The notes below the pieces were generated by a model, which saw only the letters and a program-made list of their open reading frames with translations, was not told the DNA's origin and did not search any database. A stretch of DNA of 64,000 bases from Siniperca chuatsi (taxonomy: Eukaryota > Chordata > Actinopteri > Centrarchiformes > Sinipercidae). Made by a program: the position numbers and the translations under genes. Shown here piece after piece: positions 1 through 64,000 of the stretch. Numbering within the stretch: the stretch's first letter is position 1; each line of letters starts with the position of its first letter. Where the stretch lies: NCBI RefSeq assembly GCF_020085105.1, contig NC_058063.1, positions 15,733,262 to 15,797,261 on the forward strand. The letters are read 5' to 3'.

Positions 1-1044
1 CATTTCATCATAATCTAAAATAGTGATACATTTACTTTCAAACAGCCGTTGTATTGTGTGAAGAGCCAGTATCCTTTCATCATGCCTGTCTGCTGTCACT
101 GCATCTTGGCTGTGTGGCATCCCTGGCTGCATACATGGTACAACATGTTCTCATGTCCAATCCAGTCAGTCCTATGAAAACACACGAACACACACATTAG
201 ATCATGTCCTCTATGATTCACCCTTTCCTTTAGCACCAGTCAGGGTTAATGAAAACAAACCCTGTTTATGGAAAGGACTGAATCAGCCGTATTGATTTGG
301 CGCCTTTAACCCAAGCAGAGTTGTTTTGAGGTCTGTTAAGTGTTCGGTGAATTTTACCGTGATGGATGCCTTTTCACATGTGCACTGCCTTCCAAAAAAA
401 ATGTCAAATTAATTACATTGTATTGGACTACCTGCAGCAGCCGCACTTTCCTCCAAATATGAGACTGCCTGGCATCACCATATCATGAATAAAAAACAGC
501 CCAGAAAATTCTACCATCAACGCTGAAGCTCACAGTTGTTTCTTTTTAATGTAACATATAAATTTGCATTGGCATTTGCTGATATCCCCTGAAATTAACT
601 GGTCAATCAAGAACATAATTACTAGTGGTGGAAATGTGAAACAGAAACATATAGTACAGTGTTTCCTCTGTGTTTGCAGTGGAGCTTGTGGGTATTTTTA
701 GCTTTGCTTCCACATCTGTCGATGACTTGGAATCAGTTTTAAATTAAAGGTTAAACGTTTCTTTTTTCATTCATTTCAAAACATTAGACACCTTCTGCTT
801 TAGATGAAAATTAAACTATTTTTTATGTTCATGTTTTGGGTTGTACTGATGGAAATTCTTTCTCATGGTAGCAGCAGATCATTAAACGAATGAATGAGAA
901 GGACATCTTGTGCATAAGCAATGTGGTGGCTCCACTGGCTCTTGAGCAGTTGTGTCTTTTATTGTGTTTGGACTCATTTTTTGCTCTTTATTACCCTTCA
1001 AAACAGTATCAGTGCCAATATGTAAAAGGGAACAAATGCTAGAA

Positions 1045-1270
1045 TGTAGTAGCATTAGTAGTAGTAATAGTGGTAGTATCAGAGGAAGTACTAGTAGTAG
1101 GAGTAATAATAGCGAATAACAGCGAAGTAGTAGTGGGAATAGTAGTAGCAACAGTGAGAGGAATATTGGTGGTAATATTAAATAGTAGTTTCATCTGTAG
1201 CAGCATTATACGTAGTGATAGTAGCAGTAGCAATAGAAGTATGAACAGTAAAAGTGATATAAGTATTAAC
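1045..1270. repeat. Degenerate AGT trinucleotide tract
   Basis: Imperfect runs of AGT/GTA/AAT triplets, such as TAGTAGTAGTAATAGTGG, cover about 225 bases. The tract is an old, mutated microsatellite. It yields open frames on both strands only because stop codons are rare in some phases. Confidence 0.7.
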
Positions 1271-1318
1271 AAAAAGCAAAACTAACAGCAACAGGAAGCA
1301 GTAGTTGTAGTTTAACAC

Positions 1319-1440
1319 CTACAGCCAGATTTGAGCTGACCGCGGCTCACTGTTGGCACATTTGGCTGTGTTCTGGCACCAGAAGACCAACTGTGAGCCA
1401 ATAACCTCAAAGTCTAGCCATTTTGCTAGATTATTTAAAG
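1319..1440. repeat. Interspersed repeat, copy 1
   Basis: The segment with GTTGGCACATTTGGCTGTG followed by TTCTGGCACCAGAAG is closely matched at 13395-13445 (GTTGGCACAGTTGGCTGTG, then TGCTGGCACCATAG). Two related copies in one window indicate a dispersed repeat. I could not name its class. Confidence 0.5.
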
Positions 1441-3071
1441 GTACCTTGTGGAGCTTTTGACCACTATTTGTGCTATTTAGTAATATTTTCACATGTTTTT
1501 GTTTTTTACACTGTTCCACTGGTCGACAGTTGGCGGTCAAGAAATATAGCAATGCACCAACAAGGCAGTGAAGATGAGGACTGCTATCAAGCAAACATGG
1601 ATATTTACTTATAAGGTTTCACATTCTTTCCAAAACTGGCAATGCTAATTTATATATTTTTAATATGAGGAAGGAAATGTATTTAACACCTTTATTAGGC
1701 CTCAATTCATGCGTTTACATCCACCTGTTTGGTGAAGTGGAATCATTGGAAATTTAAAAAGAAAAAAAAGAAAGTGAGCAAGTTAGTGATCGATAAAAAC
1801 AAAGTTCAACAAAGTGCAATGGAAACAGACTTAGCGAATAAATAATGATGTACATGAAGCTTGTGACTTAAACATCACTCAAGCTTCAGCTCTACTGGAG
1901 AGTTGAGGAAATTTGTTTAACATTTGCACTAAATTTGGATGGAAACTTGGCTAATGATGCACACAATTCATTTTGTGAGAAACAGTGAATGTAAACATAA
2001 GTTTCTTTGTTAAAAAAAAACATTTCAGGGTACCTTTAAATTGGGGTTCAAACGTGGGCCAATTTCAGTTGAGAATCAGGTCCCGTTTGCCACAAGCCAC
2101 CTGAATCAGACCAGTGTACTTTGGTCAATTCCAGTCATTCAGAGGTTCACTCACAAATCAGACATCCAGCAAACAGGCGTTTATTAATGAAACTCCAATT
2201 GTAAATAGCCTAACGGGAATTACCAAGTGAATTGAGGTACAGGGTCTTCAATTAAGAGACCACAACAGTCGGTGTGGCTTAACGTTAATAACTGGCTCTT
2301 TATTTAGAACAGACTAAAACCCAAAAACCCAAAAAGAGAGGAAGAGGAGAGGCCATATCACGGCTGGGAAGCCACTGGCAGAGCAGTGGGAGTATCCTAC
2401 CTGTATAAAGATAACATAAACCAAAACCAACACCTCAAATAAAAGCATCACCCTAGTAAACATGCCTCCACAAACCACACCACCATCAAAAGTGAGTGGA
2501 CTCCCAGGACACCAACCACACCTGTGACTGGACACCACCACAACCTGCACAACTAAAAACGAGAGAGACAGAATTAAAATCATATTCTAACCAACCCTGA
2601 AATAAGACAAAACAAACAATATCAAAATAGACATCAGTCAGAGCTTTTCCTGTGAACAAACAACTTGCAACTTGGGTGCAAGTTAAACATGAATTATTAG
2701 CAACATTAAATTAATACATTATGTACCTTGAACCTGGTGACAGACAATTACCTCCACCTGCTCAACCTTCAGTAAAAGTCACGGCAGACCCCACTTACAA
2801 TAATAATGATCGCTAGGATGGCTGATAAAAAATACATTAGAAAATTGGAGGTAATGAAAAACAGTGAAACAAAATAAAGATGTGTCTCCTCTTTATCATC
2901 AGTAATAAGATGAAGATAATTACCCTTGTCACACTAATCCTGCATGTATATATCAAATTGTGAGAGTGAGAATCTCAATCAATCAATCACTTTATCTCGC
3001 TGAGCTCCATCCTGCTGTGGGTTGTACAGAGATGGTGGATTCCACACAACACTTCCCCTGCAAAGGTCTTA

Positions 3072-3072
<1 letters not shown>

Positions 3073-3110
<38 letters not shown>
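3073..3110. repeat. (CA)n microsatellite
   Basis: A pure AC dinucleotide run directly upstream of the f13a1 TATA box. A length change here would alter spacing in the proximal promoter. Confidence 0.95.
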
Positions 3111-3113
<3 letters not shown>

Positions 3114-3137
3114 GATAGCTCTTCCTCTCCCCTGTAG

Positions 3138-3237
3138 GGTATATAAGCAGAAGCAGAAGTCTTCCAAGACGGAGCAGCAGCAGCAGCAGCAGACCATCTC
3201 CAACCAACAGCAGCTTCTCTCTCCAACTTCTTCTGAG
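3138..3237 (+). promoter_or_regulatory. f13a1: f13a1 TATA promoter and non-coding exon 1
   Basis: A TATA box (GGTATATAAGC, 3138-3148) lies about 25-30 bases before a likely transcription start near 3170. The leader has an AGC-repeat (about 3174-3191) and ends in TTCTGAG at a donor GTGCGT (3238). The next exon starts at 6498 and carries the ATG. A non-coding first exon followed by an ATG in exon 2 matches the known structure of vertebrate F13A1. The transcription start is inferred from TATA spacing only. Confidence 0.65.
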
Positions 3238-4069
3238 GTGCGTCCACTCTGCATTCAACCTTACTTTACAGATACGAAGGTTGCATTTGTAAGTAAGAGC
3301 TCTGTTTTGGTGCAACATTTTTCTCGCAACAAAATTCCTCAGCAGCTTGGTAACTTTGTTTTGTTTATATCTTCCAGATGTGAAGATCCAAATTAATTTG
3401 GTGATACATCTGAGAGTCATTTAAAACATTATGCAGTTGTTGTGTAATCTCTTAAGCTCTTTTGTTGAAACAAAGGCTCTGAATAACTCAAACAAACCTA
3501 TTGTTCATCACTATATGTCATGATTATTTCATTACTGATGCACTTTTCTCTCATCCAAAATTGGACAGAATGGCTGCATTACATTCTCAGTCTCATCCTC
3601 ACTCATTCTTATAAACCAGGGGTCACTACCTGAGTATTACTAACAGTAACAGTGGAATTAAAAATCCAGGGGTTATTACTTGAATATTATAGGTAGCATA
3701 GCAGTAACAGTAACTACATTTATAAAAGTAAAAACTCCTTATCTTCAAACGAAATATGTGTTTGATCCTGAAGTAGTTGTGCAGCAGATGCTGCTTCAAT
3801 GAAGGTTTTCCATACTGTTGAAATGCATATTTTTTATCTCTAAAAAGTATATTATACATGCCATTTAACTTGAGTTTTTGCTGGGAAATATATGGTCTTG
3901 GCAGAGAGTTTTATGGGGAGCACAAAACTTCCCCAAACCACAAATAGGCACAGTTCTGCTGGTAAACTTGTGTTGAGGTTTCTTCTGTGTCAGCATTTGC
4001 CAAAGTTGTGTTGAAAACGTGTGTGTGCTTTTCTCACAAGTGTCTCAGAAATGGTTTAGGTCAGCAATA

Positions 4070-4490
4070 TGCAGTGGTGTGAAGTAAATAAATGCATTTA
4101 GTCAAACCCTAGATTTAAGTATAGTTTTGACATACTTGTACTTTACCCAAGACTTCAGGGAAATATTGTACTGTGTATTATACAACTCCACTAAATTTAT
4201 CTTATAGCTACAGTTACTAGTTTACTTTACTTTACTTTGCTGAATTAATCTTTTACAAAATAGACCTTACATTAGCTCAATCTTGACTAGCTACACTGGT
4301 TTAATCTTTAACAGTATATTACATTTTAGTATAAATTTATCATGTTTTTGATCTTAATCTTAATCTCAAAAATAACTGTATCTGTTAAATAAATGTAGTG
4401 GAGTTAAGGTAGAATAAAATAGAAATACTCACCTAAAGTACATCAAAATTGTACTTAATTACAGTACTTGAGTAAATTGTTCTTAGTCAC
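4070..4490. repeat. Fish repeat rich in ACTTGTACTTTAC motifs, copy 1
   Basis: This tract in f13a1 intron 1 contains ATACTTGTACTTTAC, AAATGTAGTGGAGT and AATTACAGTACTTGAGTA. The same words recur at 43240-43780 (AAGTACAGTACTGCAGTG, AAATGTAGTGGAGTAGAAG). It is a dispersed family that I recognise as common in teleost genomes, probably a non-autonomous DNA element. Boundaries are approximate. Confidence 0.65.
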
Positions 4491-6113
4491 TTTCAATCAC
4501 TGTGCTGCCGTCTATCTGTCTGCCCATGTGTCCCTCTGCCAGTCTACAGAAGGTAAGCGTGTCTATCCGTGCCACCAGTGGTTCGGGTGAAAACAGAGCC
4601 TTCACTGTGCTAAATGATGACTCATGCAGCTTAACATCGTCCCAAACTTCTCTCCTCGTCCAGCGCACACCCACATTATGCAAGTGTTCTCAGGCAGGTG
4701 TTTGTACCATAAACCTGACGCACTGTGCACCCTGCTAGCATCTTATGAAAACAACTGTTGTGTATTTAATAGTTAAAGCAGCCTTACCACATACTTACAT
4801 AATCATCATGGCAGTAACTTCACGCCCCCCTGACCTGCAGTGGCAGCCCGCTCTGTGTCTTGGAAGCAGGATTTAGATAGACCCCATGTGGGCTGAAGGG
4901 GTGTTGTAATGTTTCATGTTTACATGAGTCACTCTGAGTACACTGAGGGTCTTTGTTTACTTCAATTTGATGTGTTCACACCCGGGGCTAAGTTCGGACC
5001 TGCTAGTGGTGAGTTGTGTTTTGTTTTTTCTGGTTTATTATTTTCACCTTTGAGAGTATTTTTATATTACTTTGGTTAACCACGAAACCTGTTTGGGAGA
5101 CTTTAACAAAGAACTCCCATTATTACAACTAGTACTACTACTGCTACTTGTATTGTAAATGTACCATTAGTATGCTCACCAGCACCTCCACTACCATGCT
5201 TCTCAACTTATTGATTAACTGTTTGGTCTATAAAATGTCAGAAAATAGTGAAAATGTTCAAAGTGAAGTCTTTCATTTCCTTGTTTTGTCCAATCAACAG
5301 TCCACAACCCAAAGATATTCAACGTACTATCATAAAGAGACAAAAAAAACAGCAAATATTCATATTAAACCACCACATTTTGTCTATAACGTGTAAAATG
5401 GGCCAATAGAAGTAATGTGTTTCTTTTCATACTTCTATTATCACTGGTAATAAACCTTTAATTGTACTTTCTCTACTGCTGCTACTGCCATCAGTACTCC
5501 TATATTGATAATTTTATTTCACAAATATCATTATTAATTCTTCAATTGGTTGGTCCCAATTTGACTGCATGCAATAATACATGAATAGATACTATTCATT
5601 TATTATTAGATTTAATTGATTTATATGTTATGTTTATCTAAAAACATCTTAAGTAAACAAGCTGGCTGTTATTTCTTCATAACATTCATAATAACATGAC
5701 CTCATGCAAAAGAAAACCACAGTAAGACTAAATGTGGTTTCCCTCCATGACCAGGAATGATTCATTATCTGCTAGTTCTAACTACAGTAAATGTGTCTTT
5801 TCATAGACTTGATTAATGCTCGGTTTTAAAACTTGTGTTTATCTCTCTGTGACCACAAAAACACACAATATGTGAGTGAAAATAAATCACCAAAGACTAA
5901 CAGTGTCTTTCTTTACCAGCATCTTACAGGAAGGGAAGTGACTGTAAACTCCACCCACCACCCAACCCACAGCACACACACATAAACCACTTCCATGTGT
6001 GTGCTGTTTCATCATTCGCAAACTTTAATATTTTCTTTTTTTTTTGCTTTGACAGCTATTACAATTTGAAAATCTTTCCCTCTTAAATAAAAGGGGCTAG
6101 GGACACTCTGTCG

Positions 6114-6115
<2 letters not shown>

Positions 6116-6150
<35 letters not shown>
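6116..6150. repeat. (CA)n microsatellite
   Basis: A pure CA run in f13a1 intron 1, about 350 bases before exon 2. Confidence 0.95.
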
Positions 6151-6154
<4 letters not shown>

Positions 6155-6534
6155 ACATGGTTCCAGTTCTTCTACAGATGTAAAGCAGATGGGTTTGAAA
6201 GCAACTCGCCCACCATGCAGGGATGAATGGAGCATGATGGAAATTCAGCCTTAAGAAACTGCACAGATGAACAACTAGTGAACAAGCATATTTTAAATAC
6301 TGTATGAAGTCAGATGTGTGTAGATTGCTGCCACCTCTAGCCTACTAAAATGCACCAGCTGAATTCACTTTGGAGTTTACTTTACAAATTATCTGAGTTA
6401 TTTCAAATATATTTAATCTAATTCAGGAATATCGAAAACTGAAATCTTAACAAAAAAGAGTAAAAAATAAGTGTTTTCCATCCCACTGCTCTTCCAGTCC
6501 TGCGACGGATCATCCACCTTGAACCATCACCACC

Positions 6535-9500
6535 ATGTCTGATCAAGGCGCCACCCCTACTCCCTCTCCTGCCCCCCCTGCTCCTACCGGACCCCCTCCC
6601 AAGGTGACGAACCGTGGCCGCACTGCAATTCCCATCGCCAGCTCCAACTCTGACACAACGGACATCCCTGAGTTTGAGCCCTTTGTTGCACCGGGCCCGA
6701 GAGGATTTCCACCTCTGACTGGTGAGGGAGTACACTGTAAAACATCATAAAGGAATTTAATCAACTAATCTTTTGTTGTTAACTTAATGTTTTATTAATT
6801 TCAAGTTAATTCAACTTAATATATCTAGTTTGTATTTTCACACCACTTCAGAACTTCTAAAGATGAGTTCCTCTGACTTGAAGTCTTTTGACTTGTGCTC
6901 AAGTACTTGTGCTCGGAGAGTTCACTCAACTTATTAAATTAAGTTTTATAGAAACATGATCAGCATATTAGCAGACTTCCCAGCATGCATTGCTTGAGGG
7001 TTAAAACTCTCCAGAGACCTTTTTTTTAGTTTGAAGAAAACATGATGGAAGCTTGCTGAATCTCTTTAATACATGTTAAGATAAGTCATGGTTGTTTCTT
7101 CTCATAGTAATGAAAGCAATGTTAACCACAATGAAGGTTACTGAATACAGTCCCTACCACCTTAAACATAAATTAACAAATTCATTAAAAGCACATTTGC
7201 ATCACTTTAATACCTTAAGTTTATTGAACTTGTTATCTCTTGTTCAGTTAATTTAACTTATATGGTTTTACATTTCCAAAAATCATGAGACGACTTTGAA
7301 GTAATTACATTAACTCACATTTTTAAGGCAGCGGGAGATGTTAAATTGTTAAGTTGAACCAACTTAAAATGTTTTACAGTGTATTGTGTTGTCTGTATGT
7401 TTGTGTATGTGTTTGTAATTGATCAACCCTTAGAAAAAGGTCATATATGAAAACACATGCAATCAAATGTGTATGTAGGGGAAGGTCTAAAGTGTAAATT
7501 TAAAGCAACTGAACAGTAGGTCAAATCTACTCCTCTTAACAATAAGCTCTTATTTATAAAGAATGGGGGGAAAGCACTGTGACATCTGTCACAGTGCTCT
7601 GAGAAGATCTTTTTCCCAACAGTGACACAGTTTCCAGTAGGCTTTGCACATGACTGACACATGAATGACATCCAAACAGGATAACTTCTGCTCACTTCCT
7701 GCAGCTTGTCACGACACTTCACCCTGTATTTATTGTCGAAGAGCTGCATAGTGAGAGCTATCCTCATGTGACAGGAATTTATGAATGCAGTGACTGTAAT
7801 TTCTGTGGCACATTAGAGTAGAAAATCAAGATGACAACAAACAGACACGAGTGAGGGTGACTTACTGTACATACACATCACTAAGGTTTTAGATAAGTGA
7901 TAACTGATGACACATTCAGAGAGCATTTGCTAAACAATTATCCAACTAAATTTCACTTTGTTTATCACTTTATTTGATTTTTAAATTTGCAATCACCTGA
8001 TAGGATTTAATGTCAAGTCTCAATCTACTCCTTGGCTGGAAAACAATGATTTGTTAATGAGGCAGTGGTGTGCACAGGCTCTAGAGGGGCGGGGGCAAAC
8101 ATGCACAGCGTTTGGGTCAAAACAGAATGGCTCTTGAACTAACCAGGGGGGTATTTCAGCCTCTTATGTGCCCCTCCGGGGTGACATTAGAATATATAGG
8201 TTACAGTGAGCCTAAGTTACTTTTTGCGACAGTTATGTGATAAAGGTTAATGCTAAAACTTATTGTAACAGTGGCAAAATTCATTAAGTCAGCAAACTGT
8301 CAACAATGTTTATCTAAAGCTTGCTAACAGTAGCCACCCTGGCTAGTGGTCATACCAGTTAGGCTGTAGCAGCAAAACCTCTGAGTGTACTGAATTGAGC
8401 AACCGTGTGTTTTTTATTGCTTGTAAATTAAACTTTTCATTTGTAAGACGACGATTGAGTTATTTATTATTTTACAAAAGCTACATAGTACCTCTTTAAA
8501 ATAAGATTTCAAACGAAAGGGCACTTTAGCACTCATTCTTGCTGCCCCTTCATGTAGGGCTAATTAATTTAAATTTTTAAATGATAAAACATCTGAATTA
8601 TCTGGATTTTTATTTTGACTGTATAAAAACTGGATGCCATTTGCAGTAAGCGCAAATGGCAATTATTTTTATTTTTTTACTTACTTAGAGGGACTTTGTT
8701 GAGTAATCACTAAACAATTTGCATCTACTCTGCTTATTTTTACTGGAAGCATTTTCAGTATTGTAAAAGAAGATCTTATTTACTGTAAACTCTCCTCTCT
8801 TTTTTCCTCTGTTCATTCAGAGTATCTTGACATCATGGACGTGGACATGATGAGTAGGCCAGATGAGATCAACAAGAAGCAACACCACACCATGTTGTTC
8901 AACTCTAACTATCTCGTGGTCCGTCGAGGACAAGAGTTCCAGGTCAAGATCAACTTCAGTCGTCCCTACAAACCTGCTGAAGACAAGTTTGCTGTGGAGT
9001 TTACCATCGGTGAGCCAAGCTTACTGCAGTCTTAATGGTCTTAAAAGTGATATTTTCCATCCAGCAGTTGTTATAAACTCTATTAATTTTGGACCACATG
9101 GTCAGTCCAGCTCACATTTTTGTAGCTTATAGGGGCATCAAAAGCTAATAAATATTTTATGATAACACAGCAGTATGGAAAGTAGTTTATGCCAAGAGTT
9201 TACCAAAAAAAGTAATTATGTCTTAATAGCTCATGAGTCCAACTTTTCATCTTATAATTATGAGAAACCTTCTTTTCTCATTATCATATTTAACAGTTTG
9301 TGGAAGTTGGCTCCCATATAGTGGAGATAATATTTTTAAAAGGAAAAACTTCCAGCAGGTGAAGGGCCCGCTGTCTTAGAGCATTTGCTTACGACCATTT
9401 TTTTTAAAAAGTGTATGTTATTTAAAAGGTTTGAGCTATCACTTCATGTTGCGGAGATGTCTTCTTGCCAGTGAACACACTGGACACTACTAAAATTCTT

Positions 9501-12500
9501 AACTTGGAGAAAAAAGGGGTGAATCTACTTTGTGATTGTTGCTGAAAAGTCTTGATACATTTTTGCATGTGACCCTTGTCACAGATTGCATGTCGAGTTG
9601 TGAGCGGTTCAGTCAAAGAGTGATTTTCCCTTTTTTGACAGTTTCATTTGAATACTTTAAGAGGTAAAACTATAAGAAAAGATCAGAGAAAAGTTAAAAA
9701 GGTTTTTTACCCCAAGTTGGGAACCACTGACTTAGTGAATGCAAAGAGTTAATTATTGAGTTCAGTATTGCTGTTAAATATACAAATATTCTAATACAAC
9801 AAAAGACTTGAATTGTTGTTATATACTTACAATGCAATGTTTAATATGTATGGTATTATTTTTACAACTTACAACTTCTTTGCTATTTCATTGATTGTGG
9901 CATGCCTATCAATTATCCTTGGTGCTATACGTAGCCAAGTTTTCCCATTTGCATAAATCTGCCAATACTCGCTGTGCACCCAGGCTCCAGCCCTCACTAC
10001 AGCAAGGGCACCTATATTCCTGTCTTCCCCACCAAGGAGCGGAAGAGCCCCTGGGAAGGCCGCATCACAAACACCTCTGACAATTCGGTCACCATGGGCA
10101 TCACTCCTGCAGCAAACTGCATTGTGGGGAAGTACCACTTGTACGTCGCTGTGGTGACGCCCTTCGGCATCCGCAGGACCAGACGGGACAACAGCCGAGA
10201 CCTCTACATCCTCTTCAATCCCTGGGTGGCAGGTTGGTTTAGGCATTTTGTTCACAACTTTTTTTTTATTGCCATTTTATTGGACCACCGAGGTGGAACA
10301 TGATGTTTTTGCTTTTGTCTCACTTTCATGTCCATAAACATCCACACGACCTGTTGTCTTTCCTCAGCTGATGCTGTGTTTCTGGATGATGAGGAAGAGA
10401 GGCAGGAGTGCGTGATGACTGAGATGGGGATCATCTACCACGGTGCATTCGATGACATCGCTGAGAGAAACTGGAACTATGGACAGGTAGTAGAAAAACC
10501 CATCAAGGACTTCAGGACTGTTTTCCCTAATAATGTTTTTGACTGCAGGTTTTTTTTCCTAGTTTAACTATGGAGTCCTGGATGCCTGTCTGTACATCAT
10601 GGACAGGTCTGAGATGCCAATCACCAACAGGGGAGACCCCATCAAAGTGACCAGAAAGGCCTCTGCTATGGTGAAAAAATATTTATTTTACTTTTAGGGT
10701 TCTAATGAATTCCTCATGACAGCTTTACCCCACGATAGTATATTGCATCAAAATAACAAATGTCTAAAATCTGCTCTTCGTTGTATTCAGCTGAACTCTC
10801 ATGACGATGAAGGCGTGCTGGTGGGGAACTGGAGTGGCGACTACACCTACGGAGTGGCGCCCACTTCCTGGACTGGCAGCACAGACATCCTACTCAGCTA
10901 CGCCAGCAGCAAGATGCCTGTCTGCTACGCTCAGTGCTGGGTCTACGCCGCCATCTTCAACACCTGTGAGATCTTGACTGGATCCAAGTAGCAGAAAAAA
11001 ATATTTTTTTTTCCTTTCAAAACCCCTTCCAAATTTTTTCTTGACCTCAGTGGAAAAGGTCATAATTTTAAGGAAAGTTGAGAAAGAGAAGTCATAAGGT
11101 GATGGGAAAAGGCAACCACTGCTCTAACTAAACTTACACTAGGCAACTAGGATGTGTGGGATGACAATAAATACCGCAGTTCCTTCTCCTTCAAGGAGAT
11201 AGGAAAGGAAGCATAGAGGCACCTTTTCTCAGCTTTCAACTCTTATCATGGCTGATACTTAGTTATTATGGGTCAGTTCATTCAGTTTAGAACCTTCTAT
11301 TCTTGTCTATTCACTCCTTGATTTCTGTCTTTGCTTGTCTGTTTAGTCCTGCGCTGTCTGGGCATCCCATCGCGGGTCGTCACCAACTACTACTCTGCTC
11401 ATGACAACGATGGAAACCTGAAGACTGACATCATCCTGGAGGAGAATGGCAGGATCGACCGTGGTCGCACCAGAGACTCTATCTGGTAACATCAGATCTT
11501 GACTTTTTAATTTTTGGTTTGCTTTTGACCTGGTGGTTGTGTGGCCTAGATATTGCACTGGTGGTCCTTTAGTCTGTCCAACACATAAAAAATATCTCAG
11601 TAACTAGTGGTGAGATTGCCATGACGTTTGGCATGAATATTCATGGTCCCCAGAGGACTCTGCCTAATGACTTTGGTTACTCCTGGCCTTTCAGTTGGCA
11701 CCAAAATTCGTAGGAGTAAAAAGTATTTTTAAAATACTCTGTTGTGAATATTCATGGTCACCAGAGGATGAATCCTAATATTTTTGTGACTCCCTGACAT
11801 TTTCTTTAATGTCACCATCAGGCCAAATTTTCCACTTGTTTACAGGGAATATAAAAATCTAATCAGCAGTTTGCTATGAAATGTATTGATCACTTTTTGA
11901 TCAACCCTTTTGATTTTGAATACTCCAGGATACTGGAGACTTCAGACATCTCATAATCAATCAAATTTGCTGGACACATTCAGGCTTCCTTAGAGGGATC
12001 TTTTTGTATTTAGTGACCCCTTGGCCTTTTCTACATGGCACCAGCCTAAGGACAAACTCAACACATTTAACCCCAATACTAGTAAAGCTATAAGGTTCAG
12101 ATCCACTGTACAGGATGTAGCAGTTTTTCAGTGCTGTGGTTACAAGTGTGGAGGAAATGATGGAGGAGAGACAATTTCAAGGCCTCTATTTGTAACATAC
12201 AAGTTTAGATAATAACAAAACAGGACTTTTATTCCTCTAATTTCACTAATAATATTTAAAATAATGTTTGTCATTGTCAGGAACTATCACTGCTGGAATG
12301 AGTGCTACATGTCCAGACCAGACCTCCCAACTGGCTTTGGAGGCTGGCAGGTTGTGGATGCAACACCACAGGAGACCAGTGATGGTAAATTATCATAATA
12401 TGAAATAATTGGCTTTACAATAACAGGTTATGGGTTATTAAGAGTTCTATTAATTGCTAATCAAATTATTTACAGAGAAATCCCAGACATAAAAGAAACA

Positions 12501-14957
12501 AATGTGATTTGTTGTACTGTAGATTCTATAAATAAATGTAATACAATAAACGGACCATTGTTTTCTGTGTTTTGAGTCAGGATGAAAGTAAATGCATTAG
12601 TCTGATAGCACATCAGCATTTAATCTCTTCCTCCATTATCCATGAAGGCATGTACAGATGTGGTCCTGCATCAGTTCAGGCCATCAAACATGGGCAGATA
12701 TGCTTTCCATTTGATGCTGCCTTTGTGTTTGCTGAGGTGAGTCTTTAAACAACAAATTTCAGTGTAATGTTCTGTAAAATAGTTTCTTCTTTTGTCTGTA
12801 ATTGCTGAGTTAAGTGGCTGTAAGTATTTAACAGTGTCATCTCACTCACTTGTTGCTCAGTTCTCAAACAGGAAAATCTATTATTCACACAGTATTTCAT
12901 TTTCTCTTTTGAGGCTCCTCTCCAAAATACTTCAGTTCAGGTCAGAGCCAAGCCAGTGGTTTTTGGAGTATCTCTGTCTTTCTCCCTACAGGTCAACAGC
13001 GATGTGGTGTTTTATTCCCGGAGTAAAGATGGGACCATGGAGCCAGTCAAAGTGAACCGGACTCATGTAGGCCGCATGATTTTGACCAAAGCTGCAGGAG
13101 ATGTGACCCGCCGTGACATCACAGATCAATACAAGTTTCCTGAAGGTCAGTGACTACATCCAACACAAATCGCAGTGTTTTCAAAGGGGGGGCAGAACCA
13201 TTTTCTCTGTGACTATAAGTTTAAGTGTGTGTTCACTTGTATGAATACATTTATCCTAAACACAGTGTCATAAGGAAAACAGAAAAACTGAAACACAGTA
13301 TAAGTCGTCATGTTTACTGTGCAGTCTCTAAGTCAGTGTTAAGTCAATTTGTTTCTCATACTGTGCAACAAATCCAGGTTCCAAGTTAATTCGGGATGAT
13401 GGTGGCTGAGTGTTGGCACAGTTGGCTGTGTGCTGGCACCATAGAGTTTTTGGGGTGTGGACTTCAGCTCCAGTTGGCGTCATTCTGGCTTGGCCAGAGT
13501 TGGCAGGACCAGAATACTTGGGCCAATTCTGGTGCTTCATTTACTACAAATTTGGCATGAATGTGACAACAAGGGTTTAGACTGCTTTAACCCCAAGCCC
13601 TTTTGTTACTGATGGTTCTGATATCTCCAAATATGCTGACTTTGTGCAAATAACCAGGAAGGCAAAACCTGTTGACAAAAACCAAAACAAACATTTATAT
13701 TATCCTTTTAAATTATAGAAATGTACAAACACTACACTAATATATTTCAATTATCCAATCTAGGCAGTAAGGAGGAGCGGACCGTTCTGGAAAAAGCAGA
13801 GGAGTACGGCTGTAAACAAGAGAAGTCCAACCCTCCTATGGCTGACGTGGACCTGGTCCTGCCCACCCTGGAGATCAGTGTGGGTGACGACTTCGACCTG
13901 AACCTGGAGTTTATAAACCGCAGCGACCAGCGCCGCATCGTGGACACCTACATCAGCGGGACCGTGGTGTATTACACCGGAGTCACCGGTTACGAGTTCC
14001 TGTTCAGGAATCCCACTGTTACAATTGGCCCCAACAACAGTGAGTAAGGCGTTTATTCATTTATTATAAAAAAAAAACACTAATACTCAGAAGTATTTCT
14101 ATTGACTTTTTCATTTAATTCATTCAGCAACCACATACAACATCAACTACATGATCAAGAATATGTAAGCATTGTTAGAAATCATTAGACATCAGTAAAA
14201 CTACCATAATTTAACACAAGAAAGCACTCAATAAAATTCAGTCCTCTACCTTAGTAATCTTAGAATCTTAGAGATAGTTTGCATGTGATTTGGATCATAA
14301 ATATTGTGGATCTAAAAGAAAAATCACATGCAATTAAAAGAAAGAAATAATCCAAAAAGGTCAATGCAGAGAGAGCAGTGTTGTATCTGTGTTCTCCAGG
14401 TGTGAAGGAGTTGGTGGTGGTCGAGTCAAAGAACTATATGAAGCATCTGGTGGAACAGGCAAACCTCCACTTTATTGCTACTGGGAAGGTCAAGGAGACT
14501 GGCCAGATCGTCACTGCCATGAAAGTCGTCACCCTGCGCACTCCCAAACTCACCATTGTGGTCTGAAATACTTTTATTCTGGCTATACGTAAAACTTTCT
14601 ACACAAATCAGTCATCAATCTAATGGCACTTTTTGGCATCAGCATTTTGGTACACATCCTGCTTATTTCTACTACTTTCTTTTTCCAAAATTACTTTTCT
14701 ACAATTTAATCACACTCAATTTGTTGTGAAAATAACTTTTTGTAAGTGGATTTGTCATGTTTTCTTTATATGATGTATGTTCTTCATGTATTTCAGGTGT
14801 CTGAAGGGGGGAAAGTGAATGAAGAGATGATGGCGACTGTGGAGTTCACAAACCCCTTCACCTTCAGCCTGGAGGGCGTCTACATTCGCATGGAAGGACC
14901 CGGGATCATGCTGCCCAAGTCGAAATACTACAGGTGAGTTCAGCACATAAGAAATAG

Positions 14958-15019
<62 letters not shown>

Positions 15020-16177
15020 TCTTTGTCTTTTACTCATCTAATATGTTAGTGTTTCAGTTAGATTTTGGGCTGTTAGTATAAAATATTTTCATATAACTGA
15101 AAGATTAAAAACTACTCTAGATTTTAGATCAACCGCCAGATATTCCATCTGTACAGGTTAGAAATTATTTTATAAAGTAAAGGTGGTGCCTTTTTCATAA
15201 CCCCACAAACCTTCAGCTGAAAATCACTCAAGTTTTCACAAAAAAACACAATTTTTCATTATGTTACAGCATTCATTCATCTCTTCATATCTGTGCGTAG
15301 GTTGTGTAGCACAAAATTGATACGCTGCAGAGATTTTTACAAATCTGAATATTAAAAGAAATCCACTCTCTGAATTTAAATTTCAGAGTGTGGTATGCCA
15401 TTACTGTTCTATTCAAATTACATAAACCTCTTAAACAGTATTTTTCAGTACATAAGTTATGGAACATGACTATTTTCTGTACAAAATTTAAGCATGCCAG
15501 GTGCTTTTTATTTCTCAAATTAAAAGCTTCAAAGAAGAAAAGTTAGGTTATTGGGTAACACTTTACAATAACAGTACAAAAGAGCAATAAACTAAACCAA
15601 TATATAATTAATGCATGACTCATGATGATTTAATGTATCAATTAATACAGGATGTGTCGTGAATTCCTATTGTTCATTGTTAGGAAATGTTCTGTTGCAT
15701 GTGTCTGAAATGTCCTTTTCTATTTAACAAATTCCAGCTAATATCACTTAAAGCAGCTATAATCCACCTATTTATAATAATAATGTAACAATGTGAAAAC
15801 AATGTGAAAATGTGCCATATCAACTTTAAAGGTGATGATATGTCAATGCTGTGTTCACAGCTTGTTCCTGCTGCCCCCAAAAGGCAAAAAAAAAAAAATC
15901 AGTTATTGCAGGTTTAAGCATGTGTTATGTACCCTTATTATAAAGTGTTACCACTTCTTGATTAAGTATCTTTGAAATGACACCAAAAATCAGCCCAGTC
16001 ATTCTGGCATCTAACTCTAACCCTGCTTGTTTCAGTCTGATCACAGGAGGCTCCTCCCTGACCTGGACCGAGTTTTTCACCCCACAGAGGGCTGGCAGCA
16101 CCAGGGTGATCGCTACTCTGGACTGTCCCGCTCTCAGGCAGGTCGCTGGCCAGGCGTCTGTCACCATCGAGCCCTGA
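6535..16177 (+). CDS. f13a1: Coagulation factor XIII A chain (transglutaminase)
   Basis: Plasma/cellular transglutaminase that cross-links fibrin through Gln-Lys isopeptide bonds. Coding exons: 6535-6721, 8821-9009, 9984-10232, 10368-10486, 10563-10670, 10791-10965, 11347-11485, 12281-12384, 12648-12736, 12992-13145, 13764-14039, 14400-14560, 14797-14933, 16036-16177. They total 2229 nt in one frame (742 aa; the human protein is 732). Seen in the protein: a Pro-rich N-terminus; a thrombin-type site VAPGPR|GF at residues 56/57; a beta-sandwich with RRGQEF; and a core with the catalytic triad Cys333 (YAQCWVY), His392 (NYHCWNE) and Asp415 (VVDATPQE). The triad spacings of 59 and 23 residues equal the human ones. 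Two C-terminal beta-barrels follow, and there is no signal peptide, as in the family. The exon at 14400 ends at an unusual donor, GTCTGA; a GT three bases earlier would also keep the frame. It could be either teleost f13a1 paralogue. Confidence 0.95.
6731..7383. mobile_element. MITE with 15-bp perfect terminal inverted repeats
   Basis: TACACTGTAAAACAT at 6731-6745 is the exact reverse complement of ATGTTTTACAGTGTA at 7369-7383. The interior has no coding capacity and is rich in short TTAAGTT/AACTTAA words (for example TTAAATTAAGTT and AAGTTGAACCAACTT). The TA ends fit a TA target site, as in Tc1/mariner-type elements. It begins nine bases after the f13a1 exon 2 donor, so it forms the start of intron 2. 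Confidence 0.8.
11575..11990 (-). repeat. Dispersed repeat, inverted copy of the 22912-23604 family
   Basis: In f13a1 intron 8 (between the exons at 11347-11485 and 12281-12384), the words CATGAATATTCATGGTCCCC, AGAGGA and CCTAATGACTTTGG are the reverse complement of words in the copies at 22912-23604 and 38610-39128 (CCAAAGTCATTAGG, TCTGGGCACCATGAATG). Only part of the element is recognisable and its ends are blurred. Confidence 0.55.
13368..13540. repeat. Interspersed repeat, copy 2
   Basis: This stretch in f13a1 intron 11 (between the exons ending 13145 and starting 13764) shares GTTGGCACA-TTGGCTGTG and CTGGCACCA words with 1319-1440. It continues with CCAGTTGGCGTCATTCTGG and GGCCAATTCTGGTGC. 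There is no coding potential. Confidence 0.5.
14963..15016. repeat. (TG)n microsatellite
   Basis: A pure TG run of about 54 bases lying 30 bases after the donor of the penultimate f13a1 exon. Confidence 0.95.
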
Positions 16178-17029
16178 GGATCCCTGTAGGATCACTGAGG
16201 CCAGACATCTTTCAACTCACTTACACTTCAGCCCAAATATAGACCTATAACATATTAAGTGTATACAGTTTAATAGGTGTAGCTTCAGCATTTATGCTAA
16301 CAATGGGGATGGTTTTAGTCACAAGCAAAGAGTGTGCAGATCTCTTAGATCTAAAAGATAGTCATTTTTAAAAGTGCAATTTGTTAATGCAAGTTTAAAA
16401 AGAGGCTAATTAACACATTTTTGTACCATATCAAACATTTTGACAGTTAAAGGGCAACTGTTTTATGATAAAGAATCAGTTCAACTCAAATCTATGATTA
16501 GTAGTGTAAGTACAGTGAGTTTGGCTGTCTTCGAAATCACTCCTTCATTTAATCATTCACTACTCCCTATATAATAAGACCCTTTATAGTTTACTCTATA
16601 GTGAGCAGTAAACTGAGATTTCAGACACTAATAAATCATCGTTATTTTGGATCATCACTGAGAATTGTCATATCCCCCAGACTGTTAATTTTCACATCTG
16701 TAAAACGCAGTGCACTGCATTGTGGCATTTTGGCCATTGACGCTGCTTTTGTTGTTCAGTTGTGGAATTTTTGAGGGCACTATGTAGTGTCTAAATTTCA
16801 CACTCAGAATTCAGAAACAAATAAAATGGCAGAGAGTAAATATAGGGCACTATAGAGTAAATAGGTGCGAGATGTCGGACACAGCCTGTTTATTTTAACG
16901 CTGCATTAATCAAAATCAGAATTACTCCAAAGCTGAAAGACACACACAGTCCTGATATATTAATGTCTTATGAAGTCAATAGGGCTAACATGTTAGCAAA
17001 AATTGCCTCCTTACAAGTCCAACAGACAC

Positions 17030-17475
17030 AGAGCAACATTATCAACCCACCTGTTTTCTGGTGTTCTGATGTATTTAAGTCTAATATTCACTCTCCTTTT
17101 AGTTTAAGTCTCCACCAACTCCTGAGAAAAATATCTGGGTCAATATTTGCTAAGTGTTCAATTTTCTTCACCAGCTAGTTGCTAACTTTGTCTGTCTGCC
17201 GTTTGGTGCCAGGTAGGTTTTTTGCAATGGATTTATCAGAGCTGGGTTTCCTGAAAATGGCTTCCTGCAGCTGCTAGAATAAGGGTTGATTGGGGCAGTG
17301 AGACTGAACAAAAAAGCAATTGTGCCATAAAACCGAAACAATGAGCCAAAAGAGGCTAAAAAGTGCAACAGAACTGCAGAGTTGGGTGATAATTCTCTGT
17401 GGATGTGAGATATGAGCGACCCATTTGATGATATGTTTAATTTAATATAGAAAATATTGATTAATGCAGCTTCAA
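17030..17475 (+). repeat. Dispersed repeat R1, copy 1
   Basis: It contains CTCCACCAACTCCTGAG, TTGCTAACTTTGTCTGTCTG, AAACAATGAGCC, AGAGGCTAAAAAG, GAGTTGGGTGATAATT and ATATTGATTAATGCAGCTT in this order. The same order of words is found at 28262-28545 and 41620-42075, on the same strand. I recognise it as a family frequent in percomorph fish. There is no coding capacity, so it is probably a non-autonomous transposon. Confidence 0.75.
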
Positions 17476-17479
17476 CTTA

Positions 17480-18140
17480 ATTTTCTAAATTTTCTCCCAC
17501 TATGCAACTATTAAACTGAAGTGTTAATGTTTCTGCTTGAGTACCGTAAAGATCTCTTTCCACCTCTATATATCAGTATACAAAATTTGTTTCTTCCCAT
17601 TTTTTCTTTGTACAAGAACAAATGCAAATATCAACTAAATAAAAGATTCCCTATAAGTGTGTGTTTATGTGAGTCAGTGGTGATAATTGGTTGTCTTCTT
17701 GTCATCTTTACTTCATGAGCAACAAAGTCTAAAACTTCACAGACACCATCAATGATTCAACAAATTTTATAAGATTGGTAGTAAACTCAAAATCAGACAG
17801 AAAATGAATCGTTAACTGTTTGAAAAGCCAGAAACAGTACATCTTGTAATCTAAAAAACAAAAGTGCAACAGTAAAACATCCTCATTCCTAGAGGAATTA
17901 CCCTGCAGGTAGCCAAGTAGCTAAAGTTACGTTTGGGCCGAAAACCCTGACCCAGTTTTGACTTTTTTTCACTTAAACTTTAAAAACTGAAGATTTACAT
18001 GTATATTTATGCTCAAATTTACAATTTTCATTTGGATTTTACTAAATCTCAAAGATGCTGTTACATACTGTATAACTATAACTTTAAGTTAACATACTTG
18101 TAAACATCACAAACAATCAAAAGCTTATTTTTTTACTTTA
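17480..18140 (+). repeat. 3' flank of the PARP14-like unit, duplicated at 28550-29190
   Basis: Beyond repeat R1, this segment continues to match 28550-29190. Examples are TGAAGTGTTAATGTTTCTGC against TGAAGTTTAAATGTTTCTAC, GATAATTGGTTGTCTTCTTG against GATAATTGGTTTTCATCTTG, and TGATTCAACAAATTTT against TGATTCAACAACTTTT. The match continues after R1 ends, so it marks a duplicated segment and not only a shared transposon. Confidence 0.75.
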
Positions 18141-18149
18141 TTCTTAAGA

Positions 18150-18620
18150 CTAGAGGTGGAAGTAACGAATTACATTTACTCTCTTTAATGGAACAAAGTT
18201 TTTTTTTGTGTATTTTTTTTTTAATCTGCAATTTTATTTGTACTTACTTTTGATCTACAGTATTGTACTTTGTGCTACATTTCAAGTCTCATCCGTTACA
18301 GAGTAAAAACAATAGTCACAAGAAAAAGTCCGGATAAACCGTGTGAGAGAATGGAACAAAAGAAAGGAGCCAAATCAGCATCTGCAGCAGAGAAAAAGCT
18401 GCTGGTGTGTCTGGGGCTGCAGGAGGGCAGAGCCCGAGAGAGCTCCATGTCCAGAGAGGTGACACTCTGCACTCAGCTGACTCTGGAAAACATACATGTT
18501 CAGTGCCGGGGGGTGTGGGGGATGCAGTCGCGACCAGGCCTGGCTTAGCAGTTTACAACAATGCAATATTAAAAAGAACGTCATTATGGGTTAGCATAGT
18601 TAGCATAGTTAAAAAAAGGT
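18150..18620. repeat. Probable non-autonomous DNA transposon
   Basis: It starts with GAGGTGGAAGTAACGAATTA and contains CATCCGTTACAGAGTAAAAAC and CACAAGAAAAAGTCCGG. I recognise these as parts of a common fish MITE family, probably hAT-like. The ends are uncertain. Just after it, 18621-18669 holds a 25-base unit (TGCATCTACCTTAATTAATT plus ACTGG) in near-tandem duplicate. Confidence 0.5.
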
Positions 18621-19317
18621 TGCATCTACCTTAATTAATTACTGGTGCATCTACCTTAATTAATTACTGGTTTAATGCACCACCTGGCGAGCACGCTAAT
18701 TGACCCATATCACATATAACACACCCACGACCTTGCCTGACCAACAGGTGCACGCAGGGTCTGGCTAACATGCTAAATGCTAAAACGCTCATGGTGGATC
18801 CTCCAACGGTGACTTTGCGTTCACTATGAAACTTCTATCATAAGTTAGGCCTTTCTGCTGTTTGTGACAATAATCCCTGATGTGACTGCAGAGACTCTTT
18901 CAGATCAAAGTTTTTGAATTTGAGGCATGCACTGGTTATATTAAGCTTTGAGAATGAACGAACAGAGAACTTGAACAACGACAGGTGAGTACAACAACAA
19001 ACTCACTGACGGATGGAGAACGTCAACAACATGGCGTTGTGTGTGTGGTGTGTGTGTGCGCACAACATGTTGTGCAAAAACTGTGCAGCCCTCTTTTTGC
19101 TTTAATATGTGTGTTTGGGGCTGCAGCCGCTGTGGATTTTTTATTGTTAAAACAGCTCAGTTTATTGAATTTACTGTTGGTTTGCACATGAGGGCATCTG
19201 TGATGTGTATACATTTTTGTAGCCTAAATGTGTTCTTTGATCTAATAGGTCCATCATATAACATCTTCATCATATACAATTTTTTCTGTACATACCATGT
19301 AATACATCACTTTTCCC

Positions 19318-22300
19318 TCACTTGAAGGTGATGAGGTAGTCTGGGTATGCTTGGTTATCATGGAACACAACATACATGTTGGGGTTGTTTATTCTATCCA
19401 CCACACTGTCGTAGCGGTCATGGGGCCGCTGGTCACTGCGTGGCGGAGGAACCTTCATGTTGTTTTGGCCCAGAGTGTAGATGCCAGTCAGGACTCGGGC
19501 CACAAACATTAACTGAGAACCATCAGCAGCTGGCTTGGAGTAGGTGGGGTTGGCTGAGTAGCTGGCGTCTACAGCAAAGTAGGTACCATGACCAAATGCA
19601 GTTGCTGAGAAAAATAGGAAATAGGGAATTAACAACAAGTCAATACCTAAACAACAGTGCCTTCCTAAATGATCAATATGATTGCTTCAGAAACTATTCA
19701 TATGAGTTTTACTAACTAAAACTACTTGGTTAGGATTGAGGAAAGATAATCAGAAACCAATGTTGACCGTTGTTAGGAGACAAGGTGCAAAATGTGGTTA
19801 CTGGTGTAAACAACAGACACTTTGTATTCGGCAGTTTCTAAAACCTGAAGAGATTGCTGGTCAAGAAAATGTAAACGGGTCGTTTTAAGCCTTTGAAGAA
19901 ATGACCAATACTGTCAATTAAAGGGAAAGGAAAAGAGGTAAAAGGAAAACAGGTCCTTCTTTTATCTGAAATTTCCAGGAAGTGATGCTTTTTAAACAGA
20001 GGCAAAAACAGTGATTTGTTCTGAATAAATAAAATGTAAATGCAGACGTCATTGTTGCATCATTTTTGGCCAGACCCTACAATGCTGAAGCAATGATTAC
20101 TTATTACTGTGAATTGGTCCAAAAGATCTTTACCATTTTGCCCAGCAAAGCGTCTGTTGAACCCAGTTTTCATGATGGAGTCACAGTTGTCCTGGGTCGT
20201 CCCATGGTACAGAAGCTTTTCACCTGCTCCACCTTCCTGTATGTTCCTATCAGTAATGTGCTTCTTCTGTACTTCATAGGCACGTCGGAGATGAACATTC
20301 TGCAAGCGCTCAATCTATCAAGAAAACAACAATAGTGAGCTGCCAAATTTGCCTTGGAAGGATGGAAACATTTTGACTCTATAATATATTTAAAGTAAAA
20401 TGTGAGGGATACCCTCTCATAAAAAATTCCATTCATCTAGATGAAAGCTATTAAGCTATCATAGATCTAAACTGGGAGGTGCCAAAATTTAATTTTGTGT
20501 ACTCCATGTCTAAAGACAATGAAATGTCTTTTCCAGTAAAAGCTCCCCACCTTCATTACAGTCTTGGAGACAGTTCGTTTGAAGGCCTCCTTCACTGTCC
20601 GGTACTCTGCAGAGGAAGGCTGCAGTGCAACCACTTTTAAAACTTCACCCGCAGCCATGTTGTCCCAGTACAGGGGGAGAGGGAAGTCTGAAAAAAGGAC
20701 AAAATGACTGGGAAAATGTCAGATATTAAGAGTAAATGTGTTTTGTTTCCAAATTTTCCCTTGCTGTAGGCAGAGAAGCAGAATTTTATTTGGTTAAATG
20801 AGGCAAATCTATAAGGTCTTAAATACAGAGAACGGGACCTTTTTCTCTATTGTTTCATTTTGTGATTTACAGAAAATCTTTCATGGAGCAGCTTGAAGTT
20901 ATTGCTTAAGTTTGGTATTTAATGGGATTGAGTGTTACAATGAAATCAAAACAAAACCCCTTACGTTCTTACTTTTAACTAGAGCCCAACCAATACATTG
21001 GCATACATCAATATCAGGTTTTGACAGATGTGCAAAGACATTGCAAAGCAGCACACTGCAGAAATAAATGTTGTACTGGCAGCATTTTCTAACTCCATAT
21101 GCTGATGAAGATTAAGTGATATGATCGAAAGCTCCAGAGCAGCTGCTAAATGGATTATGTGGTGAAAGTTTTGTCGACTACAGTTTCCAAGGATGATCTT
21201 TGAATTATTATTTTTATTTTATCTTATGTAAAATAATGTGTTTTAGTAATGTTTAGTGTATAAAAATGAACTGTTTTGTTGTATTTACTGTTTCTTCTGA
21301 TTATAATGTTCAAATGTAAAAAATCTTCACCACAAAATGTTTGTTTGTGTTATGATTTAATACATAACAACAATTATGTTATTTTGATTTTTATTATTTT
21401 GTTGCCTAGTATCAATATTGCTTTCGGTCTCAAACTCCAGTATCAGTCAGACTAATTTTGTAACATCACTCATCTAGAACCACCTTCTCACCTGGCAGAT
21501 TTACAAGTCGTTTCAGCATCGCCGTCTGTCCAGTTACCTCTCTTGTGGCCTCCAATCTCTGTGGATCTACACTCCACAGGATGCCCAGTGCGTCCGCTAT
21601 CCCTCCTGCTATATCATTATTTTCCAGGTTGTGATTGGATGTTTTGGGGAGTCTCTCCCAGTTGCCGTTCGGTCCCAGGATGCACCATGCCACACGAGTG
21701 TACAAATCCTCCTCCTCCCTGACTCTCACCTCTCTTCTGAGGGACCCATGCAGAGAGACATTAATCATCTGCCTCACCTGGTTGACCCCATCTTTTAACC
21801 CACTAACTGTTAAGCTGCCCTGGCCGGACTGGTCCTTCTGCATGTACAGACCCTCGGTCTCCACCAGCTGCTTCAGATCCTCCACGTCGTCCTGGGTGAG
21901 GCATGCCATCTCCTCCTTTTTGAAGGTTTGAGTAGAGCACTGAGCCTGATACAGATTCTTCAGTTTTGTCTTGGCATCATCAACATCCTTTCTGGAAAGA
22001 CCCAGGAACAGGAAGACGGACTGTTGACTTGTGTAGCTGGTAGGGAGGATGCTATGGTCTGCGCTCAGAGTCGAAGGGGGTTGTTGTTGATATTGTTGCT
22101 GTACATGAGGCCACTGAGGCATTGACACTATAAGGTAGATCAAATGATGAATATCAGTGAAAATTCCTAATAATATAAGATAATTCTGATAAAAAAGAGC
22201 AACCACAAAAGAAGAAAATTCTGTTCTCACCTCTGTTGATTACAGCAGTGGAATACATTTGCATTGCTTCCTTTTTAAACGCCAAGAAGACATTGATCTT

Positions 22301-25300
22301 AAACAAGACAAGGCGGATGTTGGTGAGACAGTAGAGGGGAGTGGACGACGTGGCAGCCTTGACACCTCGGAGGATGGCACCTGCCACGACACCAGGGTCC
22401 AACCCACCAGTTCCTGCACAAATGGTTTTACTGGAAGAATTAAACTGACACTGACTTGAACTACAAAATGAACATTTAGGTGTATGTGTGTGATTTTATA
22501 TTGAACATCTAAAAAGTCTTACAAAATACTTACCAGCACAGATGGCAGGAATGGCCACGGACTTGAATCCAAATGCTTCACAATGTTCAATGATGCGACA
22601 CACCAGTTGTTCAATGATACCTGCATCCCTTTCTCCACACACATGTAAAATGGCTTCACAGAAGAATGATCCAGACTGGGATACAAAAACTTCTCCTCGC
22701 TTCACTTTTGCTACACAAAACACAAGAAAGACAAGATGAGTAAGAAGCTGTTATGTGTGTTTTGCTTGAACATGTCTTGCTGGTCCTTTTTTCTCACCTG
22801 CTTTTAGTTCAGCCTCCACCTCTGGTCCAGCAATGGTTAAGATGTCTTTGCACACACCATCTGTAGAATAAATATGATATTTATTGTAGAACAAGACAAG
22901 ACTACGAGTCTACAGCCATGCTAACAGCTCTGTGAGGCTGTACTTAGGCACAGTGGTGCATTGAGCTAAATGCTAATGTCAGCATGCTAACATGCTCTCA
23001 CTGGCAATGCTAACATGTTGATGTTGAACACGTAAAATGTTTACCATCCATGTTTTGCATGTTAGCATGCTAACATTTGCTACTAGCACTTAACACAAAG
23101 TACAGCTGAGGCTGATGGGAATGTCAGTTGTGCAAAGACACAGAAAAAATTAAGGGATCACCAACATTATAACAATTCATCCTCAGGGGAACATGAATGT
23201 GTATACCAAATTTCATGGCAATCAATATAATAGTTGTCGAAACATTTTAGAAAAAAACACTTCTGTCAACCTTATGGTGGCCCTATATGAAAAGTCAAGG
23301 GCTCAACAAAGTCATTAGTATTCATCATCTAGGAACCATGAACGCTTTTACCAAATGTTGTACCAATCCGTCGAGTAGATGTTGCGATATTTTACAGAAT
23401 AAGTGAAAACTTTGACCTGCTACTAACACTAGATGAAAAGTAAAAAAGTAAGGGGACCACCAAAGTCATTAGGATTCACCCTCTGGGCACCATGAATGTC
23501 TGTATCAAATTTCATGACAATCCATCTGATAGTTGTTGAGATATTTCAGTCTGGAACAAAGTCATGAACCTACCATCCCTAGAGCCACACCGCTAACGTG
23601 GCTACAAATAATTCTGCAGTTACAACATGGTCTTCTGCTCACTAGGACATCTGGCCTTTTTAGGCATCCTCAGCTACAGCAGCTCTCACTCACCGTTCTG
23701 AAAATTTGTGAAGTCAGTCGTGTTCACCACAGCATCTGTAATCTCATTAGTGATGTCACCAAACACCAGCTGTAGTTTAATCCCTCCTCCTACTGTCATT
23801 GTGATGTCATCAAGGTCACTGGTGAGGGACCTGAAGATTGCTAATAGGAAGAACATCACAACATGTTGTATATTTGTCTCATATTTAATCTGATAATTGA
23901 GAATGCCAATGGAAATTAATTGCTAATAAATAAACACTTGAAAAAATGTATTAGTGGTGCAGACTCCTTACTGTATTTGTAATTAACAGTTACAAGTTCA
24001 AAGTAGTCTGAGCAGCTGTCTAGTTTACCTTGGCCTCCCTGGTTCATATTTAAGCTAAGGTGCCTGTGGACATCATGGTAGCACTGTAAATCAAAAAGCC
24101 AGTATTAAACACTTTCTCATCAATAAATCCTGCATGCATGCATCTTTCAAACCAGTTGTTCAAGTGTTGATAGTCACCTCCTCAGAGTTAGGATAGCCTG
24201 GTTTAATGACGATGTGGATGGTTGAGAGAGACCCAGAGGACGCAGATAATCCAAACTGGTGAATGTTCTCAGTCAGGACTTGAATGGCTTCTCTCAGCGG
24301 GTATTTTAAAACAATTCCATGTCCGATAACTGGAAAGGCCACTGAGCACAAACGCTGCTGTACACAGAGGTCTAAACACTTCTTCAGCCCATTACCAAGT
24401 GCCTACAAAACCAGAATCAGACTTTTTTCAAAAGTTTCCACCTACATTGCACATAGCTCTAAAATGTGTGAAGGAAGCTAGAGTTTTGTAGAGCTGAACT
24501 TTATTAGACAGAGTAAAATAACTCTTAAAAATGCATCTTTTACAATACACAGTTATACAAAGTTCCATGTTCAAAAGACTAGCCCATACAGTTAAATCTT
24601 GAATCAATAAGCTAGTTAGCTTGCTTGTTTACCATCTAAAGGCCTGAGTATGCCTCAAACAAAGTCCTTGTTGGATCGTTGAAACCCCCTCCCCCCATAC
24701 CTTTCCAACGTTGGAAGTGGGAGGGGTGGCGTCCGACAGCTTTTGTAACTTTCCAAAACTGACAATTCATGAATCCACTTTATGCAGCATTTGGCCATGT
24801 GTGTAGAGGTGAGAAAGTAGGCAGGATTTGAACTTCTCTCTCAAGCTTCTTTTGTCATTCTTCTCACAACTACTTCAGGTACTTTTTATGCATACGAACA
24901 AGCACAGCACCATGAATGCCTTTGAGGAGAAACTTTAAATGTGGCCATGCAGAACAGCTATGATCACTTTGCCTTTAGACATGGTCGGACAACACTTCGT
25001 ATAAACTACTTTGTTTCAAGCATACCACTGCCTTAAGATCACAAATGTCATAGTCATTCTTTTTGGATTCAATCACTGAGGTTTCAGTCAACCAATAAAA
25101 TTTCTGTCTTAAGATTGTGCCTGAAGAAAACCGGCAGAAATTATTATATATCAAAATCCTCAAAAGTAATCATCAAGATTTGTGCATTACTGATTTTGTT
25201 TGCCATTAACATTGCATTTTCTGTCTGTGTCTAATTCCTGGCGCTTAAATGCAAAAACAATATTTCAATTGTTCTACTGTGAAGTCCACTACAATGGTGT

Positions 25301-27890
25301 TATGTCAGTAAGTGGACCTTGAATTTGAACTCATCCTTTGCCTACACCCATAGTGTTTGAATCCACCATGTATTTCATTTTACCTGCACACTCTGCCCTC
25401 TGACTCCATCCCATGGGAAGCACTCAATGAAGAAGAGCTTGGAGCAGCCCAGAGATGGAGGCCCATCAACCTGCAGAACATCACCAGGGGCGAGGGTACA
25501 ACTGGCTGCCATCAAGTTAAACTTTGACTTGATTGCATTCCCTGCTTTATTCAACAGACATTTACCAATTTTTGTAGAATTTAGCTTCCCGTTGTGCATG
25601 GGGACCACCAACACATTCACCTGTAGAAATAATGTGAAATAATATCAGTGTGAGTGTTGCATTAATGCTGTATTAGTTTATGTAAAGTAGAACAGAAATT
25701 GTTGAACCTGCTCATCCACCAAACTGCCAAGCTTGATCTCCAGGCTTGTCTTGTTGACCACAGTGCTCCCAACAGTGCTGTGCCTTCTGGTGATGGAAGG
25801 TCTGGGTGTGATGCTGCTGGGGCTGCTAAAGCTTTGTGATTTATTTTTCACATTTGGGGAGTACAGACCTTGCTGTTCCCTGATAAGGACCTGACAGGAG
25901 CTCTCTACCAGCTCCTTGCTTTCTTTGCCCTCTGCTTGGAAGTACCGCTGAGCCCTTGGTCCATCTAGAACTAGTGTGTCTGATGCCAAACAGGCTAGAG
26001 CTGAGTTTAAGGCCTGCTGGGCCTCCTGGACCAGACAACGGGGGCCAGACACAAGTACAGAAGGATATGGGAAATGCGTGGTTTTGAAGGTCACCTTGGT
26101 CTTCTTCATCCCAATCAGTGCTAAGATTTTATCAAAACAGTCAACCAGTTCAGGATGCGGTAGGTTCATTACTTCTTGTGTCCTGACTTGGTTCATCTGG
26201 TAGTCATGCAGAACCTCTTTCAGTTTGTTCACATTTTGACTGTAGCCCACAAGTCGTACTTTGGTGACTGCTGTTCCACTGGGTCCTGGGATGAAGCTGA
26301 CGTCCACTCTGCGCTCTTGACAGTTTGCCTCGTTTTTGGCTTTGATCATGATTTCTTTGACTTTGTCTAGATCTGGACGTGCAGCTGCAGCTCCCTGCAG
26401 CTTCACAGTGGCCACACTCAGGTCTCTCTGCACTGCTGCCAGAGCCTCATCCAGGGCATCAGAGGACAAACTGGACAGGACCAGGTCTGACCCCACCTCT
26501 AGGGAAACAGGATTTCTGAGGCTCTGCTGGAAGCGAGCCTGGTACTTGGAGATAGCGCCACTGGATGTTATGAAGGTCACTAAAACTGTGGGGAGATTAA
26601 CTTTCTTTTCTTTTACCTTTTTGATCAGTTCATCAAGTTTTGTAGCTCCTGACTGCACCTCCTTGTTAGGGCCTTCCAAGATGATCATAGCGTTACCTCT
26701 GTGGATTTTAACATCTGGGCAATGTGCACGCATTTCTCGACTAAACTCTTCTTCTACCAGTTTAAACTGCTTCTCCACAATTGGTAATTCCTTCTGGGTT
26801 GGCAGGCTCTTTTCCAGGATTGCAATCCTCTCCTTCACAGCCTCAACTTCTCCTACAACCACAGCGTAACCGCTCTTTGTATACACTTTGATATCATCGG
26901 TCACAAAGGAGCGGTCATGCAGTAGGATTTTTACTTGTTTTGGCTCAACTACATGATAGCAGAGGTATTTCTCAGTAAGACAGATGAAGACCTGATCTAC
27001 CTGTATGTTCCATTTCTCTGCAGCACTGCCAAAGGCTCCTCCAGGCCCCTTCTCAATATCTCCCCTAACAACTGCCTCCTCTTCATCAAAATTGAACTCC
27101 ACTGTGCAGCCGATAGAAGAGAGTTGCTTCTGTAAGACTTTGGATGCTTTAGGGCTGTCTTTAAGGTAATACAGGAGGAAAATATCTATCCTGAAAATCT
27201 TCTCAAGGCCTTTTGTGTTTGTTTTTGTGAATATCTAAAGAAGAAAAGCAATATCAAACAAATTAATTAATTTATAGTAAATCTAATAAGAAAACTATAT
27301 TTAATAATCTATAAACTCAACTTTTGTGATGTCACAACAGCCAGCACTACAATGTACACAATATTTTGATTATTGGATGTTGACTCCGCTCAGAAATTCC
27401 CCCAAAATGTTCAGGGCATGTCATTTGGCTCTGACGTTTGTGTTTACCATAATCATGAAAGCGTCAGCAAGATTTCTAAAGGGCAATATTTGCTTACCTG
27501 TGAATGACTAGGGTCAGGGTTCTGTGGCGAACTGGTTCGGCTCACGGTCAGACGTAATTCTCCACAAGGAAGGGAGATGGTGTGAAACTTCCTCTGCAAA
27601 ACCCTTTCCTGGTCTGTAAAAAAACAAAGTCCAAGGTCCCAAAAATATCCTACATTTAAACTAAAACCAAAAAGTATATTCTACTTATAACTCATTTTAG
27701 CCTAATGGGATTCCTTACCTTCTTTTTCTTTGAAACTGATTTTATAGGTGTTACCTCCAGCCTTTTCAATCAGCCCACAATCACCTCCCCCAGAATCTCG
27801 TCTTTTTTGAAAGTATCTCCTGATCTTCTCCTTCTCTCTGTCTGCCAGATCTTTCGTCTCAAAGAACAACGGATGTTGGTATTCATCCAT
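19318..27890 (-). CDS. parp14: PARP14-like mono-ADP-ribosyltransferase (macro-WWE-ART)
   Basis: Interferon-type mono-ADP-ribosyltransferase. Exons in transcript order: 27890-27719, 27613-27498, 27234-25708, 25620-25384, 24402-24178, 24083-24029, 23840-23694, 22860-22798, 22710-22534, 22413-22231, 22127-21492, 20687-20551, 20314-20134, 19604-19318. They join in frame to 1380 aa. An N-terminal part encoded by exons 1-3 (KH/RRM-like by family) is followed by macro-like domains at about 600-760 and 795-970, a Gln-rich linker, a WWE domain at about 1105-1180 and an ART domain at 1180-1380. The ART domain has His1262 (LYHGTT) and Tyr1294 (GHGTYFA), and ends AYPDYLITFK. The third catalytic position appears hydrophobic and not Glu, which in this family means mono- rather than poly-ADP-ribosylation. 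Human PARP14 is about 1800 aa with three macro domains, so this copy is shorter. An ISRE lies about 100 bases upstream. It may be one of the fish PARP14-related tandem paralogues and not a strict orthologue. Confidence 0.9.
20978..21460. repeat. Possible MITE in a PARP14-like intron
   Basis: The left end AGAGCCCAACCAATACATTGG and the right end CAGTATCAGTCAGACTAA resemble mutated inverted ends of a fish element whose ends read like TAGAGCCCGACCGATA. The interior is AT-rich and non-coding. The family is recognised only by impression. Confidence 0.4.
22912..23604 (+). mobile_element. Non-autonomous DNA element R2, copy in a PARP14-like intron
   Basis: It begins TACAGCCATGCTAAC and ends CGCTAACGTGGCTA, imperfect inverted ends. 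The interior contains GTTAGCATGCTAACATTTGC, AGTACAGCTGAGGCTGATGG and CACCAAAGTCATTAGGATTC. A second copy in the same order and strand lies at 38610-39128, ending in GCTAGCATGGCTA-like sequence, and a partial inverted copy lies at 11575-11990. There is no transposase. Confidence 0.75.
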
Positions 27891-27991
27891 TTTACAATTC
27901 TGAACTTACAGGAAAACTTTTAAAAAGTATGGCACTTCTTAGTATGCCACCGTGCCTCTTTAGTGAGCGGTGTGCGGAAGTGCTTTTATTT

Positions 27992-28007
27992 ACTTTCACT
28001 TTCACTT
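27992..28007 (-). promoter_or_regulatory. ISRE / IRF element of the PARP14-like promoter
   Basis: The minus strand reads AAGTGAAAGTGAAAGT, three GAAA/GTGA repeats that fit the IRF-binding pattern GAAANNGAAANN. It lies about 102 bases upstream of the ATG at 27890, where interferon-stimulated genes often carry such a site. The function is inferred from the motif. Confidence 0.7.
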
Positions 28008-28261
28008 ACTGCAAGCGGACACACCCAATTACAAAAAGAGTATATTTTTAACTTTAAGTGGTTAATCTTGTTGTGCAGGTACCCTGAGTTACTGTAATGT
28101 AATGATGATGATAACATTGATGATATTGTTTTTATATATCATGTTGAAATAAGGATAATCATTCCAGTGAGTATGATGACACATTTCACACATTTTGGTT
28201 TCACATGATAAAAATAAAAAACAATCCAAACAACATCACACAGGAGTTAATAATGGAAAAC

Positions 28262-28545
28262 TAACATTCGACAGTGGGTTTATCAGAGCTTGTTTGAAGA
28301 AAACAGCTGCCTGCTGCTGCTGAAAAATGGGGTACATGAGAGCGGTGAGACTGAAGCAAAACAGTAAATGAGCCTTAAAACTAAAACAATGAGCTGAAAG
28401 AGGCTAAAAAGCTCCACAGAGTTGCAGAGATATTTCTGTGTGTTCATCACTACAAGCCACCACACTCACGTTCCATGCAGTCATTGGATTCAGTGTTACA
28501 TTTCAAAAATATTTGATAAATGCAGCTTTAACTTTTCTAATCGAT
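28262..28545 (+). repeat. Dispersed repeat R1, copy 2 (shorter)
   Basis: It shares with copy 1 the words GGTTTATCAGAGCT, AGCGGTGAGACTGAA, AAACAATGAGCTGAAAGAGG, CTAAAAAGCTCCACAGA and AAATGCAGCTTTAACTT. It starts right after the promoter of the living PARP14-like gene, at the junction between the two duplicated units. Confidence 0.7.
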
Positions 28546-28549
28546 CCCC

Positions 28550-30130
28550 TCTATGTAACTTACAATTTAACTGAAGTTTAAATGTTTCTACTTGAGTAAA
28601 ATGCTCTTCCTACCTCCTTATATACATTTTTGTGAAATAAGTTTCTTTCCTTTTTCTTCTTTTTAGACAGAATGCAAACCAAATAAAGAATTGAAAACTG
28701 CACAATTATTTGACAATACACTATGTTAATCTGATAATTGGTTTTCATCTTGCCTTTAAAACCTGAACAACAAGGAATATAAATTCATAGTGACAGCATC
28801 CTTGATTCAACAACTTTTGAATTGGTATAAAAGACATGCCAACAAATTCATCACACGTAATCAATCATTAACAAAAATAGGCCCACTTGATAACCCTTCA
28901 GGCACCCAAGCACCTTAAATTAAGTTTCAAAGGAAAAGGAATTCTGAAACATACTAAAAATACTGCAGATTTACTTGTACGTTAGTGATAGTTCACACAT
29001 ACATTCACCTGCGTCTCTATTCTCAATTCAAATTGTATTTTAATTATACAGTACAAACAAACTGTAACATATAACCATAACTGCAGACACTCCTGAAAAC
29101 ACAACTGTCTAAAACTCAAATTACCTTTTGCTTTTTTCTTTAAGACTTTCTGTATTTCTACACTTTTTAAACTAAATTTTTACAGCACAGATTTGTGAAT
29201 CCTTGTGCCCTGCCTCTGTCTTGGACATTTTTAATAACTGATCTGACCAGGTACTTTCTGGGACTTTCTGTTTTGCTGTTGCTATGCAAGTGTTGGTATC
29301 ATGTCAAACACCGTAAGGTTTCCAAAGCTCAGTGTTATACTGTTAACCTTAATGTTCCTGGAGACCCCTGGCCCTCAAAAAGCATACACCTTAAAACTTC
29401 ATGACTTTTTCTGCTTTTATGAGTTTGAACTGATGTTGTTTTAGAAGACTGCTAAAGAAAATGATGCATTACTTCTGTAAAATATGGCTAAAAGAAGATG
29501 GATTTTCATCTGCTCTGTTTCTGTAATTTGTGCTGACAGTACTTTTTACACAGCACTACCTCTCCCAAATCCAAAAACAAACATACACTAAGTAGTATCA
29601 CTACATAAGATAACATACATTTATTTGTCTGTGAATGACTTTTTGGCAAACAAATGAAGGATTTTTATGTATTACGTTACATGCTTACTTATAGCCTATA
29701 ATATATAATAATAATCTTCTTCTTCTCTCTGCCAGTAAGCTCTTTTACTTCAAAGAACAATGGATGTGGATATTCATCCATTTTACCTCAAATTCTGAAT
29801 TTGAAGGAAAGGTTTAAGTCCTAGTATGGCTGCTGTACATCATCCAGCTCCTCAGTGAAAGCTGAGCTCTCAAGTGCTTTAATTTAGTTTCAGTTTCTAG
29901 TACTGTAAGCTTATTTTTCCATTCACTTATTTACAAAGCACACACTCAAAACAAAACAGAAATAGTCCAGCTATAAATGAGGAGTTTCCCTGCTAAGTTT
30001 CATTGTACATGAATTGTGATGTAATGATGATGATTAAATTGATGATGAAGTCTTTATACTGTATATAATGGTAACCTAAGAATGATTATTCCACCAATAA
30101 TGAGGATGACATTTCATTTTTTGTTTGTTT
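28550..30130 (-). pseudogene. Remnant of a second tandem PARP14-like gene
   Basis: 28550-29190 matches the 3' flank of the living gene (17480-18140). 29689-29781 on the minus strand matches the start of exon 1. It opens MDEYPHPLFFEVKEL, against MDEYQHPLFFETKDL in the living gene, stays recognisable for about 22 codons, then degenerates and hits a stop at codon 31. 29782-30130 matches the living promoter (27891-28230), including GTAATGATGATGAT and GATTATTCCA words. Nothing of the macro, WWE or ART exons is left between the two matched parts. The unit is therefore a tandem duplicate with a large internal deletion. Sequence similarity is moderate, which suggests the event is old. Confidence 0.75.
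29886..29899 (+). promoter_or_regulatory. ISRE retained in the ghost promoter
   Basis: AGTTTCAGTTTCTA fits the ISRE consensus AGTTTCNNTTTC. It sits at the position homologous to the ISRE of the living copy: both are preceded by AGTGCTTT and followed by ACTG(C/T)AAGC. Activity is inferred only. Confidence 0.6.
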
Positions 30131-30134
30131 CAGG

Positions 30135-30295
30135 CATTTTATGTCTTTATTTGCTGGGAGATAGTAGAGAGATGACAGGAAATGAGGGGAGAGAGAAAGA
30201 CGGGGAATTATATACGTCCCAAGCTGGATGGGAACGAGCACGATGCGGTTCATGGTCAGTGTCCTAACCCATAGGCCACCAGGGTGTGTGACAGC
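30135..30295. repeat. Fish interspersed repeat with ACCAGGG end
   Basis: It contains TTTATTTGCTGGGAGATAG, GATGACAGGAAATGAGGGG and CCATAGGCCACCAGGGTG. I recognise this order of words from a common fish repeat that ends in a '...CCACCAGGGCGCC' motif. The class is uncertain. Confidence 0.45.
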
Positions 30296-30654
30296 AATGG
30301 TTTCTGATAGTTCCTCATTTTCACCTGTTGTGATGTCACACCATAGAAAAATAAAAGCAAAACAAAAGAGAAAAGCACCATCACACAAGAAGTTCTGTGA
30401 AACTGACATGCTGGGACATTACCACACCAAACCGCTAGATGTCCTACTGAGACTAAAAACTCTACTGATGCACTGACAACAATAAAGCAGCAGCTTTTAG
30501 CCTGCCAAGACAAGACCATTCCAATGTTCAGTGTTGCACTACGAGTGCAGTGTTTTTTGTGTTGTTTTTGCCAGTGGTGAACAATAGGTCTTCCCTTCCA
30601 CGGAAACAATACGAACTCAGTCATATCTTGTGCTTCCCACTCCCCCACCCCCTT

Positions 30655-30880
30655 ATTTCTCTCTCTGAAAACTTAACACGGCAGCGGCGGAATGGCCGCC
30701 CACCATTGAGTCTGATTCTGCCCGAGGTTTCTGCCTCTTAAAGGAAGTTTTTTTTCTTGCCACTCTCGCCATTTGCTTGCTTATGGTGGGATTTGTTGGG
30801 TCTCTGTAAATAAGATTGTAAAGAGTACAGTCTAGACCTGCTCTATAGGAAAAGTGCAATGAGATATGAGGGCCTCCACC
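30655..30880. repeat. Common teleost repeat (AGGAAGTTTTTTTTCTTGCC family)
   Basis: The words GCGGAATGGCCGCCCACC, TTTCTGCCTCTTAAAGGAAG, GGTGGGATTTGTTGGGTCTC and TAGACCTGCTCTATAGG occur in the order known from a very frequent fish repeat. It is non-coding. Confidence 0.65.
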
Positions 30881-30984
30881 TGAGCGATGTAGATGGTATA
30901 TATATATATACAGATATAGATGGGAGTATACAAGGGAGAGAATAAACTGGGCCGAGTTAAAGCTTAAGAGAAAGAATGAAGTGG

Positions 30985-31285
30985 AAACAACTGGGCTGAC
31001 CACAGGGCACTTGGGGGATTCTTGGGTTAACCAAAGGGGCATCTGGACTGACCAGAGGTTTGTTTGTTTGCAATTGGGTTGACCAGATGGACACTGGGGC
31101 AAATGAAAACAGCACTTGGGGACCACTTAGGCTAAACAGAGAGCAATTGGGATGTTCCAAGAGGCACTTGGGTTGACCAGAGGTAATTTGGACTTACCAG
31201 AGCGAAGACTTAGGCTGACTAGAGCAGCATGTGAGGTGACCTGTTGGTGGGCACTTGGGCCAACCAGAGGAGCATTTAGGGGGAA
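30985..31285 (+). repeat. Degenerate minisatellite, unit about 25-35 bases
   Basis: The phrase GCACTTGGGTTGACCAGAGG recurs about ten times with changes, for example GGCATCTGGACTGACCAGAGG, GGACACTGGGGCAAA, GGCACTTGGGTTGACCAGAGG, TAATTTGGACTTACCAGAG and GGGCACTTGGGCCAACCAGAGG. The open frames read through it on the minus strand are Ser/Pro/Leu-rich repeats and not a gene. Confidence 0.75.
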
Positions 31286-34200
31286 TCTCCTCCATGATAA
31301 ATGCTGCATAATTAATTCCTCATGTAGATTTAGATCAGAATGTTATATGTCTGCAGGGACAGTGAATTGAGCATAAACTGGGATCGTTTGCGACAAGTTG
31401 TTGAGAAACAACTCACTGGGTCACTGGGTTTGGCCGGCCTCTCTTAGAGAAGTTCTTTGGGATTGTGCAGTAACATTTCCCTTTTTTTCTGTCTCACGCA
31501 ACACACTTGTAGCTGTGTTTCTGAGAGTAAAAACTGATAAGACGGTGTAGTCCCTCATTCGTCCAGGAGTGTTCTATCGTAGAAAAGGTTTCAGTCGTAG
31601 TCATCTGGACACTGTTTTCAGATTTAAGAAGTTTCGGCTTGATACGATACTAGAACTGATCCAAAACAAGCAGCAAGATGTGATTTGTTTATAGTTCACT
31701 TGAACGATTTTGAGTACTATGTTGTGAAACATTATATTATTATACTTCATGTTTTAAAACGAGATTAGAAACATCCTGATGGTGGACCAAGCTGAACCAT
31801 AAACTTGGCGCTTAATTTGTAAATGACAAGATGAATACTGAAAGGGTGGCTTTAGAGATTTTCAAAAATATATTTTTCTGCTTTTAGCATCACAGATGGA
31901 GCAAAACAAACTAAAACTATTTGTGTACTAGGAGTAAGTTGGGTGAACAGACCCTTTAATATTCCCTGTGTATAAAACTATATTTTTAATTTCAAAATGT
32001 GGGTGTGATAGCCATAATTTACCAGTTTCAGAGAAGTTAAATATTTATGTTCCGGACTATTTACATGTATGACGGGTGATCAGTGTTATGAGTATTCATC
32101 AAAAGACATTACAGGATTAGGCTACACCAAGCACGGTCAAATTTTTATTTTTTAATGTCAAAACCCACAATCTCTTCAAAGTGGAGAACTGTGTTAAACA
32201 AAAATGCTAGTGTTAACAAATGCAAGTTGCTCATTTTCTTCACATTTCTCCTTGTGGGAAATGTTTATTTTTAATCAGTATTACCAGTGATGGTACCATC
32301 ATCAGTGTTATTATGCTGGAATTGAGCATTTTGCGATCTGTGTGTGTTAACAGTAAATGACGTGACACCCACGAGAAAAAAGACAATAAACAAGTAAAAA
32401 GACTTACATTTTTTGAAGCTCTGCGTGAGTTTTCAGAGTAAAATGTTAAAGCCACTAGAATTAGGACATTTCTGACTTTGGCTCCCCCCAGTTGTAGTAT
32501 CAGAAAAGACACAGTAGCTGATCTGACCTGTAGACACTGGAATGAATGGGTGGAAAGCAACACATTGACTGCACCCATTTTTACAGGGGTAATGTCACTT
32601 TCCTACTGACCAAAATTTCTGCCATCAAAGTAACTTGAAAGATGTTATTATCTCATAAACATTCTACACATAGAGCCTTTAACTTTTTATTTTTATCAAG
32701 GTTGCAGTAATTCCTACAGAATGTAACAAAGCATTTAGCTTAACACGAGACTTTCTTTTCTGATGTGTGTATTGGACACTGGCACAGAATTTTTCTTATA
32801 CAATGAACAAAAATGATAAAACATAATGTCACCATTGTACATCAGTTTCTCGATCCACTGTGATCTTCAAACACCAGGCCAAGCACAACACGCTAGAATA
32901 TTGTCTAACATCATCAAAATCCAACACACTGCTGTTGCAAATTCTGACCTGCCAGACTATTTCTTGGTTGGTACTAAGTGCCAAGCAACCAGCAGAGACT
33001 CCAGAAAATAAGCCAGCTGTTTCCCCCTGATTCCAGTCTTTAAGCTAGGCTAAGCTAACCAGCTGCTCGTGGTAGCTTCATATTGAATAAACAGACATTA
33101 AAGTAGTATCAATCTTCTCATCTAACTCTTGGCAAGAAAACGAATAAGCATATTTCTCAAAATGTTGCACTGTTTCTTTAAAGGAAAATTCTTTCAATTC
33201 TTGTTCTCATAATTGTGGCCATTCTGAATATGGGTCATGCTAACTTTGCACTCATCACCTCCAGGTATATAAGGAGCAGTGCGAGCCTACCAAAGCTTAC
33301 CAAATAAGCTTCAATGTTATATAAATCATTTCAAATGCTTGTATCAGAGTTAAACTGAAAGTAAACGCAGAAATCAGTAACCTGGATTAGCTTTTGTAGC
33401 TAACTACATTGAGATGCACACAGTCACATGCATTTGTTATAACTGCTGTTTTAAAAATGCAAATTACATAATGTTAAATGTTCATCTTTTAGTAGAAAGG
33501 CTGTTGTTGTTGTTCTGCTCTTCTCCTATAATTATGATCACGATCAAGGTATACACAACTCAAAGCCTGAATATCCTATGTATTCATGCTTTTTTGCTTT
33601 TGAAGACAAGCAATAGTTCCCATTATGAGTAAAGATTAAAAAAAAACAAACATGACTTGTTGCAAGTCATGTTGCAACACACACAATCTTGGTGTTGCCT
33701 CTATCAGTGATGTCTTCCTTGAGAAACTATCTTGCAGGTTAAAGGAATGTGGTGGGTGTAAGTTTGATGTAAGCTCACAGTTCACTGTGAGCTTACATCA
33801 AACTGATACTTTTCAAACTGATACTTTTTATCATTTAAAGTGGAAAATGTAGTATAATGTAGGGGAGAACCATGTGTCATGACGTATGAGGTGAATGCAC
33901 CATTAATGAACTACTTCGGAATACACTTTGATTACCACTGCGTGTCGTAACACACTTAAGACATATAATATAACAAATAATTATAAAATTACATAACAAA
34001 TGATCATTGTGTGAATTCTCTCAACTGAATGAGATGATTGAACAGCAACAGAGAAGCATAAAGAGCATGCAATGTGTCCAGAACATGGTCTAATGTTAGA
34101 CGGATACATTTTTTGGCAGGGATACTATTGATACTAGTACTGATATTCAAAACAAGACTTAGTATTGGCTTGAAAAAGGGTGATTTTAATTTTAGTCCAG

Positions 34201-35370
34201 AGTACTGTAGGGTTGAATAGCCAACAGCCAATAGTGATGCAATGTTAAGAATTTGTACAAAAAAATACAAAAATATCTCAACCCAAGGTCCATTTATTAG
34301 CTTTTTCCAGAGCATTCCATCACATCTTGCATTCTTCTTCAGCAGGTGAAGTTTGCTCAATTATCAAAGATGGTCCCCATATACGACCAACTGTTATCAT
34401 GTGACCAAAGCTCCATTCTTAGGTCATGTGATGACAACTGAGGTATCTCCATGAAAACTGAGCAAGCTCCATCAGCTGTGGAAGACATGTGGTTGAAAGC
34501 TCCAGAAAAAGCTAGAAAGTGGGCCTTGAGTTAAGTTTTTGGAAACTACTGTTTCCAAGATTAAAAATAAGTGAATGTGAAAATATTACTATAACAGCAT
34601 TAATTCTAAACTATTGCTAGATATTAACAAACATGGCTAATTACCTCTATTGAGACAAATGTCACAACCTAACAATCAGAAAGGAATATATCTCTAAGCA
34701 TAGAATAGTTGATAATAATAATAATTAATTACACATTATAGTTTGAGATAGTTTGTAATGCTTGTCCCTAGATGGGCTTTGTAATGAAAGAAGGATGCTG
34801 TAAAGTGCAATAAAATAATATATGTGCAATTACACAAAACACAAACAAAGAATAGAAAATGGCAATTACAATGAAACTACCATAGGAAAATGATCACTCT
34901 TGAGAAACTAACTCAACTTGGATTCAAAATCATCCCAGTTATAAACATTATAACTTCCAAAGAAAGAAAGGTCAAAGGGAAGATTTCTGAGGAATGTTAA
35001 AGCTTCATTTTTTAGGGATGTGTATTGTCATAGAGTGGATGAGCTCTGTAAACTGATGCCAATGCAAACATTTTAGACCACCAGTAAGCAGTGGGGGAGT
35101 CTGTGCTTAATTGTCTAGACACTAGATGATGATTAGAATGACCATGTCTAGCTGAGAAATGCAGAATAAATACACAGAGTGGAGGATGATTTCACAGATC
35201 TCAAAGTAGGAAAACAGCTCTGCAGGAACAAGGATTTGTATGCAAAAGTGACTTATTTGGAAGTGTGGAGGGTGAGTTCAAATCTGCAGATTTAATAAAG
35301 AAGATTCCATCGCTGGAAGGCAAGCGTGATTCAACAGGAGGAATCCATTCCTTGACACACAGGAAGTCTT
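31286..35370. other. Intergenic, no gene seen
   Basis: AT-rich sequence without recognisable exons. It holds two short hairpins, at 33650-33672 and 33761-33804, and a tandem 15-mer at 33799-33828. No coding similarity was noticed on either strand. Confidence 0.6.
33761..33804. repeat. Perfect 20-bp inverted repeat with 4-base loop
   Basis: AGTTTGATGTAAGCTCACAG (33761-33780) and its exact reverse complement (33785-33804) are separated by TTCA. The structure would form a hairpin in single-stranded DNA or RNA. It is followed by a tandem duplication of CAAACTGATACTTTT (33799-33813 and 33814-33828). Confidence 0.95.
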
Positions 35371-35375
35371 TAAAA

Positions 35376-35515
35376 GGAAGTGAAAAGTGACAGCTAAAGT
35401 GGATTCAGAGGAAACATTAATGGATTACATAAGCAAGTATGGGAAAATAGAGTTTTCAATTTTTTTAACCACTTCTCAGGAAATTGTGTCCACGTAACTG
35501 TGATTGTATAAAAAG
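35376..35515 (+). promoter_or_regulatory. CXCL11-like promoter: IRF/ETS site and TATA box
   Basis: GGAAGTGAAAAGTGA (35376-35390) matches the ETS-IRF composite pattern GGAANNGAAA and an ISRE-like GAAA repeat. A TATA box, TATAAAAAG, lies at 35507-35515, which predicts a start near 35538 and a 5' leader of about 160 bases before the ATG at 35702. Family members CXCL9-11 are interferon-inducible. The role of this site is inferred. Confidence 0.6.
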
Positions 35516-35701
35516 GAGGACCAGTAAACATAGGGCTCACAATCTCAAGAAGAATATACACAGCAGGGGGAGATTCTTCAAGTCTGAGGAAAATCACTGC
35601 ATAAACACAAGCCTTTGCCTCAGTTTGAGACTCAAAAGATACAGGGATTGAGCAGATCCTCTTTGAAGATCACTCACTAATTTTTACCATTTCAGACAAG
35701 G

Positions 35702-37321
35702 ATGAATATTACAATCCAGTGCATCATTCTCCTGGCCTGCACTGCCATTTCCACTTCACTTGGTAAGTGTGCTAATTTATTGGATGGTGGAAAGCTTTTT
35801 TTCTGTATTTCTGCATGTATTTATGTGGTTTTAAATGCATTTAACTTTGACTAAAAACATCTCCCTTTTTTGTTGGGCCTAACAAATTAGGAAACCATGA
35901 AAGGTGAAACTGCTATTCCATAGATTATTCACACTGTTGTCTTCATTTTTCCAGTTATCCCGAACTGCCGGTGTGTAAAAACAATTCCAGGCGTAAATGC
36001 CTCTCTCATCGCTGATGTCAAGGTGTATGATCCTCGTCCATACTGCAACAAGAAAGAAGTCATGTAAGTACCTGCAGTAATAACAAGAACAAAAAGATGA
36101 ACACGTAGACCACATAGTGTTTTTTTTTTAGTTTTCAGTGTTGATTATTGTTTTTCCAAGACAGTAATTTGTTGTTTAGACAGTTGTTTTACATTAAAGC
36201 TTTCTGTTTCTCCTACAGTGTCACACTGAAAAATAACAGCTTACGGTGTATTGACCCCAATGGAAAATTCGCCCAAACAGTCCTGCAAATTATACAAATG
36301 TAAGTTCAAAGACAAGCTTTTTTACATGCTGTGCTTTCATTTGCCATTGTTCAACACAGCATTAACTAATATTTATGTAATTAGATGAGGGAAAGCTTGC
36401 CAAATAAAGTGCATAGGAAGGTTGAGCAAGTTTTTCTTCAAGCAGAGGAGGTTAGCAGTCTCTGTGCTCTGCACATCAGGCCGTCATCACTGTCAGTGTG
36501 CATAAAAGAAACAGGATGTAACATGTAATTTATGTAGTGCTGCAACTGCTTGAGTAGAGTCAGCTTATACAAAAAGAAAATAGGTTTCTAATAAGCAGTT
36601 TTTAAGCTACATTGAACAATAAGATTGCTTAATCCAACATTCAATGCATTTTCTCTTGCACACTGGAATTGTAAAAAATCCTTTTTGTTTTAGAGCAGTG
36701 GTTCCAAACCTAGGGGTCCCCTCAAAGGGGTCGCAAGATAAATCTTAAGGGTCATAAGATGATTAAAGGAATGGGAACCATAAAAAAAAAACATATTTCT
36801 GCTATACATAGTGTATTTTGTTAGTTTGTTTTTCAGACTTTCCACTAATATTTGCCATTTTTCTAGTGTACTAGCAGATAATTTAACTTCTTTAGGATAG
36901 GATAAAATAAAGAAAGAGATCACCCTTTGTTTGAACTTGTCACATTTGATGATGTAGGGTCTCATATTGCTTATTTTTAAGGGGTGACCACCAAAAAGGG
37001 TGGGAATCACTGCTTAAGTGCATTACTAGCATTGAATTAAATGTGTAAAAGTATTATGAATATACAAAATCAAGGTTTCTTTTTTCAATTCATTCTTTTT
37101 CCCCGTGAATTAGAATAATAATAATAATAATAATAATAGGTTTACAAGGGGTCACAAGCCAAAAAGGTTGGAAACCACTGTTTTAGAGGATTGATATTTC
37201 AAATTAAGGATTGAACATGATATGTTTTCTTCACAGGCAGAGAGCAGTACGTGCTGCTAAGATGATGACCAGCAAAAAAACATCCACAGCATCAACCACA
37301 GTATCGCCAGCATCAATATAA
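35702..37321 (+). CDS. cxcl11: CXC chemokine, CXCL9/10/11-like
   Basis: Secreted chemokine, expected to attract activated T and NK cells through a CXCR3-type receptor. Coding exons: 35702-35762, 35955-36063, 36219-36299, 37237-37321. All have GT-AG borders and phases 1, 2, 2, the usual CXC pattern, giving 111 aa. A hydrophobic signal peptide covers residues 1 to about 20. The mature N-terminus is VIPNCRC. The four cysteines are Cys25, Cys27, Cys51 and Cys67, with no ELR before CXC. The block PGVNASLIADVKVY...CNKKEVIVTLK resembles mammalian CXCL11. The C-terminal tail is basic, then Ser/Thr-rich (SKKTSTASTTVS). A polyadenylation signal AATAAA lies at 37438-37443. Intron 3 carries a hAT MITE. 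The exact orthology among fish CXCL11 paralogues cannot be settled here. Confidence 0.88.
36696..37180. mobile_element. hAT-type MITE with 8-bp target site duplication
   Basis: The left end CAGTGGTTCCAAACC and right end GGTTGGAAACCACTG are near-perfect inverted repeats. They are flanked on both sides by the identical octamer TTTTAGAG (36688-36695 and 37181-37188). Eight-base duplications are characteristic of hAT transposons. A second right-end-like sequence (GTGGGAATCACTG) occurs inside at about 37000-37013, and an (ATA)n run lies at about 37114-37138. Confidence 0.9.
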
Positions 37322-38442
37322 TGCACATTGTTTTATCATCATTACAATTAAAATTAGGTATCAGTAGTAAGAAGAAAGATCAGCATGCCTTCCCTAAGTA
37401 AGGGCATGGTTGGTGTAATTCCTGGTTGGTTCTACGAAATAAAAAAAAACAGGCAGTACAATAGTGAAATTCTTTCACTTCACTTGTTTTGAGCATTGCA
37501 CGTTGGCAGCTAAAAATGACAGCAAGACTTAAAAGTGTGAAATATTATATATAAATATATATAATATATATATGTATTATATAATATAATACTCGATCAA
37601 GTAGCGATAACTGAGCATTAGCACATTAAGGAGACAATTTGTGAAGTCAGGGAAGTGTCCTTACTCAGAATATTCATCTGGGTAAACAGGTGCAAGTATG
37701 AGGTTTCAGTTTGGTGAAATGCAAAGCTTTTCTCCCTGCTTGCGATTTACATATGCATATTTGCATATGCTGATGAGACTGATGTATTTCCACCCAAAAC
37801 TACTGCCTAAGATTAAATCCATGGTTACTGACGAGAGTTTTTTTTTTACTGTGTTTGTATTATGTGTCCAAAATGCTGCACTCTTATTCAATATGTCTTG
37901 TAGCACATTATAACAGTCTGTCACCTTTAAAACTGTAAAAGCATTATTTGTGATATAATTTAACTTGACAGATAATAATCTGAAGGTCAGTCAGAAGTTC
38001 ATTAACTTTTTAGTAGTTTAGAAATGACGGAAAATATGAACTGTGTTTTTCTTATGGCTCATAAAGCATCATTTGTTATTGTAATTTGAAGAGTTTCTTT
38101 CTGTTTTTCTTATTACAAATGTGTATTTATATACATGTATATCTATATATGTGTGTGCCTTGTTTGTTTTTTAAAGGCTGAAATCATAATGCACAATACT
38201 AACTCATGCCATGTGATGTTGTTGAAGAAGAGCTGAAAAACTGAAATAAATTTAGTAAAAAATTTACATCTTGGCATTTTATTATAAATAAAAAAACTGT
38301 TTCCAGTTCAAAGCAGCCAGTGAAGCGGTTTCTAGCAACTTCAGATAGCTGCGTTGTTATCCGTATTTGCTACATACATTTTCAAAGTGTAATTGTGTTA
38401 ATTTTGTAACATGCAGTATTCCACCCTGACCTGTGAACACAA

Positions 38443-38600
38443 ATCAAATCAAGTTTATTGTCACATACACAATCATACACAGTACAACGCACAGTGAAAT
38501 TCGTTCACCTCCGCACACAGACTAAGGTGCATATGATTCAATAACCCGAATACTTATAGACACCACAGTCAATATTAAAACTAAAGAATGGAGGCAGAAA
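38443..38600 (-). mobile_element. LINE 3' end
   Basis: AATCAAATCAAGTTTATTGT, then CACATACAC and GTACAACGCACAGTGAAATT, is a phrase typical of the 3' end of fish LINE elements read in reverse. It is separated from the reverse-transcriptase part (39137-39790) by the R2 element. Confidence 0.5.
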
Positions 38601-38609
38601 CTAAGAGTC

Positions 38610-39128
38610 TACAGCCATGTCAGTGGCTCTGTGATGCTGTACTAAGCTTAATGCTAACACCAGATTGCTAACATGCTCACAGTGGCAATGCTAACATGCT
38701 GATGTTAAGCAGGTAAAATGTTTAACATGTTCACTAACTTAGTTAAGTGGGTTAGCATGCTAACATTTGCTGAACACAAAGTACAGCTGAGGCTGATGGG
38801 AATGGCATTAGTTTGATAAGTGTTGTTGGACAAATTTAGATCGGATGATGGCATTTGATGAAAAGTCAACAAAGTGATTACAATTCATCCTGAGAGGGAT
38901 GTGTACCAAATTTCCCTTCAAGAAATTTCACTCAAAACCACAAATGTAAACCTGCTGATGGTGCTAGAAGAAAAGTCAGGGGGTCACCAAAGTCATTAGG
39001 ATTTATCCTCTGGGGACCATGGATGTCTGTACAAATTTTCATGTGAATCCCTTCAACAGTTGTTAAGATGCCTCAGTCAGGACCATAGTGGTGGACCAAC
39101 ATTGCTGAGCCATGCCACTAGCATGGCT
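38610..39128 (+). mobile_element. Non-autonomous DNA element R2, copy nested in a LINE
   Basis: It starts ACAGCCATGTCAGTGGCTC and ends CCACTAGCATGGCTA, with imperfect inverted ends. The interior parallels 22912-23604: GGTTAGCATGCTAACATTTG, AGTACAGCTGAGGCTGATGG and GTCACCAAAGTCATTAGG. It lies between the 3' tail and the coding part of a minus-strand LINE. Confidence 0.75.
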
Positions 39129-39136
39129 AAAAAATT

Positions 39137-39790
39137 TTAAATACTGTGGGAATGCAGGCATGATGAGCCAGCAGGCTGTTCCTGCTGGTCCTTGAATGGA
39201 GAGTCCTGTAGCGCCTCACAGAGGGGAGGAGGGCAAACAGTCTGAGAGGTGTCCCTGTGATTTGCTTGTGCTGGACAGCCTCTGTGGTGAGCAGTGGAGT
39301 ACCAGTGATGCTCCGCAGTGCTTTCCAGTCCAAGACAGAGCCGTTGCCATATGATACTGTGATGCAGCTGGTAAAGATGCTCTCGATGGTGCAGCGGTAG
39401 AAGATGGACTTTCTTCAGCCTCCTCAGGAAGAAGAGATGCTGGTGAGCCATCTTGATCAGTGTTGAAGTGTTGCCAAGCTCACCGAGTTTGGTGATCAGT
39501 TTGGAGGGGATGATGGTGTTGAATGCTGAACTGAAGTCAATGAACGGCATTCTCACATAGGTGTTACTGTTGTCCAAGTGGGAGAGGGCAGAGTGTAGCG
39601 CTGTGGAGATGGCGTCCTCCGTACACCTGTTCTGGCAGTTGGCGAATTGGAGGGGGTCCAGTGTGGGCGGTGGGCAGGTTTTGAATGAAAGGGAGGGGAA
39701 CAGTCCAAGGGCTCACTGTCACTCCAAACGTCCTATGCCAAAGGTCAGCTGAGCCGCAGATTGCTTGCTTCCTCAACAGTCAGTCGTCAA
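39137..39790 (-). pseudogene. Reverse transcriptase fragment of a Rex1/L2-like LINE
   Basis: The minus strand encodes [40 protein letters not shown] and LITKLGELG. These are conserved reverse-transcriptase words of fish non-LTR retrotransposons. The frame then jumps to FFLRRLKK and, in another frame, to [18 protein letters not shown] and later [19 protein letters not shown], the usual C-terminal region. The stretch that should hold the FADD/YADD catalytic motif is missing, and several frame changes are present, so the copy is dead. Confidence 0.8.
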
Positions 39791-41619
39791 CTTTACAGAT
39801 GGAAATCACATGAGTCGTCGTGAAACTCAAGTCAGCATTCAGACAGAGCTGCCTGGAGAGGACCTTGGTCTGCACACAGGGATAAAACACAAGAATGAAT
39901 GCCAGCAATGTTTACTGCACGTTGCTGATAAGAAGACCACAGAGTGACAGCAACACCCAAACACACCTGCACTCAATCAGCCCACCACAGTCATCATCCT
40001 GTCATACTTTCTGAATAAGGAGAAGTAACAAAGTGACAAATCTATCATCACTGACACCCTCAATTGCAACAACGCTGATAAAAATTGTACTTCTGCCCAA
40101 TCTTCACTTGATCAGTTTGATAATAACTCGATCAGCCTCAGTTGTTCTTACTGGAATATATGTTTATTTCAACAACACAAATCTGACCTTCAGTACAGAG
40201 AGCACACATAAGTACAGTCTGCACTAAAAACTTTAAGTATCAATACATTCTCTCAGCATAATAAGTTCTTGTATAGTCACGCAATGAGGGAGGTGTAGAC
40301 AACATACAACCACAGGCCAAGACCAGTTCTCATCCATGCTTATCATGGGATCCAGAACATCCCCAAGGTCTTCAACTTAACTACATCGCCCGACACCCAG
40401 AGTCTTCACACATAAAGTAAGTCAGCAAAGATGCTGAGGCCACTTAGGTTACCTAACCATGACACTCACAAAATTATACATTTCTTCATGTCCCATTAAT
40501 CTTTCTACCACAGCTCTCAAACAGGTTTCTATACAGCCCCCGTATCCCTCCATCCCCTTGCTTTACTTTGGCCTAATCAATATGAATAACAAAGTCACAT
40601 TTTATCAAAAGACACAAACAAGCTGGTAAATTAGAAGAGAACTACAAGAAATATTACATATACTGATTTCATGTTTTCTATTCTTTCAGCCTTTTGGGAT
40701 TCAAGTAGTGACTTCCATCACTGAACAGTTAAGGGCAGAACAAACAGAAAAAGGATTTTTTAAAACCAGAAATCACATTGTCATAGGTATTAAGGTATCT
40801 ACATTTGTAATTAATTACCGTATTAAATCAATACAGTGTATACAGTATGTATAATATTATGGTCATTCTGTGTTTTGAGTTGTAAGAAGTCCCCTCAAGG
40901 TTGTTCTTCAAAAGATTTGCTAAGTCATACTGTAATACATCATTTCAATTCTTGCAGTCATGTGTCATTGAGGCTTTGCATGACTTTTACCCCACATTTA
41001 TGACCCAAATGTCTGATAAAGACACATGCCTTCAATCATAAGGGAGTAATATTTCTCAAGTCAAGTCTGAAAGCGCTTTGTTGTCAAAAATATTATTTCA
41101 GTTGTTGTCTTTGTCACGAATTCTATTATATATCAGAAAAATTTAAAAATCTAAGAGAGATAGAAACTTGTATACTTATACTTATAAACTTATATTTAGC
41201 GTCAATTAATCCGTTTAACTTCAAAACTAATTGATTGAAACAATGTAGATGGCAGTGCTTTTTGGTTTCCTCTTAAAATCCCATCTTTCCATATCAGATG
41301 TTTGGTTTATATCACCAAATGAATATATATACATTTTCCCCAATTTGTTTTTTGTCGCTGCAGATCTTGTACAATGACAACAAATGACACATGACACATG
41401 ACACGTGAAAAGAAAAACTGAAATGTTTTTCATTTTCATTCTTATGTGCAGGATAAAAATTTGGGTATTTTTACACAATGCTCATTGAAAAAATATCAAA
41501 AACAACAACTCATCCGCCAAACTAACAAAAACCTAAAGCTTAAGGCCACAAAACTTCACAACAAGCTAAACATCCAAAACACATTTGGCATATTATTGGC
41601 CTTATAAAGTTGTTAAGGT

Positions 41620-42075
41620 CCAGCAGTTATAGCGCAACATTATCATTCATTTATAGTCATGTTTCTGGCATCAATATGAATGTAAGTCAAATATTCACTC
41701 ACTTTTTAGCTGTTTTGGTCTCCACCAACTCCTGAGGGAAATACCTGACACTTTAGCGGTGAAATGCTGCAATATGTTCACCTGTTAGTCGCTAACTGTG
41801 TTGGTCTGCCATTTGGTGTTTAGCAAGTAGCATACAGAAGTCTATCTGCCAAAAATGACGCTAATGAGAGCGGTGAGAGTGAAAACAGTAAAGTTGCAGG
41901 CCTGAATACCAAAACAATGAGCTGAAAGAAGCTAAAACGCTCCATAGAGCTGAGGGGAACTGCTGAGTTGGGTGATAATTTTCTTGGGAGTTCGCCACTA
42001 TGAGTGACCCCTTTCACATTAGTCATTTGAGCAATTGCTTACATAGAAATATTGATTAATGCTGCTTTAATACCC
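41620..42075 (+). repeat. Dispersed repeat R1, copy 3
   Basis: It has the same ordered words as 17030-17475: AGCGCAACATTATCA, CTCCACCAACTCCTGAGGG, GTCTGCCATTTGGTG, AAACAATGAGCTGAAAG, TGAGTTGGGTGATAATTTTC and ATATTGATTAATGCTGCTTT. It is not accompanied by the flank shared between 17480-18140 and 28550-29190, which shows that R1 is an independent mobile family. Confidence 0.75.
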
Positions 42076-42710
42076 CCCTTACTCCCCAAATCAATAAATA
42101 GATGCAGAGAATAACAGCCAAACTAAAATACATCCACACCACAAACTAACACCAAATAGAAATGAGAAAAAAAATGATATAAACTGTGTAAGAAGAAACA
42201 CTGATGAAGTATTTCACATAGTAACTATATTGTGCTGTATATACAGCGTCAGAACAAGCCCCCAGAAAAAAAACAATAACACTGTCTCACAGTATCATAT
42301 GCACAGTAGCCACAGGTAAAACTGTGTTTGTTTACAGAACTGTATCTGATGATCATTTTATCATTTTCCTCATTCAGAGTCAGAGGGGGAAAACAGAGCT
42401 GAATACTTCTCCGGAGATATGACAAGCAGAAGAGAAATGAAGCAGTTGACTGACTGTCCAGACAGACACGTTCTGTCTTTATGACTAATTTCTCTGGCCG
42501 CTGACCGCGAGCATACCGTCCCTTAACTTCAACGGGGCCTCTGGTCTGTCCCTGAACCCATCGTCCCATGACTACCTTCTGCTGCACATGTGAATGCACC
42601 AAAGTGAAACCAACATACACACACACACAGGTCTTTTTCTCAAATTTCCCACAGCTAAGTTCATGACGAGCACATGATCACTGTACATACACATATTGGA
42701 ATGCAGAATG

Positions 42711-42718
42711 TATATAAA
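42711..42718 (+). promoter_or_regulatory. TATA box of the CXCL8-like chemokine gene
   Basis: TATATAAA lies 61 bases before the ATG at 42779. It predicts a short leader of about 35-40 bases. Confidence 0.65.
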
Positions 42719-42778
42719 CAGTCTCAACAGCTGTATGGTATCTGTATGATAAAGAACTTAACAAGCAGCTGCGTAAAC

Positions 42779-45700
42779 ATGATGAAGCTCTGCATTCTGC
42801 TCGTGTTTGGGACCCTGTTTGTCGTCATTAACGGTAAGAACACAACTTCATACAGTGGCATAGTTCCTGTGTGACTAAACAGTCCTGTGAAGTCTGTAAC
42901 TATTAAGAATACGCATCAGGAGATTGGAAGGACAGTTTGAAGTGGGTTGTTGAAGGCTGAAACTGAAGTCACTGGTAAATAACTGTAGATACTGTTGTGT
43001 TTCCTGCAGAGCTGTAGGTCTACTCTTGCCAGAATAGAAAATCATCAATCTAGAAACAGCATATGTACTTTATTAGGACATTAAACACGCTGCCAAAAGC
43101 TAGAGCAAGGTAAACCACTGTTTTGCAACACTATGGGAAACTCTGCAATACTTGGACATTTTTAAGCAAGAACTTGCGTGTTGCATTGTATTGTAAGTGC
43201 TGATCTGAAGTCTGTGTTGCATTACCACACCAAAGTAAGGTCCCCGGAGGTGGAAGAAGTATTCAGATCCCTTAGTTAAGGAAAATCACAGCGTAAAACT
43301 ACGCCACTATAAGTAAAAGTCCAGCATGCAAAATTTTAGTATTATCAGCAAAATGTACTTAATGTATTAAAAGTAAAAGTAAAGTACTCATTTAGCAGAA
43401 TTACCTTGTTCAATGTTTTTGCTATATACAATAATATTGACAATTATTACTGATAATCTTAATCTGTAAGAAGAATTTTAATGTTGTAGTTGTTTGAGAT
43501 AGAGCTAATGTCAGCTATTTTACTGTTTATTCCATAAAAATGCATCATATATAATTAGATGATGGATGTGTTTTTATAGATAAAATCTTAATCTGCAAAG
43601 TAATTAGTAATTATAAAAGTAAGATAAATGTAGTGTAAAAAGTACAATATTTCCCTCTGAAATGTAGTGGAGTAGAAGTATAATGTACCATAAAATGGAA
43701 ACACTCAAGTAAAGTACCTCAAAATTGTACTGAAGTACAGTACTGCAGTGCACTTAGTTATATTCCACCTCTGAAGGTGACTTTGACAGAAAAAAATGCA
43801 GGCATGATATTCACTAATGTAGATAGACATGCATCATTTTTTGCATGATTTCCCCTGTAATTCAGCCAGACATTTTTGTTTGGCCGTGCAACAGGATTGA
43901 AAGACGAACCCACTGATGGAGACACGTATAAAAAAACACTTGTACAATGAAATAAAAGGGTGAAATCTGTATTTCATTGCATTATACCATTATTCCATTA
44001 TACTGTATGGCTGGTTAATATCAGATAATTAATACATAATCTAACCTCATCTATCTAATACAAATGGTGCAGTTGTCTAATATTTTACCATGCTCACTGT
44101 TTTACTCCTTGGAGTTAGAATCACTGTATAGTGCCACTATGACTTTAAATTTAAGTGAACAGGAAGATGACTGGAAGAGAAAAGGGGGAAGTGCCTGTTA
44201 TAAGTATGTTGCAATACCAAGGCTGGTGGTTGTGACAAAAGCACAAAGTTAGAAAATGTTCTTATCAGCATTTGAAGTTCCCAGTATTTAAAATGAGGAA
44301 GGGGAGGTTGCAGTGGCTCTGTAATTAGAGGGAACTTGTGGTTTCACATGAATACTGCCAAACCTTTGTAGGGCAAAGCAAAATAGAGAATTTCTTCTTT
44401 GATTGTGATATGTCACTGATGGTGTGTTTGGAATACCGTGTATACTGTGCAGTATCAGTGTTTAAACTGACAAGATTGCACAAACACAGTATCAGTCAAC
44501 CATAATATTTAACTGCTAAGCTGATAATGTCCAAAAACATGAGATAATTGAATTTCTGAGAGCATTTTCTTTTGACATTGCAAAATATTACAAGCTTCAA
44601 CATATCCCAGACTTAATAGAAAACATCTGCATGTTCTTTCAAATAAAGCACTGTCAAAGCAAAAGTCCAAGTTCATTTTTAAAATAATATTTAGAAAATC
44701 TCTGCCAAGAAAGAGAGGCCTAAGTGGTATGTTTGTCTGCTTAAACTGGTAAAATCAGTATTCTGACTAAATGTCTGTTGATGACAGGTATGCCGCCAAT
44801 CAGCAGGGACTACAATACGCACTGTCGGTGCCTGCAGGTGGAGTCGAGGATCATCCCTCCAGACAACCTGAGGAGCATCAAGCTCATCCCTGAAGGGCCC
44901 CACTGCCCGGAAATAGAAGTCATGTAAGTTTAATTAAAGTCATCACACAAAGGCAAACTTCCAGATCATGACAATTTTATATTATAAGTATAGCCACAAT
45001 TAACGATTAAAAACAAAATTGTAAAAATGGTAATCACAATTACCCAGAGGTGACGTCTTGAAATTGCTTATTTTGTCCCAAACCAAAAGAGATTCACTAT
45101 ACAGTGATATTAAATGTGACATAAAACCAGGGCTGCAGGACACTCAGGTAATGTTCTTGGGAAGGTGTGGAGTTTTAATATTTTTTTGACCCAATATTTT
45201 TAAATGTTGTTGTTTTTAGGCACAAAAATGAAATTAATTAATTAAAATAAAAGGTATTTAGCTTCCATCAGCATGCAGGGAGACAATATTTACAGAAAAT
45301 ATAATCAACAGTTAACTGTACATTTAAAAATAAAAAAAATACATTTTATTATCTTGTATAAATTATTATGGTCAAATATATCATTGAGGACAGTAAGATA
45401 TGTTTGGATTGGGTGTTTGAATTTGGGGGCTTTAACTCAGGATTACTTTACATTCCACAATTACACATGGTAAGATTGTATTATAGATAGTTTTTTTCAA
45501 GTCAATATCCTTAAATTTGACTATTTGTAAGACAAGATTAGATGAAGAAAATGATAAAAGAAATTTGGTTGCTAGTCAAACATTTCTGGAGTGTGTGGGG
45601 TTGCTCTTGGACTCATGAGTGTTTCTAAAATCCTGGCTATGGCTCTAACTGCGGTAAATCTTTTTTAACAGAGCTGGACTGGTGAATGGGGAGAAGGTTT

Positions 45701-45801
45701 GCTTGAACCCTCGGTCTTCCTGGGTGAAGAAGCTGATCCACTTTGTTCTTGAGAGACAACTACATCAGCAGGGACAAGCACTTCCCAAGAATAAAGCATA
45801 A
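42779..45801 (+). CDS. CXC chemokine, CXCL8-like without ELR
   Basis: Secreted chemokine. Coding exons 42779-42833, 44788-44923 and 45672-45801 join in frame to 106 aa. A second Met is next to the first, and the first is taken. The signal peptide is MMKLCILLVFGTLFVVING. The mature chain starts MPPISRDYNTHCRCLQVES. The CXC pair is followed by the IPEGPHC block and GEKVCLNPRSSWVKKLIHF, closest to the CXCL8 subgroup (GPHC, WV at the helix start). The ELR tripeptide that directs neutrophil CXCR1/2 binding is absent; THC precedes the motif, so receptor use cannot be assumed. The helix and tail sit in one last exon, whereas CXCL8-type genes usually have four exons. ATTAAA at 45832-45837 is a likely polyadenylation signal. 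It could be the fish CXCL18/19 or CXCL8-like group; I cannot decide. Confidence 0.85.
43240..43780. repeat. Fish repeat rich in AAGTAAAGTAC motifs, copy 2
   Basis: In intron 1 of the CXCL8-like gene. It begins GGAGGTGGAAGAAGTATTCA and ends CAGTGCACTTAGTTATATTCC. The interior has AAATGTAGTGGAGTAGAAG and ACTCAAGTAAAGTACCTC, the same family as 4070-4490. No transposase is seen. Confidence 0.7.
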
Positions 45802-48045
45802 TATCATGATGCAAGTTAAAAACATGTTGCAATTAAAGCTGTTGAAAGTAACCATTTTCTGCAAATGAGTCATTGTATTTCTACTCAATGTTTTTTTACC
45901 AAATATTTTACACAAATGTTCGAAATAACATTCTTGATTTATATTGTTTAAATGTTAGAGCACACAAAAGCAGATAAGTGTGTGATTATGTTTGGAAGTA
46001 AATGGAAAGTTACCAATCACCTGTAATGTAAAAGTGTTGGAAGACTTTGTGTGCATAAGGTAACATATAACTGTGCTTGTAAAAAGTTAAGTGTGACTTG
46101 AAATGTAAAATAATTTCTCTGTGTAGAAAGTTTGGTTATATGGCCTCTTGAAAGCAGATACCGTATGTAGCATGAGTAATATTCTAATATGTAACATATC
46201 ATTTCTATGTAATACTCCTTTTGGTGATGCTTCTCCAACAACTGTGTTACTGTGGCTTAAAATAAACAAATTTTGAAAAGTAAAATGTGTTGCTTCTTGC
46301 ATTCAGGCTTACCTTTGCTGTCGATGTAAATCCAGTTGCACCATATTTGCACACTCATGGTTGTGCAGGTAAGCTGTAATAAACTTGTTTTGCAGCCAAG
46401 TGAAACACAAAAGACACACAGACTTGAATACAAGGCACAACTTGGTGGGGCTGGCAGATTTGGCAATAGACTTGGTGCTTCCAAGGTCAAGGGAAACAAA
46501 CTTGCTCGCTGTTCTTACTACTTGTAGCTTTTGCCGGGCTTGCTTAAGATAGCAGTAAGAGGCAGAGTTAGGTAACCTTAGAGTTTCTTTGTTGTCTCTG
46601 TCTGTTTCTCTCTGTGTGTCTGTGTTGTGGTCTAATCAAGCGCTGTAGTATATCAACCCTGGTCTTCATTCCAGTCATTACTAGATCATTGTTTTCAACC
46701 CATGTGGTAGTTCACATCCTCGGTCCCTAGAATATCATTCTAGTACTTTGCTTGCTTGTGTTTGAAATTGTGCTATCCTTTCTCTCCCTGTGTTCAGGAT
46801 CCCTGCCTGTCTGTCTGCCTCGCCCAGCAACTCTGCCTGCCCCAGCTATACCTCATCCACCCACGGATCCCCTTTTACCCCTCGGTCTCCGTCCTCTGGC
46901 TCCCTTTCCTCAATCCCATCAAAACTCTGGTGAACTATACAATAAATCCCTCTTGGCTCTAACTCATCTCTGTGTCTGAGTCTGTGTCTGAGTCCACCCT
47001 TGTGAATCATAACACCTTTCAAGTTGCTGCAGATTTTTTTCCCCTTAAGAATGTGGTCACGCTGTACAGATTGCATTTACACCTGGCTGAGATCTGATCA
47101 CAATGCAAGCCTGATCAGCCATCAATCATCATTAAATGTTGCAAATGTGCATTTCCCATGAAGTGCTGTTTTCTCAGCATGGATATGGATTAGCTGGATG
47201 GTGAGAGATTTCTTCAGTTCAGTTCAGTGCAACTGAGCACCTTGGCCAAGTTCTGTACACAGAAAACATCTGCCAAGACATAAAATATATATATATTTTT
47301 CTTTTCTGTAAAGCTGAGACAGGACACATTTCTCTTCATATTCTAAGTTGAATAGGTGCTTGTTTATAAAACCTGAATACCTTATTTTAACATAATGTAA
47401 TTCATTTTATAGCATTCACTATCTACAATAAAGTGTTCCTATGTCAAAATTACTAATGGGGCTGTAGTTGCAAGCACAGTGGTCATTTTCACTTTTTTTA
47501 AAATCCTTTTATTTATCCATGGAGGTTTGCCATGACCACCGAAGCACCGGTCCACTGGGGCAGTTGGGGGTTAATGGCCTTGCTCAAGGTACAGTGGTGG
47601 TATTAAGAGAGGGACAAGCTCTGCGCCTCACCAGTACTCACCAGTCTGGGGATCAAACTGGCAAATGGCAGCCTGTTGTATTTATGTATATTCCCTAAAT
47701 TCACATATTTGTCTCAGAGGGCTTGACAATATGTCTCAATTTTTAAGAAAAAAAAATGCCTCTAATAGAAAGTAAATGTGGAACAGAGCACTATAATGCA
47801 TAGTAAATAAATAAATATAGTAAATAATATATATATGATAAATAAATAAGCTCCTCTTTTGCCTGATTTGACATTTTCTCACAACTGTGGGGGTGCACAC
47901 TGATAGGGACGTTAATTCCTGTAAACTTTGTTGTAGTCTACCCGTTCAGACAGGTACAGCTTCGTCATTCTTACAACTGCACAGAGTTGCCAAAGTAAAC
48001 AGTGAAGCAATACTACAAAACTGACATAACTGCACACCTTCTATA
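45802..48045. other. Intergenic with repeat remnants
   Basis: No gene was recognised. 46560-47030 is C/T-rich and ends with a phrase typical of the tail of retroelement LTRs (ACAATAAATCCCTCTTGGCTC followed by GTGTCTGAGTCTGTGTC), so it may be an LTR fragment. 47500-47690 is a common fish repeat (see separate entry). Confidence 0.45.
47500..47690. repeat. Common fish repeat (GGGGTTAATGGCCTTGCTCA)
   Basis: The words TTTATCCATGGAGGTTTGCC, GGGGGTTAATGGCCTTGC, TCAAGGTACAGTGGTGG and CTGGGGATCAAACTGGCAA appear in the order known from a widespread fish interspersed repeat. It is non-coding. Confidence 0.55.
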
Positions 48046-49534
48046 TACAGTGCATCGGGAAAGTATTCACAGCGCTTCACTTTTTCCACATTTTATGTTA
48101 CAGCCTTATTCCAAAATGGATTAAATTCATTATTTTCCTCAAAATTCTACAAACAATACCCCATAATGACAACGTGAAAGAAGTTTGTTTGAAATCTTTG
48201 CAAATTTATTAAAAATAAAAAATTATTCACAGCCTTTTCCATGACACTCAAAATTGAGCTCAGGTGCATCCTGTTTCCACTGATCATACTTGAGATGTTG
48301 CTACGACTTGATTGGAGTCGACCTGTGGTAAATTCAGTTGATTGGACATGATTTGGAAAGGCACACACTGGTCTATATAACAAGGTCCCACAGTTAACAG
48401 TGCATGTCAGAGCACAAACCAAGCCATCAAGTCCAAGGAATTGTCTGTAGACCTCCGAGACAGGATTGTATCGAGGCACAGATCTGGAGAAGGGTACAGT
48501 TCAATTTCTGCAGCATTGAAGGTCCCAATGAGCACAGTGGCCTCCATCATCTGTAAATGGAAGAAGTTTGTAACCACCAGGACTCTTCCTAGAGCTGGCC
48601 GCCCAGCCAAACTGAGCAATCAGGGGAGAAGGGCTTTAGTCAGGGAGGTGACCAAGAACCCGATGGTCACTCTGACAGAGCTCCAGCGTTCCTGTGGAGA
48701 GAGGAGAACCTTCCAGAAGAACAACCATCTCTGCAGCACTCCACCAATCAGGCCTGTATGGTAGAGGGGCCAGACAGAGGCCACTCCTCAGTAAAAGGCA
48801 CATGACAGCCCGCCTGGAGTTTGCCAAAAGGCACCTGAAGGACTCTCAGACCATGAGAAACAAAATTCTCTGGTCTGATGAAACAAAGATTGAACTCTTT
48901 GGCAAGCGTCATGTCTGGAGAACATCAGGCACCGCTCATCACCTAGCCAATACCGTCCCTACAGTGAAGCATGGTGGTGGCAGCATCATGCGGTGGCAAG
49001 AACTGGGAGACTAGTCAGGATCAAGGGGAAAAAGTAATGCAGCAATGTACAGAGACATCCTTGATGAAAACCTGCTCCAGAGCGCTCTGGACCTCAGACT
49101 GGGGCGAAGGTTCATCTTCCAACAGGACAACGACCCTAAGCACACAGCCAAGATAACAAAGGAATGGCTACAGGACAACTCTGTGAATGTCCTCGAGTGG
49201 CCCAGCCAGAGCCCAGACTTGAACCCGATTGAACATCTCTGGAGAGATCTGAAAATGGCTGTGCACCGACGCTCCCCATCCAACCTGATGGAGCTTGAGA
49301 AGTCCTGCAAAGAAGAATGGGAGAAACTGCCCAAAAATAGGTGTGCCAAGCTTGTAGCATCATACTCAAAAAGCCTTGAGGCTGTAATTGGTGCCAAAGG
49401 TGCTTCAACAAAGTATTGGGGTTTTTTTTCCGTTTTTTATTTGTAGTACATTTGCAAAGATTTCAAACAAACTTCTTTCACATTGTTATTATGAGGAAAA
49501 TTAACAGCTGTGAATACTTTCTGGATGCACTGTA
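48046..49534 (+). mobile_element. Tc1/mariner transposon, nearly full length
   Basis: CAGTGCATC(G/C) ends in inverted orientation (48048 onward and up to 49532) are each flanked by TA, the Tc1 target site. The inverted repeats are long: GAAAGAAGTTTGTTTGAAAT near 48175 is matched in reverse near 49465, so the terminal repeats cover about 160-200 bases with subterminal sites. The element is about 1.49 kb, close to the usual 1.5-1.6 kb. One transposase reading frame with defects lies inside. Confidence 0.95.
48441..49446 (+). pseudogene. Tc1 transposase, frameshifted
   Basis: DD34E transposase. The N-terminal paired-like DNA-binding part (VDLRDRIVSRHRSGEGYSSI) is read in one frame up to about 48700. 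A two-base loss there moves the rest to the next frame ([33 protein letters not shown]). The catalytic residues are all present: Asp in WSDETK, Asp in [12 protein letters not shown] and Glu in DLNPIEHLW. Near 48985-49030 the expected WGCF segment is altered and an in-frame TAG stands at 49012-49014. A few codons are missing after LFG (next to KRHVWR). The copy is therefore non-autonomous but only lightly decayed. Confidence 0.9.
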
Positions 49535-50201
49535 TGTGTGCTAGGATTTTATTAATGTCTAAAACATACAAAATCGCACACAAAGCACATACAATACAAG
49601 AGAAAATGTCAATGCCATGGGAGAGTATACTTTCACAATACCTTTTTATAAGGATTTTGTGCAGTGAGGCTTATAAAAAAATATATATATACTGAGGAAG
49701 TAGGGCCTGGATCCAAGATGGTGCTGGGGCTCTCTTCCAGATATCACTCACTGACTTCTGTCCAGCCGGAGGTTAGTGAGGAGTGTTACTGCTCTACAGA
49801 AGTACTGTACATTTATTTTGGTATCTTTTAGTACCATTTAGGTGTGTACATTTTTACACAAAAAAACTCTAAGAATAAAAAATGTAAATATTTTAATTGT
49901 TATTGTTCAGACAAACCATATTCCAAATGTATTAAAGCTCAAACATAAGTAAAGCCAATCAAAACACAGTCAGAGGACAGAGTGTTCCGCAGATAATGAG
50001 TGTTATCTGAGGCTAAGCATTTTTAATAAAATCTGTTGGGGTTTTTATGAAAGTTGTAATATTAGCCTATATTTTTGGATCACGCCCTTTTTGATTGTCC
50101 CTTAAACACATCCAAATTTGGACCAAAAAGTCTCCTTAAATACTTACAACTGTTTGTTTTTGTTCTGTAAGAAAGTTCAAGCTCAAGTTTATTTGTAGGA
50201 C

Positions 50202-50836
50202 CTCACTCCCAGAGCGTCAAATACCGACGTTTTGTCACACCCCTCCGTGTTGTGTAGAGATACACAAGGTGCCCTTTAGCGTTAGTATGAGATGGTGGTA
50301 ACATTGAGTTATTTAAAGTTCCGTCAGTGTGCGAACTATACCATGGCTTTTTTTCCCTGATCTTTGAGTTAAAGTAAGTGAAGTTTATGATATTTTGCGC
50401 CGCCACACTTCGATGGTGATGACAAAAATAGCACGCATGCCGGTCTCTTTATTAGAGTTAATTAGTGATGAATCACCCTCATGCATGAATCATACATAGC
50501 CTAATTTTACGCATGATCCATGTTTATGAAGATAATGAAAAATAGAAATGCATGGCAAAAACAGCATATTGTCAATAATTTAGAGACCCCCCTCAAAATT
50601 TCACAAATCGTGTTTTCAGGGGAGCTCATTTCTTACTAAGGGGAGCCAAGCTCCACCTGGCTCCCTTGTAGTTTGCACCTTGAGTTTGCGTTACACTACA
50701 AGTGACGTGATTTCCGTGTCACGTCACTTGTGTCACTTACGTCATGTGACTTCCTACTACCTAGTTTCTGAAGGAAACTGTAGGAGACGCCGAGGACTGT
50801 TGACAAAACGTCGGTATTTGACGCCCTGGGAATGAG
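50202..50836. mobile_element. Long-TIR MITE
   Basis: The left arm CTCACTCCCAGAGCGTCAAA, continuing TACCGACGTTTTGTCA, is matched in reverse at 50801-50836 (TGACAAAACGTCGGTATTTG onward) with two mismatches over about 36 bases. A GT/CA-rich centre contains another palindrome, AAGTGACGTGA/TCACGTCACTT (50700-50710 and 50719-50729). There is no transposase. The target site duplication is not clear. Confidence 0.8.
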
Positions 50837-51958
50837 AACGGGTTGCAGCCCACAGTCCCACTAATAAAACAATTGAAAGTGGTGTACAAAGTGATAAAAC
50901 AATAAGTTAAAACCTTGATACAGACAACAACAAGAAGTTCTTTGCTTTGATGAAAACACAAAAAGTCTCTCCAGCATGTCTGTAACATGTTTCCCTTCGG
51001 GGATCAATAAAGTATTTCTGATTCCACCCTCTCTTTCACGCATTTCCTGTCTCAAATATAGGCAAAAAGCCCAAAAAACAATCGCCTGTCTCATTACTCC
51101 AGCCCTGTGATAAGAAATCTCCCTTTCAGTTAACTGGAAACTAGACAGTTCAAACAGTGAACAAGGAAGAGAAAGATTTTCCAGAGAAATTTGGGCCTAA
51201 CCCTTTCTCCCTCCTTTAAGGCCATAACATTAGATTGACTAAAACCCTTTGAAAAACAGTGTTGTTCAAGCAACTAAATCAACAGTCTGAAAAATCTCTA
51301 TGAGTGCAACAACATTTCTTGTAAGCCTCAGCTTTCAGAAAAGGGTTCACTCTGGTTCACAACAATCCAAAAAATAACAATAAAATAAGAGAAAAAATAC
51401 TGGGAACAGTTATGAAAATCAGCAGCTTAAAGGACAACATTTTTAATTCAAACTTAATGTCTGAACCCACCAATTTCCACCCTTAAGCCTAAACCCTGAA
51501 CCCTCACAGTTAGAGTACGAGAGGCTGCAAGGGACTTTTTATTTTACGTTTCTTTACTTTTCTCACAGCCAAGGCACTTAAGGGACCGACTGCCTGATTT
51601 GAACATATTCCAGGCTCTTGCCTTACAGAGTGGACGAGAGGTTTCAAATGTACTTGTTTTTATCACAACAGCATCATACACTTACATGTAAACTTCTTTT
51701 TTCTTGTAGATGCTCCTTCCATGTTTGTTGACCTTTTTTTTTTTTTTTTTTTTAAAAAACCTCTGGACTTCCCCTGGTAACCCCATGTTTAACGTCACAA
51801 CGCTATGAACTGTGGGATATTCCCTCAGGCAAAGTCTGCAGAGATGTGGACCGTGAGAAAGTGTACATTAAGGGAGAGTCCACATGCACTCGCTGATTTG
51901 ACAGTAAGCCCTCTTGGATTTACCTCAAAGTCCATGAGTGTGGAGATTGGGGTTGGGC

Positions 51959-54900
51959 CTATGTTTGTGTTGCAGAGACAGGAAGTGGTGGGGAATCGTC
52001 TTGTGCAACAACATAACCCTTCCCCTGGGGGAACCATGCCTGCAGGGCTTCTGTCCAGCTGCCGGTGTTGCAGAAAGTCAACAAGATGTCAAACACTGTG
52101 GACAGAGAGAGACTTCATTAATAACAAATACAGAACAGCTTAATTTGTCTTGCAAAGTAAAAAAGTATTACTAACCTTGATTGACAGCCAGGATCTTTGA
52201 GTGGAAGTTCTTGGTGTTGTTTTTCTTCACCATGTACTCATCTATGGGCAGCCTCGCCGTGTGGACGCTCAGTTCTCTGGCCCTCAAGAAGCTCAATTTC
52301 TGTGGGGGAGAGACAGCCAGAAGCTGAAAAAACTGGTAGAAATGCAATATATTACATATCACACATGCATTGATAAAATTGCACTAATTACAACAACTCC
52401 TGAACAGAAAAGAAGGTTAATTATATACCGATTCAAATAGAAAACAAACATCTAATCAGTCGTATTGAATTAGCTGACTGAGTTGCTGCCATGTGATGTA
52501 TGTGTTGTGCGGTTATAATCCGTCTTAATGTAAAATACCTTCTGGATGCTTTCATCCACAAGGCCTCCAAGGACGTACACTTTATCAGCATCCACTGTTT
52601 CTAAAGCTGAAATAAAAGAAGATTAAAAAAATAGTATCAAAGAAAATCAAATAGGCAAAGACACTAAATATAGATATGCATATATATAGATTATATATAG
52701 ATAGCATTATGCAGCTTTGCTCTGATTTTTTGGCTCAGTGTACCTTTTTTCCCCTCATTTTCCACATATTTTTTAAGCATTTAATTTAGTTTTTTTGATT
52801 AACATTAAATTATCTTTGTGTTTTACTATGTGTACGTTTGAAAACATTTTTTAGTAAAGTGCTAGCAGTAGTATTATTAGTAGCAGTAGTAGAAGTTGTA
52901 GTGGCAGTACTGAATGAGCAGTTATGGTCGCATGAACATGGTCAGAGTGCGCCCCCTGCTGGCCATAAGATCCATTTCAACTAAAAACTTTTCATAAGCG
53001 TTTATGAAATTCAACCCTTCTGAAAAGTTCATCTCTGCACTAAGCCATTTTATTCATAAACTCCATTGAGACAAATCATTCAAACCTTCTTCAGCATCTG
53101 GTGTGAGGTAGATGACAGCTCCAGGGGGAAAAAGGTCCTGACAGCTTTCTTCTGTTATGTCCATCTGAAAAATGAAAATAATCTGAGTCTGTTGCTCAAT
53201 ATTCAAACTATTTCTGGTCTAGATTACAGAGGAAGCGAGTGAAACTACTGGAGAAAAACCATAAACGTATGAGTGTGCTGTGATCAATGGGTGTTTACAG
53301 CAGAAATGCTCTTTAAAGTTCCTAAAATATCCAAGAAATAGCCTTAAAGTGTTATTTTTGCATTTTACCTTCACAAGATAATTAACCTACAGCATATGCA
53401 AAACATTATATTTATTTAATAGTTCGACAAAATTGCACTAAGGCCTTTTTTTAAATCAGGTTCAGTTGTTTCAGCTGGAGGTTACATCTTATGTATTCAG
53501 TTTTAGGATAAAATGACACTTAAAATACTTCAGATTAACTTCAAAACTTTTAACCAGGAAAAACAAAACTACTAAAGAGATGTCCTGCTTTATCCTTCCT
53601 TTTAGAAATATTCCCCAGTGAATTCAGGATGTGAACAACAATAATCACCATGTAGTTGAGGAAGCCGTCGTTCATTCGAATACACTCTCTGTAGAGACGA
53701 CTGTTCTCCCTCAGGTCTGTCAGGAAAAGGTGAAACGGTCGAGTCGCCTTCTTGTTCGACCCGTACAGCCTCCTTAACTGTCCAGCCAGTCGACTTATCT
53801 CCTGAACCAGACAAACATGAAGGTAGGTGGATTAATGCAGACAGGTGGATTTATCTCTTTGGAAAACCATTATTTGAAACAAAAAAGCTGTTTAGTCATT
53901 TTTATTTTTTTAAAAACAGGTTCTTTGAGAGTTAATGATGCTGTTTTGCTCATCAGGCACCTACCTTGTCCGACATGCTGTCTGTCATACTCAGGTCAAC
54001 GCAGAGTTTGAGCCCTGTGGACTGAGCCTCAGCCAAACGCTCTTTGGTAATCGCTTTTATGACCCGTTTGGTAAACTGAGGATTATCTGCTCTAGCACCT
54101 GTATGACAGAAAAACAGGAAAGACAGGTATTCCGGTTATAGAAGCTCCAGAGTGAAATGTTAATTACTTTCAAGTTCAATCACCCTACAAACACAAAATG
54201 ATCTTTACCTGACTCCTGCTCACGGTTGAGCTTCCTCCTCTGCTTCTCTTCTTTCCTCTTGCTTTTCTTTGCCGCCAGCTGCCTCTCCCAGTTTCGCTGC
54301 TTCCTCAACACGTTCCTCTGTTCATTAAACAGACAAAACACTGTTAACAGTGCAGAATAACTCAAGACATCTACGGATTTTTATGGGATCATGGAGAATC
54401 ATGTATTTTATCAAACGAAGTCATCTAAAAACATGAAAATTACCTAAACTAGAGATATGAGGTTTTCACCACAGAGTAAAAAAACACAAATGTTAAGATT
54501 AACCTGCTCTGATCTGATATGAATACTTTGGGTATTTTTGACTGCACATGAGACCATTTTAGAAATCAAACAAAATTATTTAGACAATCTCAGATCATTT
54601 ACTGCATTCAGGTTGTTGAAGCACTTCAGATGTTTTTATATTTTGTCTTGCTGTTTTCATGTTTTACCTGATGTTTTGTTAGTTTTTATACTGTGATCAG
54701 AGTGAAACCATATTTCATTTAGCTTTATTTCTATGACAATGACAAACTTTGGCAAACAGTGGGCTCTGGAAACTCATGATATTCATATGTTGTTGGGTTT
54801 GTTTTTTTGTTTTTTTACATTTTAAAGAAATAATAATTATGTAATTAATAAAGGAAATAATAAATAACAAAATGGATAGTGAAAATAGTGATTAGTTAAG

Positions 54901-55115
54901 CTGCTACCCTGGAGATCCATGCCAGCGTAAAGAGGTTTTAAAGTGGTCCTTATTTAAACTGAAAGCTAAGTAAGCAAACTTACTGAACACGGTGCATCTT
55001 CTCTCCCTGGTCTGTCTTCCACCACATCAGTCTCCACATCTATCTGAAGCAGATCCATCACCTCTGAAACTCCATTCAGCTGCATTTCACACACATCTGA
55101 GCGAAAATGTGCCAT
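51959..55115 (-). CDS. trmt10b: tRNA methyltransferase 10 homologue B
   Basis: SPOUT-fold, SAM-dependent enzyme of the Trm10 family, which methylates the N1 of purine 9 in tRNA. Exons in transcript order: 55115-54984, 54317-54209, 54098-53965, 53801-53649, 53164-53086, 52606-52539, 52299-52176, 52095-51959. They join in frame to 311 aa (human TRMT10B is 316). Seen: an N-terminal DLLQIDVE motif; a Lys/Arg-rich helix, RKQRNWERQLAAKKSKRKEE; then the catalytic domain with LCVDLSMTDSMSDK, LAGQLRRLYGSNKKATRPF, MNDGFLNYM/MDITEE, VYVLGGLVDESIQK, ARLPIDEYMVKKNNTK and ILAVNQVFDIL. These read like TRMT10B and unlike TRMT10A or TRMT10C. In-frame stop codon TAG precedes the chosen ATG. AATAAA on the minus strand at 51538-51543 may end the transcript. 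Confidence 0.93.
52949..52964 (-). promoter_or_regulatory. CTCF-type motif in a trmt10b intron
   Basis: The minus strand reads GGCCAGCAGGGGGCGC, a full match to the core CTCF consensus. It lies in the intron between exons 53086-53164 and 52539-52606. Binding is inferred from the motif alone. Confidence 0.5.
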
Positions 55116-55437
55116 TTCAGTCTGCTGCTCTCCTCTGTATCGTCTGACTTCAGATGCATCATCGAAAAAGAAAATACACTAGTTTCTTCATTAAATCTCC
55201 AGACATTTCTCTAGTTTTTTGTGGCTAATTAGAATTATTTGAGGTGATTAAGGGCTCAACAAGGAATGCTGGGTTTGAGTAAATGAGAAGAGAGCCTATT
55301 CGTGTGTGTGGAGGCATTTAATAGCCAAAAAGTCATATTTATGTTGCTATCGTAAGACTAACTTTTTTGAAATGCACTAAATGATATATTAAAAGCAACA
55401 TATGAGTGATCTACATGTAGAGAGAGAGAAAACATAC

Positions 55438-55515
55438 CTCAGTTGAAGAAGCTGTCGCTTCCAGGTTGCAAACATGTGAGCGGCGCATGTGGATGACGTC
55501 AGAGTAAACACTAGG
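55438..55515 (-). promoter_or_regulatory. trmt10b: trmt10b non-coding exon 1 and CRE promoter
   Basis: On the minus strand, CTTCTTCAACTGAG is followed by a strong donor GTATGT (exon end 55438), upstream of the coding exon at 55115. A perfect palindromic CRE, TGACGTCA, lies at 55494-55501, close to the probable transcription start. No TATA box is seen. The exon's 5' end is not defined. Confidence 0.5.
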
Positions 55516-58130
55516 GACCCATGAACAAACCTGTTTACAGTCTATGAAACAAACCTAGTTCAGTTCAGCCAGCCATACATCGCATATTTGGTGTTTTCTG
55601 TTGTTTGTGTGATGTTTAAATTCATTACAAAAACATAACGATAGTTTACATTTCCGCTAACACGCCAGAAGAGGGCAGCGTATCACCGATGTAACTCCAT
55701 ACCTCCAAATAAATTTTATTCGCAAATGCTCGGGCACCAACATCCACTATATGAAACTATATTAATCAAATATCTCAGAGGTTTATTACTGTTCATTCCT
55801 TAATACCGCCAAGGAAGTTTGATTGAATCTCTGAAAAAGAAGATATACATACATGGGCTACATACTAACTGTGAAATACATACATTATTTCAAAGAGACA
55901 GTCAGTGCTCCTTGAGAAAGAAAAACTGGAATTCACCTTTTAAATATATGGTCACTCAATAACATGATTAAAGAAGTGTATTTGTGATCATTCGTCAATT
56001 TTTTTTATTGTTTTATTTATTATTTGAGTAGCCTAATAGTAATACATTATTAAGTATCATTACTTTCCAATCCTGATGTATTCAACTTCAGACCGCGTTT
56101 TCAGCTAGAAATAACACCAAATAACAGTCAGATTAAAAATAGCACACAATAAAATAAAATACAACTTAAGACTTTATTAAATAAAACTTAACTTTCTCTT
56201 CCTGTCTTAATTAAGCATGCGCAAAGGGGCACAATTTGGTAAGGGACATTTTACCTTAGTTAATTTAAGGATGGTGAGTAAATTCCATCATTTATTATTT
56301 TACATATATTGTATATGTCTAGATAAAAATGTATAATGTTGAGCGTTTGGGACTTTCTCTGCAGCTGTGAAGCAGTTAAGACAACAAAATACTGGTTGAA
56401 AGTTCAGATGTTGAGCGTTGACTTATTAGCACAGCATTAGCTAGCTAGCTTAAAGTCATCCCGTTACTAGCCGGTAGCGTGTCTTTTCAATTATTTTACC
56501 GTTAATTTTATCTTTAAAAAACGGGCGGTAGTTTAAACGTGTTAAGGGTACAAAGATGAACCTTCATATTCAGTCTGGCTCCAAAAATGTGTCACGGTTG
56601 GGGTGGACTGACAATGCTAGCTAGCTAGAAACATATGCTAAGTTACGTGAACCGTTAGTGAACCCAAAATGAACGTCGGTACATCCAAGCAGACAGTAAA
56701 TTGTACAACTTATGTGATGTTGGATTTCTATACACGAAAGACATAAAGCCAAAATTTAAGTCAGTGCTAGTAAAATGCGGCTAAAATCAATATTGGGCCA
56801 TCTTTTAAGGCAAGTGTCTTAACTGTAACTTTAAGGTGTGAGAATCAAGGTTGTTAGTGCTGCATCTACTCTAACATCAACTAGACTGTCTTGTAATAAC
56901 AGTCACCATTATTTGGAATAATTACTGTATAATAATCATTTGTAGGTGGAGAACTAACATACTAAACTATTTCTTGGATCCACCCTGTGCTCCAGCAAAC
57001 AACTAGTTGAAAAGGTTAGTTTCTTATCTTAAACCAGACATAATCTAGTCAGGGTAAAGCAACTTAATACAGTTTTATTAATTAACTAAATCAGCATTAT
57101 TGATTTGCTATTTCAAAATGACATAATAGTGTAACAGTAGTAACCTGATGTTTTAAGACTTAAAAACGACTTTTAATACAACATGTTCTGTTTCTCTAAA
57201 CCTATGCTATGATTTTTCCATGTGGTATTGACATTGGAGTATAAGAATCCATAAGTTATTAGCTTTGTGTCCCTGTTTCCAGCAAGTCATTACCAAAACA
57301 CATAATTGTTTTGTTATAACAAAACTTCAAACGAGCAAGTAAATATTTTCCTTGACCGTTTCAAAAGCAAATCGTCATATCTTTAAATAGACAACGTTGT
57401 AAGATATGTTCTGTATGTTTTCTTAGACTTAAACAACTTTAGCCATTAAAACTATTAAATACTCATGCCGAGATAAGTTGTCTTATCGCGATATTTGGTC
57501 ATGCACTGGAACTATCGTATAATCTCGTTTGTAGTCGGAAGCCAAAATCTGGTGCACATTGTGTCTCTTACTATCTAGCTCTTCTTAACGTTACATTTAG
57601 ATTTTCTCGTCTTTTCGTCCGTGGCATCATTTCTCTCTCAAGTTATTGTACATTGTGTGACGCCAGCATTCAGCAAATGTACATGTCTTGAGGATTGTTT
57701 AAAATACCGGCTCAAAAAACATTGTTATACCCCTGTTGTTGCTAGCATTTGAGGCTAACACGCTGCCATGCAGCATCGCAGCAACCAATAAGAGACTCGG
57801 AGGAGGGATGTGCCACCAGACAGCATTGTGGGTATTTTAAATAAAGATAATTTATAGAATATTTAACAGCTGATATAGGTATTTACTGGGGAAACAGCTG
57901 TCATGTATATGTTGTGCTTTGTATTGTCCCCATAACGGTGTTAAAATGTATTTCCGGAAGCAAATATTGTCACTATGTTGCTTTTAAAATGTTGTTATAT
58001 CTTGCTAACAAATGCGGCTATATGTAGATATTGTGGCTTTTATTCGGTGTATTCCACTGGTTAGCTATTTAGATGTTCTTTGCGATCATTGTCTCAATAT
58101 AAACATGTGGTTCACAGTGTTTGGATGTCA
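55516..58130. other. Intergenic upstream of the U3 gene
   Basis: No coding exon was recognised. A CTCF-like motif CCAGAAGAGGGCAGCG lies at 55665-55680 on the plus strand and an NRF1-like GCATGCGCA at 56215-56223. TACCCACAATGCTG on the minus strand at 57821-57834 resembles a ZNF143/Staf site. AAGCAAAT at 57958-57965 is one base from the octamer ATGCAAAT. An isolated donor-like ATG|GTGAGT near 56270 could belong to an unseen transcript. Confidence 0.4.
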
Positions 58131-58149
58131 GCACCATGACAGTGAAGCA
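58131..58149 (+). promoter_or_regulatory. Proximal sequence element (PSE) of the U3 gene
   Basis: GCACCATGACAGTGAAGCA lies at -62 to -44 from the U3 start. It resembles the vertebrate snRNA PSE (TCACCNTNACNNTNAAAGTG-like), which recruits SNAPc. Its position is the one expected for a polymerase II snRNA/U3 promoter. An octamer-like AAGCAAAT at 57958-57965 (-235) is placed as a distal element would be. Confidence 0.7.
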
Positions 58150-58192
58150 CAGGCTCGTCATACTAGTAGTTGGGCACGAGCAGTTCAACAGC

Positions 58193-58409
58193 AAGACTAT
58201 ACTTTCAGGGATCATTTCTATAGTTTCTGACTTGAGAAATGTGTTTCTAAAGTGTTTGGTCTCGCTAACCACGATGAAGAGCCGGTGATACGCCTTCTTG
58301 AGCGCGAAGCGGGTAGAGAGACTTGATTCAGTTCATATGCTCTCTACTTTTGATGACCGTTCACTGTCTCCTCTGGGGACACTGAGGGGAGGCGTATGAT
58401 CAGAGTGGT
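58193..58409 (+). ncRNA. U3 small nucleolar RNA
   Basis: Box C/D snoRNA of the SSU processome that guides early 18S rRNA processing in the nucleolus. The first 32 bases (AAGACTATACTTTCAGGGAT, then CATTTCTATAGT) are identical to the human U3 5' domain, including the GAC and A/A' boxes that pair with pre-rRNA. Box C' (ACGATGAAGA, 58271-58280), box B (GAGCGCGAAG, 58300-58309) and box C (TGATGACCG, 58351-58359) follow in order. A perfect 8-bp stem GTAGAGAG/CTCTCTAC (58313-58320 and 58340-58347) and a terminal TGTCTCC/GGGGACA hairpin support the fold. It ends in GAGTGGT like human U3, and its 217 nt equals the usual length. Box D reads CAGA where CTGA is expected. A PSE upstream and a 3'-box-like sequence downstream argue for a transcribed gene. 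Confidence 0.92.
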
Positions 58410-58418
58410 AGTGCTGCA

Positions 58419-58434
58419 ATGTGCAAAGTAAATA
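58419..58434 (+). terminator. 3' box of the U3 gene
   Basis: ATGTGCAAAGTAAATA starts about ten bases after the mature 3' end. It resembles the snRNA 3' box (GTTT-N-AAARNNAGA), which directs Integrator-dependent 3' end formation. The match is partial; position is the main support. Confidence 0.45.
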
Positions 58435-58550
58435 TAATCAGCTGCGATTAGTTTTGTCTGTATTTAAAGGTCTTTGCAAGTTAATGTAAATTCTGTGAAA
58501 TATGGAGATAGAAAGCAAACTGCAAGTATCTGGTACTTTTACTTGTATGG

Positions 58551-58745
58551 TATTTGGGTCAAATTGACCCGTTTCAAATTTTTACAAGAATAAAAATGTA
58601 TACATTTGTTCTACCTGAAACTCCATGGCCTTAGCTTATTTTCTGTGATAAACATGTACAAACAAAAACTATTAATGGAGCACACTTGCTACTATACCCC
58701 ACACATTTACATTCTTCATATGGTATTCGGGTCACTTTGACCCGC
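58551..58745. repeat. Two GGGTCA-TTGACCC palindromes
   Basis: GGTATTTGGGTCAAATTGAC and GGTATTCGGGTCACTTTGAC, each followed by CCG, lie about 170 bases apart (58551 and 58722). Both share GGTATTYGGGTCA and have dyad symmetry. They lie just upstream of a piggyBac transposase fragment and may be parts of its terminal region. Confidence 0.5.
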
Positions 58746-58842
58746 ATACATAGATGTACACACACTAAGCACATCTAAGCACAGAGAAGCTGTCTTATCT
58801 CATTTTCCTGCTCTCTTGACACTGTGTCATGTGTCCAGTGGT

Positions 58843-59331
58843 GCTAGATATGTCACAAGGCCTAAGTGGTCACAACAGTACCTGTGACAACTTTTTCACA
58901 TCGTACAACCTGGGACAGGAGCTTCTCAAAAGAAAGCTGACAATGGTTGGAGCAAAAATAGAATAGAAAAGAAAAGGCCTGCGCATTCCTTCAACTTCAT
59001 GTTCACAGACAACACTGCTCTGGTATCTTACATACCAAAAAAAGGAAGAAATGTGTTGCTGATGAGCACTCTACACCGGGATGGAAAAATAAGCAGCCGA
59101 GAGGATTGTAAGCCAGAGGTCATACTTGACTACAATGCCACCAAAGGAGGAGTAGACAATCTCGACAAGCTGCTGGCCTGCTACAGCTGTCAAAGAAGAG
59201 CACTGCGATGGCCACTTGTGATCTTTCATAACATGCTGGATGTCTCAGCCTACTTTTATTTAAGTGGATCTGAATACTTCCTCCACCACTGCTTCAAGTA
59301 TACTGGCACCCCATTATTAAGAATCTTTTGA
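58843..59331 (+). pseudogene. piggyBac transposase C-terminal fragment
   Basis: An upstream frame reads SGHNSTCDNFFTSYNLGQEL and LLKRKLTMVGAK, the piggyBac DDE block containing CDNFFTS. A stop and frame change near 58960 follow. From 58999 the frame reads FMFTDNTALVSYIPKK..., then KPEVILDYNATKGGVDNLDK, ACYSCQRRALRWPLVIFHN and MLDVSAY. These are diagnostic of PGBD/piggyBac transposases, including the DYNxTKGGVD motif with the last catalytic Asp. The N-terminal half is missing, so the copy is dead. Confidence 0.85.
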
Positions 59332-60900
59332 CAATATTAAGAAATGGAAAGTAACAAACCACTTTTACTCTTTACTTAAAACATAATTTTAACATACATT
59401 CCCCACATTTATCTTACAGCTGCAGTGACTTTTTAGCGTGCACAATAACGTTTTTAGATGTTTGGACATCTTTCCTGGATATCGTTATGTAAAAATGATG
59501 GACATTACATTGTGACAGCAGCCTGACATGAAAACAATATAAGTCAAAGTTTATTGCTGCGTTTACCAAACTAAATGACTTGAGTGTTTCTTCCATCAGG
59601 GGCAATACCAGTGCGTGGTTTGTTGTTGGGATTATTGCCAAGGATACGCGTGGTGAAAGCTTGAATACTACGCCCTTTTTATTAAAGTAGAAATGTGGGC
59701 TTGTCTGCTGAGCTTTTTGTAAGTAGCCATGTGTAGGCGGGTTTTACTCCACCTGCCAAGGAGACCGCTGGGACGAATTCCGCTCCGCTGGCCTGGAGAA
59801 ACACTCAAAACACAAAAAAGCAGCAGTGGGTTTGTTCTCCCTCTGAATGGCGTTGAACCGTCCACTCCTCTGTGTCAGTGATTGACGTGAGAAACTGGAG
59901 GAGGATCCTTTCTGGTCTTGGAGTCGCAGTTGAGCCTGCATGGTGGTGTTCATGCGGTCAGAAACTTCATACGGGGCAGAGGAAAGGAATTCATTTTGAT
60001 CTTGTGGGTGGCTGAGGACAAACACGTTTTGTTTTTTTTGTTTTTTTTTTTTTTTTTATTTTTGACCTCTTGGAGTTAAAAGGGTTTTAAATGGCATCTT
60101 CATAAACTGGACAATTTAAGTTAAGGCAGCGTTGTTGGCCGCACTCGCCCCGGTGAAAACATGACACACAAATGATGTTTAACATTTCTATAGATGGAGG
60201 TTCATTCTCTAAAAATTTGGAGGACTTCGACTCTATTCGCAGTGTTCTCCTTTACAGGTCAGTAAAGCCTTTACACTATCTATGGAGGGCACGATTATCT
60301 GAATAAAGCTTGTATTTTTTTTTTTTTTTTTTTTTACAAACTTAAAGTTGTGTGCTCTTGTTTGGGCAGAGGCACTTTGCCAGAAGTTTTATGAATACCG
60401 GAGGGGATTTAAACACCTCGTGCAAGTCTGCAGGGAGGTGGAGATGTGGGGGCAACAAAATGAAAGCGCAAATGTGCATGTGTGAATTTAAAATTCACAA
60501 TTGATTGTCATTGCATCCTCAATTCCAACATTCCTCTGCGGCCATTGAATTGTTGTGGCAGTCAGAAGTTGGCTTGAAGCGACATCATCAGTGTGGTTGT
60601 CATACATTTTACCCCTCGTGATAACGATCTTATTTTGATGTAGATGGTTTTGTAACACTTTTACATAGTGGTATTTTAATAAAATGTGTCTATATAACTC
60701 CTGGTGTTTATTTCCACAGGCTTTAATTTAATTTCCCGGGAAAGATAATATGAGCAGGTGTGTGGTGTTGTCTGTGTGGTTACTGCATTATTTAATGGGA
60801 TGAGAGCCTCATGCTGGCACACGGTCGCACCTTCCTACCTGGCCCATGCCACCTAGCGAAGAACACCCTGCTCAGAAAGCTTCTGCGTTGTTAGGGGCAA
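59332..60900. other. Intergenic between piggyBac remnant and intu promoter
   Basis: No coding exon was recognised. There are long T tracts at about 60028-60060 and 60311-60336. The open frames here have no splice support or family resemblance. Confidence 0.5.
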
Positions 60901-60912
60901 CTGCACCGTCTA

Positions 60913-60985
60913 CCAATCAGATTGGGCGCTTTGGCGTCACGTGACAACGCCGGAGTGCTCGTCAATGCTTACAACATGGCGATGG
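60913..60985 (+). promoter_or_regulatory. intu: intu promoter: CCAAT pair, E-box and YY1-like site
   Basis: CCAATCAGATTGG (60913-60925) contains CCAAT on both strands. The palindromic E-box GTCACGTGAC lies at 60936-60945. ACAACATGGCGATGG (60971-60985) matches the YY1 motif AANATGGCG, which in TATA-less genes often marks the start of transcription. All calls are from motifs; the transcription start is inferred. Confidence 0.5.
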
Positions 60986-60999
60986 ACTATAAACGTTAG
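60976..60999 (+). other. Possible upstream ORF in the intu leader
   Basis: ATGGCGATGGACTATAAACG followed by TTAG gives a seven-codon reading frame with a stop, 82 bases before the intu ATG. If transcription starts upstream of it, it could reduce translation of intu. It overlaps the YY1-like site, so it may lie at or before the cap. Confidence 0.35.
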
Positions 61000-61080
61000 T
61001 TGTTTTTTTTTTAAAAAAAAGCTCAGCTTTTAAAGACGCATTTCGTGATTGCGTTGGGAAATACAGCGTCTTTTAACAAA

Positions 61081-62877
61081 ATGGCCTTCGCAAATGCCCG
61101 CCACCGTACAGAAAAAACTCTTTCCAGCCGTCACACGGAAGAAGATGGTGCTGTGCACGACAACGATAGTGACTGTGAATCTGCATCGAGTTTCAACAGC
61201 TCCGACTGCTCTGAGTAAGAAGATAATTTGACCCCGAAGCTAGAAACAAACAAACCGTTTGCATTTGCAGATGACAATATGAGGCCACTCGAAGCTGCTT
61301 AAGACCGTATGAGATGAGTGGTCGAACAAGCTAGTCCACAGAAAAGTTTTCACTGTTTGTGAGGAGGAGATGCTGTAACTTGATGCTTAAAACAGTCATT
61401 TTGATGATCACTTTGCAGATATAAAACGTATGCTGTGGTATGTGGCTGCTCTTGATAATTTATTTACACACACATAATCTAAAAATAGTTTTGTGAATAT
61501 AAGTACTTGTACATGTCAGGCAGTGGCCAGCTTTGCTAAAGAAGGAGTGTCTCCGAGTCCACACAGTTTCCATCTCTCCTCTCTTGTGCTTTTCATAGAT
61601 TTGGGGAGTGTTTTCAATTTGGGAGGTAAACCTTCATAAATAATTGTATGCTTCTTAAGATCCTCAGTAAATTTATGGATATGATGGTAAAGCTGCCTAC
61701 CACAGGTTCTTCAAAGCAGGTTTAAAAAGAGAGAATCCAAAAGGGGAAAAAAAAGTTTTTACTCCCACCCTTTTGGTCAAGCAGATGATTACGCTTTGTA
61801 CATATAGTAGTTATTAGTTTAGCTTTTTTGTTTGTTCATTACAATATACACATGGCCAATAACTGATAGAATAAAAAGAGAAAAAGAGTATTTTTGATTC
61901 AGTATCTCTATCAATAATCTGGAAACAAGTTGTGCTGCCCAAATACTGAAACTGTCCACGGATAATATCTCATTCCTTTCAGGACAGAAATAATTAGTAA
62001 TGTGGAAATGATGCCAACCAAGTAGAGGCCTTTATTGTACATTTCACTCAGCAAAATAAATAAAAAAATTGTGTCACTTAAACTTAAGTACAGCTTCAGC
62101 TCTGCCACAATATTGAGATAACTAAAATCTCAAATGATATCTATTCCTGTATCATCCTATCTATTAATATCAGTACATCTCTCGTCTCTACTACTATACT
62201 CTCTCTTCCCAGTTTCATACCACTCTTCCTAGATACTTGGTATCTTTCAATGCTCTGTTTGTTTTCTCTCAGTGACTTGGAACCAGAATGGCTGGATGAC
62301 ATCCAGAAGAATGGCGAGCTTTTCTACCTGGAGCTGAGTGAGGGCGAAGAGGAGGCTGCATTGGCCCAAGCCACCGCCAATCAAGGTGTGTCCACTAATC
62401 ATGTTCGCTTTAGTGAAAAGGAGGCAGAGATCATCACAGAACAAAACAAGAAGCAGCGATGCGGTTCACGGACAAAAGGTGAGCCTGCTCTTAAAAGGCT
62501 AGCCAGGATCCTGAGGAGAAAACGCCGGCCATCTCAGCGCAGAGGAGGAGGGAAGGATGGGGGGAAAGACAACTCAACCTTATCATCACCTCCAGCATCC
62601 ATCCTGAAGAACCAGCCAGGTCAAAGGCAGGGTGTGACGGTTCAGCAGCAGCAGCTGAAGGAAGTGTGTGTCTACCTCAACCCTAAACGTCTTGGAGGTT
62701 CATCAACACCTTTCTCTGACAGTGGAGGCCTGCTGGAAGTGCTGCTGGGGGTGGTGCATCGCCCCTCCTGGAGCAGAGGGCAGGTAGACCCTGCAGTGGT
62801 CAGACAGGAGGAAAAACTGACTGTTCATGGATTAATACCCAACAGCCCAGCCATCAAATGTGGCCAAATCCTAATTG
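61081..62877 (+). CDS. intu: Inturned planar cell polarity protein, N-terminal part
   Basis: INTU is a PDZ-containing planar cell polarity effector of the CPLANE complex, needed for ciliogenesis at the basal body. Two coding exons are visible: 61081-61214 (acidic start, ...SDCESASSFNSSDCS) and 62273-62877. They join at phase 2 to read SSDCSDDLEPEWLDDIQKNG, a block typical of vertebrate INTU (EWLD-QKNGELFYLELSE). Next come an RFSE motif, a basic stretch LARILRRKRRPSQRR, SILKNQPGQRQGVTVQQQ, VYLNPKRLG and the start of the PDZ domain, VHGLIPNSPAIKCGQILIG, where the exon ends at donor GTAAGA. 246 complete codons are present out of a protein of roughly 900 residues. The following exons lie beyond the window: none with the expected continuation is found up to 64000. 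Confidence 0.92.
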
Positions 62878-64000
62878 GTAAGACCATAATTCAATTAGCT
62901 GTTATTAAACATTATACAAAACTAGAAAATATTATCATAATTTCATTCATGTCAGTGGTCATCTTAACATCTGTACAGTTTTGAAAAGGAAAAGGCACAT
63001 GCAGATATCCCACTAATACCACATCAGTTAAACGTAAAATATATGGCTGTTCCTTATGAGATCGTGTACAAGTTACTGTACAAGCTTGGTCCCTCATTAA
63101 GGGATAAGAGCAAAAGCTGTTATCAGCCTTCCTAACAAGGTATCATCTATCCCCTCTAGTGTTCAAGAGAGGTCCAGAGCTATCGTAAAGTTTGTGGTTG
63201 GGCGATGGCATGTATGCACACCTCAGTAGAGGAGGGATGTATCTGAGATGCATTAGAGGGATATTTTATTTGGATAAAAAATAACATATTTTTGTGATGG
63301 ACCTTTTGCAGAAGGCTCTGTCTCCATCCTCAAAAATAACCAATGCCCTCAGGACAGGGAAAATGCAGCTATGTAGCAGTTATGATTTCAAAAACAGTCA
63401 TCTGAGTCATGAACCAGCACTGACTCAGTAATTTCCACACCACACAATTGCACTGCCAAAGCACGGGTCACAATTATTACAACATAGTCATAGTCACACA
63501 CACAGATTTCTTAAGAAAAAGAGCCCAAACCCTAAATAATGAGTGTGATGTACAACACCTAATCAAGTCAGCAAGTTGTAGCCATGTAACTAAAGTAGAT
63601 GAACTATGATTTGTAAAGGTAACTAGATAGTTTGTTATTATTCTGAAGGAAGAACTAGCCTAGGTGAGGGAGTCAGGCTGTTTCATTTTTTTATTCTGCA
63701 TCATATTGTCTAGATAAAGCCAGGCTCTTTCAGTGCTTTGAATCCATAGTAACAACTACAAAGTAATACAAATCATTATCATTCTTTTCATTTCTGTTGT
63801 AAAACTACAAAGTTCTTGTTAAAAATGTGTGTAAGACATTTAATAGCTTCTTCTCATGGCTAACTCCGATCAGCAACTATATTCAGTCCTAGTGAAAGTT
63901 TCAGCACAGTTTCGTAGAGTAAATGAAACTCTAAATGCAGGTCTGGTCCTGTAGAAATGGTAATCTGTCTGTTTGAAGTGATTTTCTTCTATCTGGGCTA
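62878..64000. other. intu intron 2, no exon seen
   Basis: AT-rich intronic sequence. I looked for the expected continuation of the PDZ domain (a D-V-L-V-A-V-N-like start after an AG) and did not find it before the window ends. Confidence 0.6.

Follow-up and report, generated by a model that had tools for sequence, protein, structure and literature searches.

A stretch of non-coding DNA beside a PARP14-like gene, running from about 28271 to 30411 of the window (the whole 64-kb stretch of DNA analysed, to which all positions refer), is probably the relic of a tandem duplicate of that gene that lost its interior by deletion; we put the probability of this reading at about 0.9. Both ends of the duplicated unit were found outside repeats in the expected order and orientation, together with a junction that cuts into the dispersed repeat R1, and the coding sequence that remains is disabled. 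An ancestral segment of ~11 kb, comprising the right part of R1, the 3' flank, the entire PARP14-like gene, and the ~380 bases preceding its start codon, would have been duplicated in tandem, probably by an illegitimate join and not by a crossover between two R1 copies. The lower-coordinate copy would be the living gene, while the other copy would later have lost ~9.7 kb in a deletion reaching from its 3' flank into exon 1 as far as codon 22, and would have received repeats at 29387-29673 and 30117-30319. The remnant, in which exon 1 is disabled and an old promoter persists, would be non-coding and most likely does nothing now. An earlier note on this DNA had proposed that a whole PARP14-like unit was duplicated in tandem and that its interior was deleted; this proposal is well supported by two repeat-free matches, the junction, and an exon 1 of the relic that is nearest to this gene among the relatives examined, and the matches observed earlier are confirmed and sharpened. 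The features discussed below are as follows (unstranded unless marked).

17225-18145: 3' flank of the living gene, repeated in the relic (17225-17480 is R1; the match is weak beyond 17770)
19318-27890, minus strand: coding span of the living PARP14-like gene (RRM, weak KH-like, two macro matches, PARP catalytic domain)
27825-27890, minus strand: first 22 codons of living exon 1, common to the relic
27891-28269, minus strand: 5' UTR, promoter, and upstream flank of the living gene, up to the duplication junction
27994-28003, minus strand: GAAANNGAAA motif in the living promoter
28269-28272: tandem-duplication junction (upstream-flank homology ends at ~28269; truncated R1 starts at 28271)
28271-28537: R1 copy in the relic, cut at its left end; R1 is dispersed over many chromosomes
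28538-29160: 3' flank of the relic outside R1, collinear with 17481-18145
29161-29386: stretch holding or bordering the putative deletion scar, not significantly similar to any part of the living unit that was tried
29387-29673: second dispersed repeat, inside the relic
29716-29781, minus strand: exon 1 of the relic, 22 codons
29782-30116, minus strand: 5' UTR and promoter of the relic
29888-29897, minus strand: GAAANNGAAA motif in the relic promoter, at the aligned place
30117-30319: insertion of ~200 bases in the upstream flank of the relic (30128-30276 matches a place in locus L016, 72%)
30320-30411: upstream flank of the relic, collinear with 28185-28269

The living gene and its collinear partner

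On the minus strand, 15 of the 16 exon pieces of the living gene were placed, from 27890 down to 19321, most of them with plausible AG/GT ends by eye. The joined exon pieces contain a PARP catalytic domain (PF00644, 98.8 bits, cut-off 26.7), whose nearest solved structures are those of PARP15 (E 5.7e-56) and PARP14 (E 4.7e-52). Two stretches match the macrodomain model PF01661 (24.7 and 35 bits, cut-off 22), and no third macrodomain was seen with Pfam; an N-terminal RRM matches PF23222 (56.7 bits, cut-off 27), and two PARP14 KH models match below their cut-offs. The region 21469-22140, where a WWE domain might precede the PARP domain, gave no Pfam match at E 0.01. By its PARP, macro, and N-terminal RRM/KH features, the predicted product would belong to the PARP14-type macroPARPs, and the gene is apparently working. 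Elsewhere in the window, a transglutaminase gene lies on the plus strand at 8841-14054 (coordinates derived from match positions), with matches to the N-terminal, core, and C-terminal domains over several exons, and a candidate chemokine gene lies on the plus strand at 42780-45742, with a signal-peptide-like first exon, judged by eye, near 42780 and, at about 45685-45742, a weak similarity to the IL8 family (E 0.0023) that stays below the cut-off.

A self-search of the window at a cut-off of E 1e-8 returned 12 pairs, and all pairs between the living unit and the relic lay on the plus diagonal, as expected of a tandem copy. They include matches outside R1 in the same order and orientation. The strongest pair joined 17225-17768 to 28272-28818 (67% over 582 columns, E 7.6e-34) and included R1 up to ~28537. 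Beyond R1, the flank 17481-18140 aligned with 28541-29190 with a local score of 114, compared with a best score of 39 in 300 dinucleotide shuffles. The match had originally been drawn from 28550-29190 to 17480-18140, and it stands, with collinearity outside R1 between 28538-29160 and 17481-18145 and its end mended to near 29160.

The strength of the 3'-flank match sits in 17481-17770 (to about 28820 on the relic side), and it weakens farther out. Taken as a single piece, 17770-18140 against 28820-29190 was not significant (local score 31 vs. a shuffle maximum of 39; global score 111.0 vs. 115.5). Within 17880-18145, four overlapping comparisons each scored above 500 of 500 simple shuffles, the last of them narrowly (88.5 vs. 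88.0); 17770-17900 did not rise above its shuffles, 99 of 500 of which reached its score, and the block 17776-17990, with an identity of 0.709, barely exceeded the shuffled 0.684 ± 0.030.

At the other end of the unit, exon 1 and the promoter paired in the window self-search as 27823-28016 with 29714-29910 (72%, E 3.5e-19), and at a looser cut-off a second promoter pair joined 28093-28188 to 30015-30116 (72.5%). The promoter without coding sequence scored 67, compared with a maximum of 31 in 300 dinucleotide shuffles; the block between the two pairs, 28017-28092, was no better than shuffled sequence (identity 0.603 vs. 0.607). Past the insertion, 28185-28269 matched 30320-30411 with a score of 65, reached by 0 of 1000 simple shuffles and by 0 of 298 other window pieces. 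The similarity to exon 1 and promoter that had been reported for 29689-30130 was thereby recovered as a collinear match at 29713-30116, with the relic extended to 30411.

Contents, decay, and possible activity of the relic

Exon 1 of the relic is identical to living exon 1 at 16 of 22 residues and 53 of 66 bases, with no indel, and runs into an in-frame stop at codon 31 (29689-29691). Searches with tblastn found no further exon, in agreement with the earlier statement that only about 22 codons of exon 1 survive. The flanks of the two copies diverge by a K2P distance of 0.27-0.38 per block, which is a low estimate since alignment maximises identity; at the substitution rates of fish, such divergence would correspond to tens of millions of years. 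Among candidate protein domains in the relic, the lone Pfam match at E ≤1 was MobI (E 0.49), which was set aside as noise, and Rfam returned nothing at gathering score in 16500-31500.

The surviving end of the relic could have been retained as a regulatory element, namely as an upstream promoter or enhancer, inducible by interferon, that the living gene inherited from its dead twin. The relic promoter points towards the living gene. The motif GAAANNGAAA, which we take to be of the ISRE or interferon type, occurs at the aligned place in both promoters and 10 times in the 64-kb window. The stricter AGTTTCNNTTTC has a single occurrence in the window, within the relic. The 22 codons have moreover been kept without an indel, and dN/dS comes to 0.16 for the pair of copies (Fisher p 0.005), a ratio drawn from 11 synonymous sites. 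However, the promoter blocks (74, 60, 78, and 74% identical) are no better conserved than the 3'-flank blocks (70-77%), and by our own arithmetic the chance of keeping the eight fixed bases of the motif at ~25% divergence is about 0.1, such that chance retention would explain the shared GAAANNGAAA. Measured against flank K2P instead of the few synonymous sites, dN gives a ratio of about 0.4-0.5, near the expectation for a copy dead since birth, and dN/dS was for these reasons rejected as proof of a long-lived copy. We consider a retained function very improbable and regard the promoter as most likely an inert part of the relic.

Between the 3' flank and exon 1, where an interior of ~9.7 kb would be expected, the relic has 553 bases, about half of which belong to the second dispersed repeat. 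At a flank identity of 70-77%, the 486-codon exon of the living gene should still be visible, which argues that the interior was deleted and has not merely decayed. A single tblastx piece of 24 residues (21.7 bits), pairing 29380-29451 with 22716-22787, was joined to the exon 1 and promoter pieces by BLAST sum statistics; it lies almost wholly inside the second repeat, and we read it as a chance match. With no interior remains detected, two independent partial duplications, one of a 3'-flank piece and one of an exon 1/promoter piece, would also account for the relic, and a whole second gene would then never have been present at this site. Such a history seems very improbable, as two events would have had to hit the right order and the right orientation and to abut the unit boundary at 28269/28271 exactly, whereas one tandem duplication followed by a deletion is simpler.

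The duplication junction and the repeats around it

R1 is a repeat of ~480 bases with copies in the window at 17010-17480, 28271-28537, and 41619-42070. A genome search with R1 and the flank behind it, in which 40 of 2767 candidates were scored, listed 42 matches, 39 of which are R1 copies elsewhere. None of these 39 passes query position 276, and hence, among the copies scored, the repeat does not include that flank. As 23 of the 27 copies examined (out of the 39 listed elsewhere) extend to the left of the point at which R1 starts in the relic, the relic's R1 is cut there. The upstream flank of the living gene meets this cut end at about 28269/28271, which identifies the place as the duplication junction; four further bases (28270-28273) are added to the upstream-flank alignment after a gap, and they were read as chance or microhomology.

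An unequal crossover mediated by R1 predicts a whole hybrid R1 at the junction and another R1 at the right end of the relic. The junction R1 is cut and no R1 lies at the right end, where 30411-31500 had no significant match to 28269-28600, and this route was rejected. Because R1 extends leftwards beyond the living unit, is truncated at the junction, and is missing at the right end of the relic, an illegitimate join is the more probable route.

The R1 copies themselves were rejected as proof of common descent, as neither site patterns nor quartets nor trees resolved their relationship. A sister relationship between the R1 copies of the two units was neither supported nor rejected in a tree of 30 rows (p-AU 0.476), the c1-c2 R1 pair ranked 110th of 435 in quartet sharing, and the three-copy site patterns (37, 25, and 35) did not clearly favour sister pairing. 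The end branches of R1 at the two PARP14-like units are 0.26 and 0.16 against a median of 0.12, among 30 rows picked for likeness to the R1 of the relic. Either the duplication must have followed closely after the insertion of R1, or the history of R1 is more complex.

With two dispersed repeats inside it (28271-28537 and 29387-29673) and a piece that recurs in L016 (30128-30276), the relic might be suspected of being a mosaic of dispersed repeats present by coincidence on either side of the gene. This is highly improbable: 28538-29160 and 29713-30116 lie outside those repeats and, in a search of 198 kb of the genome at E 1e-4, paired solely with the living unit, the partner of 30320-30411 outscored every other window piece compared, and one relic piece holds the coding start of the living gene itself. 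A genome search with 28540-29713, in which 40 of 161 candidates were scored, listed 54 matches, and all 53 located elsewhere fell within query positions 848-1134, that is, in the second dispersed repeat; the known partner 17481-17768 is absent from this list, which leaves uniqueness in the whole genome unproven.

Other repeats were noted in the window. A repeat family occurs at 22901-23608 (in an intron of the living gene), 38600-39133, and 11590-11806, and a reverse-transcriptase-like ORF (39137-39712) lies near one of its copies. A Tc1-type element at 48159-49496 has transposase domains between inverted repeats at 48159-48222 and 49433-49496, and a plus-strand fragment at 58930-59251, presumably of piggyBac type, matches DDE_Tnp_1_7.

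Relatives of the relic and comparison with known systems

A genome search with the large exon (10 of 10 candidates scored) found six PARP14-like loci on the same chromosome as the living gene, and a further one on contig C5. The six loci form a cluster at C22:16563201-16718517 (L040-L045), all on one strand and 0.80-0.96 Mb from the living gene, and five of them lie 14-18 kb apart. Their large exon is 31-35% identical to that of the living gene, and the matched portion is free of stops. An exon 1 was located for four of these loci, and none in the stretches fetched upstream of L044 and L045. In ungapped comparisons, which understate the count for one cluster exon 1 that is a codon shorter, the four share 31-36 of 66 bases with living exon 1 and 27-32 of 66 with exon 1 of the relic. 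Set against the 53 of 66 bases shared by the relic and the living gene, these counts make the latter two the nearest relatives in the set and place the cluster on a different branch. An origin of the relic in the cluster lineage (C22, 16.56-16.72 Mb), brought to mind by this row of loci on the same chromosome, can practically be dismissed, because the exon 1 of the relic is far nearer to that of the living gene than to the four found in the cluster, and nothing matching the promoters of relic and living gene lies in the stretches upstream of the six cluster loci.

When the window and the 50 kb on each side of it were put through a translated search (E 0.01), no further PARP14-like sequence turned up, two of the ten pieces searched containing 76 N each, and more than two units were accordingly not seen within this range. 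The earlier idea of an array that contracted to one gene goes further than these results allow: two units are evidenced at this locus, and any contraction was at most from two to one.

A copy count would show one unchanging gene at this locus, while the DNA records a birth and a death, with the junction of the duplication and the bounds of the deletion, and offers a readable case of turnover in an immune-type gene family. As the lone, divergent PARP14-like gene lies 0.8 Mb from a PARP14-like cluster, a single chromosome allows loss to be compared with expansion. A literature search at the level of titles and the beginnings of abstracts found no report on this locus or on relics of fish PARP14 copies.

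Passages of published studies describe additional PARP14 copies in many fish genomes and repeated gain and loss of PARP14 and PARP15 (PMC4038475), PARP14 duplicates that often lie very near each other on the chromosome (PMC4245714), a salmon PARP14-like gene in which a deletion removes an exon (PMC7560756), and the history of the macroPARPs (PMC10221186). The relic adds a well-resolved case for a family whose gains and losses of copies are already documented; as a trace of the birth and death of a gene, it is clear but ordinary. The cluster at C22:16.56-16.72 Mb resembles the locus as a row of PARP14-like loci carried by the same chromosome; it differs in representing another, very divergent lineage that is not the source of the relic. 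The vertebrate duplications and losses, as far as described in those passages (PMC4038475, PMC4245714), share with it a PARP14-type gene duplicated in place, whereas of one copy here nothing but the two ends is left, and a gene count would miss the event. The PARP15 remnant of the white-cheeked gibbon, in the account given in part of PMC4038475, is likewise a macroPARP copy that has been nearly all deleted, with one exon kept that carries a stop codon; in contrast, PARP15 is a partial duplicate of PARP14, while the relic would descend, as far as can be told, from a whole unit.
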